Positions 1 to 64,000 of a DNA stretch of 64,000 nt are shown in pieces. The position numbers were made by a program, and so were the translations under genes. Below the pieces are notes generated by a model. It saw only the letters and a program-made list of their open reading frames with translations. It was not told the origin of the DNA and did not search any database. Position 1 is the stretch's first letter. Each line of letters starts with the position of its first letter. Origin of the DNA: Mesostigma viride. Taxonomy: Eukaryota; Streptophyta; Mesostigmatophyceae; Mesostigmatales; Mesostigmataceae. The stretch is taken from positions 2,165,279 to 2,229,278 of the forward strand of contig RPFO01000312.1 of the NCBI GenBank assembly GCA_009746045.1. Direction: 5' to 3'.

Positions 1-240
1 CCATGAGCTGTTGGCTGAAATTAGCCGGAATGGTGCGACGGCGACGATGCGCCATCAAATCGGGCGGGGATTTGAAGCCCGCCTAGCGTGCAGCCAGCTG
101 TGAACAACAAATGATCAGTTATGATTATATGACTAATCAGTTTATGATCAGTTTTTTATCAGTAAATTATCAGTTATGATGTAAGACGGACGGCCAATTC
201 AAAAGACTAATCAGAACTATTCGGCAATGGCGGTACTTAC

Positions 241-376
241 ATGAGTTTATTCCCGCGCCGGGCGTTGGCGAAGGTGAAGGTCACGTGCCGGCTGTTGTTG
301 TTGGTGTTGTTGATGTTGTTGTTGCCCACGCCGCACATGGATTGGAAATGGCCGAGGGCCGGAGCAGCATGACGTC
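241..376 (-). CDS. Possible exon of an unknown protein ending at a splice donor
   Basis: On the minus strand an open stretch encodes a short Asn-rich segment followed by a normal-looking sequence (SRHVTFTFANARRGNKL). It runs directly into GTAAGT (plus-strand 235-240), a consensus 5' splice donor. I do not recognise the protein and no second exon can be assigned. This is the only place in the window that resembles a host exon, and it may be chance. Confidence 0.17.
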
Positions 377-386
377 ACAAACAAAA

Positions 387-515
387 CATAACTATGCCGG
401 TCGTTGGATATTTTCGGGGAAATGGGTATATTTTATTAGCGGTCGTTGGATATTTTGCTGTGCTCGTGGACTTGGAACCCGTTACTAAATCTCTGTCGGC
501 TCGAACGGCGTGGGA
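387..515 (+). repeat. Dispersed repeat S, copy 1 (with internal duplication)
   Basis: The sequence from 'aaaacataactatgccggtc' to 'cgaacggcgtgggata' recurs almost unchanged at 10924-11018. Copy 1 carries an extra stretch of about 40 bp that ends in a second copy of 'ggtcgttggatatttt', so it has an internal tandem duplication. The two copies lie in direct orientation on either side of the 10-kb inverted-repeat-bounded segment. The family is not recognised. Confidence 0.6.
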
Positions 516-716
516 TACAGGCTGGCTAGGCTATAGTGACCCTTATAGTGTCAGCAAGCGCTTCCGGAAACTTGAGAGCGAATCTGGAGAAGCTGAAAGT
601 ACATTTGCCTGGCAGTTTTTCATGACGGATGCGACTGCGAGTCGAGCGGTCGAAAATTATTTGATCTACTGTCGGTTACAGAAGTACTTTCTGAACCAGA
701 CAGATATCTCCCAGTC

Positions 717-880
717 TGTACTACGATAAGACCAATGGAAACGCCTAACGGGATGAACCTAATAGCCCTGCTGCATTGCAAAATCAGCCCGCGTACGGCG
801 GAGCATGATGTCAGCCATGGCCCGAGTCAGCGCCACCGACAAGCGCTGACGCCAATATGACGTCCAGGTCAACGCCGATA
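717..880 (-). mobile_element. 5'-truncated LINE 3' end (same family as 61828-64000)
   Basis: This stretch matches the 3' end of the LINE copies at the far end of the window. It contains the coding end (ALTRAMADIMLRR) and the 3' UTR through the CTACGAT motif. The 3' end faces left. About 165 bp survive with a few substitutions, which is typical of a dead-on-arrival non-LTR insertion. Confidence 0.7.
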
Positions 881-945
881 TATATTATGATTTTTTTCAT
901 GTAGGGATATTAACGGTTATGAACGGTTATCATAGAGAGAGAGAG

Positions 946-1076
946 CTTTTGACAGATCTGTAAAGTTAGGGCCCGAAAAATACAGATGGCTAGGCGTATA
1001 TACAGATCCGTTATTTAATTACAGATCTGTACGTAAACTCCGACGTAATGCCCTTACGTCTTCGGGGGTCGAGGTG
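946..1076 (+). repeat. Left terminal inverted repeat of the 10-kb segment
   Basis: The reverse complement matches 10788-10918. It contains repeated CAGATCTG palindromes, a GGGCCCGAAAAATACAG block and a terminal ACGTCTTCGGGGGTCGAGGTG block. Outside it lies a short GA repeat. Confidence 0.75.
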
Positions 1077-2190
1077 GGCCATGCATGCGGGCGGTGCGGC
1101 TAGTGGTCCAAATACCTGTAAATTCAAGGTAAATTAGCTAAAATTTAGTCAGCCATGGTTAAGTAAGCTAATGGAATTTGAAGGCACGGTAAAACCAGTC
1201 CTGAAAAGCTATCAGCCCAGTTCTCTCGCGTGTAGATTGTTTGCTTTCTCTACATTTTGTTCGGACGCGTAGTGCATTATCACGGGAAGCATAACGATTG
1301 GTAGCCAACGATGTCGACGTACGCGAAGCCTCTGCTCTATGACGGGAAGGCATCTGGCGTTGCTGCAACTGGAATCAGGCCAGTGCCATGTTAGGCACCG
1401 TGCACGCGGAAATAAGTCACGTTAGATAGCACTGCTGAGGACGAGCTGCGCCTGCCTGCCCATAGTTACCGAGTTTTTCTCGCATCGCACTGCATTATTG
1501 CTGGCCAGACTTTGCTGCCTTTATGCCCGACAGATTGGTTCACGAACCGTTTTAATTTGCTGCGTGCGTGGCTCCTGCCCTTCCATGGCAATGTTTGCAA
1601 TTTCGCACTTTTTCGTTGTGATTGTTGGCACATACTACATAGCCATGCACATGACATACTGCATGAAGGTCGCAAAGTTAGGTATAGTTTCTGCTTGTAA
1701 ATCCTGACGTTATTGCTTCACACACGCTTCCTTGCAATGAAGGCCCTGGCCAAAGCTCGTTGCTTGCCAAAGCCTTCCTGTGTTGAACAGCGGTTCTCAG
1801 TGGGCACATGAAAGAGACGTTGCCAGGCATTGTAAGATTTCCAACCACACGCTTGTCCTGTAACCATGCAATTCATTCCATTTGCGTTATGAAGCTGGCA
1901 GCTTGTGAGCCTGCAACCATTAATTGCAGTTTGGCACATGTTACAACAAGTAGGCTCCTTGAATTTAGGCTGCTTTCTCGCTTATTTTTGCTGATGCTAC
2001 AGGCAACTTTGGACTTTACACGAACTTGAGTCCCACCCGCATCCAGCCCCCCCAATCATCCATCCACTCCGTCCCTACCCACCCAATTATACCACCGTCT
2101 TCCCGCCCACTCTTGAACTAATCAGCCCAACCCCCAGCCCAAGACACAGGCAAATGCCCATGTAGCCACCCATGTGCGCGTGCAAAGAGA
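1077..2190. other. Unassigned noncoding DNA
   Basis: Only short open frames without coding character are present, and no known repeat is recognised. From about 2035 the sequence becomes C-rich, then CAGG-rich, on approach to the satellite. Confidence 0.5.
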
Positions 2191-2199
2191 CACTCAACT

Positions 2200-2599
2200 A
2201 GCTAGGCTGCATATACGTGCCATGGGGGCATAACAGGTGCATGGGCGCAGGTGCACATGCAGGCCCGCAGGCATGCACACAAGCAGGCAGGCAGGCTGAC
2301 AGATGGGTGGGCAGTAGGCGGGTGGCAGACATGCAGGCGGGCAGGCGGGAGGATGGGCAGAACGTTGGGTGGACAGGCGAGTAAGAAGGTCGTTGGGTCC
2401 AAGCAACCAGTTTATTGGTGATGGATTAATGTATGTGGCGCATGTGTGCAAGTCTGCCTGTGTTTGTGTGGGATTGTATGCATGTGCACGTGTGCTCGTG
2501 GGTGTGTGCACATTTGTGTGCATGTGTGTTCTGACGACGATGTGTGTGTTAGTGTGTGCGCATGTGTTAGCGTGCATGTGCGCACGTGGGTGTGTGCAT
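2200..2599. repeat. Degenerate simple-sequence flank (CAGG/GGCA then GTGTGCAT-rich)
   Basis: Cryptically repetitive DNA: (GCAGG)-type motifs to about 2360, then imperfect TGTG-rich sequence from 2430 that grades into the pure 8-bp array. Such decayed margins are typical around an expanding microsatellite. Confidence 0.6.
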
Positions 2600-5500
2600 G
2601 TGTGCGTGTGTGCGTGTGTGCGTGTGTGCGTGTGTGCGTGTGTGCGTGTGTGCGTGTGTGCGTGTGTGCGTGTGTGCGTGTGTGCGTGTGTGCATGTGTG
2701 CGTGTGTGCGTGTGTGCGTGTGTGCGTGTGTGCGTGTGTGCGTGTGTGCGTGTGTGCGTGTGTGCGTGTGTGCGTGTGTGCGTGTGTGCGTGTGTGCGTG
2801 TGTGCGTGTGTGCGTGTGTGCGTGTGTGCGTGTGTGCGTGTGTGCGTGTGTGCGTGTGTGCGTGTGTGCGTGTGTGCGTGTGTGCGTGTGTGCGTGTGTG
2901 CGTGTGTGCGTGTGTGCGTGTGTGCGTGTGTGCGTGTGTGCGTGTGTGCGTGTGTGCGTGTGTGCGTGTGTGCGTGTGTGCGTGTGTGCGTGTGTGCGTG
3001 TGTGCGTGTGTGCGTGTGTGCGTGTGTGCGTGTGTGCGTGTGTGCGTGTGTGCGTGTGTGCGTGTGTGCGTGTGTGCGTGTGTGCGTGTGTGCGTGTGTG
3101 CGTGTGTGCGTGTGTGCGTGTGTGCGTGTGTGCGTGTGTGCGTGTGTGCGTGTGTGCGTGTGTGCGTGTGTGCGTGTGTGCGTGTGTGCGTGTGTGCGTG
3201 TGTGCGTGTGTGCGTGTGTGCGTGTGTGCGTGTGTGCGTGTGTGCGTGTGTGCGTGTGTGCGTGTGTGCGTGTGTGCGTGTGTGCGTGTGTGCGTGTGTG
3301 CGTGTGTGCGTGTGTGCGTGTGTGCGTGTGTGCGTGTGTGCGTGTGTGCGTGTGTGCGTGTGTGCGTGTGTGCGTGTGTGCGTGTGTGCGTGTGTGCGTG
3401 TGTGCGTGTGTGCGTGTGTGCGTGTGTGCGTGTGTGCGTGTGTGCGTGTGTGCGTGTGTGCGTGTGTGCGTGTGTGCGTGTGTGCGTGTGTGCGTGTGTG
3501 CGTGTGTGCGTGTGTGCGTGTGTGCGTGTGTGCGTGTGTGCGTGTGTGCGTGTGTGCGTGTGTGCGTGTGTGCGTGTGTGCGTGTGTGCGTGTGTGCGTG
3601 TGTGCGTGTGTGCGTGTGTGCGTGTGTGCGTGTGTGCGTGTGTGCGTGTGTGCGTGTGTGCGTGTGTGCGTGTGTGCGTGTGTGCGTGTGTGCGTGTGTG
3701 CGTGTGTGCGTGTGTGCGTGTGTGCGTGTGTGCGTGTGTGCGTGTGTGCGTGTGTGCGTGTGTGCGTGTGTGCGTGTGTGCGTGTGTGCGTGTGTGCGTG
3801 TGTGCGTGTGTGCGTGTGTGCGTGTGTGCGTGTGTGCGTGTGTGCGTGTGTGCGTGTGTGCGTGTGTGCGTGTGTGCGTGTGTGCGTGTGTGCGTGTGTG
3901 CGTGTGTGCGTGTGTGCGTGTGTGCGTGTGTGCGTGTGTGCGTGTGTGCGTGTGTGCGTGTGTGCGTGTGTGCGTGTGTGCGTGTGTGCGTGTGTGCGTG
4001 TGTGCGTGTGTGCGTGTGTGCGTGTGTGCGTGTGTGCGTGTGTGCGTGTGTGCGTGTGTGCGTGTGTGCGTGTGTGCGTGTGTGCGTGTGTGCGTGTGTG
4101 CGTGTGTGCGTGTGTGCGTGTGTGCGTGTGTGCGTGTGTGCGTGTGTGCGTGTGTGCGTGTGTGCGTGTGTGCGTGTGTGCGTGTGTGCGTGTGTGCGTG
4201 TGTGCGTGTGTGCGTGTGTGCGTGTGTGCGTGTGTGCGTGTGTGCGTGTGTGCGTGTGTGCGTGTGTGCGTGTGTGCGTGTGTGCGTGTGTGCGTGTGTG
4301 CGTGTGTGCGTGTGTGCGTGTGTGCGTGTGTGCGTGTGTGCGTGTGTGCGTGTGTGCGTGTGTGCGTGTGTGCGTGTGTGCGTGTGTGCGTGTGTGCGTG
4401 TGTGCGTGTGTGCGTGTGTGCGTGTGTGCGTGTGTGCGTGTGTGCGTGTGTGCGTGTGTGCGTGTGTGCGTGTGTGCGTGTGTGCGTGTGTGCGTGTGTG
4501 CGTGTGTGCGTGTGTGCGTGTGTGCGTGTGTGCGTGTGTGCGTGTGTGCGTGTGTGCGTGTGTGCGTGTGTGCGTGTGTGCGTGTGTGCGTGTGTGCGTG
4601 TGTGCGTGTGTGCGTGTGTGCGTGTGTGCGTGTGTGCGTGTGTGCGTGTGTGCGTGTGTGCGTGTGTGCGTGTGTGCGTGTGTGCGTGTGTGCGTGTGTG
4701 CGTGTGTGCGTGTGTGCGTGTGTGCGTGTGTGCGTGTGTGCGTGTGTGCGTGTGTGCGTGTGTGCGTGTGTGCGTGTGTGCGTGTGTGCGTGTGTGCGTG
4801 TGTGCGTGTGTGCGTGTGTGCGTGTGTGCGTGTGTGCGTGTGTGCGTGTGTGCGTGTGTGCGTGTGTGCGTGTGTGCGTGTGTGCGTGTGTGCGTGTGTG
4901 CGTGTGTGCGTGTGTGCGTGTGCGTGTGTGTGCGTGTGTGCGTGTGTGCGTGTGTGCGTGTGTGCGTGTGTGCGTGTGTGCGTGTGTGCGTGTGTGCGTG
5001 TGTGCGTGTGTGCGTGTGTGCGTGTGTGCGTGTGTGCGTGTGTGCGTGTGTGCGTGTGTGCGTGTGTGCGTGTGTGCGTGTGTGCGTGTGTGCGTGTGTG
5101 CGTGTGTGCGTGTGTGCGTGTGTGCGTGTGTGCGTGTGTGCGTGTGTGCGTGTGTGCGTGTGTGCGTGTGTGCGTGTGTGCGTGTGTGCGTGTGTGCGTG
5201 TGTGCGTGTGTGCGTGTGTGCGTGTGTGCGTGTGTGCGTGTGTGCGTGTGTGCGTGTGTGCGTGTGTGCGTGTGTGCGTGTGTGCGTGTGTGCGTGTGTG
5301 CGTGTGTGCGTGTGTGCGTGTGTGCGTGTGTGCGTGTGTGCGTGTGTGCGTGTGTGCGTGTGTGCGTGTGTGCGTGTGTGCGTGTGTGCGTGTGTGCGTG
5401 TGTGCGTGTGTGCGTGTGTGCGTGTGTGCGTGTGTGCGTGTGTGCGTGTGTGCGTGTGTGCGTGTGTGCGTGTGTGCGTGTGTGCGTGTGTGCGTGTGTG

Positions 5501-7718
5501 CGTGTGTGCGTGTGTGCGTGTGTGCGTGTGTGCGTGTGTGCGTGTGTGCGTGTGTGCGTGTGTGCGTGTGTGCGTGTGTGCGTGTGTGCGTGTGTGCGTG
5601 TGTGCGTGTGTGCGTGTGTGCGTGTGTGCGTGTGTGCGTGTGTGCGTGTGTGCGTGTGTGCGTGTGTGCGTGTGTGCGTGTGTGCGTGTGTGCGTGTGTG
5701 CGTGTGTGCGTGTGTGCGTGTGTGCGTGTGTGCGTGTGTGCGTGTGTGCGTGTGTGCGTGTGTGCGTGTGTGCGTGTGTGCGTGTGTGCGTGTGTGCGTG
5801 TGTGCGTGTGTGCGTGTGTGCGTGTGTGCGTGTGTGCGTGTGTGCGTGTGTGCGTGTGTGCGTGTGTGCGTGTGTGCGTGTGTGCGTGTGTGCGTGTGTG
5901 CGTGTGTGCGTGTGTGCGTGTGTGCGTGTGTGCGTGTGTGCGTGTGTGCGTGTGTGCGTGTGTGCGTGTGTGCGTGTGTGCGTGTGTGCGTGTGTGCGTG
6001 TGTGCGTGTGTGCGTGTGTGCGTGTGTGCGTGTGTGCGTGTGTGCGTGTGTGCGTGTGTGCGTGTGTGCGTGTGTGCGTGTGTGCGTGTGTGCGTGTGTG
6101 CGTGTGTGCGTGTGTGCGTGTGTGCGTGTGTGCGTGTGTGCGTGTGTGCGTGTGTGCGTGTGTGCGTGTGTGCGTGTGTGCGTGTGTGCGTGTGTGCGTG
6201 TGTGCGTGTGTGCGTGTGTGCGTGTGTGCGTGTGTGCGTGTGTGCGTGTGTGCGTGTGTGCGTGTGTGCGTGTGTGCGTGTGTGCGTGTGTGCGTGTGTG
6301 CGTGTGTGCGTGTGTGCGTGTGTGCGTGTGTGCGTGTGTGCGTGTGTGCGTGTGTGCGTGTGTGCGTGTGTGCGTGTGTGCGTGTGTGCGTGTGTGCGTG
6401 TGTGCGTGTGTGCGTGTGTGCGTGTGTGCGTGTGTGCGTGTGTGCGTGTGTGCGTGTGTGCGTGTGTGCGTGTGTGCGTGTGTGCGTGTGTGCGTGTGTG
6501 CGTGTGTGCGTGTGTGCGTGTGTGCGTGTGTGCGTGTGTGCGTGTGTGCGTGTGTGCGTGTGTGCGTGTGTGCGTGTGTGCGTGTGTGCGTGTGTGCGTG
6601 TGTGCGTGTGTGCGTGTGTGCGTGTGTGCGTGTGTGCGTGTGTGCGTGTGTGCGTGTGTGCGTGTGTGCGTGTGTGCGTGTGTGCGTGTGTGCGTGTGTG
6701 CGTGTGTGCGTGTGTGCGTGTGTGCGTGTGTGCGTGTGTGCGTGTGTGCGTGTGTGCGTGTGTGCGTGTGTGCGTGTGTGCGTGTGTGCGTGTGTGCGTG
6801 TGTGCGTGTGTGCGTGTGTGCGTGTGTGCGTGTGTGCGTGTGTGCGTGTGTGCGTGTGTGCGTGTGTGCGTGTGTGCGTGTGTGCGTGTGTGCGTGTGTG
6901 CGTGTGTGCGTGTGTGCGTGTGTGCGTGTGTGCGTGTGTGCGTGTGTGCGTGTGTGCGTGTGTGCGTGTGTGCGTGTGTGCGTGTGTGCGTGTGTGCGTG
7001 TGTGCGTGTGTGCGTGTGTGCGTGTGTGCGTGTGTGCGTGTGTGCGTGTGTGCGTGTGTGCGTGTGTGCGTGTGTGCGTGTGTGCGTGTGTGCGTGTGTG
7101 CGTGTGTGCGTGTGTGCGTGTGTGCGTGTGTGCGTGTGTGCGTGTGTGCGTGTGTGCGTGTGTGCGTGTGTGCGTGTGTGCGTGTGTGCGTGTGTGCGTG
7201 TGTGCGTGTGTGCGTGTGTGCGTGTGTGCGTGTGTGCGTGTGTGCGTGTGTGCGTGTGTGCGTGTGCGTGTGCAGTGCGTGTGTGCGTGTGTGCGTGTGT
7301 GCGTGTGTGCGTGTGTGCGTGTGTGCGTGTGTGCGTGTGTGCGTGTGTGCGTGTGTGCGTGTGTGCGTGTGTGCGTGTGTGCGTGTGTGCGTGTGTGCGT
7401 GTGTGCGTGTGTGCGTGTGTGCGTGTGTGCGTGTGTGCGTGTGTGCGTGTGTGCGTGTGTGCGTGTGTGCGTGTGTGCGTGTGTGCGTGTGTGCGTGTGT
7501 GCGTGTGTGCGTGTGTGCGTGTGTGCGTGTGTGCGTGTGTGCGTGTGTGCGTGTGTGCGTGTGTGCGTGTGTGCGTGTGTGCGTGTGTGCGTGTGTGCGT
7601 GTGTGCGTGTGTGCGTGTGTGCGTGTGTGCGTGTGTGCGTGTGTGCGTGTGTGCGTGTGTGCGTGTGTGCGTGTGTGCGTGTGTGCGTGTGTGCGTGTGT
7701 GCGTGTGTGCGTGTGTGC
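2600..7718. repeat. Giant 8-bp satellite (TGTGTGCG)n, about 640 units
   Basis: About 5.1 kb of head-to-tail TGTGTGCG with very few interruptions: a G-to-A change near 2693, one register slip near 4921-4930 and a short disturbance at 7261-7280. The unit is perfectly alternating purine-pyrimidine, the sequence class that adopts left-handed Z-DNA. It contains no stop codon in any frame, so frames on both strands stay open for 1,700-1,900 codons. These encode only period-8 Cys/Val/Arg/Ala or His/Thr/Arg/Ala strings and are not genes. The homogeneity suggests very recent expansion or ongoing slippage and recombination. Confidence 0.97.
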
Positions 7719-7900
7719 ATGCGTGCATGTGTGCATGTGTGCATGTGTGCATGTGTGCATGTGTGTATGTGTGTGCGTGTGTGCATGTGTGTGTGAACAT
7801 TTGTGTGCATGTGTAGTATGTGGGCGTGTGTGTGTGAACATTTGTGTGCATGTGCAGTATGTGGGCGTGTGTGTGTGTGTGCATGTGTGTGTGCTGGGGG
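7719..7900. repeat. Degenerate GT-rich flank of the satellite
   Basis: Imperfect TGTGCATG and GTGTGTGAACAT repeats, including a tandem duplication of about 50 bp (around 7790-7870) carrying the motif 'gtgtgaacatttgtgtgcat'. It mirrors the left flank. Confidence 0.7.
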
Positions 7901-10787
7901 GTAGGATGGATAGGGAAAACAAAGAGTGAAAAATGCAAGGTGGGGGGGAGTTCAATGTTTCACCTCGCGGCAAAAGTCATTGTGCCTGCCGCGTGTATTG
8001 ACAAGCAGCTGTGGGCACGGTTGCAGCAAGTGAGTACACGCCAAGGGCCTAGACGGTTCATGCACTAGCACACAGCCAGTGGGACGAAACATCTGCACAT
8101 ATAACTTGGGTTCATCAATTCTGCACATTACCGGCTTGGGTTCATCAACTGAATTCTGCACCTTACACTTGCATGGCTCATGGTTTCAATCGCTGCTCAA
8201 TTGACAGAAAATGCACAGGCCATCAACATTCAGATATGTTACCACACCAGGAGAATGAAGGTCGATGCTGCTTTGACGCATGAGCCTAATCCACGTGCTC
8301 TCGGAGGTCTCCACCTCGGCAGGAGCACCTGCAGGCGTCGTGGCTCGCTTACCTCAAGCAATATGCGCATGCTGAAAGCTACCGGGGTCTATGCAGAGTT
8401 ACATTATCGGCCCGGACAAAGCACATCTTAAACCTTTCTCGGCAACGAAGCTCTGAGCAGCGCTATATTGTCGTGGCCGGACTTCAATGTCGCCGCCGCC
8501 GAAATGTCAAAAGCTGTTTGATTCGTCCAAGGAAAATGCGTGCATGGTAGACAGATAATAAGATGCCCGGGCGTATAGACATGACAAGCAACTGCTTAGA
8601 TGGCGCTCCTCGCGTTTTCCCTCGACTCAGTTCGTAATGGCGCCTAATCCAATGCAGCAAATGCACATGGGTGTGACCAGAATACAGAGCCTAGTGCACG
8701 CGGCAATATTGTTGGGTCTGTCGCACAATTGCTGTTGTGTTTGCAATTATTCTGCTCGCTCAGATGCAGGATTAAGGGGAGGTGGCACCCCAAAACCCTT
8801 AAAAATTGAACTATGGTAATAACACTTGAAATTCATTTGCACAATGCTGAAATATGATTGCGGGCACTAAATAACATCTCTTGTGAGTTGTCCATGCACT
8901 TGTTGGGGGTACTACCCCCATGTATACGCCAATATTGCGCTATAAATAGAAAAAGACGCTAGTTAGGGCTGGGTATGCCCCAGCCAATGCACACATTTGT
9001 TGGCAACCAAAAATCAACCATTTGTAGTTCCCTGAGTGTGTAGCTTGCTGAGCTATTTACATCATGGAAATGGCAAAACCTTGAACAGTTATTAATTTTC
9101 CCGCAAAACAGGTCTTTTTTTACCGGACATTGGGAATAAACATATCATAAACACTTCAGATAAGGCCACAAAATCAAGCGAAAATCCGGCTAACAGGGGG
9201 ACAGCAGTGGTCCAAGTCCCAGGTCATTCCGACAAGTCTAGCTCAAGTTATAAGGTTTTGCGTGCTAAATCCTGAACATACGCTAAATGAGGTTTTTCTG
9301 TGTATAAGGCCACCTAGACATGATGTTTTCCATCCAAGAAGCCAAAAAACATGCCCAACTCGATCACACAACATAAGAAAAGGCTAGGCACCTCATCTGC
9401 CCTCCCCTGCCCTCAGCATGGCCAGCCTTGCCAGCGTGGGCATAGCAACACCATCGCTAGGCATACACGCACCAAGAGAGCATACACTATGCTCAGCCCA
9501 AGGTTACCATGTAAATTTATGCCAAGAACTCAGCAAGTATACGTGTAAAAACCTTAGATAGAATGCCCAAGCAATAGAGGCAACTGCAGCCTGCAAGCTT
9601 GGCAGCAAATCATACATGCTGTCTGCCAAGCATTCACATCTTATCCAGCTTGCCTTGCTGCACACATAGCAGGGAAGTCTTAATGGTTACAGCTCAAGGA
9701 AAGCAATGGAAACACCTATCTAATGCAATGCCACTCATGCAGTATGGCCAGCAAAAGAACCACTCTCACCTTCCTTTCCAATATGGCAATATGCTAAGAA
9801 GCTGATGCCAGCTTGTTAGCCTCTAGGCACATGCCGGATGTCGCTACTAAAACAGGCGTGTCAGATCCGGCACATAACAAAGCGTCTGAGCAAGCTCATG
9901 TCCAAAGGATTATGGAAAACAAATGTCAACACATTACCAACAACTTGACCTGGGCGCCTTAAGCATGCCAGCCACAAACTACACGAAATTGTACGAAATT
10001 GCTAGGAATCTGACGATGCAACCGAAAGAATTGGAGCGCTTCCTGCAGGGAAACTGCCCGAAAAAAAGGCGAAAGGCCGACGTTAATGCACCTGCCTGCG
10101 TGGAAATGTTTGATGCATAAACTGGCACGCAAGCTCGAACAATAAAAGACATCATCCATTGATCAGGCGAACAAGGAAGGTGCGCCTTCCGTGAATACGT
10201 CGAAGGCGACATGCGCAGGCCTGTGTAGGTTCTTACCTTGAATGCCGGAAATGTAAAAGAAACCGGGAAGCTTCGGCACAAACTCGACAACACCATTAAG
10301 TTAGCTTCATGATCGCTCTTTAGAGCCTACGTTCGCCTCACAATCGCTGCCGTAAACCTGCATTAAATTTCATGATCCGCAAGAGAAATTATATCCTGGA
10401 CCCCCGCGCCCGTAGCCGTTCGAGAAATTAGCGATATTGCAAACCGTAAACTTTCCGCCATGAAATGAGGTCATCAACGAATCTTCTGCGAAATTCATGC
10501 ATTTTTTCTAGCTTTTTAGATGCCATATCGATTAATATTGCCTGAAGGCAAGCCGCCATGGCCACCTCCGCGAGGGTTGAGCGTTCCGGGCACACATTAT
10601 ACACCGTACGGACGGTACCGCGAATTTTTTGGCGCGGAAAATATTCGGCGCGCCACGTCCCCTTAACTTCGGCTTGATTTCTTAATTACCCTCGTGTGCA
10701 GGTCATACGGCTGACATTCCTCTAGCTTTCGTACAGTAGCCATGGCTGAATTTTGCTTCCAGGTACTGAACAAGTGAACACGGCCTG
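7901..10787. other. Unassigned noncoding DNA inside the 10-kb segment
   Basis: No open frame longer than about 100 codons, and none resembles a protein I know. Base composition is moderate and no tandem repeat stands out apart from a short repeated 'cttgggttcatcaa' near 8105-8150. Confidence 0.5.
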
Positions 10788-10918
10788 CACCTCGACCCCC
10801 GAAGACGTAAAGGCATTACGTCGGAGTTTACGTACAGATCTGGAATAAAAAAACAGATCTGCATATACGCCTAGCCATCTGTATTTTTCGGGCCCTAACT
10901 TTACAGATCTGTCAAAAG
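10788..10918 (-). repeat. Right terminal inverted repeat of the 10-kb segment
   Basis: This is the reverse complement of 946-1076, with small differences in the central AT-rich stretch. The outer end reads ...CTTTACAGATCTGTCAAAAGC and abuts the second copy of repeat S. Confidence 0.75.
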
Positions 10919-10923
10919 CCCCA

Positions 10924-11018
10924 AAACATAATTATGCCGGTCGTTGGATATTTTGCTGTGCTCGTGGACTTGGAACCCGTTACTAATAAATCTCTGTCGG
11001 CTCGAACGGCGTGGGATA
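10924..11018 (+). repeat. Dispersed repeat S, copy 2
   Basis: Matches 387-515 without the internal duplication, up to 'ggcgtgggata'. It lies immediately outside the right inverted repeat. Confidence 0.6.
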
Positions 11019-11953
11019 TCAACTAACTAACTAAACTAACTGTCCACGAGTTTGTGCGCCGTCCGTTACAAATCTGATCTTCTCGGTTATAACAGTTCGG
11101 TTAGGAGGACCATATTTTTCAGACTCATGAGTCTGGATATGCGCATCCAGACTCACCCGAGCCTAGTGGCGCGGTAAGATACTCCAAGCAGGTCCGTAGC
11201 CTGCATACAAGGCTCGCCTGTCGGCCGGTGGGCCTGCGGGCGCGTAAATTACTGTCTACAGGCCGGAAGTGCAAGACAGCAGACCCCCGGCAGCCATGGC
11301 GGGCGAAACATTCAGGATATTTACGGGGGCGGCATGGACATTCACCTAAACGTAGATTGACGTTTCAATACCTTGTTTCTCAGCACGCAAGTTAGCGTTA
11401 ATTTCTATCCGATAGATAAGGCGTTTTGTCATGGATTTTCTCCAGAGCTTGACAGTGTTTGTCGTGGAAGACTGGTCCAATCCAGTAAATCAAGTGTCGG
11501 CATTACTGTCGATTGTTCCTTTGGACTGCTGCATTTGCCAATTGAGCTTCACTTCGAAGGGTGATATTGCCTTGTTATGTTGCCAGGCGGAGCAAATGTT
11601 GCCAGGCGAGTTACCGTCGACTGTGCTCGTCATCACCTTGCAACAGTTGCAAGTACATGCACCTGGCGAGCGGGGTTGCTGGTGCACTTTTCTTTCCTGC
11701 GAGCTGTCTTGGTTCTTCTGCGTTGTGCACTGTTTCTCGATGCATGTAGGATCGCGCATATAAGCGGGCTTGCTTTCTTTGGGTCAGGTCCCGATGGTGC
11801 GTTGTCAATCGAGGGAGCCCATCATAATTATTTTTATTGTTTTTATTTTTTATTTTTAAGCAGGCGTGCTTGTTGGGTATTGTTATTTACTTGTGTTTAT
11901 ATACTTCATACTTATGGCTATATGCTTTATAGTTTTGTTCGCTGCCGAGCAGC
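11019..11953. other. Unassigned DNA
   Basis: Open frames up to 110 codons (11431-11763) show no recognisable domain and overlap on both strands. A short dyad around 11130-11165 (CAGACTCATGAGTCTG, then a near copy) could form a hairpin. Nothing else is identified. Confidence 0.4.
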
Positions 11954-12222
11954 CATGGCTGTCATGGCTGTCATGGCTGTCATGGCTGTCACGGCTGTCA
12001 CGGCTGTCACGGCTGTCATGGCTGTCACGGCTGTCATGGCTATCATGGCTCTCATGGCTCTCATGGCTCTCATGGCTCTCATGGCTCTCATGGCTCTCAT
12101 GGCTCTCATGGCTCTCATGGCTCTCATGGCTCTCATGGCTCTCATGGCTCTCATGGCTCTCATGGCTCTCATGGCTCTCATGGCTCTCATGGCTGTCATG
12201 GCTGTCATGGCTATCATGACTG
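11954..12222. repeat. 9-bp minisatellite (ATGGCTCTC / ATGGCTGTC), about 30 units
   Basis: A tandem array of a 9-bp unit in ordered variant blocks: several ATGGCTGTC and ACGGCTGTC units, one ATGGCTATC, about 16 ATGGCTCTC, then ATGGCTGTC and ATGGCTATC again. Because 9 is a multiple of 3, long frames stay open on both strands (Met-Ala-Leu or Ser-Trp-Leu repeats). The variant block order suggests expansion from a central unit. I do not regard it as coding. Confidence 0.9.
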
Positions 12223-13377
12223 CCATTGTTGTCGCCGCTATCGTTGCATGCATTCAGTACTGCCTAGGTGTCTTGCATCGCTGACTTTTGTGCCCGTTTG
12301 CATCTCTGGGTTGCTTGAATTGGTGGCTGTCTGTGATTGTTTGCCTTGTTGGTGCATGTGGTGATGGAACATGGGCCTCTGTTGAGAGGTCACGTAGCAT
12401 TGACAGTGCTGTACACAATGTGCGGCAATTTTTGGCAGGTCGCCACCTTTCATCGTCTGAGTGGGCCCCACCCGCAATCAGCCTCAAGTAGTTATCTAGG
12501 TACTAGGAGATTGGGGATGGGATATGGTCTTTGTGGTAAGTGCTCGCGGTGCTTGCTGCATGTGTGCTGGCTAGTGTTGGCATGTTGCTGGCTTGCTGGC
12601 TTTCTTGCATGCATCATGTGCATCTCTTGCGTTGCTGATGTGAACAGAGGGGTCTGGGGTACATGCGGTTTGCAAGTGCTGCTATCTGCTTCCGTTGCTG
12701 CTATCTGCTACCTTGGCCAGAGCTAAGCTGATGGTGTTGGCCGCCAACAACTGGCTAAGGGCGAGCAGAGCATTTTCAATGCCACATGAGCTGCCTACCT
12801 CTATCATGAACTTGCTGGATGCATTGGGGTGTTACCCATGTGGTTCACTCTTGTTGGAATAATACCGTTTATATGTAGCTTTCTCGCGCTCTACCTGTGT
12901 ATGCAACTTCCATTGCACACCCAAATGACAGGCTTTTTTGTTGTATTCTTGTACTTGATGTTGCAAGTATATAGCAATACTGTGACATACCATCTGGGTA
13001 TGTCATGGAGAAGGCCTGCCTGACTGCCTTATTATTGTACCCACCCCGGTGCAGGAAGGGATTTCACAACATGCATGCATTGTGTTAGATGCCCTTGTGA
13101 AGTGAGTCCATTGAACCCATCATAGCTTCTCATATATATGCTTGCACGTGGTGCATGTAATGGAATGCGTGTGGCATGATTCTTGAAAATGCCCTAATTC
13201 AAAGTGTTTTGTCGTACCACCGCGGCTCCACATCTGCTCCTTCCATCCACATGCACCAGTTGCAGTGTGGTGCCTCACCATTATTCAATAACATGTGGTC
13301 TCTCACCATTAATAATTCATTCATTCATGTGATCAAGCGGTCGACCCGATGGGGAGCTCCGCGGAGCACCCGTGTTA
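12223..13377. other. Unassigned DNA
   Basis: Short open frames only, and no domain or repeat is recognised. Confidence 0.4.
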
Positions 13378-13436
13378 GTTAAATAAGCAAACTCGTACTC
13401 CCGTTGGGGAGTCATGCACGTCCGAGTATTAACCCC
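13378..13436 (-). mobile_element. LINE 3' UTR fragment
   Basis: The block 'actcgtactcccgttggggagtcatg...ttaaccccgatgg' matches the 3' UTR of the LINE at 14177-14850 (its 14206-14255). The sequence just before it is TTAA-like, as expected for the tail. Only the last 60 bp or so survive, and they lead directly into the TGGG array. Confidence 0.5.
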
Positions 13437-13605
13437 GATGGATGGATGGGTGGGTGGGTGGGTGGGTGGGTGGGTGGGTGGGTGGGTGGGTGGGTGGGTG
13501 GGTGGGTGGGTGGGTGGGTGGGTGGGTGGGTGGGTGGGTGGGTGGGTGGGTGGGTGGGTGGGTGGGTGGGTGGGTGGGTGGGTGGGTGGGTGGGTGGGTG
13601 GGTGG
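13437..13605. repeat. (TGGG)n tetranucleotide microsatellite, about 40 units
   Basis: An uninterrupted TGGG/GGGT array of about 160 bp preceded by GATGGATGG. The G-runs of three at 1-nt spacing meet the usual G-quadruplex pattern on the plus strand. Frames through it encode Gly/Val/Trp or Pro/Thr/His repeats and are not genes. Confidence 0.95.
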
Positions 13606-14176
13606 AGTTAGTCTCCATGCTTTGCTGCAGACTAAGTCTCAAAGGCATTGTGAATACAACGTATGAATAAGCCTTGTAAACCTACGTTGGTATGTGAATA
13701 TAAATACCACGTGGGCTATGCAGATAGGAATGCTAGTCGAGTCGCATACGTTTCCCTAATTGTTACGTCCTGGCTCGACTCTATCCCAAACACCTCGCCT
13801 AACCTTACCTAAACTAGTGATGAGGCACCTACCTAGGAGTGAGGAGCTATATTGGCTATAAGACCTAGGACGCGACGACTCTGCTTCTCAATGCATTCCA
13901 TTATAATACGCCATATACCGAATAAAACCAGGGTACTACGAAGGAAACAATACTACACTGCCGTGACCCAAGCCTATATGTGTTAATTCATTTAACACAC
14001 GCCGAGTGCCATTCACGAAGGACAACTGCTGCATAAATGATCGCCGACAGGCGTGTATGCTCGGGCCGACATCGACCCTCGCCTACAGGACCAACGCACG
14101 TCCACAAGATTCACACGCAGGATAAAAGGACCACTACTAAAGTACGCAGCGCGGCGCGACTGCACCGAACCACCAT

Positions 14177-14850
14177 TAATTAATTAATTAATTAATTAAT
14201 TAGACTCGTGCTCCCGTACGTTGGGGAGTCACGGAGCATTAACCCCGATGAATGGATGGATGGGTGCACACGTTCCTACCGGTCTAATCTATCTACATTG
14301 GCTACATACTACATCTATCTAACAACATTCTAACTACATCATCTATCTAGGCAGCCGCACGCTGCCCTAGGGGGAGCTATCTAGCGTGCCTCCCGCGGGA
14401 TTGCACACGCGGGCGCTTCCCCACTGGGGGGGGCTCGTTGTCCTCTATGACCTGGGCCCACTTGGCCTTGTCCATCATCTTCTTCCAAATCACGGAGAGG
14501 CCTAGGCCCCCCAGGTCCTCTACTAGCTGTTCTTTGAAGGTGCGGGCCTTGCGGCGTCTAACATCACTGGGCCCAGCCCACGTCAGGAGGTGCCGGCCAG
14601 GCTGGGCTGGTCGCAGTCCTGCGGGGGGGCCACGTGAGGTGTCTACCTGATTGGTGCGAGCTAGGTGCCCTACTAGCTGCAGGCGGCGTTGCTTAATTGT
14701 GCTGGTGATATAGGGCATGCCCTGGTACAGGTCCTCATTGCGGACATGAGCAGCATATCCTACTCTGAAAATGGAACGCAGCATGCTGGTGACCGCGCCG
14801 TCCAGCTTGCGGGCCAGGTCGGCGGTGAGGGTCCACGTCTCGGCGCCATA
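14177..14850 (-). mobile_element. LINE 1: 5'-truncated non-LTR retrotransposon with (TTAA)n tail
   Basis: Inserted in A's 3' LTR. The uninterrupted site is present in the other LTR at about 58386-58400. The left end, which is the 3' end of the element, is a tail of about 26 bp of (TTAA)n. The target duplication is short (CAT at 14174-14176 and 14851-14853). The 3' UTR carries GGATGGATGGGTG and a block shared with 13378-13436 and 41698-41740. The 5' end stops inside the coding region. Confidence 0.88.
14377..14850 (-). CDS. LINE reverse-transcriptase ORF, C-terminal end only
   Basis: About 158 residues of the region downstream of the RT catalytic core in endonuclease-reverse transcriptase LINEs. 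Visible landmarks are YGAETWTLT near the start, then MLRSIFRVGY, then the IKQRRLQLVGHLAR block. These match the family's usual 'YGaEtWtl...RRL.wlGH..R' pattern. The catalytic RT motifs and endonuclease lie upstream and are missing through 5' truncation. The frame continues for eight codons into the host LTR, but these are not element sequence. Clade (RTE, L1 or CR1-like) cannot be fixed from this piece. Confidence 0.75.
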   Translation of the reverse strand, partial: YGAETWTLTADLARKLDGAVTSMLRSIFRVGYAAHVRNEDLYQGMPYITSTIKQRRLQLVGHLARTNQVDTSRGPPAGLRPAQPGRHLLTWAGPSDVRRRKARTFKEQLVEDLGGLGLSVIWKKMMDKAKWAQVIEDNEPPPVGKRPRVQSRGRHAR

Positions 14851-14990
14851 CATACTGTACACTTGCCACGTCACAAGGCCCGGTACCGACCGGCCAAAAG
14901 GTCCTAACTACACGTAAGCCTAGGAAAGTCAGCGAACTGCTCCGGAATGGCTGAGGCAACAAAGGACCTAATTTACGTCCGTAACAACAA

Positions 14991-15771
14991 GCTGAGATAG
15001 AGCTGGCTGCCCACCGCCTTCCCCGCGCGCGGGGTAAGGCAGGGCCGCCCCCGCTCCTCCTCACCTTTAAGACCCCGGCGGACAAGATTTCTTTTCTCAG
15101 ACGCCGCAAGCGGCTCGAGAAGACTCTCTTCACCCTTGATGACGACTTGACCCTGGCGCAGCAACAACGGCGACGGGAGCTATGGCCGACCTACCTCCAG
15201 CTCCGGCAGACCAAGGCGGGGCAGCCGGTGTACTGGAAGGGGGCGGCCATCTACGTCGGCCACAAGCCCTGGCAGGCGACCCCCCCCCCCCGCGGCCCCA
15301 GCGACTCCAGACGCCCCAGCTTAGGGGAATACAGCAGTAGTAGTGCAGAATAGATAGATCGTGGCCATGTACATGTACGCCTCCTAGAGGCACTATCTCA
15401 GCTAAGCCCTGCGCTTTATTTAATCATGTACATGTGTGCCTATGATGTGCCACACTCCAGACGATGCCTAGCCTTATTTAGTAATGTTGTGCCCATGCAG
15501 GGAGTCACTCTCTGCTGAGAAGCCATGCCATAGCTCTTGTATAGCCATGATGATCTTCCCCCTCACAGGCATGCTCCCCCCTTACCCGGGCATAGCGTGA
15601 TAGACCATGAGGGTGCGGGTGCCCTGGTGCACCTAGAGCAAGTGTTGTTTACATTCCCACCCTTGCAGGAAGTAGCTTAGAATGTATTATAGGCTCATAT
15701 GCCCCTTCTCAGGGCTATGTGCTACATATACTCCCAACGGAGTTATGTTCCTAATTAATTAATTAATTAAT
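14991..15771 (+). mobile_element. LINE 2: ORF1-containing non-LTR fragment with (TTAA)n tail
   Basis: Inserted in A's 3' LTR in the opposite orientation to LINE 1. Target duplication TAACAACAA (14982-14990 and 15772-15780). The empty site is at 58521-58531. It ends with CTAATTAATTAATTAATTAA, the same kind of tail as LINE 1. It holds the end of an ORF1-like frame followed directly by about 400 bp of noncoding 3' sequence, with no RT between them. Confidence 0.85.
14992..15353 (+). CDS. LINE ORF1p-like RNA-binding protein, C-terminal part
   Basis: One open frame of about 120 residues with no start codon of its own. It reads EIELAAHRLPR, then LLLTFKTPADKISFLRRRKRL, then LDDDLTLAQQQRRRELWP and PVYWKGAAIYVG. 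The order 'IElaHR ... aDK..iL ... DDlt..Qq..Rr.L.p ... g..aywrg..l.v.g' is that of L1-type ORF1 proteins (RRM plus C-terminal domain), which bind LINE RNA and chaperone reverse transcription. The N-terminal coiled-coil part is missing. Assignment rests on motif order only. Confidence 0.6.
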
Positions 15772-15801
15772 TAACAACAACCAAAGTTACGCGACGTAAC
15801 A

Positions 15802-15819
15802 CCTCCCCCCCCACAAAGG
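15802..15819 (-). promoter_or_regulatory. Element A polypurine tract
   Basis: On the minus strand CCTTTGTGGGGGGGGAGG lies immediately upstream of the 3' LTR start (TGTTACG). This is the expected plus-strand DNA priming site of an LTR retrotransposon. Confidence 0.8.
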
Positions 15820-16327
15820 TAGGGAGCCCTCTCCCTACGTACAGGGAGGAAACCAAAGGAGTAGGAATAACCTAACGCACCCAACACAAATCCAACACAA
15901 TCGACAAGCCATCCAAGGTACAAAGCATCAACAAGTGAACTCGGTTCCACCCCGAGTGTGTAGGGTTAACCAGCACCAAGCCTGGTGGGAGGATCCCCTA
16001 ACTGCCTGGCACGGAGGCCTTGCCGGGAGGAACGGCACTGGGCAGGACACACAGAGTGAACAATGTCAACACCAGGGACCAAGAACGACCAACCAACTGG
16101 CCAGAATATGTGGGCGACTCTATATACCGGAGGGACAACACCCTCAGGTCGGGCCTAAGGCCCTCTATCTAGTTGCCATCAGTCTGGTAGGTACCACGCG
16201 AGGCCACCAGGACATCCAAAAAGACCCAGGAAGGCCCAGTAGTACCTATGCTGAGTTAGGACCACCTGGCCCCGAGCCCAGTCCAAGAAGCCACAGGCAA
16301 AGAGCCGAAGGAAAGGCTCTACCGCGA
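15820..16327 (-). other. Element A 3' untranslated region
   Basis: GC-rich sequence between the accessory ORF and the polypurine tract. Long overlapping open frames occur on both strands (one on the plus strand spans 15935-16648), but none shows a recognised domain. Confidence 0.45.
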
Positions 16328-16568
16328 TCAAACAGAGAGCCCGAAGGAGTAGGCGCTGATACCGGATCCGATGTCGCAGACCCGTCGGGAGTCCAGGCCA
16401 TGGCCCGGAAGAGGCACTGGGCGGCGGGCAAACAGGATGGGCTGCAGGTGCACCGCACCGTACGTAGCACCGGGCGCGGCAGGGTACTCAACCGTAAGGG
16501 CATCCGAAGCCATGATGCCCAGAGGCGGAGGGTAAGCCCACTGGTAACCACCGTAGGTGTCCAAGTCG

Positions 16569-17516
16569 TTATGACGCCTCGCCCAGCGATAGAGGGTCCA
16601 CGCGAAGAACCAGGATCTCACCCTGGAACAGAGGATCAGCTACAATAACCATGTCAAACGGAGGCCGATCAGTATCAATGGGTAGGTTACAGTCCCGTGG
16701 CGCCCGACACACCTGGGAGAACCCATAGGACATGGGTGAAATGGACAGCTCCGGAGCGACGCGCGGGAGGTCACAGTGTCGGCACGCAAGCGCTGACATA
16801 CCATATCCGGGAACGGGCGAATCTCGGGACTCCGGCGTAAAATGCACCACGGAGGGGGCACGTTCCCGGTTGCCCTGGGACAACTCCCATAGGGAGTCGG
16901 CAGCGCGGAGAGCGCGCTGATCAACACCGCTGGTCCTAACAACCGTAGCCAGCGAGCGAGGGGCCGAAGGGGCAGGAACCGAAACAGGGGTAGGATCCGG
17001 CACAGGCGCAGAGGGAGCCGGCACCGCAGGAGGCCGCGACGGACCTGCAACCGCGGCTGACGATATGGCCTCCGCTGGAGGCGCACCCTCGGGCCACATG
17101 TTGAAAATTGGGCCCGTAGGGACAGGCACCTTACCATAAAACGAACTGCCATCAAGACTCCAGTCCGGCACTGGAATCCTCTGAGGGGGACCCCCCTCCC
17201 AGAGCCTGGACAGCCCACTCGTGTCGCCAAAGAAACCCCGCAACGGCTGCGACGGAGCTTGGGAAGGCCCGGAAGCAGCGACGGCGGGCGAAATCGCCGC
17301 GGCAGGAGACTCACGCGGAGGCACAGGTAAGGCGACCCCAGGCGCGGAGGCAGCAGGAGGCGTAGGAGCCGCAGCAGCAGACGAAACCGCAGCGACCGAG
17401 GGCTCGCCCTGGGGCGCAGGCGAAGCCGCAATCGCCGAGGCAACAGGAGGGGTAGGCGAAGCAGCAGCAACAGGCGCCACACCAGGCGCAATGGCAGCGG
17501 GCGACTGAGACGCCAT
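16569..17516 (-). CDS. Element A accessory ORF (env position), Pro/Ala-rich, unknown
   Basis: 315 codons starting MASQSPAAIAPG. The first 115 residues are Ala/Pro/Ser-rich. The rest contains RGFFGDTSGLSRLW, WSLDGSSFYGKVPVP and a Pro-rich linker. The tail is more ordinary and may continue in another frame to about 16328 (a YGGYQWAYPPPLG stretch). It lies after the integrase remnant and before the polypurine tract, where some gypsy elements carry env or accessory genes. I see no signal peptide or membrane segment, so an envelope role is not supported. It could be a captured sequence or a gag-like N-terminus brought in by recombination. Function unknown. Confidence 0.45.
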   Translation of the reverse strand: MASQSPAAIAPGVAPVAAASPTPPVASAIAASPAPQGEPSVAAVSSAAAAPTPPAASAPGVALPVPPRESPAAAISPAVAASGPSQAPSQPLRGFFGDTSGLSRLWEGGPPQRIPVPDWSLDGSSFYGKVPVPTGPIFNMWPEGAPPAEAISSAAVAGPSRPPAVPAPSAPVPDPTPVSVPAPSAPRSLATVVRTSGVDQRALRAADSLWELSQGNRERAPSVVHFTPESRDSPVPGYGMSALACRHCDLPRVAPELSISPMSYGFSQVCRAPRDCNLPIDTDRPPFDMVIVADPLFQGEILVLRVDPLSLGEAS

Positions 17517-17679
17517 GAATGTCCCGAATGCCGAGGCTAAGGACTGGATCTAGGCCTGCACTGCAGACACGGTAGCCGCAAGACTGGCAGACTCTGGACC
17601 CACGTACGTCCGGAGGGATAGGAGACGGCTGCACCGACACGCGTCTCGTCGACGCCGACGATGACGGAACAGGGGAAGG

Positions 17680-17847
17680 CGCCGACACTGAGAAGGAGTG
17701 GTAGGCAGTACCAAAGGTGACTTTAGTACCGATAGGAGCAACGAACTGCTGCCAAAAATCTGAAGTAAATAACTTATCTTTATAGGAGGGACATAAAGGC
17801 GCCATTGAGGGGGAGAATCTGTTAACTGCACATATATAGAAATCCAC
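17680..17847 (-). pseudogene. Element A integrase core remnant
   Basis: A short segment containing KLFTSDFWQQF and GTKVTFGTAYH matches the second-Asp region of gypsy integrases (usual form 'sDrdprFtS.fW..l...lGt.l..stayHpqtdG'). The HHCC zinc finger, the first catalytic Asp region and the catalytic Glu region are absent, so the integrase is deleted and non-functional. The frame continues to 17311 with unrelated sequence. Confidence 0.65.
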
Positions 17848-18153
17848 CTACAAATTTACAGGGGTATATTTACCTAACTGTTGGGGATGGGAGGCAATAG
17901 CAGCTAAAGCTTCCGGCTCAGTGGCCGTAAATCTACTGATAAGGCGTTCGAGATCAGAGGTAGGCATCGCTACAGAAGTATCTATATCAGGTTTAAAGAG
18001 GTCTCCTACCGCCTTGCCAAAGAGAAGGGGAGGTCCTAGAGGGACTATATTATCATAGGACTTTCCTGACCTAGTCGCTATATGGCTAAGCGGTATAGAA
18101 ATTTTATTTTTTTTTCCCCTCCCCCCCCACAGAGACCACAGGAAAGGCCTCAC
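17848..18153 (-). CDS. Element A unidentified Pol segment
   Basis: About 100 open codons between the RNase H and integrase remnants, including KSYDNIVPLGPPLLFGKAVG and SDLERLISRFTATEPEALAA. It occupies the place where the integrase zinc-binding domain should be but lacks the His/Cys pattern. A run of A's and a run of G's at its start (18107-18128) may hide a frame change. Unrecognised. Confidence 0.3.
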   Translation of the reverse strand: MRPFLWSLWGGRGKKNKISIPLSHIATRSGKSYDNIVPLGPPLLFGKAVGDLFKPDIDTSVAMPTSDLERLISRFTATEPEALAAIASHPQQLGKYTPVNL

Positions 18154-18309
18154 ACGGGAGAGAGAGTCCTACGTGAGAAAGGATGTCAGGCATGCGAACA
18201 GCAGTATGAAAGAGGTAGGCATAATGTTCATCATCCGGTAGTTCACCATAAGGGGTTACACCAAGGGTGGTAGGAACTAGAGTAGTATTGAGACCATCTA
18301 ACTTTAGAA

Positions 18310-20280
18310 CTCCTCGAAAAAGGAATAATCTGCGCGGCGGGAGAGGGCATCAGGCACTATGTTATCTACACCTTTAACATACTGTTCAAAGTTTAAAAGG
18401 GGAAAACTGTGCTAAAAACTCCATCCAGCGCACTTAACAAGGGGTAAGGTTGGGTTGGGAGAGAAGATGGGTAAGGGGACGATGGTCCGTTTGTATAACT
18501 AATCTATAAGGATCTATCTCACAGGGTTCATTCAGGCAAACATCAAATTGGGCACCTTTAAGAAAGTGCTGCCACGCGTGGCAACAATACACCACAGCTA
18601 ATAGTTCCTGCTGGTGTACAGGATAGTTACGCTCTGCGGGGAGCATTGTCCTAGAGATATACTCAATTGGCTGTAAGCCCTGACCTTGATCCTGGAGAAG
18701 GACGCCCCCTATTGCTACCTTACTAGCGTCTGTAGCTACCACAAAGGGTTTGGTAGTATCGGGTAGGATAAGTACGGGAGGAGAAAGGAGTAGGGATTTT
18801 AAACACTGAAAAGCAGACTGACACTCACTACTCCAGATAAAGGGGATATCTTTCTTTAATAAATGGTTGATAGGGGCTGCTATAGTTGCGAAGCGAGGGA
18901 TAAAACGCCTATAGTAAGAGGCAATCCCTAGGAAACTACGTACACTTTTAACGTCGGTAGGGGTAGGCCATTCCTGGATTGACTTAGTTTTATCCGGGTC
19001 GGTAGCGACACCGGCATCTGACAAAACATGCCCTAAAAATGGGACACTCCTACCGGAACGAACTTTAGCACGGCGAGCCCACAAGGAATTTTCAGACATT
19101 ATTTCTAAGACTTTCTTTAAATCACGTAGGTGCGTTTCAAAATCAGGGGAGTAAATAAGGATATCATCTTAAGTAAGCCTGAGCACAAGAACAATCGTGC
19201 TCCGATAAAGAAACAGAGGAGAAGGAAGGATCCTTTAAATCATATGACACTTGGGGAAGGTGAGAATTACCCATAACAGGTCTAAGCACTTCATTCATTA
19301 ACATTTGAAAAGAGGCAGGAGAGTTACAGAGTCCCATGGCCGCTACTCTAAACTGATAATGACCAAAAGGGGTAGCAAAGGCGGTTTTATGGCAATCCTC
19401 AGGCGCTATACGCAGTTGCCAAAAACCATCTGCACAATCCAGTACCGTGAAACAGATAGAACCTTAAACCTTATTAAATATATCATCAATACGAGGTAGA
19501 GGGTATTTAGACTTCACAGTAATATCATTTAACTTCCTATAATCAGTAACTAAACGAAACTTGCCATTTGGCTTAGGGACTAAATGGACACCAGCTGAGT
19601 AGGGAGAGTTGCTAGGCTCTATCAATCCTGCTTCTAATAGTGACACTAAAAACTGTTTTAGTTCCTTTTAACTCGGTAGGGCCCATTCTATATGTACATC
19701 GGAGAGTGCGTAGGAACTGCACCGTCCTTAATAACTACACGGTGTAAAACAGAACGAGGAGGAGGATAAGAAGGAGTCTTTTCTTCAAAAACTTTGGAGG
19801 AATCTATCACAGCCATGTATCTTACTATTTCATTTTCAGTAAATCCCACTCCTATTGTATCCACTGTGTTTACATCTATATCCACACTATTATTAGTGAT
19901 AGGTATCTCCTGTACTTCTAACTGAAGGAACATACATAATAAGTATCCATATTCCTTTAATTCATATCGCAATTCATCATTGGACATTAATACTTCAGGT
20001 ATAGGTCTTACAGGAGGATCAACAGGTGTAGGAGGAGTAATATCCACCAAGGATAAATTTTCTACTCTATAATGACGTTCCGGTACCCAGTAAGAGCTAT
20101 CTGGAAACCAAATGACCATGGTATCATAATTAATAGTAATCTTACTATCCTGGTGCCAATCTAATCCTAATAAGACATCAGCGGTAGTGATAGGGCCTAT
20201 AGTGGCCGTCAGGTTGACAGTACGTCCTTGTATGACCAGGGGAAGGGAAACCGTACCCGGGAAATGACTGGTGCGACCGT
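18310..20280 (-). pseudogene. Element A reverse transcriptase-RNase H (Ty3/gypsy), broken frame
   Basis: The order on the minus strand is: end of retropepsin (VLLGLDWHQD near 20160), connector, then the RT N-terminal block LIEPSNSPYSAGVHLVPKPN (about 19600). Motif A follows (LDCADGFWQLRI near 19425), then motif B (GLCNSPASFQMLMN near 19320). Motif C is at about 19170. After it come FLGHVLSDAG and FLGIASYYRRFIPRF, then RNase H with VATDAS and the QTDHRPL block, ending in DNIVPDALSRR near 18330. Frames change several times. One extra A sits inside the YLDD codons (19168-19173) and destroys the catalytic box. An unusual segment of about 30 residues separates motifs B and C. Near-identical LTRs argue that some breaks may be base-calling errors. 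Confidence 0.85.
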
Positions 20281-20769
20281 CAGCATAATGGACGGTGACG
20301 GGTTTGGTGTGAGGGATATATAGGGACTAGTCCTAAACGCCTAACTAGGGCCTCGCTCACAAAGGAGCTAGCCGCACCACTATCCACTAACACAGAGACA
20401 TTCGAAAGTTCATCAGCATGCAAGAAGGGGTCTACAACAGTGTGGGGAACGGTTAAGCCACCATTCAAAAACATAAGAGGACGAACACGTAAGGGTAGGG
20501 ATGATTCAGCTCCTACAGAAGTTATGAAAACAGGCAGGCAAAAATTATTATCTGGGGTACTATCTAAGGACCTGTCCAGGTTACCCCCGGCTGACAGGCC
20601 TACTGTTCCCCTCCCCCCCACATCCATTGGGACTAACCCCGAAGAAGTCCCTGGCGAAAAAGCCACTGCTGGAGGGTCGCGAGGGAGCGAAGAGGGTGCA
20701 GGAGCCTGATTATCATAGGGGAACCCTGAGGGTCCTGTCTGCACAGCATTCAGCCTACTAGGGGTAGTT
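20281..20769 (-). CDS. Element A gag C-terminus/retropepsin junction
   Basis: An aspartic protease active-site block LVDSGAASSFV (about 20381) followed by EALVRRLGL gives a standard retropepsin D-S-G triad. Upstream is a Pro/Gly-rich linker. The frame resumes from the gag piece ending at 43503, on the other side of element C: target duplication GAGGG at 20770-20774 and 43498-43502. The protease matures Gag-Pol in the virus-like particle. Its C-terminal half lies in the next feature. Confidence 0.8.
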
Positions 20770-21135
20770 GAGGGAGTTAACGTTTTTATAAAACGCAATG
20801 TGTAGGATATGGTTGCAATGCAGCAATGTGTGAATATGGTTGGAAACGGAGCTTTGTTAAAATTGGATAATGTTACAGCGCTCACACACTTGAGGCTTGT
20901 ACACGAGTTTGCCAAGTCAAGGCAACACACGTGAGGCGGGCTGGCAAGAGATGCCCAATTGGCACTGGCCTATTCTTTATATACTTGTGCACTGTGCTTG
21001 CTAGTCCTGAGCAGCCTAAGAGGTATGCTCAGTAATAACACTCCCGGTACAGTATTCACTACCTGTACAGCGCCCAGTTCCTATACAGTAGGTCTGTCAT
21101 ACAGGTACAGTGACCACAGAGCACAGTCCACAGTG

Positions 21136-21943
21136 TGTTTGGATTGGGAGAGGAGACTAATGGGTTTTACACAATGCCTTGTGCTTGGCCTTGCTACCCA
21201 CACACCTTGCAGGTGCTGAAAGAAAGAGAGGTTGAAGACAATTTACGTGGAAGAATAAATGGCTTTATTAGAATATAATAGTTGGAGAAGAGCTTGAATG
21301 GAGGTTGAATGGAGGTACCTGCCCTTAGGGGGCAGTTTCCTTTTATACCTTTTAGGCTAGGAAGGATGACATCAGCAATGACATCATCACAGAAGCTTGT
21401 AGAAACATCCTAGCATATTCCTAGCATATTCCCAGCATATTCTCAGTATATTCCAGGAATATTCCTGGCATATTCTTAGAACATTCCTAGAACATTCTAG
21501 ACATGATCCAATGAGCTGGCATAATAGCTAGATGCCAAGTGTCTACGTAATAATGTGCCACATAACATGATTAATAAAGTGACACATCTCTTCTCCTTGG
21601 AGTGACAAGTGTCATGCAATGAGTCTACCCACTTGTCATCATGTAAGTCATAACATGTGTCATCATGAGCTTCCAACACTTGTCAGCTCATGGACCAAAC
21701 ACTTGTCCAATAGGCCATAGCACCACTTGTCAATCAAATACGTGATGCTACTAGGCTGACTCAGGTTACAAGTCATCCATGTCCAAGTATAGGACTATGG
21801 CACATGAATATTGATCAGCTCATTGAGCCCAATCCATCTAGCTCATCATAGCTATCAAATTCCCAGTCCATATGGAATAAATCCAACAAGAAATAAATCA
21901 GGCTGGGATATATTGTGGCCAGGTGGATATAATATCCCTAACA
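21136..21943 (-). repeat. Element F 3' LTR
   Basis: 808 bp, near-identical to 24840-25647. Contains a cluster of CTAGCATATTCC-like repeats (about 21410-21500). The minus-strand start TGTTAGGG follows the polypurine tract. Confidence 0.93.
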
Positions 21944-21952
21944 CCCCCCTTA
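21944..21952 (-). promoter_or_regulatory. Element F polypurine tract, with a second copy nearby
   Basis: On the minus strand TAAGGGGGG precedes the LTR start TGTTAGGG. A second near copy (GTGGTTAAGGGGGGTGTTGAG) lies about 70 bp inside, at about 21995-22015. The polypurine/LTR-start boundary therefore seems to have been partly duplicated. Confidence 0.75.
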
Positions 21953-23196
21953 GCCACATGGGCACAATGCAAAAGATGACTGGGTAGGTGGAATCTCAAC
22001 ACCCCCCTTAACCACATGCTCGTAGCATGCCGTCCAGTTGCTAGCATGGTGCAACTGAAAATGAAGATGCCGTCCTCGTGAAACGCTTGAAGCTCCAACA
22101 TGCGGTCATGAGCCGCACTACCGCCACTGATCCGTCCCCCCCCGGCAACGCGAATGAGTGTCCAACCATAGCAGCGACGCACTAGCTGCCCATCCTGGAT
22201 GGCTGATACCCAACCCTTAGTTGGAAAAAGTGCTCTAGATGCTACATTCCCCCCTCACTCAAAGCGGCTGCCCATGGACACAATAGGGGCACACAGTCCC
22301 ACACATATAATACGGCAACACATGCCAACAAAGAAAGTCCCTATGAGCTAACCCAAACGGTATAGAGGTAGGGCAACGGCAACAATACGTGCTGTACACA
22401 CACGGAGCAACATAACATACGCCATCTCACAAAATAAACGACACCATCATCACGTTTTACGCCAATTAAACGGGGTGAGCAAACAAACATATTGGCAACA
22501 AATGCCACACAAACAAGGTGCAATACAACCTTCAACACAAAACACAGTGGCCATAACAGATAAACGCGCTTCATAGCAAAGAAAACAGGACGTTCAAAAC
22601 ATTACCGCCACAAAGGCGAATTACACAAGTAACGATCACGTCACGATTCACAAATCAGTGCCCGAGAGTAAACATAACGTCCGACATTACAGGCTATGCC
22701 GAAGTGCACAGCCGAATTCGACACAAAGGACGTAAGCATTTGCATACAAGCAATGCTCTCAGCACAAAACAAAATAACACACGCGTCACAGGCACTTAAA
22801 CTTACGAAAACAAGTCGTAGACGACGATACAACGGCGCTTCACTACGCCGCAGACTAGTGCCACAAATAGCGTGCAAAAACTCTGGATATACACTCCAGG
22901 TACGTAGAAAACGTCTCGTGGGAACAATACCAAAATGCGTGGGCCATTGCCACTGAACGCATGGCAAAATAAACACATAATTGCTGGAAGAACACAAAGA
23001 AAGAACCAGAAACGCACGCTTACGGCGCCTCACAATTTCCAGCAAACACGACACAAAAGTCGACATACAAGTTCATTTCCCACAGACAAAACATTAGGGC
23101 AACCTTGAGGAGTGGGGTCTGTGCATCCTGGGCGACAATTTCCAAGGGTCGTTGCAGCTAGCGCAATTGCAAATGCCATGGCCTGGCCGAACACCG
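21953..23196 (-). other. Element F noncoding interior
   Basis: About 1.2 kb occupying the place of integrase and RT. On the plus strand it is A/C-rich. Minus-strand open frames of 77 (22341-22574) and 141 codons (22641-23066) are hydrophobic or basic and match no retroelement domain I know. It may be captured host sequence. Confidence 0.5.
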
Positions 23197-24774
23197 TCAA
23201 CTGACCGACGTGATGCCTTGGCAGCATTTTGCAGTCGACTTGACCGTTGGTGCTTGACCGCACTTTGGCTGACAGGTCGCTGTCCACGACGTGTCGGCTC
23301 GCTCGAGGCCTCGCGCCAGCACCGGACTTGGCAGTCCAGGACTTGAAAAATTTGGCAGCTTGGTCGATTTCGCCCTCGCGTCACGAATTTGTTCCCCCTC
23401 AGTTAGGCTGGCAGCGTTCGAGCGCCGCGCCTTTGGTCTGGTCGCCGGACTTTGGTTACTAGCACCAGTATCACCTGGTATGCTGGCGGCGACAACGCGC
23501 TCCGCCTGCACTGGGCTGTTCTGGACCGCGGTTTCTGGAAGTACTTCAGCGTCTGACACGGACTTCTCCATTGCGCTGGAAACTTCTCGAATTGGCGTGA
23601 ACTTCCACTGGGCCGGCGCAGAGTATATAAAGCCACGCAGTGTGCGAGTAATGCCCAGTAGGCCGCCCCCGATCCCGCATACACGGGCAAGCATGGCCAG
23701 TATGACCGTTAGGCCCACGGCCAGCCACTCCGCCGCGTGTCCCGAGGCACGTGAGATGCTGCGCTCGCTGCTCGCCATTTTCTGCCCTTGACAGGCAGCG
23801 TCGTTCTTGAAGCTCGTCGCCGACGATTTCAGCTCTGGGATGGCGTCCATCGCTGCGTCCGCACCGTGCGCGGGCAAAAAGTAGGTGTTGTTCCTCGTCC
23901 CGATGCTGCAGTGCCTGCTGTCCAGCACAGCAACCCGCTGGGCGAGGTCGACCTTGTGGCCATCCTTGACGAGCTGGCCGACTGATAGAAGTCGGGTGCT
24001 CAGCCTGGGAACGAGCAGCGCGTTTTGGAGGTGCACGTCCGCGTCCTGACCCGGCAGCTTCAGTTTGACAGTCCCGATGGCTGTCGCCTTCAGTTGGCCG
24101 CCTGAGCCGGCGATTTCCCTGTCATGAGGGTGCAGGCACACGAAATCCGACGGGCATGGCGTCATGTGACAGCTCGCTGCGGAATCCAGCACCCAGCTGG
24201 TCGGTGCTTTCTTTTCATACTGCGTGAGTGCAGCAGCATCCGACGGCGATGGCGACTCGGCGATGGTGGCGAAGACGAAGCCGGACCGCTCCGCAGCCTC
24301 CTCGGTGATACGCGCCTCGCTGGCACCTGGTGAGTGCTCCTTTCTCGCTTGGTTCCGTCGCGTTGCCTTGTTCTTGCGTTCTTGCTTCAGCTCCGGATGC
24401 TTCTCCCAGCACTGGGTGTCCACGTGCCCGGCCTTCTTGCAGTAATTGCACCGCCTCTTTCCTCCACTTTTCTTCGTAGTAGTGTGGAAAACCTGGCCGT
24501 TAGGGGAGCCCTCCTTCTTTGCTTGAGCAGAACGCCTTCCGTGCAGTAGCTCCTCCGCCTCCAGCAGCGCAGTCTTGACCTCCTTTAGCGAATCCTCCTC
24601 TCCAGTTAGGACCTTGACCAGGTCACAATAGGCCGATGCTAAGGCCTTCAACACAGCCTTGATTTCTTCCCATTTCCTCAGAGACCGCCCATCAAACGTT
24701 GTGATGGACTTGCTTGTTGCCCGGAATTGCTTGTAGCACGCTTCCTTGGTAGCCATGGTGTCTTCAGTCGCCAA
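23197..24774 (-). CDS. Element F Gag-protease polyprotein fragment (copia type)
   Basis: 525 codons from MATEDTMATKEACYKQF. Residues 1-100 are the end of a capsid-like region (no full UBN2-type domain). A CCHC zinc knuckle CNYCKKAGHVDTQCW follows at about 109-123, then a Lys/Arg-rich linker. The protease active-site block WVLDSAASCHMT lies at about 193-204, where copia elements have W-x-L-D-S-G-A-x-x-H. A fold consistent with copia protease extends to about residue 300. The integrase is missing. Instead comes one hydrophobic segment (WLAVGLTVILAMLARVCGIGG, about 350-370), then a polar tail. The segment may be a chance result of the deletion join. The start codon lies 66 bp inside the 5' LTR boundary. 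Confidence 0.85.
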   Translation of the reverse strand: MATEDTMATKEACYKQFRATSKSITTFDGRSLRKWEEIKAVLKALASAYCDLVKVLTGEEDSLKEVKTALLEAEELLHGRRSAQAKKEGSPNGQVFHTTTKKSGGKRRCNYCKKAGHVDTQCWEKHPELKQERKNKATRRNQARKEHSPGASEARITEEAAERSGFVFATIAESPSPSDAAALTQYEKKAPTSWVLDSAASCHMTPCPSDFVCLHPHDREIAGSGGQLKATAIGTVKLKLPGQDADVHLQNALLVPRLSTRLLSVGQLVKDGHKVDLAQRVAVLDSRHCSIGTRNNTYFLPAHGADAAMDAIPELKSSATSFKNDAACQGQKMASSERSISRASGHAAEWLAVGLTVILAMLARVCGIGGGLLGITRTLRGFIYSAPAQWKFTPIREVSSAMEKSVSDAEVLPETAVQNSPVQAERVVAASIPGDTGASNQSPATRPKARRSNAASLTEGEQIRDARAKSTKLPNFSSPGLPSPVLARGLERADTSWTATCQPKCGQAPTVKSTAKCCQGITSVS

Positions 24775-24825
24775 TGGAACTGGATGTCTCTGGGTTCACA
24801 GTGGTCTTCTTGTTCCTCAGTAACA

Positions 24826-24839
24826 AACCTCCGATACCA
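24826..24839 (-). promoter_or_regulatory. Element F primer-binding site (initiator-Met tRNA type)
   Basis: On the minus strand TGGTATCGGAGGTT directly follows the 5' LTR end (CCAAACA). TGGTATC.GAGC-type sites pair with the 3' end of initiator methionine tRNA. Confidence 0.8.
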
Positions 24840-25647
24840 TGTTTGGATTGGGAGAGGAGACTAATGGGTTTTACACAATGCCTTGTGCTTGGCCTTGCTA
24901 CCCACACACCTTGCAGGTGCTGAAAGAAAGAGAGGTTGAAGACAATTTACGTGGAAGAATAAATGGCTTTATTAGAATATAATAGTTGGAGAAGAGCTTG
25001 AATGGAGGTTGAATGGAGGTACCTGCCCTTAGGGGGCAGTTTCCTTTTATACCTTTTAGGCTAGGAAGGATGACATCAGCAATGACATCATCACAGAAGC
25101 TTGTAGAAACATCCTAGCATATTCCTAGCATATTCCCAGCATATTCTCAGTATATTCCAGGAATATTCCTGGCATATTCTTAGAACATTCCTAGAACATT
25201 CTAGACATGATCCAATTAGCTGGCATAATAGCTAGATGCCAAGTGTCTACGTAATAATGTGCCACATAACATGATTAATAAAGTGACACATCTCTTCTCC
25301 TTGGAGTGACAAGTGTCATACAATGAGTCTACCCACTTGTCATCATGTAAGTCATAACATGTGTCATCATGAGCTTCCAACACTTGTCAGCTCATGGACC
25401 AAACACTTGTCCAATAGGCCATAGCACCACTTGTTAATCAAATACGTGATGCTACTAGGCTGACTCAGGTTACAAGTCATCCATGTCCAAGTATAGGACT
25501 ATGGCACATGAATATTGATCAGCTCATTGAGCCCAATCCATCTAGCTCATCATAGCTATCAAACTCTCAGTCCATATGGAATAAATCCAACAAGAAATAA
25601 ATCAGGCTGGGATATATTGTGGCCAGGTGGATATAATATCCCTAACA
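24840..25647 (-). repeat. Element F 5' LTR
   Basis: 808 bp. Ends adjacent to the CAGTG target duplication. It differs from the other LTR at single positions only, for example GAGCTGG versus TAGCTGG. Confidence 0.93.
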
Positions 25648-25987
25648 CAGTGACTATTGCGTCTGCACCTAGAAGTCCAGGACTAAGCCTGCGGTACCAA
25701 CAGACCACAGGTTAAGGTTCCTATTTCCTGCGTACGAGGTATTAATCCAATACCGTCGTAGGTTCAGCACCTAATTCCTGTCAGCCCAGGAATTACTGTC
25801 GACCCCATATGTCGTCGGCAAATATTCACGTCCGACTTAGAAGAACAGCCGGCTCGCGCTCGCGCGCGACCGGGAAGTCGGAACGCCATAACTTTCTTGA
25901 TACTTGTCGGAATGAACTCGTTCCGGTGCCGCTGGAATCGCAGAGATATGCCGAATCAGGAACACGCCAATGCGCTTGGCGTTAACT

Positions 25988-26004
25988 CCAATCCTTTCTT
26001 TTCT
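25988..26004 (-). promoter_or_regulatory. Element C polypurine tract
   Basis: On the minus strand GAAAAGAAAGGATTGG lies directly before the LTR start AGTTAACG. The same motif precedes the LTR in D (GAAAAGAAGGGATTGG) and, in looser form, in B. Confidence 0.75.
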
Positions 26005-26738
26005 TGAGCTGTAGCAGCTCACACAAGTCTACATACAAACACACACAATGGGTACTGGACATCCTCCCCGACTACAAGTCACAAGCCGCTGGGCATGAAA
26101 GTCAGCTTGGATTCCTTATTATATGTACATAGCACCCATACTGGTTCAGGAGCACAAACAAATTACAATGAGTCCCTATCCCTTCACGGGAGGCTCGTTG
26201 TGTTACCCATGTACAAGAGGTTGGCCAACTGTGGCAGCCCATAGGTGTTCAGCTAAGAACTTGAGAAGTATGTACAACCTTCAGGACCTTAGGCGAAACC
26301 CCACAGATCACCCACAACAGCTCATCAGAAAACATTGCTGACCCCCAGACGGGAGTCGGCGCCGGTCTGCTGCCCCTTATCGAACCAGACACAACATCTA
26401 CGCGAAGCACATGCAAAACACAAGCTCCTATACTCATTCCAACCGTGGAAAATCAGGGGACCTGTCGCCACCTCACCAGCATGGTGGATGGGTCAGCCAG
26501 TCCGTGAAACTCCGCCTTAAGACGGCACCAGGGAATCGAACCCCGCCCACAAACCACAGATCTGGGGAAACCTCAGACTGAGATGAAAACCCCAGATAGA
26601 TATCTCTCCATCAGAGACAATGTCAGACATTCCCACACCAGAGACATGCCTCACCCCTCAAGGTGTGCTCAGGATTATGTACAATCAATTAAGCTCCCAG
26701 CCTGATATCCAGAGACTTATGCACCCAGCTCTCAGCTT
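26005..26738 (-). other. Element C 3' untranslated region
   Basis: Noncoding sequence between the Pol stop and the polypurine tract, with no significant open frame. It includes a block 'gacggcaccagggaatcgaaccccgcc' near 26521 that recurs in D's 3' region near 29928. Confidence 0.5.
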
Positions 26739-28657
26739 TTAGACAGATAGACCGACTTGACAGTCAGCATTCATGAGCTTCCTCAGTACATTGTACTGGG
26801 CTGGGGCCTTGTGTGGCAGCTTGGTCAATGCATCAGCAGGGTTCTCCTCACCAGGGATATGCTTCAAGTCAACCAAACTGGCCAACTCCTTGATCAGCAA
26901 CAAATAATCCAGGTCCCGGCTTCTGGCCAGCTGCTTGTGAACAAACTGGACCATACCCATGCTGTCTGTTAGCAACAACGTCTCCATCTGCAAGGTCCAA
27001 GGGGTAACTGAAGCCAGCTCCAGCATTAACTCCTTTATGTACAAGCTGGACTGGATCCCCTCGCATATGGCCCTGCATTCTGCCACATCTGAACTGATAC
27101 AGACCCTCTTCTGCAGTCTGCTGTACCAGCTGAACAAACTTGCCCTGCTCTGATAAAAAGCAAACAGAGCAGCAGATCTCCCCCTGACCTTGGTAACCTG
27201 GCGAGCATCCATGGAACTGTCAACAAAGATCTCCAAGGTGATAGGCTGGGCAAAGTCAATGCCAGACAAAATCAGATCAGGGGTACTCTCCACCAATCGG
27301 GCTATGACTCGAGGCTTCTCATCCTCAAGCACCTCATCAGGCATTCTGCTATGGACCATCAAAGACGGACCACAGATGCTGGCAAACCAGGCCCACATGC
27401 CTCTCAACTCAGGTCCTGCAGCCTGGGTGATCTTCTCTGGCAAGGCCTTCACAATGGTCTGTTTATAATCTCCTCCAGCCTGAAGCCTGATACTCCACTC
27501 CCCATCCCTCCTGAACAGGGTAGCCTGCATTCCACAGAACACTACAGGCTTGTTGGGCTCCTGCCACAGCTCCTTGCCCAGTGAAAACTTGCCACTGTTG
27601 ACAGGAATAAAATTCTTCAGCCAGGTCGTGGGGGCTAGCAAATGCAGATCATCTCCATGCAAACTAGCATACACTGGCAGACCCTCCCATTGGGTCAGCA
27701 GCAAACAGGGATCAACTGAAGACACTCTCAAGCCACACTCACTGATCAGAGCTTCCTGCAGCGTGAGTCTCCAGATGATTGGGCTCGACCTGAGTCCTTC
27801 CAGGCCCTTCAGAATAACCAGGAATTGTTGATGCAGCTCCAGCTTCCAGATAGCAGGCACCTCAACACAGTAAGGCTCATCCTGCTTCCATACTCTCCTG
27901 GCCACTTCTGGATCAGATTTTAAAAATGCCCTCTTGAAGTCCAGCAGCACTGATGACATAGCTGCTCCCCTGTTCAGCAACCCCACGTAGAGGCATAGCA
28001 AAACTCTCCATGTGTCGTGTAACATCCCTGGCGTGTACAGCTCCTCTCCTGGCAGACTCCCCGTGCCGTGATACTCATTCAGGACAGGCCTGACATGGGG
28101 CACTGATACCTCATCCACAACCTTCCTCTTCAGCACAAATCTCAAAGCAAGCTTCCTTGATGCTGGGGGACGTCTGTCTGTTGGTGCAGCACACTCAAAC
28201 TGCAACCACTCCTCCAACGCCTTGGAGAAGGCGAGCTTCCAAGCCTCAAACAAAGTAGGCGAGCTCATCTCTTGGACTAGCTGGTCATATGTCAAAGGAG
28301 AGTGTGCAGCAAGGCTCCTGTGAGTTATGCCAATACTGCTGGGGTGCAACACAGCTGTAATCACCAAACTGGCTGCTGGGGGCACCTCCCCTTCATCCCA
28401 TTTTACACCCTTGACCGGCTTGGCCCTGCACCTGATTGGAAATGTTGTCCTGAAATTTTCTAGGGGAATCATCCCCCAGCCATCTCTTCTCAGAGCTGTA
28501 GCTCTGATAGAAATCCCAGGATTGCCCAGAAAATTCTGACCCAAAATCACAGGGCCATCATAGTCCTCTAGGACAAGGAAGATCACATCCACACCCATGA
28601 CAGGGGCAGTAACCTCTCCCAACACCCTTAGATGCGTCCTACCACTGAAATCAGACA
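26739..28657 (-). CDS. Element C Pol C-terminal part: protease end, HGDD reverse transcriptase, RNase H
   Basis: An open frame of about 640 codons from WVSDFSGRTHLRVLGE to the stop. The second half of the retropepsin-like domain carries ILGQNFLGNPG. The RT follows, with palm residues LDFKRAFLKSDPEVA (motif A Asp) and GLEGLRSSPIIW. The active-site box is SLHGDDLHLL at 27648-27659: HGDD where copia RTs have YVDD. RNase H carries FVDSSMD, AECRAICEG and LLTDSMGMVQF (Asp, Glu and Asp present). It ends with the copia-like tether NPADALTKLP. The first 25 codons upstream of 28657 belong to element D's LTR. It continues from 36519 on the other side of D. Confidence 0.85.
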
Positions 28658-28662
28658 CCCAG

Positions 28663-29279
28663 AGTTGTGAGAGAGTGAATGCCCTGAATTCCGCCATGGT
28701 TCTTGCAGGAATGTTGCCTTTATTAAGAATAAGGAACACAGACGTAAGTCACGTCACTTCCAAGACTGCACGCAGCACAGACGACAGGGTCGCAGTGCCA
28801 AGAGAACGTGCACGCAAGAACTAGCGTCCTAGAGCTACCAAGTCACACATATAGGTTGCTAGAGACGCGTCCAAGTATTCAGCTGCACTGTCACAGCTGA
28901 ACTGTCAATCAATTGATTACACAGACTCTGGCACGCCTTTGGCGCGCAGATCTATCAATTGTCCATACGGCTAGTCCTGTGGACTTATCCGTACACTGCT
29001 CAGCATCAATTGTCTCATAGGTCCTGGCGCTCTACAGCGCGCCTACCTATCAATTGACCATCAAGTCCTGTACAAGTCCTGTCAACGTCCTGCGGACTGT
29101 CATAGTGACACTTGTACATCCTGTGTCCGTACGCGCCCACAGTGGCGCGCCGGGTACTGTCGGCACAGCCTAGGAAACGTCATAACTTTTACGTTCCTTA
29201 ACCAAATGAGGCGTTCAAGGTGCCGTTGGAAAGAGCGTAACAATCTCTATCCATCTAACGTAAATCCTTTACGTTAACT
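28663..29279 (-). repeat. Element D 3' LTR
   Basis: 617 bp, AGTT...AACT. It shares its sequence with 35893-36513 apart from about nine small differences. Confidence 0.93.
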
Positions 29280-29298
29280 CCAATCCCTTCTTTTCTTT
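29280..29298 (-). promoter_or_regulatory. Element D polypurine tract
   Basis: On the minus strand AAAGAAAAGAAGGGATTGG directly precedes the LTR start, nearly the same as in element C. Confidence 0.75.
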
Positions 29299-30228
29299 AG
29301 GGATCACATCCCCTGCCAGGGACCCTTGAAGTAGCTTGAAATGTCCTTCACTCCAGCTTGAAGCTTGAACAGATGTCTTTAATGGCCATTGCCATTCCCC
29401 CAGCCTTTTCTTTTAAGGAACTGGAAAAGAAACAGATCTGCCACAGGGAAAACCATTCCATGAGAAATGGATAAAAACCTATGGAAGTGGCATTACAGAG
29501 TACCACCAGATATTAGAACACACAAAATTAAATACATACAGGTTAATTCTATGAGGTCTTCTCCAGGAATTAATCCCATCACCTCGGTAGAGCCTCCAGT
29601 ACAATGACCTTCTGGCGGTGAGTTACATTAATCCCAGATACTAATCCCATAAAACCCAGTACATATTCAATATAAGTACAATAAATCCATGACAATTAAA
29701 ATACCACTTGACAAAGTAAGGCGTATTACAATAGTTTGCCTGTCATTCTCTCAACAGGGGTCTATTGGCGCCCGTCTTACGGCGCCCGTCTACTTGCCAG
29801 ATGGTAAACTGCCACAGCAAACAAATGACAAAATGAAACACATAGGCAACAATTAAATCCTGCCCTGGGGAACTAGGGAAGTCTGAACAGGCAAACACCT
29901 GAACAGGCCAGCTTGTAGAAACATAATACCAGGGAATCGAACCCCGCCCTATAAACCCCAGAATAAAGGTTCCCAGACCATTGTGAAAGGTATGTACAAA
30001 TATACATTTCTTTTAAAATAGAATACATGGTCTGTAATGGACCTGTCAACCTTGTGTAGTCAACAGCATGAACCCCAGCCAAAACCTGGCTGTATCCTGA
30101 TTAAAATCAGAGTGAGTGTACCATGGTCCATGAGCCTTAGTACAGACTAAAATACAGGTATTATGCCAGTCACAATGCTGACACTACCACACAATCTGCT
30201 CTCCAATGCCCTATAACCAGGCACCAGC
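29299..30228 (-). other. Element D 3' untranslated region
   Basis: About 930 bp with no significant open frame. It shares 'ccagggaatcgaaccccgcc' with the matching region of C, which supports common ancestry. Confidence 0.5.
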
Positions 30229-30972
30229 TTAGACAGCTTGCTGAGATGGGTCCATCAGAGACTGAAGAACCTTGTATTGCACTGCTGCCTTCTGCACTAG
30301 CTTGGTCAAAGCATCAGCAGGATTGTCAACCCCAGGGATATGCTCAATATTGGCCAAGGAGGACAATTCCTTAAGAAGGAGATAATCCAAGTCCCTACTT
30401 CTGGCCATCTGCCTGTGCACAAACTGCACCATCCCCATGGAGTCTGTTTTTAGAAGAGTGGTAACCTGAAGTGGCCAAGGAGTGTTAGAAGTCATCTGAT
30501 GAAGCAACTCCTTCAGATAAAGGCTTGTGTGAATGCCTTCACAAATAGCCCTGCATTCTGCCACATCACTGCTGACAGCCACCCGTTTGTGCAGGCGACT
30601 AAACCAGCTCACCAAACTCCCCAGGCCTTCCTGTCTGAGCACAAAGAGCCCTGCAGCCCTGCCCCTGACCTTGGAGACCTGCCTGCTGTCCATTGAGCTA
30701 TCCACATACAGCTCCATGCAAATGGGTTGTGATAAATCCACTGCAGACAACAGAATGCCAGATGAAGCCCTGACCTGATCAGCCACCTTGGCAGACCCTA
30801 GCTCCACCAGCATGTCATCAGGCAACCTGGCTATGACCATAAGGTCTGGCCTGGAAATGCCTGCCACCCAAGCAACCATGCCCCTCACCATGGGACACAG
30901 TGCCTGTGTGATGGTTGGAGGAAGCTTGCTAATGAGGGTCTCTTGATAATCATTGCCCCCCACCAGCAGCAT
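30229..30972 (-). CDS. Element D RNase H and Pol C-terminus
   Basis: 247 codons. The RT connection region at the start (ALCPMVRGMVAWVAGISRPD) leads into RNase H with YVDSSMDSRQV, AECRAICEGIH and LLKTDSMGMVQF. It then closes with HIPGVDNPADALTKLVQKAA. The acidic residues expected for RNase H are present. It follows the frame at 30992-31480 after a frameshift in a C-rich tract near 30980 (CCCCCCC). Confidence 0.8.
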   Translation of the reverse strand: MLLVGGNDYQETLISKLPPTITQALCPMVRGMVAWVAGISRPDLMVIARLPDDMLVELGSAKVADQVRASSGILLSAVDLSQPICMELYVDSSMDSRQVSKVRGRAAGLFVLRQEGLGSLVSWFSRLHKRVAVSSDVAECRAICEGIHTSLYLKELLHQMTSNTPWPLQVTTLLKTDSMGMVQFVHRQMARSRDLDYLLLKELSSLANIEHIPGVDNPADALTKLVQKAAVQYKVLQSLMDPSQQAV

Positions 30973-30991
30973 ACGCCACTCCCCCCCTTCT

Positions 30992-31480
30992 TCACCAGTG
31001 TGGCCTCCATGCCCACAAACAGTAGAGGCTCATTCTCCACCTGCCATTGCTCCCTACCCAGAGGAAACTTGGACTTATAATGATAGAGATCAGCTCCTTA
31101 AGCCACGACGTGGGAGCTATCAGATGTAGGTCATCCCCGTGCAGCGAAGCATACACTGGTAGGCCTTCCCATTGCCCCAGAAACAGACAGGGGTCTACAG
31201 GAGAGACCTTCAAGTTGCAATGTTCCTTCAGGAAACGGTTGAGAGTCTCCCTCCAGATTATTGGGCTTGACCTCAGGCCCTCCAGGCCCTTGAGGATTTT
31301 AAGGAACTCAGTGTGAATGTCCCTTTTCCATACAGCAGGCACCCTGACATAGAAAGGCGTCTTGCCCTCCCACTTTTCCTGTGCCACATCTGCATCCCCC
31401 TCTAGAAATGCCCTCTTGAAGTCTACCACCACTGAGCCTTGTTGAGAAGGCCTAGAAATACACACAGCAGCAGCCTCCAA
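30992..31480 (-). CDS. Element D reverse transcriptase palm with HGDD box
   Basis: Contains VVDFKRAFLEGDADVA (motif A), ILKGLEGLRSSPIIW (motif B region), VDPCLFLGQWEGLPVY and the catalytic box SLHGDDLHLIAP at 31130-31141. Tyr of the usual YxDD is replaced by His, exactly as in B and C. The frame is shifted relative to both neighbours, at about 31440 and 30985. Confidence 0.8.
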   Translation of the reverse strand: MEAAAVCISRPSQQGSVVVDFKRAFLEGDADVAQEKWEGKTPFYVRVPAVWKRDIHTEFLKILKGLEGLRSSPIIWRETLNRFLKEHCNLKVSPVDPCLFLGQWEGLPVYASLHGDDLHLIAPTSWLKELISIIISPSFLWVGSNGRWRMSLYCLWAWRPHW

Positions 31481-32151
31481 GTGTCATGCAGCATGCCAGG
31501 GGTATACAACTCCTCAGCAGTGCACTCACCAGTACCCTTGAACTCATTCAGCACTGGCCTGACATGTGGTACCTTGACCCCGTCCACCTCCTTCATCTTG
31601 ATGACAAACTTGAGCTTGAGTAGACGTCGTGCAGGAGGCAGTTCATTGACAGGTTCCACGCATTTCTTGGAGATCCAGTCCTCCCCAGATTTTATCAGAC
31701 CCAGTGTGACCTGGGGACACATAATGGGAGAGGACATGAGCTTCACCAGGCCTTGGTAGTTGATAGGGCTGTGTCCAGCAAGTGAGTGAGGACCAATGCC
31801 CAAACTGCTTGGATGACTAGCAGCTGGCAATATGAGGTCATCTACCAAGGGCTCCTGCCCCTGGCACACTTGCACACGCTTAACCGTCCTGGTTACTGCA
31901 CGTGATAGGTGAGTGGTCCTGAAATTAATCAGTGGGACCTGACCAGCCCCTTCCTTAGTCAGGAGAGAGGACGTGATCACTACCCCATCCTGGCATAGGA
32001 AATTCTGCCCCAGAAGAGCAGGTCCCTGATAGCCCTCCAAGACACAAAATGCAGTGTCCTGTCCAAGGATAGGAATAGATACCTCACCCAGTACCTTCAC
32101 GTGTACCCCGCCACTGAAGTCAGACACAAACTGATAGCTGGGTTCAGTCAT
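31423..32151 (-). CDS. Element D protease second half and RT fingers
   Basis: From YQFVSDFSGG: the flap-like region and ALLGQNFLCQDG (the ILG-type second motif of retropepsins). A connector follows, then the RT N-terminal block with KLKFVIKMKEVDGVKVPHVR and ELYTPGMLHDTWRLLL. It overlaps the preceding frame by one codon, so a frameshift separates the protease active site (about 32200) from this part. Confidence 0.8.
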   Translation of the reverse strand: MTEPSYQFVSDFSGGVHVKVLGEVSIPILGQDTAFCVLEGYQGPALLGQNFLCQDGVVITSSLLTKEGAGQVPLINFRTTHLSRAVTRTVKRVQVCQGQEPLVDDLILPAASHPSSLGIGPHSLAGHSPINYQGLVKLMSSPIMCPQVTLGLIKSGEDWISKKCVEPVNELPPARRLLKLKFVIKMKEVDGVKVPHVRPVLNEFKGTGECTAEELYTPGMLHDTWRLLLCVFLGLLNKAQWW

Positions 32152-33140
32152 GCTGTACCCTGCTGCAGCCTGGTCCCAATGATGGAAACCTGAGAATTAG
32201 TGTCTACCTCTAAGGCAGTGTCCAGCCCCAGATTGCCATGCCACCTGAGCTTGGCTACCTTGGGCTGCTTCTTGGCTCTTTGTAGAGCCCCAATCAATCC
32301 AGCCAAACTTGTCCCCCTGGGCTTGGTTAGTGCCTTGGGCTTGACAGTTGACTCCCCAGCTGTTGACCTTGCAGCCTGTTCAACAAGTACCTCTGCAACC
32401 TGGCCAGGGCTGACAGATTCCCCTGCAACAGATGTGGTCGTTGCGTCAGTGATGTCACTTGGGACCTGAAAATCCTGCAGATCCTGTGAGCCTTGTGCCT
32501 GACTGCCCTCATTCATCAGGTTAGGCTTGACATATGACCAACTCAGCCGGTGCACATGCTTTGGTTCGTCCTCCATGCTGACCAAGCATGCGTGGCTAGC
32601 TTCATCAACCTGGGTAACCACCCCAGGACTCCAGCTACCACGTTTGCCATAAAGGCTAGGTTCCTTCCAAGCTAGGACCTTCTGACCCACTTGTGGCTCC
32701 AGCATCTTCCAACCCCGGTCCTTCTCCCTCAGCTTGGCAAAGGTGACATGTGCAGCATGTTTCCAGCCCTCCAGCACATGTGGTGGGCACAGGCCATGAT
32801 ATAGACCCATTGGGCTGACAGCAACTCCATCATAGTAGAAGTTAACCCTGCTGTTCAGCTGCTGCTCCACGTTCCTCAGCCATGCACTCCTGACAAGTGC
32901 AGGTGCAGACAAGGGTACCCAGTCTTCAGAGATGATCAATTTCTTGACCTCCTGGATTGCCCTCTCTATAGCACCCTGCTGCCCATGAGCCTCCCTAGGT
33001 GTAACCAGCAACTCAGGAAGGGTGGGATCACCCTTGAGATGCTGAAACTGCATGTCCACCTGGATCCTTGTGGTAGGAAACTTGGCTCTTACATTCTGCA
33101 GGGCAGCCAGCAAGTACCTGTTCTTCATAGAAGGTAAATG
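32148..33140 (-). CDS. Element D integrase second half, IN C-terminal domain and protease start
   Basis: Catalytic-core Asp in RIQVDMQFQ (about 33056) and Glu in HGQQGAIERAI (about 32966). An SH3-like stretch follows (VGQKVLAWKEPSLYGKRGSW), then KHVHRLSWSYVKP. After a Pro/Ser/Thr-rich linker the frame reaches EVDTNSQVSIIG near 32200, the protease active-site position. The protease therefore lies downstream of the integrase. D-T-N replaces the usual D-T/S-G. Confidence 0.82.
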   Translation of the reverse strand, partial: HLPSMKNRYLLAALQNVRAKFPTTRIQVDMQFQHLKGDPTLPELLVTPREAHGQQGAIERAIQEVKKLIISEDWVPLSAPALVRSAWLRNVEQQLNSRVNFYYDGVAVSPMGLYHGLCPPHVLEGWKHAAHVTFAKLREKDRGWKMLEPQVGQKVLAWKEPSLYGKRGSWSPGVVTQVDEASHACLVSMEDEPKHVHRLSWSYVKPNLMNEGSQAQGSQDLQDFQVPSDITDATTTSVAGESVSPGQVAEVLVEQAARSTAGESTVKPKALTKPRGTSLAGLIGALQRAKKQPKVAKLRWHGNLGLDTALEVDTNSQVSIIGTRLQQGTA

Positions 33141-33700
33141 CTCAGCACCTTGTATTTTGTGTACCTGTCCACGCACACCAACAGTTGCATGCCCCTGATG
33201 TGTTGGATATCACACTGCAGATCACCAATGCTCTGAGGTAGAGCTTTGGCATGTGATTTCCTGGGCTTGTTGGAGGACAACTGGCACTTACACCGTGAGG
33301 CAGCTTGCTGACACGCCTTGAGAAGGGGTGCCCTGCCCATACGGAAGGCAAAGTTGTTTGACAGAGAAGTGGCATGCCCAAACATGTTGTGGATTCGGGC
33401 ACCCAACTCCTGGTACACAGAGGAAGCAGTCCCTGGCACAGTCAGGACTGTGCTGTCAGGTTGTCCAGCATCACCATGCTGACTTCCATCCTGTTCTGAC
33501 TCAGAGCCTGAGTCACCCTGCTCATGCCCAACACCTGGACCGCCAGCAGGGACCACATGCATACCACCAGAGGCCTTCACACCCCTCTGTGGTTGTACAT
33601 TGGTTTCTCTCAAAATGAGAGGTCCACCCTCGTGCCCAGCACGAGGATGCATGGGGTCAGACATTCTTACAGCTGCACCAGCTGTCAAGGACGTCTTCAT
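33125..33700 (-). CDS. Element D integrase N-terminal part
   Basis: A polar linker, then the zinc-binding region IHNMFGH (His-x4-His) and ASRCKCQL (a Cys-x-Cys variant of Cys-x2-Cys). The first catalytic Asp follows in QCDIQHIRGMQLLVCVD. The core continues in the next frame after a shift around 33125-33140. No protease motif lies between the gag zinc knuckle and this domain. Confidence 0.78.
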   Translation of the reverse strand: MKTSLTAGAAVRMSDPMHPRAGHEGGPLILRETNVQPQRGVKASGGMHVVPAGGPGVGHEQGDSGSESEQDGSQHGDAGQPDSTVLTVPGTASSVYQELGARIHNMFGHATSLSNNFAFRMGRAPLLKACQQAASRCKCQLSSNKPRKSHAKALPQSIGDLQCDIQHIRGMQLLVCVDRYTKYKVLSIYLL

Positions 33701-33840
33701 AGGAACCTGTACCTCTCCAGGTGACCTGGGGCCACCCTGAACCTGGAGATCACCCTCTTGTTGCCCAGATATAAAATCTGCATTGGAGCACCTGGCCTCC
33801 CCCTGGGTGAATTAAGGTGTGTAGGGGTTGCCTCAGACAG

Positions 33841-34956
33841 TCACTGCTCCTTGTTGTCTTCTTGCTGACTGCCCTTTGAAGGCTGGCCTGCCTGGGACTT
33901 GTTCTTGTTGTTGTTTTTGTTGTTGTTATTCTTGTTGCTGCCCTGGCCCTGGGTCTTCTTGAAGCTGGGACACTCCTTCTTGATGTGCCCCCACCCCTTG
34001 CACAGGTAGCATTGGATCTTTGACTTGCCCTGGCCACTGCCCCCGTTGTCAGACGCGTTGCCCTGCTTGGGCTGACCACCCACCCGCCTGAACACCGACT
34101 TGGAGTGTGACCTCCCGTCAGGGTCGGGTGAATGATTGGCCTTCCGCTTGTTGTGGTTGCCCCTACGCCCTCCTTGGCTTCTGTCAGCCTCGGACGATTT
34201 GGAGCCCCCCTGGGTACGCCCACCTGCCTGGGTAGCCTTCACTGCTGGCACTCCACCCTCAAACAGCTCCTCTGCCTCGAGTGCTTGTTTGATTATGACC
34301 TTGTAGGCCTTGAGGGTTGAGTGTGGGGCACACATGACCTTTAAAGAGCCACGTGTAGCCTTGTCCAGCCCAGAAACCTTGAGCCAGTTTGTCAGGGCTA
34401 TGTTATCAGCAACATTGAAGCCGTGAGCCCTGCCCTCCTCAACCATTTTACAATAGTTAAGGAAGTTCTGGATAAGGTCTCCTTTGACCTCCCACCCTTG
34501 ATACTTGTCCTGCCAATGGATGCCGACCTTCTTGCGTTGGTCCTCCAGCAGCTCCTTCAGCTCAGCCACGTACAGTGCCCAGGCCTTATTGGCCTTCTTG
34601 CACTCCCTGGTCAGGTCCTTAATCTGGTCAGTACACTTGCCAAAAGTGCTACTTCCTATCCAGATCTGATAGTAATTTGTACCACCGTACAAGCTAGGGA
34701 ACCCTTCCAATCCTTCCACAAACTCTTCAGCCTGCTTGGGCTTGGAGTCTGATGTTACTGGCTGCAGCTGATTAACAATTAAAAGACCTTGAGTGGTAAG
34801 ATCAAAACCATGAACAGCTTGTGAATTATTAGGGTTGTGATGAACATTGGTAATTTCCCCGGTGACACCCACGTCATCTACGTGAGCTGTCCCACTACCA
34901 GCACCACCATTATTCCCGCTGGCTGGGGCACCTTTGCTACGGCGCCCGTCTGCCAT
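33841..34956 (-). CDS. Element D Gag
   Basis: 371 codons from MADGRRSKGAPASG. It has an N-terminal Gly/Asn-rich stretch and a helical capsid-like region (about 75-245, including NKAWALYVAELKELLEDQ). A basic linker follows, then one CCHC knuckle CYLCKGWGHIKKEC (about 315-328, at 33968-34011). It ends in an Asn/Lys tract and QQEDNKEQ. Structural protein of the particle; the knuckle binds RNA. An overlapping frame (33750-34223) runs past the gag stop toward Pol, which suggests Pol is reached by frameshifting. Confidence 0.85.
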   Translation of the reverse strand: MADGRRSKGAPASGNNGGAGSGTAHVDDVGVTGEITNVHHNPNNSQAVHGFDLTTQGLLIVNQLQPVTSDSKPKQAEEFVEGLEGFPSLYGGTNYYQIWIGSSTFGKCTDQIKDLTRECKKANKAWALYVAELKELLEDQRKKVGIHWQDKYQGWEVKGDLIQNFLNYCKMVEEGRAHGFNVADNIALTNWLKVSGLDKATRGSLKVMCAPHSTLKAYKVIIKQALEAEELFEGGVPAVKATQAGGRTQGGSKSSEADRSQGGRRGNHNKRKANHSPDPDGRSHSKSVFRRVGGQPKQGNASDNGGSGQGKSKIQCYLCKGWGHIKKECPSFKKTQGQGSNKNNNNKNNNKNKSQAGQPSKGSQQEDNKEQ

Positions 34957-35118
34957 TATGCACTACAAGCTATCCAAAACACCTGAGCTAAGCAGCAAAA
35001 TAAAGTATGTACAAAACTGTCTCAATTGCCGCCTGCGCCGGTGTCGCCGCCGCCCCCGCGAATCGCCGCTGAAAAATCGACAAAATGCCGACTTGTACGT
35101 GAAAACGGGCCGATTTAT

Positions 35119-35868
35119 TCAGTAATCGAGGCCGCGAAAATCACAGTACTGATAGGAGTACTCTGGATCCTCCATATCCGGCGTGTGTGCCGGACCTGCA
35201 CCCGTATGAATCAACACCGGAGTGTTCGCTGCGTTTTGCGTCGGCTCGAAAATTGCAATTCGCCGACGCGCGACGAGGCGCAGAGGATGAGTAAAAATTG
35301 AAAGCAACTCCCAGCCTGCGGGAATCCACTCGCGCAAGGCTGCGAGAAAGGCGACCAGGTTGATGAGCACCTGTCGCTCTCGACTGCGCACACCGCGTGT
35401 AAGCAGCGACAGCAGTGCGAGGTCTTGAAATAAATTCGTGGTGACCACCGGCGCGCCCCCCGTGCGTGTCGATGCCCAGTTTTGCAAATTTCTCTGGTAG
35501 CCGGTCAGCGAGGAAATGGCATTGTCGATCTCCTCGATAGCGGTGGTGACTTCAGTTACCGACCGCAAGCCGCCGCGGACCTGGACCGTAAATTGCGAAA
35601 GAATGTTTCGAATGGTGTCCAACGGCCCACGAATGGCCGGCACCAGCTGCGGCAGTTGGGGGTTCTCGGGAAAATCCCCGAGCAATGGGAGTGCTGCGCG
35701 CTGCCGACGATGGAGTTCGTCAAGCGAAATCGTGACCTCGTCAAGCAGTTGTTGCCACGATGGCGCAGCCGGCCTGGGCTCGCGCGGACGCGTAGCCGGT
35801 AAGGGGTCAGCCGGCGGTGCAGCTACCTCCTCATCAGTTGGAATGCGGAATTCCTCAGAATTTGGCAT
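35119..35868 (-). CDS. Element D ORF1, unknown protein between 5' LTR and gag
   Basis: 249 codons, MPNSEEFRIPTDEEV to RGLDY. The N-terminus is Pro-rich. A predicted all-helical middle (LDEVTISLDELHRRQRAALP, then ISQF-type and IEEIDNAISSLTGYQ helices) looks coiled-coil-like, and the tail is acidic and Tyr-rich. No retroelement domain is recognised. Element C has an ORF in the same place that is similarly helical with an acidic tail ending RGGLD. Position suggests it would be the first protein from the genomic RNA. Function unknown. Confidence 0.6.
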   Translation of the reverse strand: MPNSEEFRIPTDEEVAAPPADPLPATRPREPRPAAPSWQQLLDEVTISLDELHRRQRAALPLLGDFPENPQLPQLVPAIRGPLDTIRNILSQFTVQVRGGLRSVTEVTTAIEEIDNAISSLTGYQRNLQNWASTRTGGAPVVTTNLFQDLALLSLLTRGVRSRERQVLINLVAFLAALREWIPAGWELLSIFTHPLRLVARRRIAIFEPTQNAANTPVLIHTGAGPAHTPDMEDPEYSYQYCDFRGLDY

Positions 35869-35892
35869 GTTCGGAAAAAGGCGAGTAATACG

Positions 35893-36513
35893 AGTTGTGA
35901 GAGAGTGAATGCCCTGAATTCCGCCATGGTTCTTGCAGAAATGTTGCCTTTATTAAGAATAAGGAACACAGACGTAAGTCACGTCACTTCCAAGACTGCA
36001 CGCAGCACAGACGACAGGGTCGCAGTGCCAAGAGAACGTGCACGCAAGAACTAGCGTCCTAGAGCTACCAAGTCACACATATAGGTTGCTAGGGACGCGT
36101 CCAAGTATTCAGCTGCACTGTCACAGCTGAACTGTCAATCAATTGATTACACAGACTCTAGCACGCCTTTGGCGCGCAGATCTATCAATTGTCCATACGG
36201 CTAGTCCTGTGGACCTATCCGTACATTAATCAGCATCAATTGTCTCATAGGTCCTGGCGCTCTACAGCGCGCCTACCTATCAATTGACCATCAAGTCCTG
36301 TACAAGTCCTGTCAACGTCCTGCGGACTGTCATAGTGACACTTGTACATCCTGTGTCCGTACGCGCCCGCAGTGGCGCGCCGGGTACTGTCGGCACAGCC
36401 TAGGAAACGTCATAACTTTTACGTTCCTTAACCAAATGAGGCGTTCAATCAAGGTGCCGTTGGAAAGAGCGTAACAATCTCTATCCATCTAACGTAAATC
36501 CTTTACGTTAACT
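35893..36513 (-). repeat. Element D 5' LTR
   Basis: 621 bp. It differs from the 3' LTR by a 4-bp insertion (CAAT-CAAGG) and a few substitutions. After it, on the minus strand, comes CGTATTACTCGCC, with no TGG primer-binding site. Confidence 0.92.
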
Positions 36514-36518
36514 CCCAG

Positions 36519-37273
36519 GGGCAACTTGGTTCTCCGACCAGCAGTTCTCCTGTATGCTGAGGTCCCATGACAGAAACCTGTGCATTGGTATCTATCTCCA
36601 TGGCAGCTACCTCAGGTTCATCCAACTGGACAAGCTTGGACACCTTAGGCTCCTTCTTGGCTCTTTGCAAAGCCTGTACAATATCTGATAGACGCACACC
36701 CCTAGGCCTGGTGTCGGGCCGTTCCGGAGGTGCAGCCTGTCCGCCTGCTTGCCCAACCACCGTATGTGAAGGTACCCCAGGGGCCGGGCCAGGGTCACCC
36801 TGAGGGCTCGATACAGCTGTAGCACCCTGATCAGGAAGTTCCACGTCACCCCCGCCTTGTACACCAACGGGCACCCGGAAGAGGTCTCCTTGATTACCTC
36901 CCCGGGGACGGATCTTTGACCAGGACAGACGGTGCACTGCTTGGGAGCCATCAATGGCCACCCAGCACTTATGGCCAGCGGCTTCTACTCGGGTCACCAC
37001 CCCATCATGCCAGCTGCCACGTTTCCCTGGAAAGCTTGGCTCCTTCCACACAACAACCTGTTGTCCAACGTTAGGTTCTAGGACACTCCAGCCCTTGTCT
37101 TTCTGCCTCAGCTTGAGGAACTTGGCCTCTAGCTTCTCCTTCCATGCCTGCTCAGCATCAGCTGGCAGCATCCTGGTGTGCAGCATAAGGGGATTGATGG
37201 CAATGTCACCAAAGAACATGGGAGTCCTGAGGTTCAGCCTATCCTCCATAGAACGTAGCCATGCAGATGTCAC
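36519..37273 (-). CDS. Element C integrase C-terminal domain and protease active site
   Basis: About 250 codons. The end of the integrase core is RTPMFFGDIAINPL. The SH3-like part is VGQQVVVWKEPSFPGKRGSW and VHRLSWSKIRP. After a Pro-rich linker comes AMEIDTNAQVSVMG (about 36580-36600), the protease active-site position with D-T-N. The gene is then cut by element D and resumes at 28657. Confidence 0.82.
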
Positions 37274-37737
37274 AATGGCAGATGACGTCCTTGGAATCCT
37301 CCCACCAGCAGCACAGTCTTGATCTCTTGGATGGCTCTCTCCACCACCCCTTGCTGGCCGTGGCTCTCCCTGGGTGTAATCAGCAACTCTGGAAACTCTG
37401 GCAGGTTCTCACAGCACTCAAACTGAATGTCACACTGCAGCAACTCCAACCCAGGGTACCTGCTCCTTGTCAACTTCAGAGCAGCAATTAATGTAGGCTT
37501 CTCCATGTCAGGCAGGATCTCTAGGGTCTTGTACTTGGTATATCTGTCCACTGCCACTAGCAGCTTCAAACCCCTGATTCTCTGAATATCTACCTGCACA
37601 TGGCCTGGCTGCAAAATAGGAGACCTGGCATGAGACTGCTTGGGCTTTCTAGCAACTAGCCTGCACTTGCAAGCTTGAGCAACCTGTTGGCAGATGGAGT
37701 ACAACTCACTTCCTCCCAGCCGTCTAGCAACTTGCAA
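37270..37737 (-). CDS. Element C integrase catalytic core
   Basis: A CKC zinc-ligand pair (QACKCRLV), then the first Asp in HVQVDIQRIRGLKLLVAVD, the second in LLQCDIQFEC and the Glu in HGQQGVVERAIQ. The general shape follows copia integrases, but the usual 'GP' after the first Asp and the 'DNGxEF' form of the second motif are replaced (DIQRIRG, CDIQF). Frameshifts join it to neighbours at about 37730 and 37272. Confidence 0.8.
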   Translation of the reverse strand: MQVARRLGGSELYSICQQVAQACKCRLVARKPKQSHARSPILQPGHVQVDIQRIRGLKLLVAVDRYTKYKTLEILPDMEKPTLIAALKLTRSRYPGLELLQCDIQFECCENLPEFPELLITPRESHGQQGVVERAIQEIKTVLLVGGFQGRHLPL

Positions 37738-38131
37738 TTAAAGACTGAGCTGCATGGCCAAACATGGTATGCAACCTTGAGGCAATGTCATACAAAAGAG
37801 AAAATCTTTTATTGTCATTATTAGCACTCAAGGTATGTACAGATCCCTTATGTACAGGAGGCACCAGGGTCGTGCCTGTCAGACTGTCTCCAGCCCTATC
37901 CTCATCCTGACCATCCTGTGCCAGTCCTGCACGGTCAGAATGCTTCTGAGATCCACCTGGGTCCACAGCACCAGGTCCTACCTCAGGCTCAGCACCGCCA
38001 TGGCGGGCACGTTGGCGAGTAACCACTGCAGCTACAGCTGGCATACTCTCTGTGGTAACCAAGCTTGCCCCATCGTGTCCAATAGGCTCTGTCACTAGAG
38101 CATGGGGCTGCCCCTCACTAGCTGCCGTCAC
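37724..38131 (-). CDS. Element C Pol N-terminal linker and integrase HxxxxH
   Basis: A polar linker of about 110 residues, then SRLHTMFGHA (His-x4-His of the integrase zinc finger) just before a stop. The Cys ligands lie in the next frame (37270-37737). No protease motif is present here, unlike in ordinary copia elements. Confidence 0.7.
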   Translation of the reverse strand: MTAASEGQPHALVTEPIGHDGASLVTTESMPAVAAVVTRQRARHGGAEPEVGPGAVDPGGSQKHSDRAGLAQDGQDEDRAGDSLTGTTLVPPVHKGSVHTLSANNDNKRFSLLYDIASRLHTMFGHAAQSLIASC

Positions 38132-38195
38132 TAGCAGCTACATTACACACCCCTGGGGGCACCCTCCAGGGTTCAGGGATGTGTGCAGGCTCAAG

Positions 38196-39374
38196 TCAAT
38201 GATCAGCAGCCTTGCCCTTGCCCTTATCCTGGGATGGACCAGCCTTCTCCTTGCTGCCACCCTGAGCGGGCTTGCTCTGACCTTCCTGCCTCAGGTACGA
38301 GGGACACTCATTCCTGAAGTGACCCTTCCCTTGGCAGAAATAACATTCCACCTGACTGATGTCCCGTGAGGTCCCACTGCTGGGCCCAGCCTTGGGAGGA
38401 CCACCCACCCTCTTGAAGTCAAACTGGGACTGTGGATGCCCCGACTTCGGCGGTGTCCCCCGTCCAGCCATTCTGCCACGCCCCCTCCTGGACCTTCCTC
38501 GACCCCTAGAAGAGGTCTCAGGCCCCCTCGAGGACGCTGGGCCCCCGTGGCCCGATCCCCTCATGGACTTAACCGCAGGTTCAGCTGCCTCCTCGTCCAC
38601 TTGACGTGGGCGCTTACCACCTACGTACTTGCCGCTGAAACACTCATACAACTGGTCCGTCATGGCTGCCCAGCCATGGACCTGTCGCATGTGGATGGTC
38701 ACATTATCCATGGTGACAGGATCCAGCTGCAGCGACTTGAGAAAGTCGCCCATGGCCATCCGATCTGCAACGAAGAACCCTTTGGCCATGGCGTCCTCCC
38801 TCAGCTTGACAAAGTCTTTAAAGGCGTGGACCACTAGCTGCCCCTTGATGGGCTTGTAGTCCAGGTACTCTTGCTTCAGGTGAGAACCATCTATGGTCCT
38901 CTTATCACTCAGGAACACCCTGAGTCGCGTCATAAACGCAGCCCAGGTGTCCCCCGCCGTGTGTCGCTCCCGGACGAACTTGAACAGCCGCCTCGCCGAC
39001 TGCCTTATGTAGGCACTAGACGCCAGGATGCGAAGCTTGTCACCGGTGTAGATGTCCGTGTACAAGTTCATGTCCTCTAACATCCTCTCCGCGTCCCGGG
39101 GCTGCCAATTGTCCTTGATGGACTGAAACTGGCCTAGCACCGCGTACCCTTCAGCCACGGTCGGCCGCCTAGGTGCTGCTTGATCTGCAGCTGGCGCGTT
39201 CTGGCCGCCCTGAGATCCTTGGCTCTGATCATCTGCCAGCGCAGCCTGGTCTCCCAGCGCCTGGCCTCCACCGCGTCCATCGCGTCCATCGCGTCCATCA
39301 CGTCCATCCATCCCAGCGCCGCGCCGCTCGTAGCCCATACCGCGCCCCCGTTGGTCAATAGCACCCTCACTCAT
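38196..39374 (-). CDS. Element C Gag
   Basis: 392 codons from MSEGAIDQRGRGMGYE. An N-terminal (DGRDGR) repeat is followed by a helical capsid-like region (about 70-255) containing TAGDTWAAFMTRLRVFLSDK. A basic Gly/Arg-rich linker follows, then one CCHC knuckle CYFCQGKGHFRNEC near residue 345. The C-terminal tail is Lys/Gly-rich. Layout and length match D's Gag. Confidence 0.85.
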   Translation of the reverse strand: MSEGAIDQRGRGMGYERRGAGMDGRDGRDGRDGRGGGQALGDQAALADDQSQGSQGGQNAPAADQAAPRRPTVAEGYAVLGQFQSIKDNWQPRDAERMLEDMNLYTDIYTGDKLRILASSAYIRQSARRLFKFVRERHTAGDTWAAFMTRLRVFLSDKRTIDGSHLKQEYLDYKPIKGQLVVHAFKDFVKLREDAMAKGFFVADRMAMGDFLKSLQLDPVTMDNVTIHMRQVHGWAAMTDQLYECFSGKYVGGKRPRQVDEEAAEPAVKSMRGSGHGGPASSRGPETSSRGRGRSRRGRGRMAGRGTPPKSGHPQSQFDFKRVGGPPKAGPSSGTSRDISQVECYFCQGKGHFRNECPSYLRQEGQSKPAQGGSKEKAGPSQDKGKGKAADH

Positions 39375-39476
39375 GATGGCCCCTGTTCAGATCTACTACA
39401 GCCAGCCAAGTGGCCAAGCAGCAATTAAAGCAATATAAGCTACTGAACAGGAAAGGAAAATGACAAGTGTTACCAC

Positions 39477-40404
39477 TCAGTCAAGACCACCACGGTCACC
39501 CACGGGCGCTTCCTCGTTCTCCTTGTCGCTGTCGCTGTCGCTGTCGCTCACAACAATAAGCTCTGGCACCCTGCTACCTGCTGCGCCGTCGTCGGCCCGC
39601 TGTCGGCCCGCGATGACAGCGTCGTCACCGTTAGTGTCGTAGACAGGTGACAACCCGTCGTTAACGCCTCGCGGATTGTATCTTGGCACCTCGTGGTCGC
39701 CAAGCGCCTCGTCGCCTAGACCAGCGACCCCCACAGCTCCCACCTCAAGATCACTGTCGTAACCAAGAGGGGTAAACTCCTCCCAACGCGTCACACGAAC
39801 GCGAAGAGGTTGGGGCAGTTCCTGAAAAGGAACCCTTCCTCGCTCCGGAATCCTGCCGACTCGTGTCGCACGCTGACCTCCGGTGATGGCTTCCGCAGCC
39901 GCCTCGACCTCTAGCTGCCAGCCGCCTGTAGCGCTCCGCCCCGCGTCGCTCACGTCGAACTGGTCCCGCTGCAACACCCTCGTCGCCGATTACGCCTGCG
40001 AACGTATGTTGTACACCCGCACCCGCTGCTGCCTGCACGAACTCGTGTCGCAATGCACCAGCTGGCTCCGCAGCCTCTCCTTGCCTGGCCGCCAACTCCG
40101 CACGCACCCGGTCAACTAAGGCTGTAATCACAGTCTGGATCCCGACCAAACCGTGCAGCTCTTGCTCGATGTCGTCGACGCTCCGGTGCTCCGGAATGAC
40201 GATGGTTCGAACGTGCTGCAGAATGCGCTCCCAATCCTCGACCTGGTCGTCGACGAATTGCACAAAGTTGCGATTAACAGGTGGACGATCTGCAAGCAAT
40301 AAAGATAAATCTCGAACCACACGACGCAATTCAGGCGAAATGGAACCACCAGCAGACTGCCGAGGAAACCGGAAATTCTGCTGCCGTTGTTCTTCCTGCA
40401 CCAT
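39477..40404 (-). CDS. Element C ORF1, unknown protein between 5' LTR and gag, frameshifted
   Basis: The first part (from 40404, MVQEEQRQQNFRFPRQ) has a helical stretch VEDWERILQHVRTIVIPEH and IEQELHGLVGIQTVITALV. The reading changes frame near 39960 and continues to a strongly acidic C-terminus with a (SD)n tract and KENEEAPVGDRGGLD. It occupies the same place as D's ORF1. No known domain, so no function is assigned. Confidence 0.5.
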
Positions 40405-40548
40405 TCGACACCTGACGAGCTTCTCGCGTCGTCAACGCTGCACGCAGCAAACAGCAACGACCCTCCTGGCCGTTCCGTCGAGACTGCTTGTAATTTGAGT
40501 TAACGTTTTTATAAAACGCAATGTGTAGGATATGGTTGCAATGCAGCA

Positions 40549-41090
40549 TTCATGTCCCACGTAGCTCCCACAAAAACCAGCATCTTCATTAAAACAATAA
40601 GTGGAAGCATACATGTGACACTAATTGACATGCCCGGAGGCACGCCGTTCAAGGCCCTTCATGAAGTACGGGGAGCAAAGAAAGAGGCCGACAAAACCAG
40701 CCAGAGCGGCTTTTAGTCGCAAAACCTCCCTATTCCTAGCTAACTGACGTCATTAAACCCTTATGTTTAGTGGATGCTAGTAAGACGCTAACCGTACAGA
40801 CCGGGGGTAGAATATCCCGAATCTGCACGGCTAGTATTAAATAATGCGTAGGTTGTTCTTTTCAGGGGCACTGCACCTCACGCCCCGTTCCGCCCGGGTA
40901 TAATCAACCCAAGCGCGGAACGCACATTTTATTTAATTCATTTTTCAACCATGCACTATATTGCATCTACTAATCACAAAAGCTCTAGCCAAACAGCTAC
41001 GAGTAAACACTGCGACCTATAAGCCGCTCATCCAGCGGCCTCTTGTTCCCGCATTCACGTATAGAAGAAACTCCGTTCAAAGAACCCCGA
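40549..41090. other. 542-bp segment present in only one of C's two LTRs
   Basis: The 3' LTR reads GCAGCA-ATGTGTG where this copy has 542 bp inserted. There is no target duplication beyond perhaps one A, no terminal inverted repeats, no LINE tail and no open frame. It may be an insertion of unknown type, or original LTR sequence deleted from the other copy. Confidence 0.6.
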
Positions 41091-41150
41091 ATGTGTGAAT
41101 ATGGTTGGAAACGGAGCTTTGTTAAAATTGGATAATGTTACAGCGCTCAC

Positions 41151-42897
41151 CAGAGTGAGATCGTACGTTATACGCGTTATACGGTCACGGTGGAGTATAA
41201 TGTATAATACGGTATAATACGGTATAATACGGTATTATACGTTTTCGTACGGACACACTCAGAATACTCTGATTTTACACATTTTAAGACACCCACCATC
41301 AATCCACATGTTTTTCACTGTTTTGGACATAATCCAAGGTTGCCCTACCCTCGGCTATACTCTATACGGTGGATATTGTGGACACGATCGATGTATTGCA
41401 TGTAATACTGAGAATGTAAACGTGCGCATGCATAATTGTGTGTATGTGTATATATGTGGCTTTATATTGGTTATGTTTACTTGGGTGCCTTCACTTTGAT
41501 GCAAGTAATTATATATTTTAATATATATATGTGGCTGTGCATGCACGCAAATACTACAGTAGTATACAATTAATGCATGTAGTATGTTTGCATGGTGCGA
41601 TGCTATGTGAATATACTGAGCTGCATGTGACTACAGGTGTGTGACTCGTGGTGTGCATTAATTAATTAATTAACTGAATTAATTAATTAATATTAATTAA
41701 TCTCGTGTCCCCGTTGGGGAACCACGGAGGCTAAACAGGTGGGGATGTGATAAGTAACTCACATATTCTCACCTTCCATACAACAACCTTGTTTTCCAGC
41801 AGGCTGAAGAGCATGACAGGCGTCTATGAGCTCGCCAGCTCCTTGCAACGGTGATGCCGCTCCCAGGCAGCTAGGGTCCTTGACTACGCAATATAGAATG
41901 TCTACCGTGTGAAAACCTCCATACAGGAAGCGTAGCAAAGCCAGATAACTGCCCGATCAATTCTGGGTAGCTTTAGGAAGCATGGCATACGCAGCGTAAG
42001 GAAAACCATTGAAAGCTGCGGAAAATCTGATAGCACAACTGCAACAAGTGGAGAACAAAATAGCAAGAAAAACCCAGAAACGGCGCAAAAAGTTTCATGC
42101 CAGGTTCATTAAGAGCGCAAACAGACTGGGCGGTGACATGCGGCAAATCAACGTACCACGGCCGGCATTATTTCCTACCCAGGCGCGCAAGAAAAGCCAG
42201 CCAGCCATGGATGGATTAACCGCGGATCGCGCAGGCCTGAACGAAATCATTTTAGAAATGACAGGAAATGGCCGCAGATCGAAGATGCTTAGGTTATTTT
42301 CATGGTGTCCGTTACTAAACGGCTCTTGCTGCATCAAAATAACCCACGAATGTCGAGTTCTACCGTCGCAGGCACACATGCTAGATTATTCATCGCGGCC
42401 AAATTGACGTTGGATGAGACCCCCGTCCAAATCTGTACCAACAAAGGCAGCGAATTTGCAAATAGTGCAGATCTTGCTATGAAACATCATAATAGAACAT
42501 CACTTTTAACCATCGGCTTAATTTTTTCGCCTGTCGCCCGCCGGATTAGCCATATTTTAACGGAACGCACGTCGCCATGGCCACCTCCGCACGGTGCGCG
42601 CACTGTGCACCACAATGTCAAAATAAGATCGCGTCGAATTGTGAAAGTTCAGACGGGTCAGTACTTATAGTAGAGATACGAAATCTGTGGCTTCAAATCG
42701 TTGCCCTGTCGTTCTGGCATCCTAGCCGCGCAAAACGTAAAAAAAACGCGGAAAACACGGCATTATACGGTATTATACGGTATTATACGTCATTATGCGC
42801 TAAAACGTATTACGTATGAAAAATCATACGCTAAAAGCCAGCGTATTACGTATTATACCGTATTATACCGTATTATACGGCGTATGATCTCACTCTG
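41151..42897. mobile_element. hAT-like non-autonomous DNA transposon, 1,747 bp
   Basis: Terminal inverted repeats CAGAGTGAGATC(G/A)TACG, flanked by the perfect 8-bp duplication GCGCTCAC (41143-41150 and 42898-42905). The other C LTR shows the empty site (ACAGCGCTCACACACTTG). CAGxG termini with 8-bp duplications are the hAT signature. Subterminal regions on both sides are built from CGGTATAATA repeats in opposite orientations. The longest internal frame (42009-42407, 132 codons, basic) lacks the hAT transposase motifs, so it appears non-autonomous. Confidence 0.88.
41657..41745 (-). mobile_element. LINE 3' tail fragment inside the hAT-like element
   Basis: (TTAA)n-type tract followed by CTCGTGTCCCCGTTGGGGAACCACGGAGG, matching the tail and 3' UTR end of LINE 1 (14177-14240). 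A very short 5'-truncated copy. Confidence 0.5.
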
Positions 42898-43502
42898 GCG
42901 CTCACACACTTGAGGCTTGTACACGAGTTTGCCAAGTCAAGGCAACACACGTGAGGCGGGCTGGCAAGAGATGCCCAATTGGCACTGGCCTATTCTTTAT
43001 ATACTTGTGCACTGTGCTTGCTAGTCCTGAGCAGCCTAAGAGGTATGCTCAGTAATAACACTCCCGGTACAGTATTCACTACCTGTACAGCGCCCAGTTC
43101 CTATACAGTAGGTCTGTCATACAGGTACAGTGACCACAGAGCACAGTCCACAGTGACTATTGCGTCTGCACCTAGAAGTCCAGGACTAAGCCTGCGGTAC
43201 CAACAGACCACAGGTTAAGGTTCCTATTTCCTGCGTACGAGGTATTAATCCAATACCGGCGTCGTAGGTTCAGCACCTAATTCCTGTCAGCCCAGGAATT
43301 ACTGTCGACCCCATATGTCGTCGGCAAATATTCACGTCCGACTTAGAAGAACAGCTGGCTCGCGCTCGCGCGCGACCGGGAAGTCGGAACGCCATAACTT
43401 TCTTGATACTTGTCGGAATGAACTCGTTCCGGTGCCGCTGGAATCGCAGAGATATGCCGAATCAGGAACAGTGACGCCAATGCGCTTGGCGTTAACTGAG
43501 GG

Positions 43503-44005
43503 AATGCGACCTGGAGTGGGACGAATAGGAGCACGCTGAGGGGTACGAGGAGGGCGAGCATCGGGATGAGGGGGAGCACCAGAAAGGAACTTGGGGCACT
43601 CCGCCTTAAGATGGCCCACCTCATGACAGTGATAACACGAGATGTGAGACACATCCAATGCAGATATATCTGTAACACAAATCTAATTCTTCTACATATG
43701 CCTATTCTTCTTCAGGAGTGAGGACAAGGCTATGAACCCTAGTACACAAAGGAGCATGAGCATACATGCAATCAGCAACACGGAGGAGATGGGTAGGAAG
43801 AGGAGTGGTAAAGAAATCTGCTACTCTTAATAGACGCTGTCGCACATGCTTGAGGGGCAGATCAGTGAAACGGTAGGCAGAGAACTGGCGTTTTACCTCA
43901 CGTAATAAGGGTCTACTGAGGCCTTGAAGGAAACGAGCACGTACTTCTGCGCCCGACAAATCCCTAATTCGTACCACCTGTGCATCAAATTCTTTCATAT
44001 ACTCC
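43503..44005 (-). CDS. Element A Gag C-terminal part with zinc knuckle
   Basis: Runs from KEYMKEFDAQVVRIRDL through FLQGLSRPLLREVKRQF (the end of a gypsy retrotransposon gag domain). It then shifts frame near 43700 into a segment with one CCHC knuckle CYHCHEVGHLKAEC (43596-43637) and a Pro/Arg-rich tail. Left boundary: insertion of element C (GAGGG). Right boundary: piggyBac insertion at TTAA. Gag forms the particle and the knuckle binds RNA. Confidence 0.8.
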
Positions 44006-44657
44006 TTAACCCTTAAACCGTCTTGACTGGGACCACGAGAACGGACCGAGTGAGCATATCTTGCCAAATGTAATTGTAGCTAGCCCAATGGCATTTTCTG
44101 GCCTACCCTTGCACCCAAGCTTGCTTTTATATCAAGTTTTAAGGTGGTCATGCTGTTGGTCACATTTCTACGCTCCCATGGTGCTATTTTTAGCAACCCC
44201 CCCAAGGGGGTACGGTTAAAAATAGCCTAGACACCTATATATTGCATGATGGACCATTTATACAATTTTGCTGGCCATGGGCCTTCAAGGGCAGTTCAAT
44301 ATATTTACAAGGATGGCAGGAATGCACTCAGATCAAGAAATGGCAGAGAACTGCACATACGGGCTAGCAAAAAGGCCAAAATAACTCAGACCATTATAAC
44401 GGACTGAGCTACAAGGACGGTTTTGCCAGCAAAAGCACACATAAACTTCATTCCAAACCATGAAAATTGGTGTGTCAAGCCATAATGGCACAAATAAAAC
44501 ACCCTGGCATGATAGGACGTCACATAATGCAATAAACACATAAAAAATGTGCCAGCCACATGGCAAATGGCACGCGCGCGCGAGAGAGAGGTAACAACAT
44601 GACTAGCTACCTACAGTAGTGTAACTAGCTAGCTGTCATGTCTACCATGCAACCAAA

Positions 44658-45950
44658 CTAGTTTGCATTGCGGCGCTGAGTGTTAATGAACTGCCTCCTG
44701 AGGGGCCCCGTCAGCTGGGCACCTGCTGCCTGCCCCCGGGTGACGCGGCCGTTGGCAGCCATCCACGCCCTGCCCGCCTTGCTTCGGGAGGACAGAGGCT
44801 GCATGGCCCGCTGGCCCGCCTCGTCGTCGTCCAGGCCAGCCACGGGGCCACCGTGGAACAGGTTCCAGCACGCGCCCACGCAAAGGGCCGTGTTGCACTC
44901 GCTGCACCAGAAGTTGGTGCGCTTGCGGATGTCCGCGCTCGAGCACACCACGCACCGGGCCGCCTCCGTCCACGGGATCCGCTCGGGTACCAGGTGGGTG
45001 CCGGAGAAGCGACCGTCCAGCCCCGGCACGGGCTGCGCAGCCAGCCGCTCCACCTCCAGCCTTGCGCCGTGCCAGCGGTTGTTGATGAGCTGTTCAGCCA
45101 GCTGGCGGATGAAGCCCACGTGGCTCAGGCAGTCGGGGCGGCCCGCGCGCATGAGCTGCTGCAGGATGTACGAGTTGGTGGCAGCATTGGCCAGCATGCC
45201 GGTGATGACCCGGTGCCACCACACACGCGTGATGAACTTGAGCAGGTCGTACTCCCCGCACAGCTGGTCGAACTTGTCCACCGCCTTGTAGCATGACCAG
45301 TAGGCGGGGATGAGGCTGGGCGCGGTCACCATCACGCGCTCGTCACGCCCACCGTGCCGGCTGACCATCTCCTCGGTCAAGGGGATGCCCTTCCCCAAGA
45401 CCCAGACCGGCTTGCGGTCGATCCAGCAGCTCAGCGCGAGGCCGTCCTTGTTGACCGCCCACGCGTACGTGCCCTGCGCCGGCCTGCGCCCCAGCAGGCC
45501 CTTGAGCTCGGCGACGGGCAGCCCGCGGCGGTTGGGCAGCACCGTGCCGACCACCCGGTGCCCCATGTCGTAGCACGCCTCCACTGCCGGGCGGGACGTG
45601 TAGAAGCGGTCCATGGCGATGGTGGTCGGCTGCGGCAGGGTGGCAGCCAGCATGTTCACCACGTGGAAGGTGTGGTCGACCTCGGGCAGCTTGTCGTACG
45701 TGTGCGCGTGCCACAGGTAGCCGGTGGGCCACTCGTTGACGCAGTACTGCTTGATGTGGAAGGGGGCTGGCTTCTGCGGGTTGAAGCAGCGGATGGGGCA
45801 CAGCTTGTGCCGGGAAGCGATGGAGCGCTCGTCAATGGCCGCCGCGCTGCCCGGCACAAAGTACCGCTTGGACGCCACGTTCAGAATGTCCTCCAGCCAC
45901 AGGAACTGCCACAGCTTCCACTCGCGTGTGAGGGACCGTGTTGGCTGGGC
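44658..45950 (-). CDS. piggyBac transposase, catalytic and Cys-rich part
   Basis: Counting from the Met codon at 45995, the DDE core shows Asp in AAAIDERSIASRH (about residue 55), TIAMDRFYTSRP (about 129) and AVDKFDQLCGEYD (about 240). The spacing is like that of characterised piggyBac enzymes. WWHRVITGMLANAATNSY follows. The C-terminal cysteine-rich domain (about 348-382) has CVVC, FWCSEC and ALCVGACW pairs. It cuts and joins DNA at TTAA sites in the nucleus. The true protein starts upstream at 47001; a frameshift in the 45920-45960 region splits the gene. The coding region is much more GC-rich than the flanks. Confidence 0.9.
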   Translation of the reverse strand, partial: AQPTRSLTREWKLWQFLWLEDILNVASKRYFVPGSAAAIDERSIASRHKLCPIRCFNPQKPAPFHIKQYCVNEWPTGYLWHAHTYDKLPEVDHTFHVVNMLAATLPQPTTIAMDRFYTSRPAVEACYDMGHRVVGTVLPNRRGLPVAELKGLLGRRPAQGTYAWAVNKDGLALSCWIDRKPVWVLGKGIPLTEEMVSRHGGRDERVMVTAPSLIPAYWSCYKAVDKFDQLCGEYDLLKFITRVWWHRVITGMLANAATNSYILQQLMRAGRPDCLSHVGFIRQLAEQLINNRWHGARLEVERLAAQPVPGLDGRFSGTHLVPERIPWTEAARCVVCSSADIRKRTNFWCSECNTALCVGACWNLFHGGPVAGLDDDEAGQRAMQPLSSRSKAGRAWMAANGRVTRGQAAGAQLTGPLRRQFINTQRRNAN

Positions 45951-47001
45951 GGTCAGCCGAGTCCTGGAAGTGCAAAAAGTGAGCAATCTGCTCAAAGCGG
46001 CGGAGGGGCAGGATGTGCTGCAGGTTCACAGCTTGGGCAGCACCCATGGCCTGCCCAGAGAAGTAGTCGGCACGGGAAGGAAGCACCACGAGCGACATGG
46101 TGAACAAGAGGCCCAGAAACTTGCCCAGCTCGTTCATGGTCAAAGGATACCACTCACGTGTCCCAGCAGCTGCAGCACGTTGCTTCTCAGCAGCATACCG
46201 GTTCGTCTCGGTCACAATCTTCTGAAGCACAGGCCCAGGCTGCCAGAAAAGAAGGAAGATGTCCAGAGGCGTGAACCTGTAAGGCACGCCCGGGATGTTC
46301 TTGAACGTCGCAGCACGAACCGGAGCTGGCGCATACTGAACGTGAGGAAGGGAGGCTGGGTTGGGCGCGCCAGTGCCGGTCACCCAGCGGTCGCCATCCT
46401 CCACCTCGTTCCCGCCCTCCCCGTCCTCCTCCGACTCGCTGTCAGACGCTGCCAGGCCCGGGACTTCATCGTCCTCGGACGACGCGGATGCCTCGGACAA
46501 TTCCGGAGTTGCCTGCCGGGCTGCACGCCTTCTTGGAGGGTTGTAGATGGCTGGCGCCCTCCTCGCATTGCCAGAACGGCGCTTGGCACGCTTCTTGGCC
46601 GGTGACCTTGTGCTTTCACCGCCATAGCCATCATCGTCGCTGCTGGACTCCGACGACGACTCAGAATCATCCGGTGCGGCATCGTCGCTGCCCCGCCCAT
46701 TGTCTGCCCCCGCAGCGACCTCCTGCCCAGCCTCGCCTTCGGCAGATGATCCCCCAACTTTGTACCGAAAAATGAGCTCCTTGTCGAGCTTATAATGCTT
46801 GGGATCTGGCGGAAAATGGCACTTGGCGGCCTTCTTGTTCGCAAGAATTGACATTACGGTTCCATCCAGGCGCATTTCCTCATGATTTTCGCCAAAATTT
46901 GCGACAGCCCAGCCTTCTCCGAAAATTCTGGGAGGCACAGAAACTTTTAAGCCCACCACGAGCCTAAAATTCGCTAGCAACTGCATGCCACCTGCCGCCA
47001 T
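45920..47001 (-). CDS. piggyBac transposase, N-terminal part
   Basis: From MAAGGMQLLANFRLVVG. About 200 residues are Asp/Glu/Ser-rich with a basic patch AKKRAKRRSGNARR (a possible nuclear localisation signal). The conserved piggyBac N-terminal domain follows, with FTPLDIFLLFWQPGPV, MNELGKFLGLLFTMSLVVLP and RFEQIAHFLHFQDS. The combined protein would be about 770 residues, longer than the roughly 590 of the classic enzyme because of the acidic extension. The frame then shifts into the catalytic part. Only one break is seen, so the copy could be active if that break is a sequencing error. Confidence 0.87.
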
Positions 47002-47316
47002 GGCTGCGTAGGTCTACGCCGTCGTCGTCGTCCTCGTCGCCTTTGCATCGTTTTGTGGTTTTTTTGGGCGCGAAAATTTCCCGCTCGACCAGGGTACCCC
47101 CCTGGGCATTGCAGGTCATAGCACCCTGGCCAAGTGTCCGATGGACGGTCTGAGAAGTGCTGCGGATAGGCCACGTGGCAAGCTTTCAGGATCCGTCGAG
47201 TTGACCGTTAAATTCAAAGTGGCGCGGCGCCCAGTTCTGCCACAAACTCGGTCCGTTTAAATGGTCCCAGTTCGACTGGGACCATTATAACGGACCCGTG
47301 ACGATTTAAGGGTTAA

Positions 47317-47658
47317 ACGGTTTAGTACCGGCCTTGCTGCAAAGTACCAAAGGCTAATCTATCCTGCCAATCTGCATCAGGAGGAACTAAATGGCCCTCT
47401 AACCGCTAAAACAATCCTGCTACTGAGTTAGGGTAGGCATGAGAGGCCAAGGATTCACACTGAATGAGGTTAGCAAGCTCAGGGGTAATACAGGTAGTAA
47501 GATAGTGAGGGACTAATACAGCATCAGGGAGACGCCATCTATTATGATTTTGCCACGACTCTGTGTTCTGGGTAAGCAACATAATAAAAGTGAAAAACTG
47601 TTGAGGGGTAGACTTGACATCCAACTTGGGAAGGTTAGCAAAGAGGGGAAGAGCAGGG
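47317..47658 (-). CDS. Element A Gag middle part
   Basis: Contains LPKLDVKSTPQQFFTFIM, then NRWRLPDAVLVPHYLT, then (next frame) RLEGHLVPPDADWQDRLAFG. This is the core of a gypsy gag domain. It continues from the N-terminal piece at 56140-56834, interrupted by element B, and is cut on the left by piggyBac. Frames do not match exactly at the joins, so at least two small indels are present. Confidence 0.72.
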
Positions 47659-47663
47659 GGCTT

Positions 47664-48071
47664 AGTTAGCTGAGATACCTCGAGGCTGACTTGTGGCCGG
47701 AGCCACACAGGGGAACATACAGTGTGACCGGAGTTATTCTGGCGGAGACAGAATAACGGTGCCGAGCGCCGGTTGTGGCGCGACGCACACACGTGTGCGC
47801 AAGTTACGTAGCTAGCAACTAGTCTAGTGGACGTTGTGCGTAGTAACGTTGCTCCAGGTCTAGAAGCCTCTAGAACCTGGACACGTGGCGGACAAGTGAG
47901 CGTAGTCCAGTTGTCCTAGGGATCTCGTGTGAGTGATGTGTCCACGACATATAATGTGTGCCCACATATGGAGTGAATAATGACAAGGAACGCCCGATCC
48001 CTGGCGTTGCTGCAGCCATCATTCTCACACTGAGTCCCCAACGTCTCCGACGTACATATATATATCTAACT
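47664..48071 (+). repeat. Element B 5' LTR
   Basis: 408 bp, AGTT...AACT. Followed by TGGATTAGACATGG, where the TGG could serve as a primer-binding site and ATG is the first gag-region start codon (48082). Confidence 0.93.
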
Positions 48072-48081
48072 TGGATTAGAC

Positions 48082-51065
48082 ATGGCGCCGAAGAACTCGG
48101 AAGCTAAGAACAACAATGTCCGTCCCACCCTTCAGCGGGGAGGGGCAGGAAACGGTCGGGGTCGGCCTCCCGCTAACCGGGAGCCCCCCATTACCACGAG
48201 ACTGCCTTTCCGGCGTCTCAGAGGAGAATTTCTCCTCGCAGTTCCCCACCGCGGGAGCGTGACGAAAATGTCACCTACCGCATGGTGGTGGCGGACACCC
48301 CTCGCCGGCAGCGTGAAGCTGTCGCTGCCGAGGAGTCTGCCCCCCAGGGGAACAGGGGCACCGGGACTCGCAACGAGTCCGAGGTTGCCCCGCACCTCAT
48401 GCCACCCGCCCCAGGGCGACAGGTGGAAGAGGATTCCTCCTCTATGGAGGAGGGGGAGGCTTCACCCTCTCCTAGGAGAGAGGTGACCTCCGGCCAGACG
48501 AGGTCCTCGTCTGGCAACACCTCTGTCGGGAGGGCGCTGGCAGGCATGAGCCTCGGCGCGAACCCGACCCCTGCGTCCCAGGACGCAGGTGAGGTTTATG
48601 TTGACGGTTGGGGCCAGCTCCCCTTCAAGATCCCGGTGCGTAATGCACCAAATTTTCTGCCTTTCGACGGCTGGCGACTCCGCCAGCAGAGTACCCTCCC
48701 TGGCGGCTTCGTCCTGACCAAGTTCGCGGTTCAGGCGGTGGCGGCCGAGCTCCCGGAGGACGTCCATTGTCGTTTTTCGCATGTTCAGGTTGCGATTTTG
48801 ATCCGGCTGTACTTCTTGGCCGTGAGACAAGGAGTAACGGCTCTCGACATGTATTCGGAGGCTCGCCAGGTGGCAGCGGCCACGGTGGTGGCCAAGCCAC
48901 CTCGGCCGGCCGAGGAGATGCCAAGGATGCCACCTGTCGTGCCAGTCGGCTGGGGACCTGCGACGGCATCCCCTGGTTCGGCAGCGACATCGACTGCGTC
49001 GCAGCAGCTGGCTGCAACTGTGTCGCCCCCGGCGTCGGCGGCGACCTTGCCGGCCGCGGCATCCAAGACTGCAGCACCGGTGGGCGCCCCGTCTTCTCCA
49101 GTGGTGGCAGCGACAGCGACAGCGACAGCGACAGCAGCAGCGACAGCGACAGCGGCAGCGACCCCTAGGCGGGCGGAGGGCAAGCGCCAGCCGCCTCCCC
49201 ACGACACACCCGCCGCTGAGTCGGCACCGTCGGCATCAGCCGACAACACCAACGCCATCACCACCCACCCCCCACGAAGGCGGGTGCTTCGGCACCCCCA
49301 TCGCAGTCCCAAGCCCCCGGCAGGGCCGGCAAGGGACCTGCCACGGCCCAGGCCGTGGCAAGGGATCATCCATCTCCCCCAGGGGAGGAGGATGTGGCCA
49401 TGGAGACAGCCGAGGCACGCATCCCTGGGGATGACGTCGTCTCACTCCGTGAGCCAACCCTTTGGCGCGCAGTCCAGCGCTGCGCCCAGGGTATCCAAGG
49501 GGTGGCCAGCGAGAGGCTGGACGACAGGTTGGCTGAACACACCAGCCTGTTGTGTGCGATCATCTATCATTTGCTCGATCAACCCTCGATTGAGCCGATG
49601 ACCAGGAGGATGTGCGAGGCACTCCTGCCCGCCCTGCAGACCTTGCTGCGAGGCAAGAAGATCAGGGTGAACTGGCGATGGTGGAGATGGTGCAGACGTT
49701 GCACCGGGTGTGCATGCAGCAAGCAAGTATGTATCTCCCCACTTGGTTGCGTGTACAGACAGGTAGCCAGCAGGGGGGGGACGTGCAGCAGACAAGCTCA
49801 TCTAGCAGTGAGGATAGTGATGTTTCTCTCACCCCTACCTTTGAGCAATGGGAGGCAGCTAGGGCACGCAAGAGGCAGGCACAGAGTCAGGGTGTGCAGG
49901 GGGGCATGGACATGTCATCTTCACCAACACATGTTGTGCAGGCACCTAACCCCCCAGTGCAGCCAGCCACGCGTAGCAGGCCCTCACAGGTCTCACCTAG
50001 CATCCCACACACTGCCAATGCTGCTACATCCCCAGGCAGGTCTTCTTCTCCCTCCCCCTCTTCACCCTCTCAGGACTGGCCAGTCTATAACGAGCATAGG
50101 CCAATTGACAGGCCAGCAGCCTGCTCTTTGATCAGCTTCTTCTCTCTCTCAAGCTCGCTAGGGAGGAGCTGAATATCAAGAACTGGTTTGGGGCACTTAT
50201 GCAGGGTGATTTCTTCCACCAATCCAATCCCTCCATCCAGCACTTGGTATCCATATATCAGCAAAGGTATCCCAGGTGGCAGGACACACAGGGTAGGGAG
50301 CCATGGGAGAATTTTCTGCGTGATCTGCATGACCTGCTGTCTGCTCCCACCACTGTTGACATGTACTCTGCGTTTAACTGGGTGAAAACCTATAAGGTAG
50401 AAACTCAGAACTATGTAGCAGAGATCAAGAATGGGAACTTGCAGTGAAGGCCCACCCCGAGGTTAGCAAGCTAGATCACAAGTGGCTTGTTCATTCCCTG
50501 CTCGAGAAGCTTAACCTTGATCGTAACACCTTTGCCATGATCACCACAGGCTTGGCCACCCATTGGGAGTCGATGAAAGAGGCTCTCGATTATGTTAAGT
50601 TAGCCCTGGGTCCACTGTGTCAGGACTCAGCCCCTCCCCCCTCTACCTCTTCCCCCCTGCGTCAAGCGGGCACGGGGGGAGGAATCAGATGAGGAGGGTA
50701 AGGCCAGGAAGGCCAAGGACAAGCGTCCTGTGACGCTAGGGGAGGTGAAGACTCTTATGAGTCAGTTTGTTAAGAGCCTCAAGGGCAAGGGCAAGGGCAA
50801 GGGCAAGGGCAAGGGCAAGGGGCAGGGGAAGGGGAAGGGTAGGTCATCCCCCCCAGGGGGGAACGCTAACAAGTCTTCTGGGGCTGGGTCCTCCACCCCC
50901 AAGAAGGATGTGAAATGTGTGCGTTGTGGGCGTCGTGGACACAGCAAGGACAAGTGCCACAAACACAAGGAGCACCTGCGCACCTGGAGGTGCTCTGCCA
51001 CAAGTGCCTGGGACCGCCTCACGGGGACCCCGCCAAGTGCACCAAGGAGCCGTGGCAGCCCCTAA
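48082..51065 (+). CDS. Element B Gag region, split by several frameshifts
   Basis: A chain of open segments in changing frames. The first is a Gly/Arg-rich start (48082). The next (from 48282) carries PFKIPVRNAPNFLPFDGW and an Ala/Thr repeat to about 49340. Then come a helical stretch ERLDDRLAEHTSLLCAIIYH (about 49500), a Ser-rich linker and a capsid-like block FFHQSNPSIQHLVSIYQQRY (about 50210). HKWLVHSLLEKLNLD follows (about 50480), then a (GK)n tract and a CCHC knuckle CVRCGRRGHSKDKC (about 50917-50958). The capsid-like blocks match element E. Breaks fall near G/C runs. Because the LTRs are identical and Pol is intact, indel base-calling errors are a plausible cause. Pol is in the +1 frame relative to the knuckle frame. 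Confidence 0.75.
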
Positions 51066-54000
51066 ATGTAAGTCCTCACACCCTCACACGTGTCATGATG
51101 AGTCGTGTCCCCTACACCACCCAATATCCAGCTCCACTGCCCAGGCAGGGACACAGGATGGGAGGATGTTGACAGGATGTCAAGTTAACTCTGTTACCTC
51201 TCACTCTCCACCTTCATGCTCAGCTGTCAAGGCTGTAAGCAAGGTTGGCAAAGTGTTGAAGTATTACACAGAAACCTCTGACAGTGAACCCAGGTTCACC
51301 TCCTTGATACCCAAGGTGTCCAGGGTCATGACCCAAGCTCTTAGTAACATCAGTTATGAGGAGCTGGCATTGCAACTGCACTTACTGTATGGTCATGAGA
51401 CATGTGCAGAGGTGGTAGCAGCTGCATTGGGAGGTACGGCACTCAGGAAGGCATGTCAGCTGATCAGAAAACACTGTCAGCACTGCCAAATGTATGCACC
51501 TAAACCACCCAAGTGGCATGTAGCTACACCACCTAAGTGCAAGGGCAGAGTGGTCGGGGATGTGTTCCATATTAAGGGACAGCCCTATCTGGCTTTAAAG
51601 GACGCATGGTCCAGGTACACAGCAATAGAACCTCTCCCTGGTATGGACAAGTCTCAGTTGCACAGAGCTATATTAATAGCACAAGCCAGGTACTACCCAG
51701 TAGAAGCACTGCTGTTAGATCAGCAATTTAGTTGCCTTGCTGGGGCAGAGGGCTGTGAAGCTATAGACCTGGCTGGGCTAGAAGATCATGAGAGACAAGG
51801 TATCATTGAGAGGGCAATTAGGTCTATCAAAACCTTGGTAGCCAAAGAAGGTGAGAACCTGTTAGCTGACAGTGGGTCATACGCTGATAGGGCACTGTGG
51901 GCTACTAAGATATGCCAGATACTCAATAGACGACCACTCCTGCAGACACCCTATGGTATTATCACACCAGATGGGTTACAGGCTGGGATATACCCACCTG
52001 AGGTACTAGCTGTGTACAATGCACAGCGTGCCCACGCTGCCAGCAGATTGGCAGCCAAGGATGCCAAGCATCCACGCCCCTCCTTCAAGGAAGGGGACAC
52101 AGTTCTCTTCTATAAGGAGTCAGGGCTAGGGAAGGTTGGGACATGGTTAGGCCCAGCCACTATCCTTAAGTTTTCCAGCACAGGCAAGACTGTGCATGTG
52201 AAACACAATGACACTGGGCATGTGCACAAGTGCTCACCTCACAGGATTAAATTGTATTACACTCCACTGTCAGACGTGGCAGAGGAGGAAGAGCTGATGG
52301 TCGACAGCTCAGTACAGTTGCCTGGTATATCTGGAGTACCCAGTGAGTGGTTGTTTGGAACACACACTGGTGAGTGTGATAGCCACAACACATGTGCACC
52401 CCAGGTCACCCTCAGTGAGCCTAGCCAGCCACAGCAGGTTAGACCACCTGTCAATGAGGGCACTAACCAAGAAGGTGGTCAGCAAGACAGCACACCTTCA
52501 GCGGTACCAGCTCAACCCATACCTACCGTGTCCAAACATGGGCTAGCAGAAGCGGTCCGCATACTGCAAGCAGCGCATAGAGCCAAAGCTCACACTGCTG
52601 CAGGGTCAGCCAAAGTGAGTAGGGCAGGTCACAGCGACAACAATCCAGCTCTAGTCGCGGTTGACACCCAAGCTCAGGTTAGCATCATCAGTGCATTGGC
52701 TGTACCACACCTAGAGTTAGAGCCTTCCCCTTGGCAACGGGTGGCTGATTTCTCTGGGCAGGCTAGCTTGACTGTTAAAGGTCAGGTTACCTTAAACATT
52801 CTTGGTATCCCCACACCTTTTCAGGTACTGGAAGGATACACAGGAAATGCTTTGTTGGGTGATCCATTTATTTCTTACCCAGGTGTCACCATCTCTTGTG
52901 ATAGGCTTGAGGTACAGGGCCTGGGTGGGGTGTCACTTGATCATTTTCAGGTACCACTCCAGACTTTGGTTGACACACAGCCAGCCACTGTCAAATTTGT
53001 TGCACCAAAGTATGCACCTGGGCACGAGCCACGTGTGGCAGATTTGGTGCACAGTCAGAAACTGCACCCCAAAGCATTTGGATTGGGAAAGTATGATGTT
53101 GCAAAAATGTCTCCCCTCTCCTATGAGCAGATTGTCCAGGACTGTCAAACTCAGGAAGGTTTCACTAAGTGGGTTGAAGCTTTTAGAAAGGCTATGGATG
53201 AATGGGTGGTTCCAGATCCACGTAGTCCCACCCACACACCTCCAGTCACTCCCTTAGAGCGTAAGCCCAACGGGAGCAAGCACCTAAGACTTAAGTTCGT
53301 GTGCAAGCACAAGCAAGCAGCAGATGGCTCTGTCATTTTCCATGCTAGGCCTTGTGTGACTGAGTTTAAGGGATCCACTGATTTGACAGAGGCAGATCTG
53401 TATACACCTGGCATTCAGCAAACTTCTCTTAAAATTTTGCTGTCTGTTTTTCTAGGGCACATCAATCAAGGTGATGATTATGTGTGCAAAGCCACTGACA
53501 TTAAACGTGCATTTCTGAAAGGCTCACCTGAAATAGCTGAGCAAGTTTGGCATGGGAAGGTGTATGTGGTCAACACACCTCAGGTGTGGTCTAAGGATAT
53601 CCCACAACCATTTCTGAAAGCCAACATAGGAGTGGAAGGTCTGCAATCTGCTCCTAGAATTTTCAGAATGTCAGCTCAAGCTGTGTTTGAGAAGCTAGGT
53701 GCTCGGTATGATGACATAGACCCTTGCTTCTTTGTTGTCCCTCACCCTCATGGCATGATCATGTTTGTGTGGCATGGGGATGATCAGCTTATTGCTGGGC
53801 CTAGGCAGGCTGTGGATGATTTTATTGCCAACGTGTCTAAGTCTTTTGAGATTGGCAAGCAGCTAGAGCTGGGCACCATTGCTATTAAGTTCTGTGGCAC
53901 AATGTTGCAGCTTCAGAAGCAAGCAGATCAGTGGGTCTGTGCAATGTACTCTCCATCAGATTACATGCACAGTTGTAAGGAAGTGCTGCAGACTAAAATC

Positions 54001-54711
54001 AAACCTTGTGACTGTCCCACCATTAGGGGCAAGCTGGGGTGGTTGTGTTCTACTTGTGCACCACACTTGGCAGTAGTCAGCAGGGTTGATGATGCAGTTC
54101 TTATGCAGGTAGGCCACAAGGCTATCAACAAGCTCCTGCAGGCTGGTCCACCCCTTATCTTGCATTCCCTGGAACTCTTTAAGCCCATTCACATTCAGGC
54201 TATAATGGACAGTTCCATGGAATCACGGCAGATTACTCAACTGCAGGCTAGGGAGGCTGGCTTATTTTTTGTACAAAATGCTGACCAACCCATGTCACTC
54301 ATCTCATGGTATAGCAGGCTACATAGGCGTAAAGCTGTTAGTAGCAATGCTGCTGAGTGCAGGGCAGTTGTGTCAGCTGTGCTACATGCCAGGTATCTCA
54401 ATCATGTCCTGGTTTGGTTACAGAAGCAAGCAGGCAGTCAGGCTGGGGTGGTGGCTCACTTGCACACCGACAGTCAATCTCTCCTCAGTTTCCTTGACAA
54501 CCCTTATGCTGTGCATACTGATTTGGACTGGGTGATCCTGAAACAGGAGTGCACCTACTGGGAGTCTACCAATCATGTGCCGGACAAGGCCAACGCCGCG
54601 GATGCGTTGACCAAGGTGCCCCAGCTAGCACCTGAGCAGTACCAACTGCTCTATCACATGATGAACCCCTACGGCAAGCAGGCCAGCCTGCCCCCGCCGG
54701 TAGACACCTAG
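50917..54711 (+). CDS. Element B Pol: integrase - protease - RT (HGDD) - RNase H
   Basis: An uninterrupted 1,264-codon frame. Integrase zinc finger His155/His160 and Cys187/Cys190. Integrase catalytic Asp215, Asp268 and Glu298. C-terminal SH3-like region about 385-445. Protease-like domain about 575-665 with VDTQAQVSII (Asp583) and ALLGDP (647-648). RT about 780-1090 with motif A TDIKRAFLKG (Asp861) and catalytic HGDD (953-956; 53773-53784). RNase H about 1090-1230 with Asp1098, Glu1147 and Asp1185, closing in ADALTKVPQ. The first 80 or so residues overlap the gag zinc knuckle in another frame, so translation probably enters by +1 frameshifting and the first Met is not the true start. The enzymes would copy and integrate the element. 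Confidence 0.92.
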   Translation: MCVVGVVDTARTSATNTRSTCAPGGALPQVPGTASRGPRQVHQGAVAAPKCKSSHPHTCHDESCPLHHPISSSTAQAGTQDGRMLTGCQVNSVTSHSPPSCSAVKAVSKVGKVLKYYTETSDSEPRFTSLIPKVSRVMTQALSNISYEELALQLHLLYGHETCAEVVAAALGGTALRKACQLIRKHCQHCQMYAPKPPKWHVATPPKCKGRVVGDVFHIKGQPYLALKDAWSRYTAIEPLPGMDKSQLHRAILIAQARYYPVEALLLDQQFSCLAGAEGCEAIDLAGLEDHERQGIIERAIRSIKTLVAKEGENLLADSGSYADRALWATKICQILNRRPLLQTPYGIITPDGLQAGIYPPEVLAVYNAQRAHAASRLAAKDAKHPRPSFKEGDTVLFYKESGLGKVGTWLGPATILKFSSTGKTVHVKHNDTGHVHKCSPHRIKLYYTPLSDVAEEEELMVDSSVQLPGISGVPSEWLFGTHTGECDSHNTCAPQVTLSEPSQPQQVRPPVNEGTNQEGGQQDSTPSAVPAQPIPTVSKHGLAEAVRILQAAHRAKAHTAAGSAKVSRAGHSDNNPALVAVDTQAQVSIISALAVPHLELEPSPWQRVADFSGQASLTVKGQVTLNILGIPTPFQVLEGYTGNALLGDPFISYPGVTISCDRLEVQGLGGVSLDHFQVPLQTLVDTQPATVKFVAPKYAPGHEPRVADLVHSQKLHPKAFGLGKYDVAKMSPLSYEQIVQDCQTQEGFTKWVEAFRKAMDEWVVPDPRSPTHTPPVTPLERKPNGSKHLRLKFVCKHKQAADGSVIFHARPCVTEFKGSTDLTEADLYTPGIQQTSLKILLSVFLGHINQGDDYVCKATDIKRAFLKGSPEIAEQVWHGKVYVVNTPQVWSKDIPQPFLKANIGVEGLQSAPRIFRMSAQAVFEKLGARYDDIDPCFFVVPHPHGMIMFVWHGDDQLIAGPRQAVDDFIANVSKSFEIGKQLELGTIAIKFCGTMLQLQKQADQWVCAMYSPSDYMHSCKEVLQTKIKPCDCPTIRGKLGWLCSTCAPHLAVVSRVDDAVLMQVGHKAINKLLQAGPPLILHSLELFKPIHIQAIMDSSMESRQITQLQAREAGLFFVQNADQPMSLISWYSRLHRRKAVSSNAAECRAVVSAVLHARYLNHVLVWLQKQAGSQAGVVAHLHTDSQSLLSFLDNPYAVHTDLDWVILKQECTYWESTNHVPDKANAADALTKVPQLAPEQYQLLYHMMNPYGKQASLPPPVDT

Positions 54712-55708
54712 TCCACCCCTCCCCAGGGAGGGTGGCTAGTCTCCCCACCCCTACTATGGGGCAACCCCTGTCAGGGGGTAGGGGTACCCAGACCCAGGCC
54801 CAGGCCACGGGGTGTCTTATCATCAGCACTAGTTCCTGGGGAGGAGCTGAACCTGTATGCCTTGTAAGCCCTGTTTTATGGTGAATAAATGGAGTCTCTT
54901 TGACCTCGTCTCTCTCATGGAATTTCGTTAGCTCGTCTCTTGGGAGGTGAGCTGTCAATCCTTCACAAGTGTGTCATTGTCATGGTGACAGTACTTGTAC
55001 ATGGCATTGTTATGTGGCTGGGTCATGTTCATGGTTACCTTGTACATGTGCATGTGCATGTGCATGTAACGTGTGACAGTCTTAGTCTTGTGACTGTGCC
55101 TGTTGTGTCTTATGCTGCCATCTGGTCCCAGGACCTGTGGTAGGGTGATGGGCAGTCCACCCATTCGCCATGTGCAAATCAAGTGGAGAACCAGTTCCCC
55201 TTGTCAGTTGCCTGTGCTTACCACCATGTGGCACTCACAGGTATCTGGCTGCTCTGGCCCAGGTCAGCAGTGGCAAAACATCAGGTCCTAAGCACCTGGG
55301 GAAGACCTCTGGTTTCACTAGAGTCATCCCATTGGTTTTTGGGAAGTGGATGTTGCATGGGGTTCCATCCACAAGTGGCAATCAAGCCCCCCTTTTTCTA
55401 CCATCTGCAGTGACAGATGCCAGGGAAATGACGACAATTCGCTCCTTCAAAGATGGAAACTGGGCACTCCTTATATGCTGTGACATGTGACTTGCATGAC
55501 GTCCTGTGTGACGAATGGCCGCAGTACCTCATTTATGTTTTCCCCACTATTGAGGGGGAGGAACCCCCGTAGTGCTTGGCAGGGTTAAATCAGCAGTCAG
55601 CATCAGTATAGTCCGTTTCTGGGGCCCTTCTCTAATCCAGTTGTGACTGTATGGGCTCTGGTTGCCTTGCAACGGTTGGTAGGTCAGACTTGGAGCATGT
55701 TCCAATCT
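54712..55708 (+). other. Element B 3' untranslated region
   Basis: About 1 kb without a supported open frame. Includes (CATGTG)n-like sequence near 55040-55065. A long 3' UTR of similar size is also present in C and D. Confidence 0.55.
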
Positions 55709-55726
55709 GAAAGAAAACATAATGGG
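55709..55726 (+). promoter_or_regulatory. Element B polypurine tract
   Basis: GAAAGAAAACATAATGGG lies directly before the 3' LTR start (AGTTAGC). Compare GAAAAGAAAGGATTGG before AGTT in C. Confidence 0.65.
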
Positions 55727-56134
55727 AGTTAGCTGAGATACCTCGAGGCTGACTTGTGGCCGGAGCCACACAGGGGAACATACAGTGTGACCGGAGTTAT
55801 TCTGGCGGAGACAGAATAACGGTGCCGAGCGCCGGTTGTGGCGCGACGCACACACGTGTGCGCAAGTTACGTAGCTAGCAACTAGTCTAGTGGACGTTGT
55901 GCGTAGTAACGTTGCTCCAGGTCTAGAAGCCTCTAGAACCTGGACACGTGGCGGACAAGTGAGCGTAGTCCAGTTGTCCTAGGGATCTCGTGTGAGTGAT
56001 GTGTCCACGACATATAATGTGTGCCCACATATGGAGTGAATAATGACAAGGAACGCCCGATCCCTGGCGTTGCTGCAGCCATCATTCTCACACTGAGTCC
56101 CCAACGTCTCCGACGTACATATATATATCTAACT
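55727..56134 (+). repeat. Element B 3' LTR
   Basis: 408 bp, same length as and apparently identical to the 5' LTR. Followed by the GGCTT target duplication. Confidence 0.93.
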
Positions 56135-56139
56135 GGCTT

Positions 56140-56697
56140 AGGAGGATGGGAAGGATCAGATTACCCATAGGACCACTGTCTTCCACTGCTACATACGAGG
56201 GATAGAAAGAAGGAAGAGGAAAGGTTTTGGATAGGGGTCTAGAAGGGGCCACCGTTTCAGGATGGTGCCCATAGGAGAAGGGAACAGTATATTGCTCACG
56301 AAGGGAGGAGTAGGCAAAATGATCATAATTTCTGTCATCTAGAGGCATGGTGCTGAAATCACTATTAACTTCTAAATCAGCCACACGGGTAGGGACCTGG
56401 GCAGCCTCGTAGGCCGTATCAGGGTAGGACCAAGAAGCAGGAGGATAAAATGGAACTGCACTAGGGCGACCAGAAGGGCCTACAGGGGCGGAGATACGAC
56501 CCATGTTATAAGCAGGGATGGAAGGAACAAGGTGAGGAGGAGGCCTAGAAGCATTGTCAGGGAGTGAGGACCTAGTTGAGGGTTGGCCCAAGGTTGCAGG
56601 AGGGGCAGGGGCCTGGTTCAGGGTAAAGGAGGGGTCATCACTAAATCGGACACGCATACGTTGCTCAAAGGTAGGAGGGGTGACAGAGGGACGACGA

Positions 56698-56750
<53 letters not shown>

Positions 56751-56834
56751 GTTGGCATTATTAGAATTATTAGTGGTAGGGATAGGTGACATCTCTCCAC
56801 CCACTAGATCCATGTTCAGTTTGAGGAAAAGCAA
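56140..56834 (-). CDS. Element A Gag N-terminal part
   Basis: From about MLFLKLNMDLVGGEM. It includes an Asn repeat encoded by (ATT)n (56697-56752), PTFEQRMRVRFSDDPSF and a Pro/Ser-rich stretch, then DDRNYDHFAYSSLREQY. Element B interrupts it after about 230 residues (the frame then enters B's LTR). The gag resumes at 47658. The trinucleotide run makes the Asn tract length likely to vary between copies. Confidence 0.7.
56697..56752. repeat. (TTA)n trinucleotide microsatellite in element A gag
   Basis: About 18 uninterrupted TTA/ATT units encoding poly-Asn on the minus strand, in frame with gag. Confidence 0.9.
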
Positions 56835-56939
56835 TTAAGGTTGCAATAAGGAGGAGGACAACGCCCTAATTTAAAGCAAGGAAAGCAAAAAGGAAAAACT
56901 TTTAATGTCCTAAGAGAGGAAAACAAGAAAAATCAATCC

Positions 56940-57276
56940 TTTTTAATAACAGTAATGGATAGGGAGCCAAACTCTAAGGTGAGAGGAGTATCTACACTAG
57001 AGGAGGATGACACCGTAGGACGAGGGGGAGATGGAGGTGGTGTAACCAAAACAAGGCTATCTACCGAAGGGCGAGCAAGAGGAGCAGGAAAAGAACGTCT
57101 TGGGGGTACAGCACCAGAGGTAGGGGCTGCAGGAAGGGTAGAAGTATAGTGACAGGGGGAGGACGTATTGGCTCACTGGCCCGTTGCTGGGCAGCCCTAA
57201 CCTTAGGGGTATCAGTAGGATTACCTTGTACATTGAAGGCAATGGTAGGGGAAGACCGATCAGGTTTCATAGGCAA
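56940..57276 (-). CDS. Element A possible small ORF upstream of gag
   Basis: A stretch beginning MKPDRSSPTIAFNVQGNPTD changes frame near 57155 and continues as a Pro/Ser-rich open segment to about 56940 (VDSLVLVTPPPSPPRP). It may be a leader ORF or part of gag's N-terminus. No domain is recognised. Confidence 0.3.
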
Positions 57277-57958
57277 TAGTAGTAGGCACTGATATGGGAG
57301 TCGTTAAAAGATGGCGCCCAAATGGTCGTCGATGACCAACGCCGTAGCCGAGGAACTCCTGCTGTGGGGTACAACACCAACCACAAGGGTCTAAACGTAG
57401 GCATATACATCCAAGCGTAAAAGAGAGTGGAAGGCGATGAACAACGTTCTAGCATCGGCGACTAGCCGAATCTATTCCTAGGCACTTTCCTATTCTAGCC
57501 GATTCCTAATGAACGGGTAGGAGGCACTTGAGGTGGAGGAGGTCCTACCTCTCCTCCCCCCCCCACAAAGCATCTATGATGCTCGCCTAGAGCTAACGAG
57601 CATATAAGAAAACGCAGCAGCATGCACGGAAAAGAGGTGTAGTCTAAAGGGACGCTAATCGTCCCACTATCCATCACTATTGAACCGTCAAACCCACTAG
57701 CTAACGTCAAACAGCACCCAGCAAGGAAATGCACACACAGAAGGAAAAGGAGAAGGAACTAGCTACGTGAGGGGTTATCCGCTTTGAGCAGGTCTAACTT
57801 CTAGGCAGGGCGTGTCCCGAATCGGGCAGCACTACCCCCCTAGCTTGACGGCGACCCGCCCATTACCTGTCAAGAGGTTGTCTTCTTCTGTGCCCTGGCC
57901 GCGGAAGGCCTCTGGCGTATAGGTATAGGGTTGCAAGGGAACTTCGTCGCGTCTACCT
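57277..57958 (-). other. Element A 5' leader
   Basis: About 680 bp between the primer-binding site and the first candidate ORF, with no supported gene. Long leaders are common in gypsy elements. Confidence 0.5.
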
Positions 57959-57972
57959 AAACCTCCGCTACC
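57959..57972 (-). promoter_or_regulatory. Element A primer-binding site
   Basis: On the minus strand TGGTAGCGGAGGTT begins one base after the 5' LTR end (GACGTAACA-A). It resembles methionine tRNA-type primer sites (TGGTAGCAGAGC). Confidence 0.75.
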
Positions 57973-57973
57973 A

Positions 57974-58550
57974 TTGTTACGTCCTGGCTCGACTCTATCC
58001 CAAACACCTCGCCTAACCTTATACCTAAACTAGTGATGAGGCACCTACCTAGGAGTGAGGAGCTATATTGGCTATAAGACCTAGGACGCGACGACTCTGC
58101 TTCTCAATGCATTCCATTATAATACGCCATATACCGAATAAAACCAGGGTACTACGAAGGAAACAATACTACACTGCCGTGACCCAAGCCTATATGTGTT
58201 AATTCATTTAACACACGCCGAGTGCCATTCACGAAGGACAACTGCTGCATAAATGATCGCCGACAGGCGTGTATGCTCGGGCCGACATCGACCCTCGCCT
58301 ACAGGACCAACGCACGTCCACAAGATTCACACGCAGGATAAAAGGACCACTACTAAAGTACGCAGCGCGGCGCGACTGCACCGAACCACCATACTGTACA
58401 CTTGCCACGTCACAAGGCCCGGTACCGACCGGCCAAAAGGTCCTAACTACACGTAAGCCTAGGAAAGTCAGCGAACTGCTCCGGAATGGCTGAGGCAACA
58501 AAGGACCTAATTTACGTCCGTAACAACAACCAAAGTTACGCGACGTAACA
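57974..58550 (-). repeat. Element A 5' LTR, uninterrupted
   Basis: 577 bp, TGTTACGTC...GACGTAACA. It provides the empty sites for LINE 1 (near 58390) and LINE 2 (58521-58531). Confidence 0.93.
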
Positions 58551-58879
58551 GATAGGTACTTTGGGAACTGGGGTACGTGACAGATGTCAGTACCCAGTAT
58601 ACGTAGTGTCCTGTCATTGGACGGTACTAGAGTATCCTAGATAGGGACCGTACTGCAGCGTGCATTGATCTGTGATCACACGATGCAGTGGCTAGACTGC
58701 GACCTGTCATCGTGCGGCCTCGGGCCAACGGTCTGCACCCAACGGTCACTGGCGGCGCAGCCAGTGAGGGGAACGTTGATAAAGGGTAAACCTATTTTCT
58801 AATGAACCAAGCAATTCATTGCTCATTGCTCACAGTGCTCTCAAGCAATATACCAAGTCGCTCATTCCATTTACTAACT
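58551..58879 (+). repeat. Element E LTR remnant (3' part)
   Basis: Ends in AACT followed by TGAATTTT, parallel to B (AACT then TGGATTAG). The beginning of the LTR is missing and only one LTR is visible, so the limits are inferred. Confidence 0.5.
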
Positions 58880-58898
58880 TGAATTTTATCTGCTACCA

Positions 58899-60518
58899 AT
58901 GGCTATCAACAACAAGAACGTTGCGAAGAAGTTGGACTTTAACGATGGTGATGATGGGCAGGATAGGCGGCTGCCCAAGGACAACAACAAGAAGCCGGCT
59001 TGGGATGCGGCTATTTCTAAGAAAAAGAAGAAAAACAAGAAGAACAACAATGTCTGCCAGGAGGAGGGGACGGCTGCCGCAAGGCAGACCGACCTACCCC
59101 CCTCCCCTGAGAAGCCGGAGGACGAGACGGTTCCCCCCCGGGGAACCGACTTACCCTCGACTCCGGCGGCTGCGACAGCCGCAACCACGGCTGGAGCAGC
59201 CATGGCTGTGGAGCCCTCGGCGGTCAACCCCCCCGAGGCCCCACAGTTCGGCCCTCAGTTGCCGACCCTTCGGGAGCTCATGCCCCGACAGACGGCGTCT
59301 GTGGCGCCGGACGGGACGATCACTTTTCGTCCCGCCACGTCCAATCTTCATGTCCCCTTCGCCCAGGGACACAATTTTATCGAGCTTCAGCTCGGGCGGC
59401 CTTCCATGCTCCTTCGAAAGAAGAAGGACATGGAGAGCGTAAAGCTCACGCGGGTGCTGCGCAGGCCCGTTGACCCCATCGGAGGACAACCCATGTCCGA
59501 CGATGAGGTCTCGGACACCGCCAGCCTCCCCGACGGGGAGCAAGAGATAACCCTCACCCCAGCGCTCCTGGCGGTGGAGCAGGCCGCGCTGGTGGCCAAC
59601 GAGGAACGTCGCGCGCGGCAGCGCGACCGGGAGGTCCGTCGCGAGACAGCCTTTTGGCTCGCTGCCAAGCGGCAGGAATATGAGGAGGAGGCCGCCCGTC
59701 GCCTGGCTACCCACCAGGCGATGGCGGAGGCGTACCGTGAGGCAACTCAACGGCTACGCGACCTTCTTAAAAATGCTGACTATCAGATGGAATACTCTGA
59801 GGGTCAAGACCTGGCCGCGCTCGCGCGGTCAGCCCATTTCAAGGCCATGAAGTCCATAACCCAATCAAGGGTAACGGCGGCCATATTGGCCCAGCATGGG
59901 GTGGTGACTGAGGAGTCCCCCCCGCTGGCAGCCCCCAAGGGACCCTACCCCCCCCAACCCTGTCAATCCAAGGAGGGCCTTCTGGTCCTGGACCAGGGGA
60001 AGGGAAAGAGGAAGGACTTTAATGTCAGGGATGCTCTGGTGGTGGGAGACCCCCTGCCTGAGATCCTCTCTGATGAGGCAGCCTTTCAGGCTGCCCTAAG
60101 AGAACATGAAATTCGCAAGGAGATGAAAAGGCTCCAAAAGGAAGAGGCAGCGAGGAGGGCAGCGGCAGACACCCCTGCACGCCCCTTCACCGCTGGGGCT
60201 GGCCCTAGCGGGGTCACACGGACCCCCCCGGCCTCACCCCGGGCCCCCAGGGCCCCCTCTCCCCCTCCCCCACCACCCCAGGTTCGCCCTGTGGGCTGGG
60301 GCCCCCTCCCCACCCAAGGGGGGTGCCAGGACCCCAGGAGGCCCTGGGGGGAGGTCCAGAGGTGCCCAGGGCACCCACCAACCCACCTGCTGAGGCCCCC
60401 CCACGTCAAGGGGATATTCAAGAACAGGTGGCCATCCTTCAGGCCCAGCTGGCCTCTCTTCAGGACCAACAATTGTCAGCCAACCAGCTGCAAACAATGG
60501 ATGGCCTCAGGGCCTTGA
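58899..60518 (+). CDS. Element E Gag N-terminal extension
   Basis: From MAINNKNVAKKLDFNDGDDG. A Lys/Asn-rich start (KKKKKNKKNNN) is followed by a Pro-rich part, then TITFRPATSNLHVPFAQGHN. A long charged helix (about 225-300, EERRARQRDREVRRETAFW and RRLATHQAMAEAYREATQRL) is probably coiled coil. After about residue 470 it becomes Pro-rich, and the true reading probably shifts near 60320 (a G-run) into the next frame. Function beyond Gag is unknown. Confidence 0.6.
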   Translation: MAINNKNVAKKLDFNDGDDGQDRRLPKDNNKKPAWDAAISKKKKKNKKNNNVCQEEGTAAARQTDLPPSPEKPEDETVPPRGTDLPSTPAAATAATTAGAAMAVEPSAVNPPEAPQFGPQLPTLRELMPRQTASVAPDGTITFRPATSNLHVPFAQGHNFIELQLGRPSMLLRKKKDMESVKLTRVLRRPVDPIGGQPMSDDEVSDTASLPDGEQEITLTPALLAVEQAALVANEERRARQRDREVRRETAFWLAAKRQEYEEEAARRLATHQAMAEAYREATQRLRDLLKNADYQMEYSEGQDLAALARSAHFKAMKSITQSRVTAAILAQHGVVTEESPPLAAPKGPYPPQPCQSKEGLLVLDQGKGKRKDFNVRDALVVGDPLPEILSDEAAFQAALREHEIRKEMKRLQKEEAARRAAADTPARPFTAGAGPSGVTRTPPASPRAPRAPSPPPPPPQVRPVGWGPLPTQGGCQDPRRPWGEVQRCPGHPPTHLLRPPHVKGIFKNRWPSFRPSWPLFRTNNCQPTSCKQWMASGP

Positions 60519-60994
60519 TGTCAAGGTACGAGCGTGGAACCATAAACCTGGACCCCGCTCGACTCCAGCACGCCACCGATGTCTTCCTGAGGGCCAACCC
60601 CCCTCAAACAGGTGTGTACAACCCCCACAAAAAGGAATCAAAGATAAATATTGCTGGTTTACCTGAGGGACATACCATTGAACAAGCCAAACAGTTTGTC
60701 TTTGCTCTGGAGTATGGGATGGAAGGCCTAAACCTTAGGCATCAGTTTAAGGCTCTCAGGGCCTCATCCACCTTTCATCAATCATCTCCTGCAATTAGAG
60801 CACTGATTCAAACCTATCAGGAACGCACCCTCACACCTGAGGCAGCCATTGAGCAGTGGCCTACTTTTATCACTGATCTGAAACAGCTAGTGCTTACCAA
60901 CAACCACATGGAAGCAGTAGAACGTTTCAACTGGCTGGCTGCCTATAAGGTTAACAAGAATAACCTCTCTGGGGATGCAAAACATACAGGGTAA
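60323..60994 (+). CDS. Element E Gag capsid-like region
   Basis: Coiled-coil start (QEQVAILQAQLASLQDQQLS), then FKALRASSTFHQSSPAIRAL and AVERFNWLAAYKVNKNNL. These blocks align with element B's FFHQSNPSIQHLV and YSAFNWVKTYKVETQNYV. A further segment in another frame (about 61030-61348, containing HTWLTKAGLQPSVLATLL and a His/Lys/Gly-rich tail) matches B's HKWLVHSLLEKLNLD. It stops before any zinc knuckle. Confidence 0.7.
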   Translation: MPGPQEALGGGPEVPRAPTNPPAEAPPRQGDIQEQVAILQAQLASLQDQQLSANQLQTMDGLRALMSRYERGTINLDPARLQHATDVFLRANPPQTGVYNPHKKESKINIAGLPEGHTIEQAKQFVFALEYGMEGLNLRHQFKALRASSTFHQSSPAIRALIQTYQERTLTPEAAIEQWPTFITDLKQLVLTNNHMEAVERFNWLAAYKVNKNNLSGDAKHTG

Positions 60995-61348
60995 TGATAG
61001 AGAAATCTTGACCTTGAGCTTCTAAAGCTCCAACCAAGGTATCTCATCCACACCTGGCTAACAAAAGCTGGTTTGCAACCCTCTGTGTTGGCTACCCTGC
61101 TTACAGGCCTCAAGTCCCTCTGGGATAACTTCAGGGCTGCCATGCTCTACATCGAGGAAGCGGTGGACCCCCTGGGAACTGGAAACCCCCAGGCCCAGGA
61201 CCCCAAGGTCCAGGGCACCCAAGGCCACAAGCGCAAGGGGGGGGCCAGCCAGGGGGGGGCACCAAAGACCCACAAGTCCTCCCACCAAGGGGGCAGTGGC
61301 TCTCAGGGGCGTGGCAACACGTGGCACCGTGTGCCCCTGCATGGCAAC

Positions 61349-61740
61349 CAGTGTAAAATCGTACGTTATACGCGTTATACGGTCACGGTGGAGTATAATG
61401 TATAATACGGTATAATAATACGGTATAATACGATATTATACGTTATCGTACGGACACACTCAGAATACTCTGATTTTACACATTTTAAGACACCCACCAT
61501 CAATCCACATGTTTTTAACACTGTTTTGGACATAATCCAAGGTTGCCCTACCCTCGGCTATACTCTATACGGTGGACATTGTGGACACGATCGATGTATT
61601 GCATGTAATACTGAGAATGTAAACGTGCGCATGCATAATTGTGTGTATGTGTGTATATATGTGGCTTTATATTGGTTATGTTTACTTGGGTGCCTTCACT
61701 TTGATGCAAGTAATTATATATTTTAATATATATATATTAT
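61349..61740 (+). mobile_element. Second copy of the hAT-like element, 5' part
   Basis: From 61349 (CAGTGTAAAATCGTACG) to about 61735 it is nearly identical to 41151-41530, including the CGGTATAATA repeats and the downstream block GGACATAATCCAAGGTTGCC. The terminus differs (CAGTGTAAAATC versus CAGAGTGAGATC). No right end or 8-bp duplication is found; the copy is cut near 61738. Confidence 0.75.
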
Positions 61741-61827
61741 AATAATATAATTACTTACAGCAGAGTGAAATCACTCAAACCAAAGCAAACGCCCAGCTAT
61801 AAACCTCTATACAGAGCCATGTCAAAT

Positions 61828-62470
61828 CTCTATACTACGATAAAACCAATGGAAACTCCTACTGTAACGGGAGGAACCTAATAGCCCTGCTGCACCGCAA
61901 AATCATGCAGCCCGCGTACGGCGGAGCATGATGTCAGCCATGGCCCGAGTCAGCGCCACCGACAAGCGCTGACGCCAAAATGACGTCCAGGTCCGCGCCG
62001 ACCATGAGGCCCGCTGGCCCTCCAGGTCCAGCCGGTCCTCCCGGAGCCGGCAACACTCCTTGAAGAAGGCGGAGGTCAGGGGCCCCATGGCCCCAAACTC
62101 CTCCAGGACAAAGGGCACCACACGATGGTGCCCGACGTCGCCGTAGGCCAGGAGCTTGGCCCGCTCCGCCCGGTCCGCCGTGTAACCTGCCGTGAGGGAG
62201 GCCCCAGCCACGTGGCTAAGAGCCAATTAAGGGCCGCGCCACCGAAACGTCGATAAGCAGATGCCGGCCACCCCCCTCAAAGTCCAGCACCACGATGTCA
62301 GGCCGGGGGTTGGGGGAATAGAAGGCAGCGCCATCCGCATCCTCGGACCGGATGTTCGCGTGGGGGAAAACCGACCGAATCATGGCGAGCACCACCGTCA
62401 GGAGGACAGTGTGCAAATACAAATACCAATTCTGATTCTGTTGGCCCCCCATGCAGGCAAGGTAGTGAGT
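61828..62470 (-). mobile_element. LINE 3' end, left arm of an inverted pair
   Basis: Matches 63365-63998 in inverse orientation over about 640 bp. Encodes, on the minus strand, the endonuclease-like region (NPRPDIVVLDFEGGGRHLLI, 62216-62452) and the C-terminal block (61903-62226). Its 3' UTR faces left. Truncated at 62470, where the right-hand copy begins. Confidence 0.85.
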
Positions 62471-64000
62471 ATATATATGTGGCTGTCCTTGGCGTTCCGG
62501 TTGGCGACCCCGCGTTTGTCATCGATGCTCTGCGGGCCGCCCTCGAGGCACGCACTGAGGTACTGCCCTTGATTGCGCGCCTTCATGATTCGCAGACCAA
62601 GGGTCTGCTTCTGTGGTTTTGCGCTCACCCTCGCGTCGTTCACTGGCTCCGGGGCGCTCTTCCGGCTCAGGTCCGGCTGGCCGCCGAAGGCCACGACGAA
62701 CGCATCCAGTCGGCCTTGGCGCAGCTGGTCCCGGGCGGCCCCCGACCTCCCGCCACATGCTATTCGCATTGCCTCCCTGCCTGCACGGATGGGTGGCTGC
62801 GGTCTGACTCGTGCCGCCCGGCTGGCCCCAGCAGCATTTTTGGGCTCCGTCGCTCAGTCGTGGGCGGAAAGCTGCCGGCTCCTGCCCCTTTTGGCAACGG
62901 CAGCGCCTGACCTCCTGGACCCCAGCAGCCCTTTGCCCTTCGTCACCGCCATCCAGGAGGCCTATGCTGAGATCCCGCAGGCCTGTTCTCCCGTCCGTGC
63001 CGCTCAGGCGGTACAGCGCCACCTCCCTCGCGGCACTCCCTCGGTCGCCTCCGTTCAATATCCCGCCGCATTCCCTGCTCGCGTCATCGATAAACACCAG
63101 AAAACCTACGCGGGTATTCTGCACACGGCTGATTGGATTGCTCTTTTCGCGGACCTCAACGCCCAGGGACGTGCGTGGCTGTTCTCGCTTTCCTTGCGGA
63201 GTGTGGGCTCGGCGTACCTTCGTGCTCTTCCCATGGCCCCCCCATTCGCCTTGGCTCCCAGCCACTACTCGGTGGCGCTCCGGCACCAGCTATTTGCCCC
63301 GCAGCCTCTTGTTCCGGCCGGGCGGCCTTGTGGTAGCTGTGGGCAGCCGCTGGATCCCACGGGGACTCACTACCTTGCCTGCATGGGGGGCCAACAGAAT
63401 CAGAATTGGTATTTGTATTTGCACACTGTCCTCCTGACGGTGGTGCTCGCCATGATTCGGTCGGTTTTCCCCCACGCGAACATCCGGTCCGAGGATGCGG
63501 ATGGCGCTGCCTTCTATTCCCCCAACCCCCGGCCTGACATCGTGGTGCTGGACTTTGAGGGGGGTGGCCGGCATCTGCTTATTGACGTTTCGGTGGCGCG
63601 GCCCTTAATTGGCTCTTAGCCACGTGGCTGGGGCCTCCCTCACGGCAGGTTACACGGCGGACCGGGCGGAGCGGGCCAAGCTCCTGGCCTACGGCGACGT
63701 CGGGCACCATCGTGTGGTGCCCTTTGTCCTGGAGGAGTTTGGGGCCATGGGGCCCCTGACCTCCGCCTTCTTCAAGGAGTGTTGCCGGCTCCGGGAGGAC
63801 CGGCTGGACCTGGAGGGCCAGCGGGCCCCATGGTCGGCGCGGACCTGGACGTCATACTGGCGTCAGCGCTTGTCGGTGGCGCTGACTCGGGCCATGGCTG
63901 ACATCATGCTCCGCCGTACGCGGGCTGATTTTGCGGTGCAGCAGGGCTATTAGGTTCCTCCCGTTAGGCGTTTCCATTGGTTTTATCGTAGTATAGAGCT
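62471..64000 (+). mobile_element. LINE with restriction-enzyme-like endonuclease, C-terminal part, right arm
   Basis: A 5'-truncated non-LTR retrotransposon whose 3' UTR (…CCATTGGTTTTATCGTAGTATAGAG) runs to the end of the window. The coding parts and frames are described separately. RT itself is not included. Confidence 0.8.
62479..63953 (+). CDS. REL-type LINE ORF C-terminus: zinc finger and PD-(D/E)XK-like endonuclease, two frameshifts
   Basis: Frame one (62479 to about 62735): LGVPVGDPAFVIDALRAALE, typical of the region after the RT palm in R2/NeSL-like elements. Frame two (about 62735-63610): ARMGGCGLTRAARLAPAAF, then a CCHC-type finger Cys-x2-Cys-x9-His-x3-Cys (CGSCGQPLDPTGTHYLAC). The endonuclease core NPRPDIVVLDFEGGGRHLLI-D follows, with Pro-Asp and a second Asp as in restriction-like LINE endonucleases. 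Frame three (63609-63953): HVVPF-like block HHRVVPFVLEEFGAMGPLTS and a C-terminal WRQRLSVALTRAMADIML. Shifts fall at a C-run (about 62735) and near 63605. It would nick the target DNA. Confidence 0.68.

Follow-up and report, generated by a model that had tools for sequence, protein, structure and literature searches.

The window analysed here, a stretch of 64,000 nucleotides from contig RPFO01000312.1 of the streptophyte alga Mesostigma viride, contains three related LTR retrotransposons, referred to below as B, C, and D; tRNA and Rfam scans of the whole 64-kb window gave no match. Element B (47664..56134, + strand) is a recent LTR retrotransposon. It is whole, it lies between two copies of the 5-bp target duplication GGCTT (47659-47663 and 56135-56139), and its 408-bp 5' LTR (47664..48071, +) pairs with a 3' LTR (55727..56134, +) that shows 0/408 differences from it. 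The LTRs of B end in AGTTAG...CTAACT, not TG...CA. Ends of the form AGTTA...AACT and 5-bp target duplications are common to all three elements, and the usual, although not essential, TG...CA ends are absent from all three; excerpts of an earlier study report TG/CA ends to be missing in 3 of 26 families (PMC2806351). The gag frame of B carries a CCHC zinc knuckle, CVRCGRRGHSKDKC (50916..50957, +), for which Pfam returned zf-CCHC_4 only (E=0.089). At this point the gag frame overlaps the pol frame, offset by +1, and the pol frame remains open from stop to stop for 1265 codons (1265 aa; 50914..54711, +).

The N-terminal part of this Pol has all the hallmarks of a DDE integrase. An HHCC-like motif (HLLYGH ... 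CQHC; 51382..51486, +), which could be aligned with the corresponding pieces of C and D, is followed by a D-D-x29-E core (51559..51810, +) whose triad aligns among B, C, and D and with HIV integrase, and by a C-terminal SH3-like barrel of five strands in the predicted model (52099..52254, +). The spacing in B is shorter than the usual D-x35-E of integrases, and C and D carry CKC at the position of the CxxC of B. The triad had been placed by the earlier note at D215, D268, and E298, which is right when counted from the GTG at 50917; counted from 50914, the residues are 216, 269, and 299. In a profile search of the PDB, integrases made up six of the 11 matches at E<=10 (best E=0.03; one is named only 'Pol protein'), with an unrelated kinase second (E=0.093). 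The B integrase segment alone retrieved no integrase from the PDB, its single match being unrelated (E=0.015). When the integrase model was searched with Foldseek, the best 50 of 1457 matches (E<=10) were all retroviral integrases, with a best E of 3.5e-7 from a low-confidence model. Its pLDDT was 51.8, and TM-scores among the matches listed ranged from 0.13 to 0.20 by query and from 0.15 to 0.26 by target, so that the model supports only its domains; the SH3-like barrel is the best part, with block pLDDT values of 74-83 and one block at 56.

The C-terminal half of Pol includes a reverse transcriptase (RT) of copia type (RVT_2; 53260..53859, +), with an HGDD active-site motif at 53773. Pfam matches of B to RVT_2 were above the cut-off (E=6.2e-10 and 1.4e-10); this family was matched by four of nine alignment members (E<=1), and no other RT family was reported. 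RNase H follows, at approximate limits of 54190..54615 (+), and its motifs DSSM, AECRA, TDS, and AADALTK are conserved across B, C, D, and the related protein P0001. The region 54001-54708 had no match in Pfam, and the RT-RNase H profile had none in the PDB at E<=1. Between integrase and RT lies a retropepsin-like domain (52639..52953, +), in which DTQ starts at 52663 and LLG lies near 52852; in residues of the frame, VDTQAQ starts at 583 and LLGDPF at 647. The Pol order of B as given by motifs and profiles in one open frame is thus integrase, protease-like domain, RT, and RNase H, just as the earlier note had proposed.

The same order is kept in collinear pieces of C and D, as had also been claimed. 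Both are older copies on the minus strand, and their pieces are 33-37% identical to B. Element C spans 20775..43497 with its nested insertions, has the LTR ends AGTTAACG...CGTTAACT, and is flanked by the target duplication GAGGG. Its integrase is in two pieces in different frames (36803..37737), recognised by alignment with B and D; the piece at 37273-37737 matched rve in Pfam below the cut-off (E=0.023). The protease-like domain of C is split by the insertion of element D (28663..36513; target duplication CTGGG) into a first half at 36519..36649, with DTNAQVSVM reading from 36592 downward, and a second half that runs on with RT and RNase H at 26742..28657, with ILGQNFL from 28547 downward. 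Element D itself is frameshifted: its integrase pieces lie in different frames (32490..33403; alignment with B and C), as do those of RT and RNase H (30253..31700; conserved motifs), and its frameshifted protease-like domain at 31870..32312 has DTNSQVSII from 32204 and LLGQNFL from 32016, both downward.

The five related proteins found by an alignment search come from three dinoflagellates and one green alga. In the Mesostigma viride protein P0004, an integrase tail is followed by the linker, the protease-like domain, and the pre-RT stretch, as in B. This protein is 69% identical to B over 52207-53226, and the domain, with 82 of 105 residues identical, is better preserved than the main linker, with 52 of 90. 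P0004 was the sole match of a protein search with integrase plus protease; a protein search with B alone found no relatives, and full-length P0004 had no match in Pfam. DNA relatives were absent from the viral contigs (searched with B, C, and P0002), plasmids, and prokaryote genome contigs. The frameshifts and nested insertions of C and D would be expected if ordinary copia elements had been rearranged, misassembled, or mis-framed. However, B is uninterrupted inside identical LTRs, the pieces of C and D share only 33-37% identity with it, and the arrangement is common to the Mesostigma protein, which makes an artefact extremely improbable. The earlier note had used three diverged elements as an argument against a single rearranged copy. 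What stands of this is that the order is present in all three; they do not represent three rearrangements, one ancestral event being the simplest account.

We found weak yet consistent sequence matches that point to a retropepsin identity for the central domain. The only Pfam families returned for the B segment, PF13975 (E=0.025-0.037) and PF12382 (0.16-0.19), are both retropepsin families and both fell below the cut-off. PF13975 was matched by two of six alignment members, unrelated families by one member each (DUF6898 and TAP35_44, the latter at E=0.13), and reversed sequences gave Pfam matches in none of the six. In the PDB, all eight matches of the domain profile were proteases, variants of much the same enzyme, and the reversed profile gave two unrelated matches. 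The top two (E=0.024 and 0.042) are tethered dimers, whose E-values are low because two copies add up. These alignments span the half from flap to ILG, not the catalytic loop. The domain would have no relation to retropepsins if it were another small beta domain or a linker with a chance resemblance. Single E-values are indeed at noise level: the reversed control, at 0.15, scored better than the best single-chain PDB match (0.57), and DUF6898 reached 0.023. Likewise, the B segment alone retrieved no protease from the PDB, only three unrelated matches (E 0.33-0.73), and the domain model, at a pLDDT of 39.5 and with no significant Foldseek match, is uninformative on a retropepsin fold. Nevertheless, retropepsins ranked first in both Pfam and the PDB in a collinear register, Pfam was silent on the reversed sequences, and the motifs DT[QN][AS]QVS and [IL]LG are found at equivalent positions in B, C, D, and P0004, the LLG/ILG loop reading LLGDPF, ILGQNF, and LLGQNF in B, C, and D, respectively. 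We consider a chance resemblance quite improbable. The domain resembles retropepsins such as HIV-1 protease and gag-asp_proteas (PF13975) in the flap-to-ILG register and in the D-T that starts the active loop, and differs from them in the residue that follows, in its position after integrase, and in scores below the cut-off.

The catalytic DTG is replaced by DTQ in B and P0004 and by DTN in C and D, so the D-T/S-G signature of retropepsins is absent from all four. This departure had not been remarked on in the earlier note. The domain is under purifying selection: between C and D, pN/pS was 0.47 (0.34-0.64) over 84 codons, with 0.57-0.63 in integrase, 0.44 in RT, and 0.39 in RNase H, at pS values (0.61-0.81) that are near saturation. 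With DTQ or DTN in place of DTG, the domain may or may not be an active protease. It is possible, although we lean against it, that the domain is a conserved pseudo-protease with a retropepsin fold that does not cut and serves as a dimerisation or spacer module, Pol being processed by another protease or needing no processing. The missing glycine, near-invariant at this site in retropepsins, would fit such a role, as would the division into DTQ and DTN, which indicates a lineage-fixed change rather than chance mutation in a constrained domain. On the other hand, the aspartate and the LLG/ILG loop are retained, and no other protease is evident among the upstream open reading frames. Moreover, loss of activity is uncertain, since Turnbull and Douville, in the part of their text available, class the glycine-less ERV-K motifs DTRAD, DTEAD, DTDAD, DTVAD, and DTAAD as 'potentially active' and others as inactive (PMC6058741).

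The upstream reading frames were collected on the sense strand, stop to stop and at least 60 aa long, from the 5' LTR to integrase; 13 belong to B and 7 each to D and C. None of these 27 matched a protease family in Pfam at E<=10, a search that a similarly diverged protease could escape, and the claim that no protease lies between Gag and integrase was borne out to this extent. In a motif scan of the same regions, D[ST]G[AS] occurred at four places (B 49148, D 33514, D 35045, and C 39852), none of them followed by an ILG-type string or set in a protease context; the frames holding D 33514 and C 39852 had no Pfam match.

As to the origin of the domain, LLS is the copia protease motif and LLG/ILG occurs in non-copia proteases, according to excerpts of Llorens et al. 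2009 (PMC2774666). The LLG/ILG ending, in place of LLS, suggests that the protease-like domain was acquired from another, non-copia kind of element. The copia protease could instead have been relocated behind integrase and later have drifted toward ILG, and with an RT that looks copia-type, the fewest steps are needed if the shuffle took place inside a single element; an hhalign comparison with the copia protease of the window does pair the flap regions, at a probability of only 0.48%. Relocation is unlikely in our view, given the LLG/ILG loop and given that Pfam returned PF13975 and PF12382 for the domain and no Pol_BBD at E<=10, a family that does match an ordinary copia piece in this window (E=2.9e-14). 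The description of this Pol as copia-derived in the earlier note therefore fits the RT, but probably not the protease-like domain.

Together, these observations make it likely that B, C, and D belong to one old LTR-retrotransposon lineage with a chimeric Pol, in which a copia-type RT and RNase H are combined with an HHCC/DDE integrase that immediately follows Gag and a non-copia (ILG) retropepsin-like domain in between. They are probably an LTR retrotransposon variant new in domain order. In such an element, Gag-Pol would arise by a switch of reading frame downstream of the zinc knuckle, and the central domain would dimerise in the particle. If active despite DTQ/DTN, it may cut on both its sides and so free integrase and RT-RNase H, whereupon integrase would insert the DNA with a 5-bp duplication. 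A single ancestral swap or move of the protease, followed by long divergence, could have given rise to all copies.

Domain order is among the main criteria for sorting LTR retrotransposons into families, and a Pol with integrase first and a protease-like domain of non-copia type is at odds with the rule linking a copia-type RT to the order PR-INT-RT-RH. It also raises the testable question of how Pol is processed and whether a retropepsin is able to function with DTQ or DTN. The elements are like Ty1/copia (Pseudoviridae, including CoDi) in their RVT_2 RT, integrase upstream of RT, RNase H at the end, and CCHC gag, but unlike it in having integrase before the protease-like domain, an ILG-type domain, and AGTT...AACT LTR ends. 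Ty3/gypsy elements are defined by an RVT_1-type RT and integrase last, whereas here the RT is RVT_2 and integrase comes first. An upstream integrase is shared with Petunia vein-clearing virus, a pararetrovirus with a different genome plan. In this member of the Caulimoviridae, integrase is upstream of gag (PMC2774666). The Gmr1 clade of Ty3/gypsy, with integrase downstream of PR (PMC2774666), is similar in that the position of integrase is unusual for the family, but different in that the protease-like domain comes after integrase in the present elements, whose RT is RVT_2. The copia order PR-IN-RT-RH is described for the CoDi diatom elements (PMC2806351) and in a plant survey (PMC6317226). 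Excerpts of Llorens et al. 2009 (PMC2774666) distinguish five integrase positions, none of which is the order of B, C, and D, and the integrase-first order was found neither in literature searched by titles and abstract starts nor in the available parts of PMC2774666, PMC2806351, and PMC6317226.

More tentatively, the dinoflagellates and the streptophyte alga might share an unrecognised deep lineage, perhaps passed between them, with a chimeric Pol that runs from integrase through a gypsy- or retrovirus-type retropepsin to copia-type RT and RNase H, and in which the conserved DTQ/DTN would be a new kind of active site or mark a structural pseudo-protease. Such a lineage may have gone unseen because annotation by Pfam and TG..CA misses its integrase, protease, and LTR ends. 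Large surveys may discard such integrase-first elements; in the text available, Neumann et al. relied on TG/CA ends for de novo predictions and removed all elements with an unexpected domain order as likely mispredicted (PMC6317226).

The Pol order integrase - protease-like domain - RT - RNase H was found in three related LTR retrotransposons of the window, which is crowded with mobile elements nested in one another. Element B (47664-56134) was delimited by paired LTRs and a target duplication. Since its two 408-bp LTRs show 0/408 differences and are bordered on both sides by the 5-bp repeat GGCTT, B must have inserted recently. Its Pol is encoded in a single frame of 1265 codons with no stop (50914-54711), which by coordinates is +1 relative to the gag frame; the latter overlaps pol and carries the zinc knuckle CVRCGRRGHSKDKC at 50916-50957. 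Element C (20775-43497, minus strand) is interrupted by element D (28663-36513, minus strand), which lies inside C's protease-like domain and parts its DTNAQVSVM from its ILGQNFL half. In D, the frame changes between VDTNSQVSII and LLGQNFL. All three elements have 5-bp target duplications and LTRs that start with AGTTA and end with AACT in element orientation. Over the protease-RT-RNase H part, the four pieces from C and D share 33-37% identity with B; in a wider comparison, seven pieces, some of them misaligned, share 20-37%. The earlier note's claim that C and D share B's order held, as the pieces contain the protease-like motifs and HGDD and their integrase triad aligns with that of B. Another element, bounded by 809-bp LTRs (21136-21944 and 24840-25648, 99.4% identical), in turn interrupts C's left LTR (20775-25987) and contains an ORF that matches Pol_BBD, the model for copia proteases.

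In the integrase of B, HLLYGH...CQHC precedes the D-D-E triad. The residues first reported as D215, D268 and E298 are present (216/269/299 if numbered from 50914) and align with the C and D pieces, with 29 residues from the second D to E. Pfam reported no integrase family in B, and the C piece matched rve under the cut-off (E=0.023). Searching PDB with B alone matched no integrase at E<=1. A B+C+D profile gave 11 matches at E<=10, 6 of them retroviral integrases; the best (E=0.03) covers the catalytic D and QGVVE region, and the second-ranked is an unrelated kinase (E=0.093). An AlphaFold2 model had low confidence (mean pLDDT 51.8), with its C-terminal SH3-like part at 74-83 and one block at 56. 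In Foldseek against PDB, the best 50 of 96 matches (E<=0.001) were all retroviral integrases (best E=3.5e-7; TM-scores by query 0.13-0.20 among the matches listed). We regard the integrase as established at the level of domains, not of overall arrangement.

Between integrase and RT, B residues 576-680 contain VDTQAQVSII and, 64 residues further, LLGDPF. For this segment, Pfam reported gag-asp_proteas (PF13975, E=0.025-0.037) and Peptidase_A2_2 (PF12382, 0.16-0.19) and nothing else; these are retropepsin families, and neither match reached the cut-off. In a six-member alignment of B, a Mesostigma segment and fragments of C and D, PF13975 matched 2 of the 6, and unrelated families matched one member each (DUF6898, 0.023; TAP35_44, 0.13); the same sequences reversed gave no Pfam match. 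All 8 PDB matches of the six-member profile at E<=10 were named proteases, four of them HIV-1 protease. The lowest E-values (0.024 and 0.042) belong to tethered dimers; the best single-chain match (E=0.57) places profile positions 37-97 on residues 35-97, spanning the flap-to-ILG half without the catalytic loop. The reversed profile had two matches, both unrelated (best E=0.15), and the B segment alone had three, all unrelated. Taken singly, these E-values are at noise level, so that the evidential weight lies in which proteins match, in their register and in the two libraries. The original reading of a retropepsin-like domain after integrase is supported by the VDTQAQ/LLGDP motifs and by retropepsin families and PDB proteases matched in register, with all scores weak. 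Structure prediction, which the earlier note had proposed for this domain, did not add to it: the model from six sequences had a pLDDT of 39.5, and none of its 24 Foldseek matches at E<=10 was significant (best 1.2; the retroviral-protease-like domain of Ddi1 ranked 19th, E=8.5).

A protein search returned five relatives, 61-86% identical. Two belong to Mesostigma viride (P0001 and P0004), the other three to Prorocentrum lima (P0002), Lingulodinium polyedra and Alexandrium andersonii, respectively. The dinoflagellate relatives cover RT or RNase H only and do not bear on domain order. That dinoflagellate proteins are so similar to those of a streptophyte alga is a hint of transfer between hosts; culture contamination is a possible source of the same similarity. 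P0004, the sole relative outside the window informative on order, is collinear with B 52207-53226 (69% identity, 342 residues). It begins within the integrase tail and covers the end of that tail, the linker, the protease-like domain (DTQAQVSII, as in B) and the stretch that ends some 34 bases short of the RVT_2 match; both integrase and RT cores are absent.

Between B and P0004, 82/105 residues are kept in the protease-like domain, 52/90 in the main linker, and 25/35 and 64/90 in the stretches bordering on either side. For C vs D, pN/pS in the second half of the domain (84 codons) is 0.47 (bootstrap 0.34-0.64), compared with 0.44 in RT, 0.39 in RNase H and 0.57-0.63 in integrase; against B, that half gives 0.61 (C) and 0.55 (D), all rough values with pS close to saturation (0.61-0.81). 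Residue retention and pN/pS like that of the other domains therefore indicate that the protease-like domain is maintained. Despite this, the glycine of D-T/S-G is replaced, by Q in B and Mesostigma and by N in C and D. Among human ERV-K proteases, a survey (PMC6058741) places glycine-less motifs in both potentially active and predicted inactive classes.

RVT_2 matches B (E=6.2e-10 and 1.4e-10 in two Pfam scans). The RT xxDD box, commonly YVDD in copia, is HGDD in B (53773), C (27648-27659), D (31130-31141) and P0002. In RNase H, the motifs are conserved and Pfam gave no match.

The lack of a protease motif between the gag knuckle and integrase, as first noted, was supported: 0 of 27 sense-strand ORFs (>=60 aa; 13 in B, 7 each in C and D) upstream of integrase matched a protease family in Pfam at E<=10, and none of the D[ST]G[AS] strings there stood in a protease context. 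An ordinary copia piece (23200-24774) matches Pol_BBD with E=2.9e-14, so this model works on this genome. An upstream protease as diverged as the protease-like domain could escape detection.

The protease-like domains read LLG or ILG, and the families reported by Pfam, below the cut-off, are PF13975 and PF12382. According to the portions available of Llorens et al. 2009 (PMC2774666), Ty1/copia proteases have LLS with very few exceptions and ILG predominates in all others. We favour, with modest confidence, the view that the domain was acquired from a non-copia element rather than relocated; hhalign of the domain against the copia protease in the window did not usefully support either view. Five integrase positions are distinguished in the same portions: after PR, as in all known copia and in Gmr1; after RNase H; truncated and reversed, as in REM1; lost; and ahead of gag, as in petunia vein-clearing virus. 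Integrase between Gag and protease, as in B, C and D, is absent from these five. Diatom CoDi elements are PR-IN-RT-RH in the available text of PMC2806351, whereas B, C and D put integrase before the protease-like domain. The order was not found among the titles and abstract openings listed in literature searches.

Elsewhere in the window, an 8-bp tandem repeat of about 5.5 kb (about 2370-7900; TGTGTGCG where read, 4001-4180), with no A at all within the tract at 4001-6000, accounts for six overlapping ORFs >1700 aa. A 539-aa ORF at 58899-60518 has no Pfam match. At 44661-47001 (minus strand), two overlapping ORFs match complementary parts of the piggyBac-type family DDE_Tnp_1_7 (E=2.3e-23 and 3.3e-21) and apparently make up a single transposase broken by a frame change. 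An RNase H of RT_RNaseH_2 type (18437-19099, E=4.2e-34) indicates that ordinary gypsy-type elements are also present.
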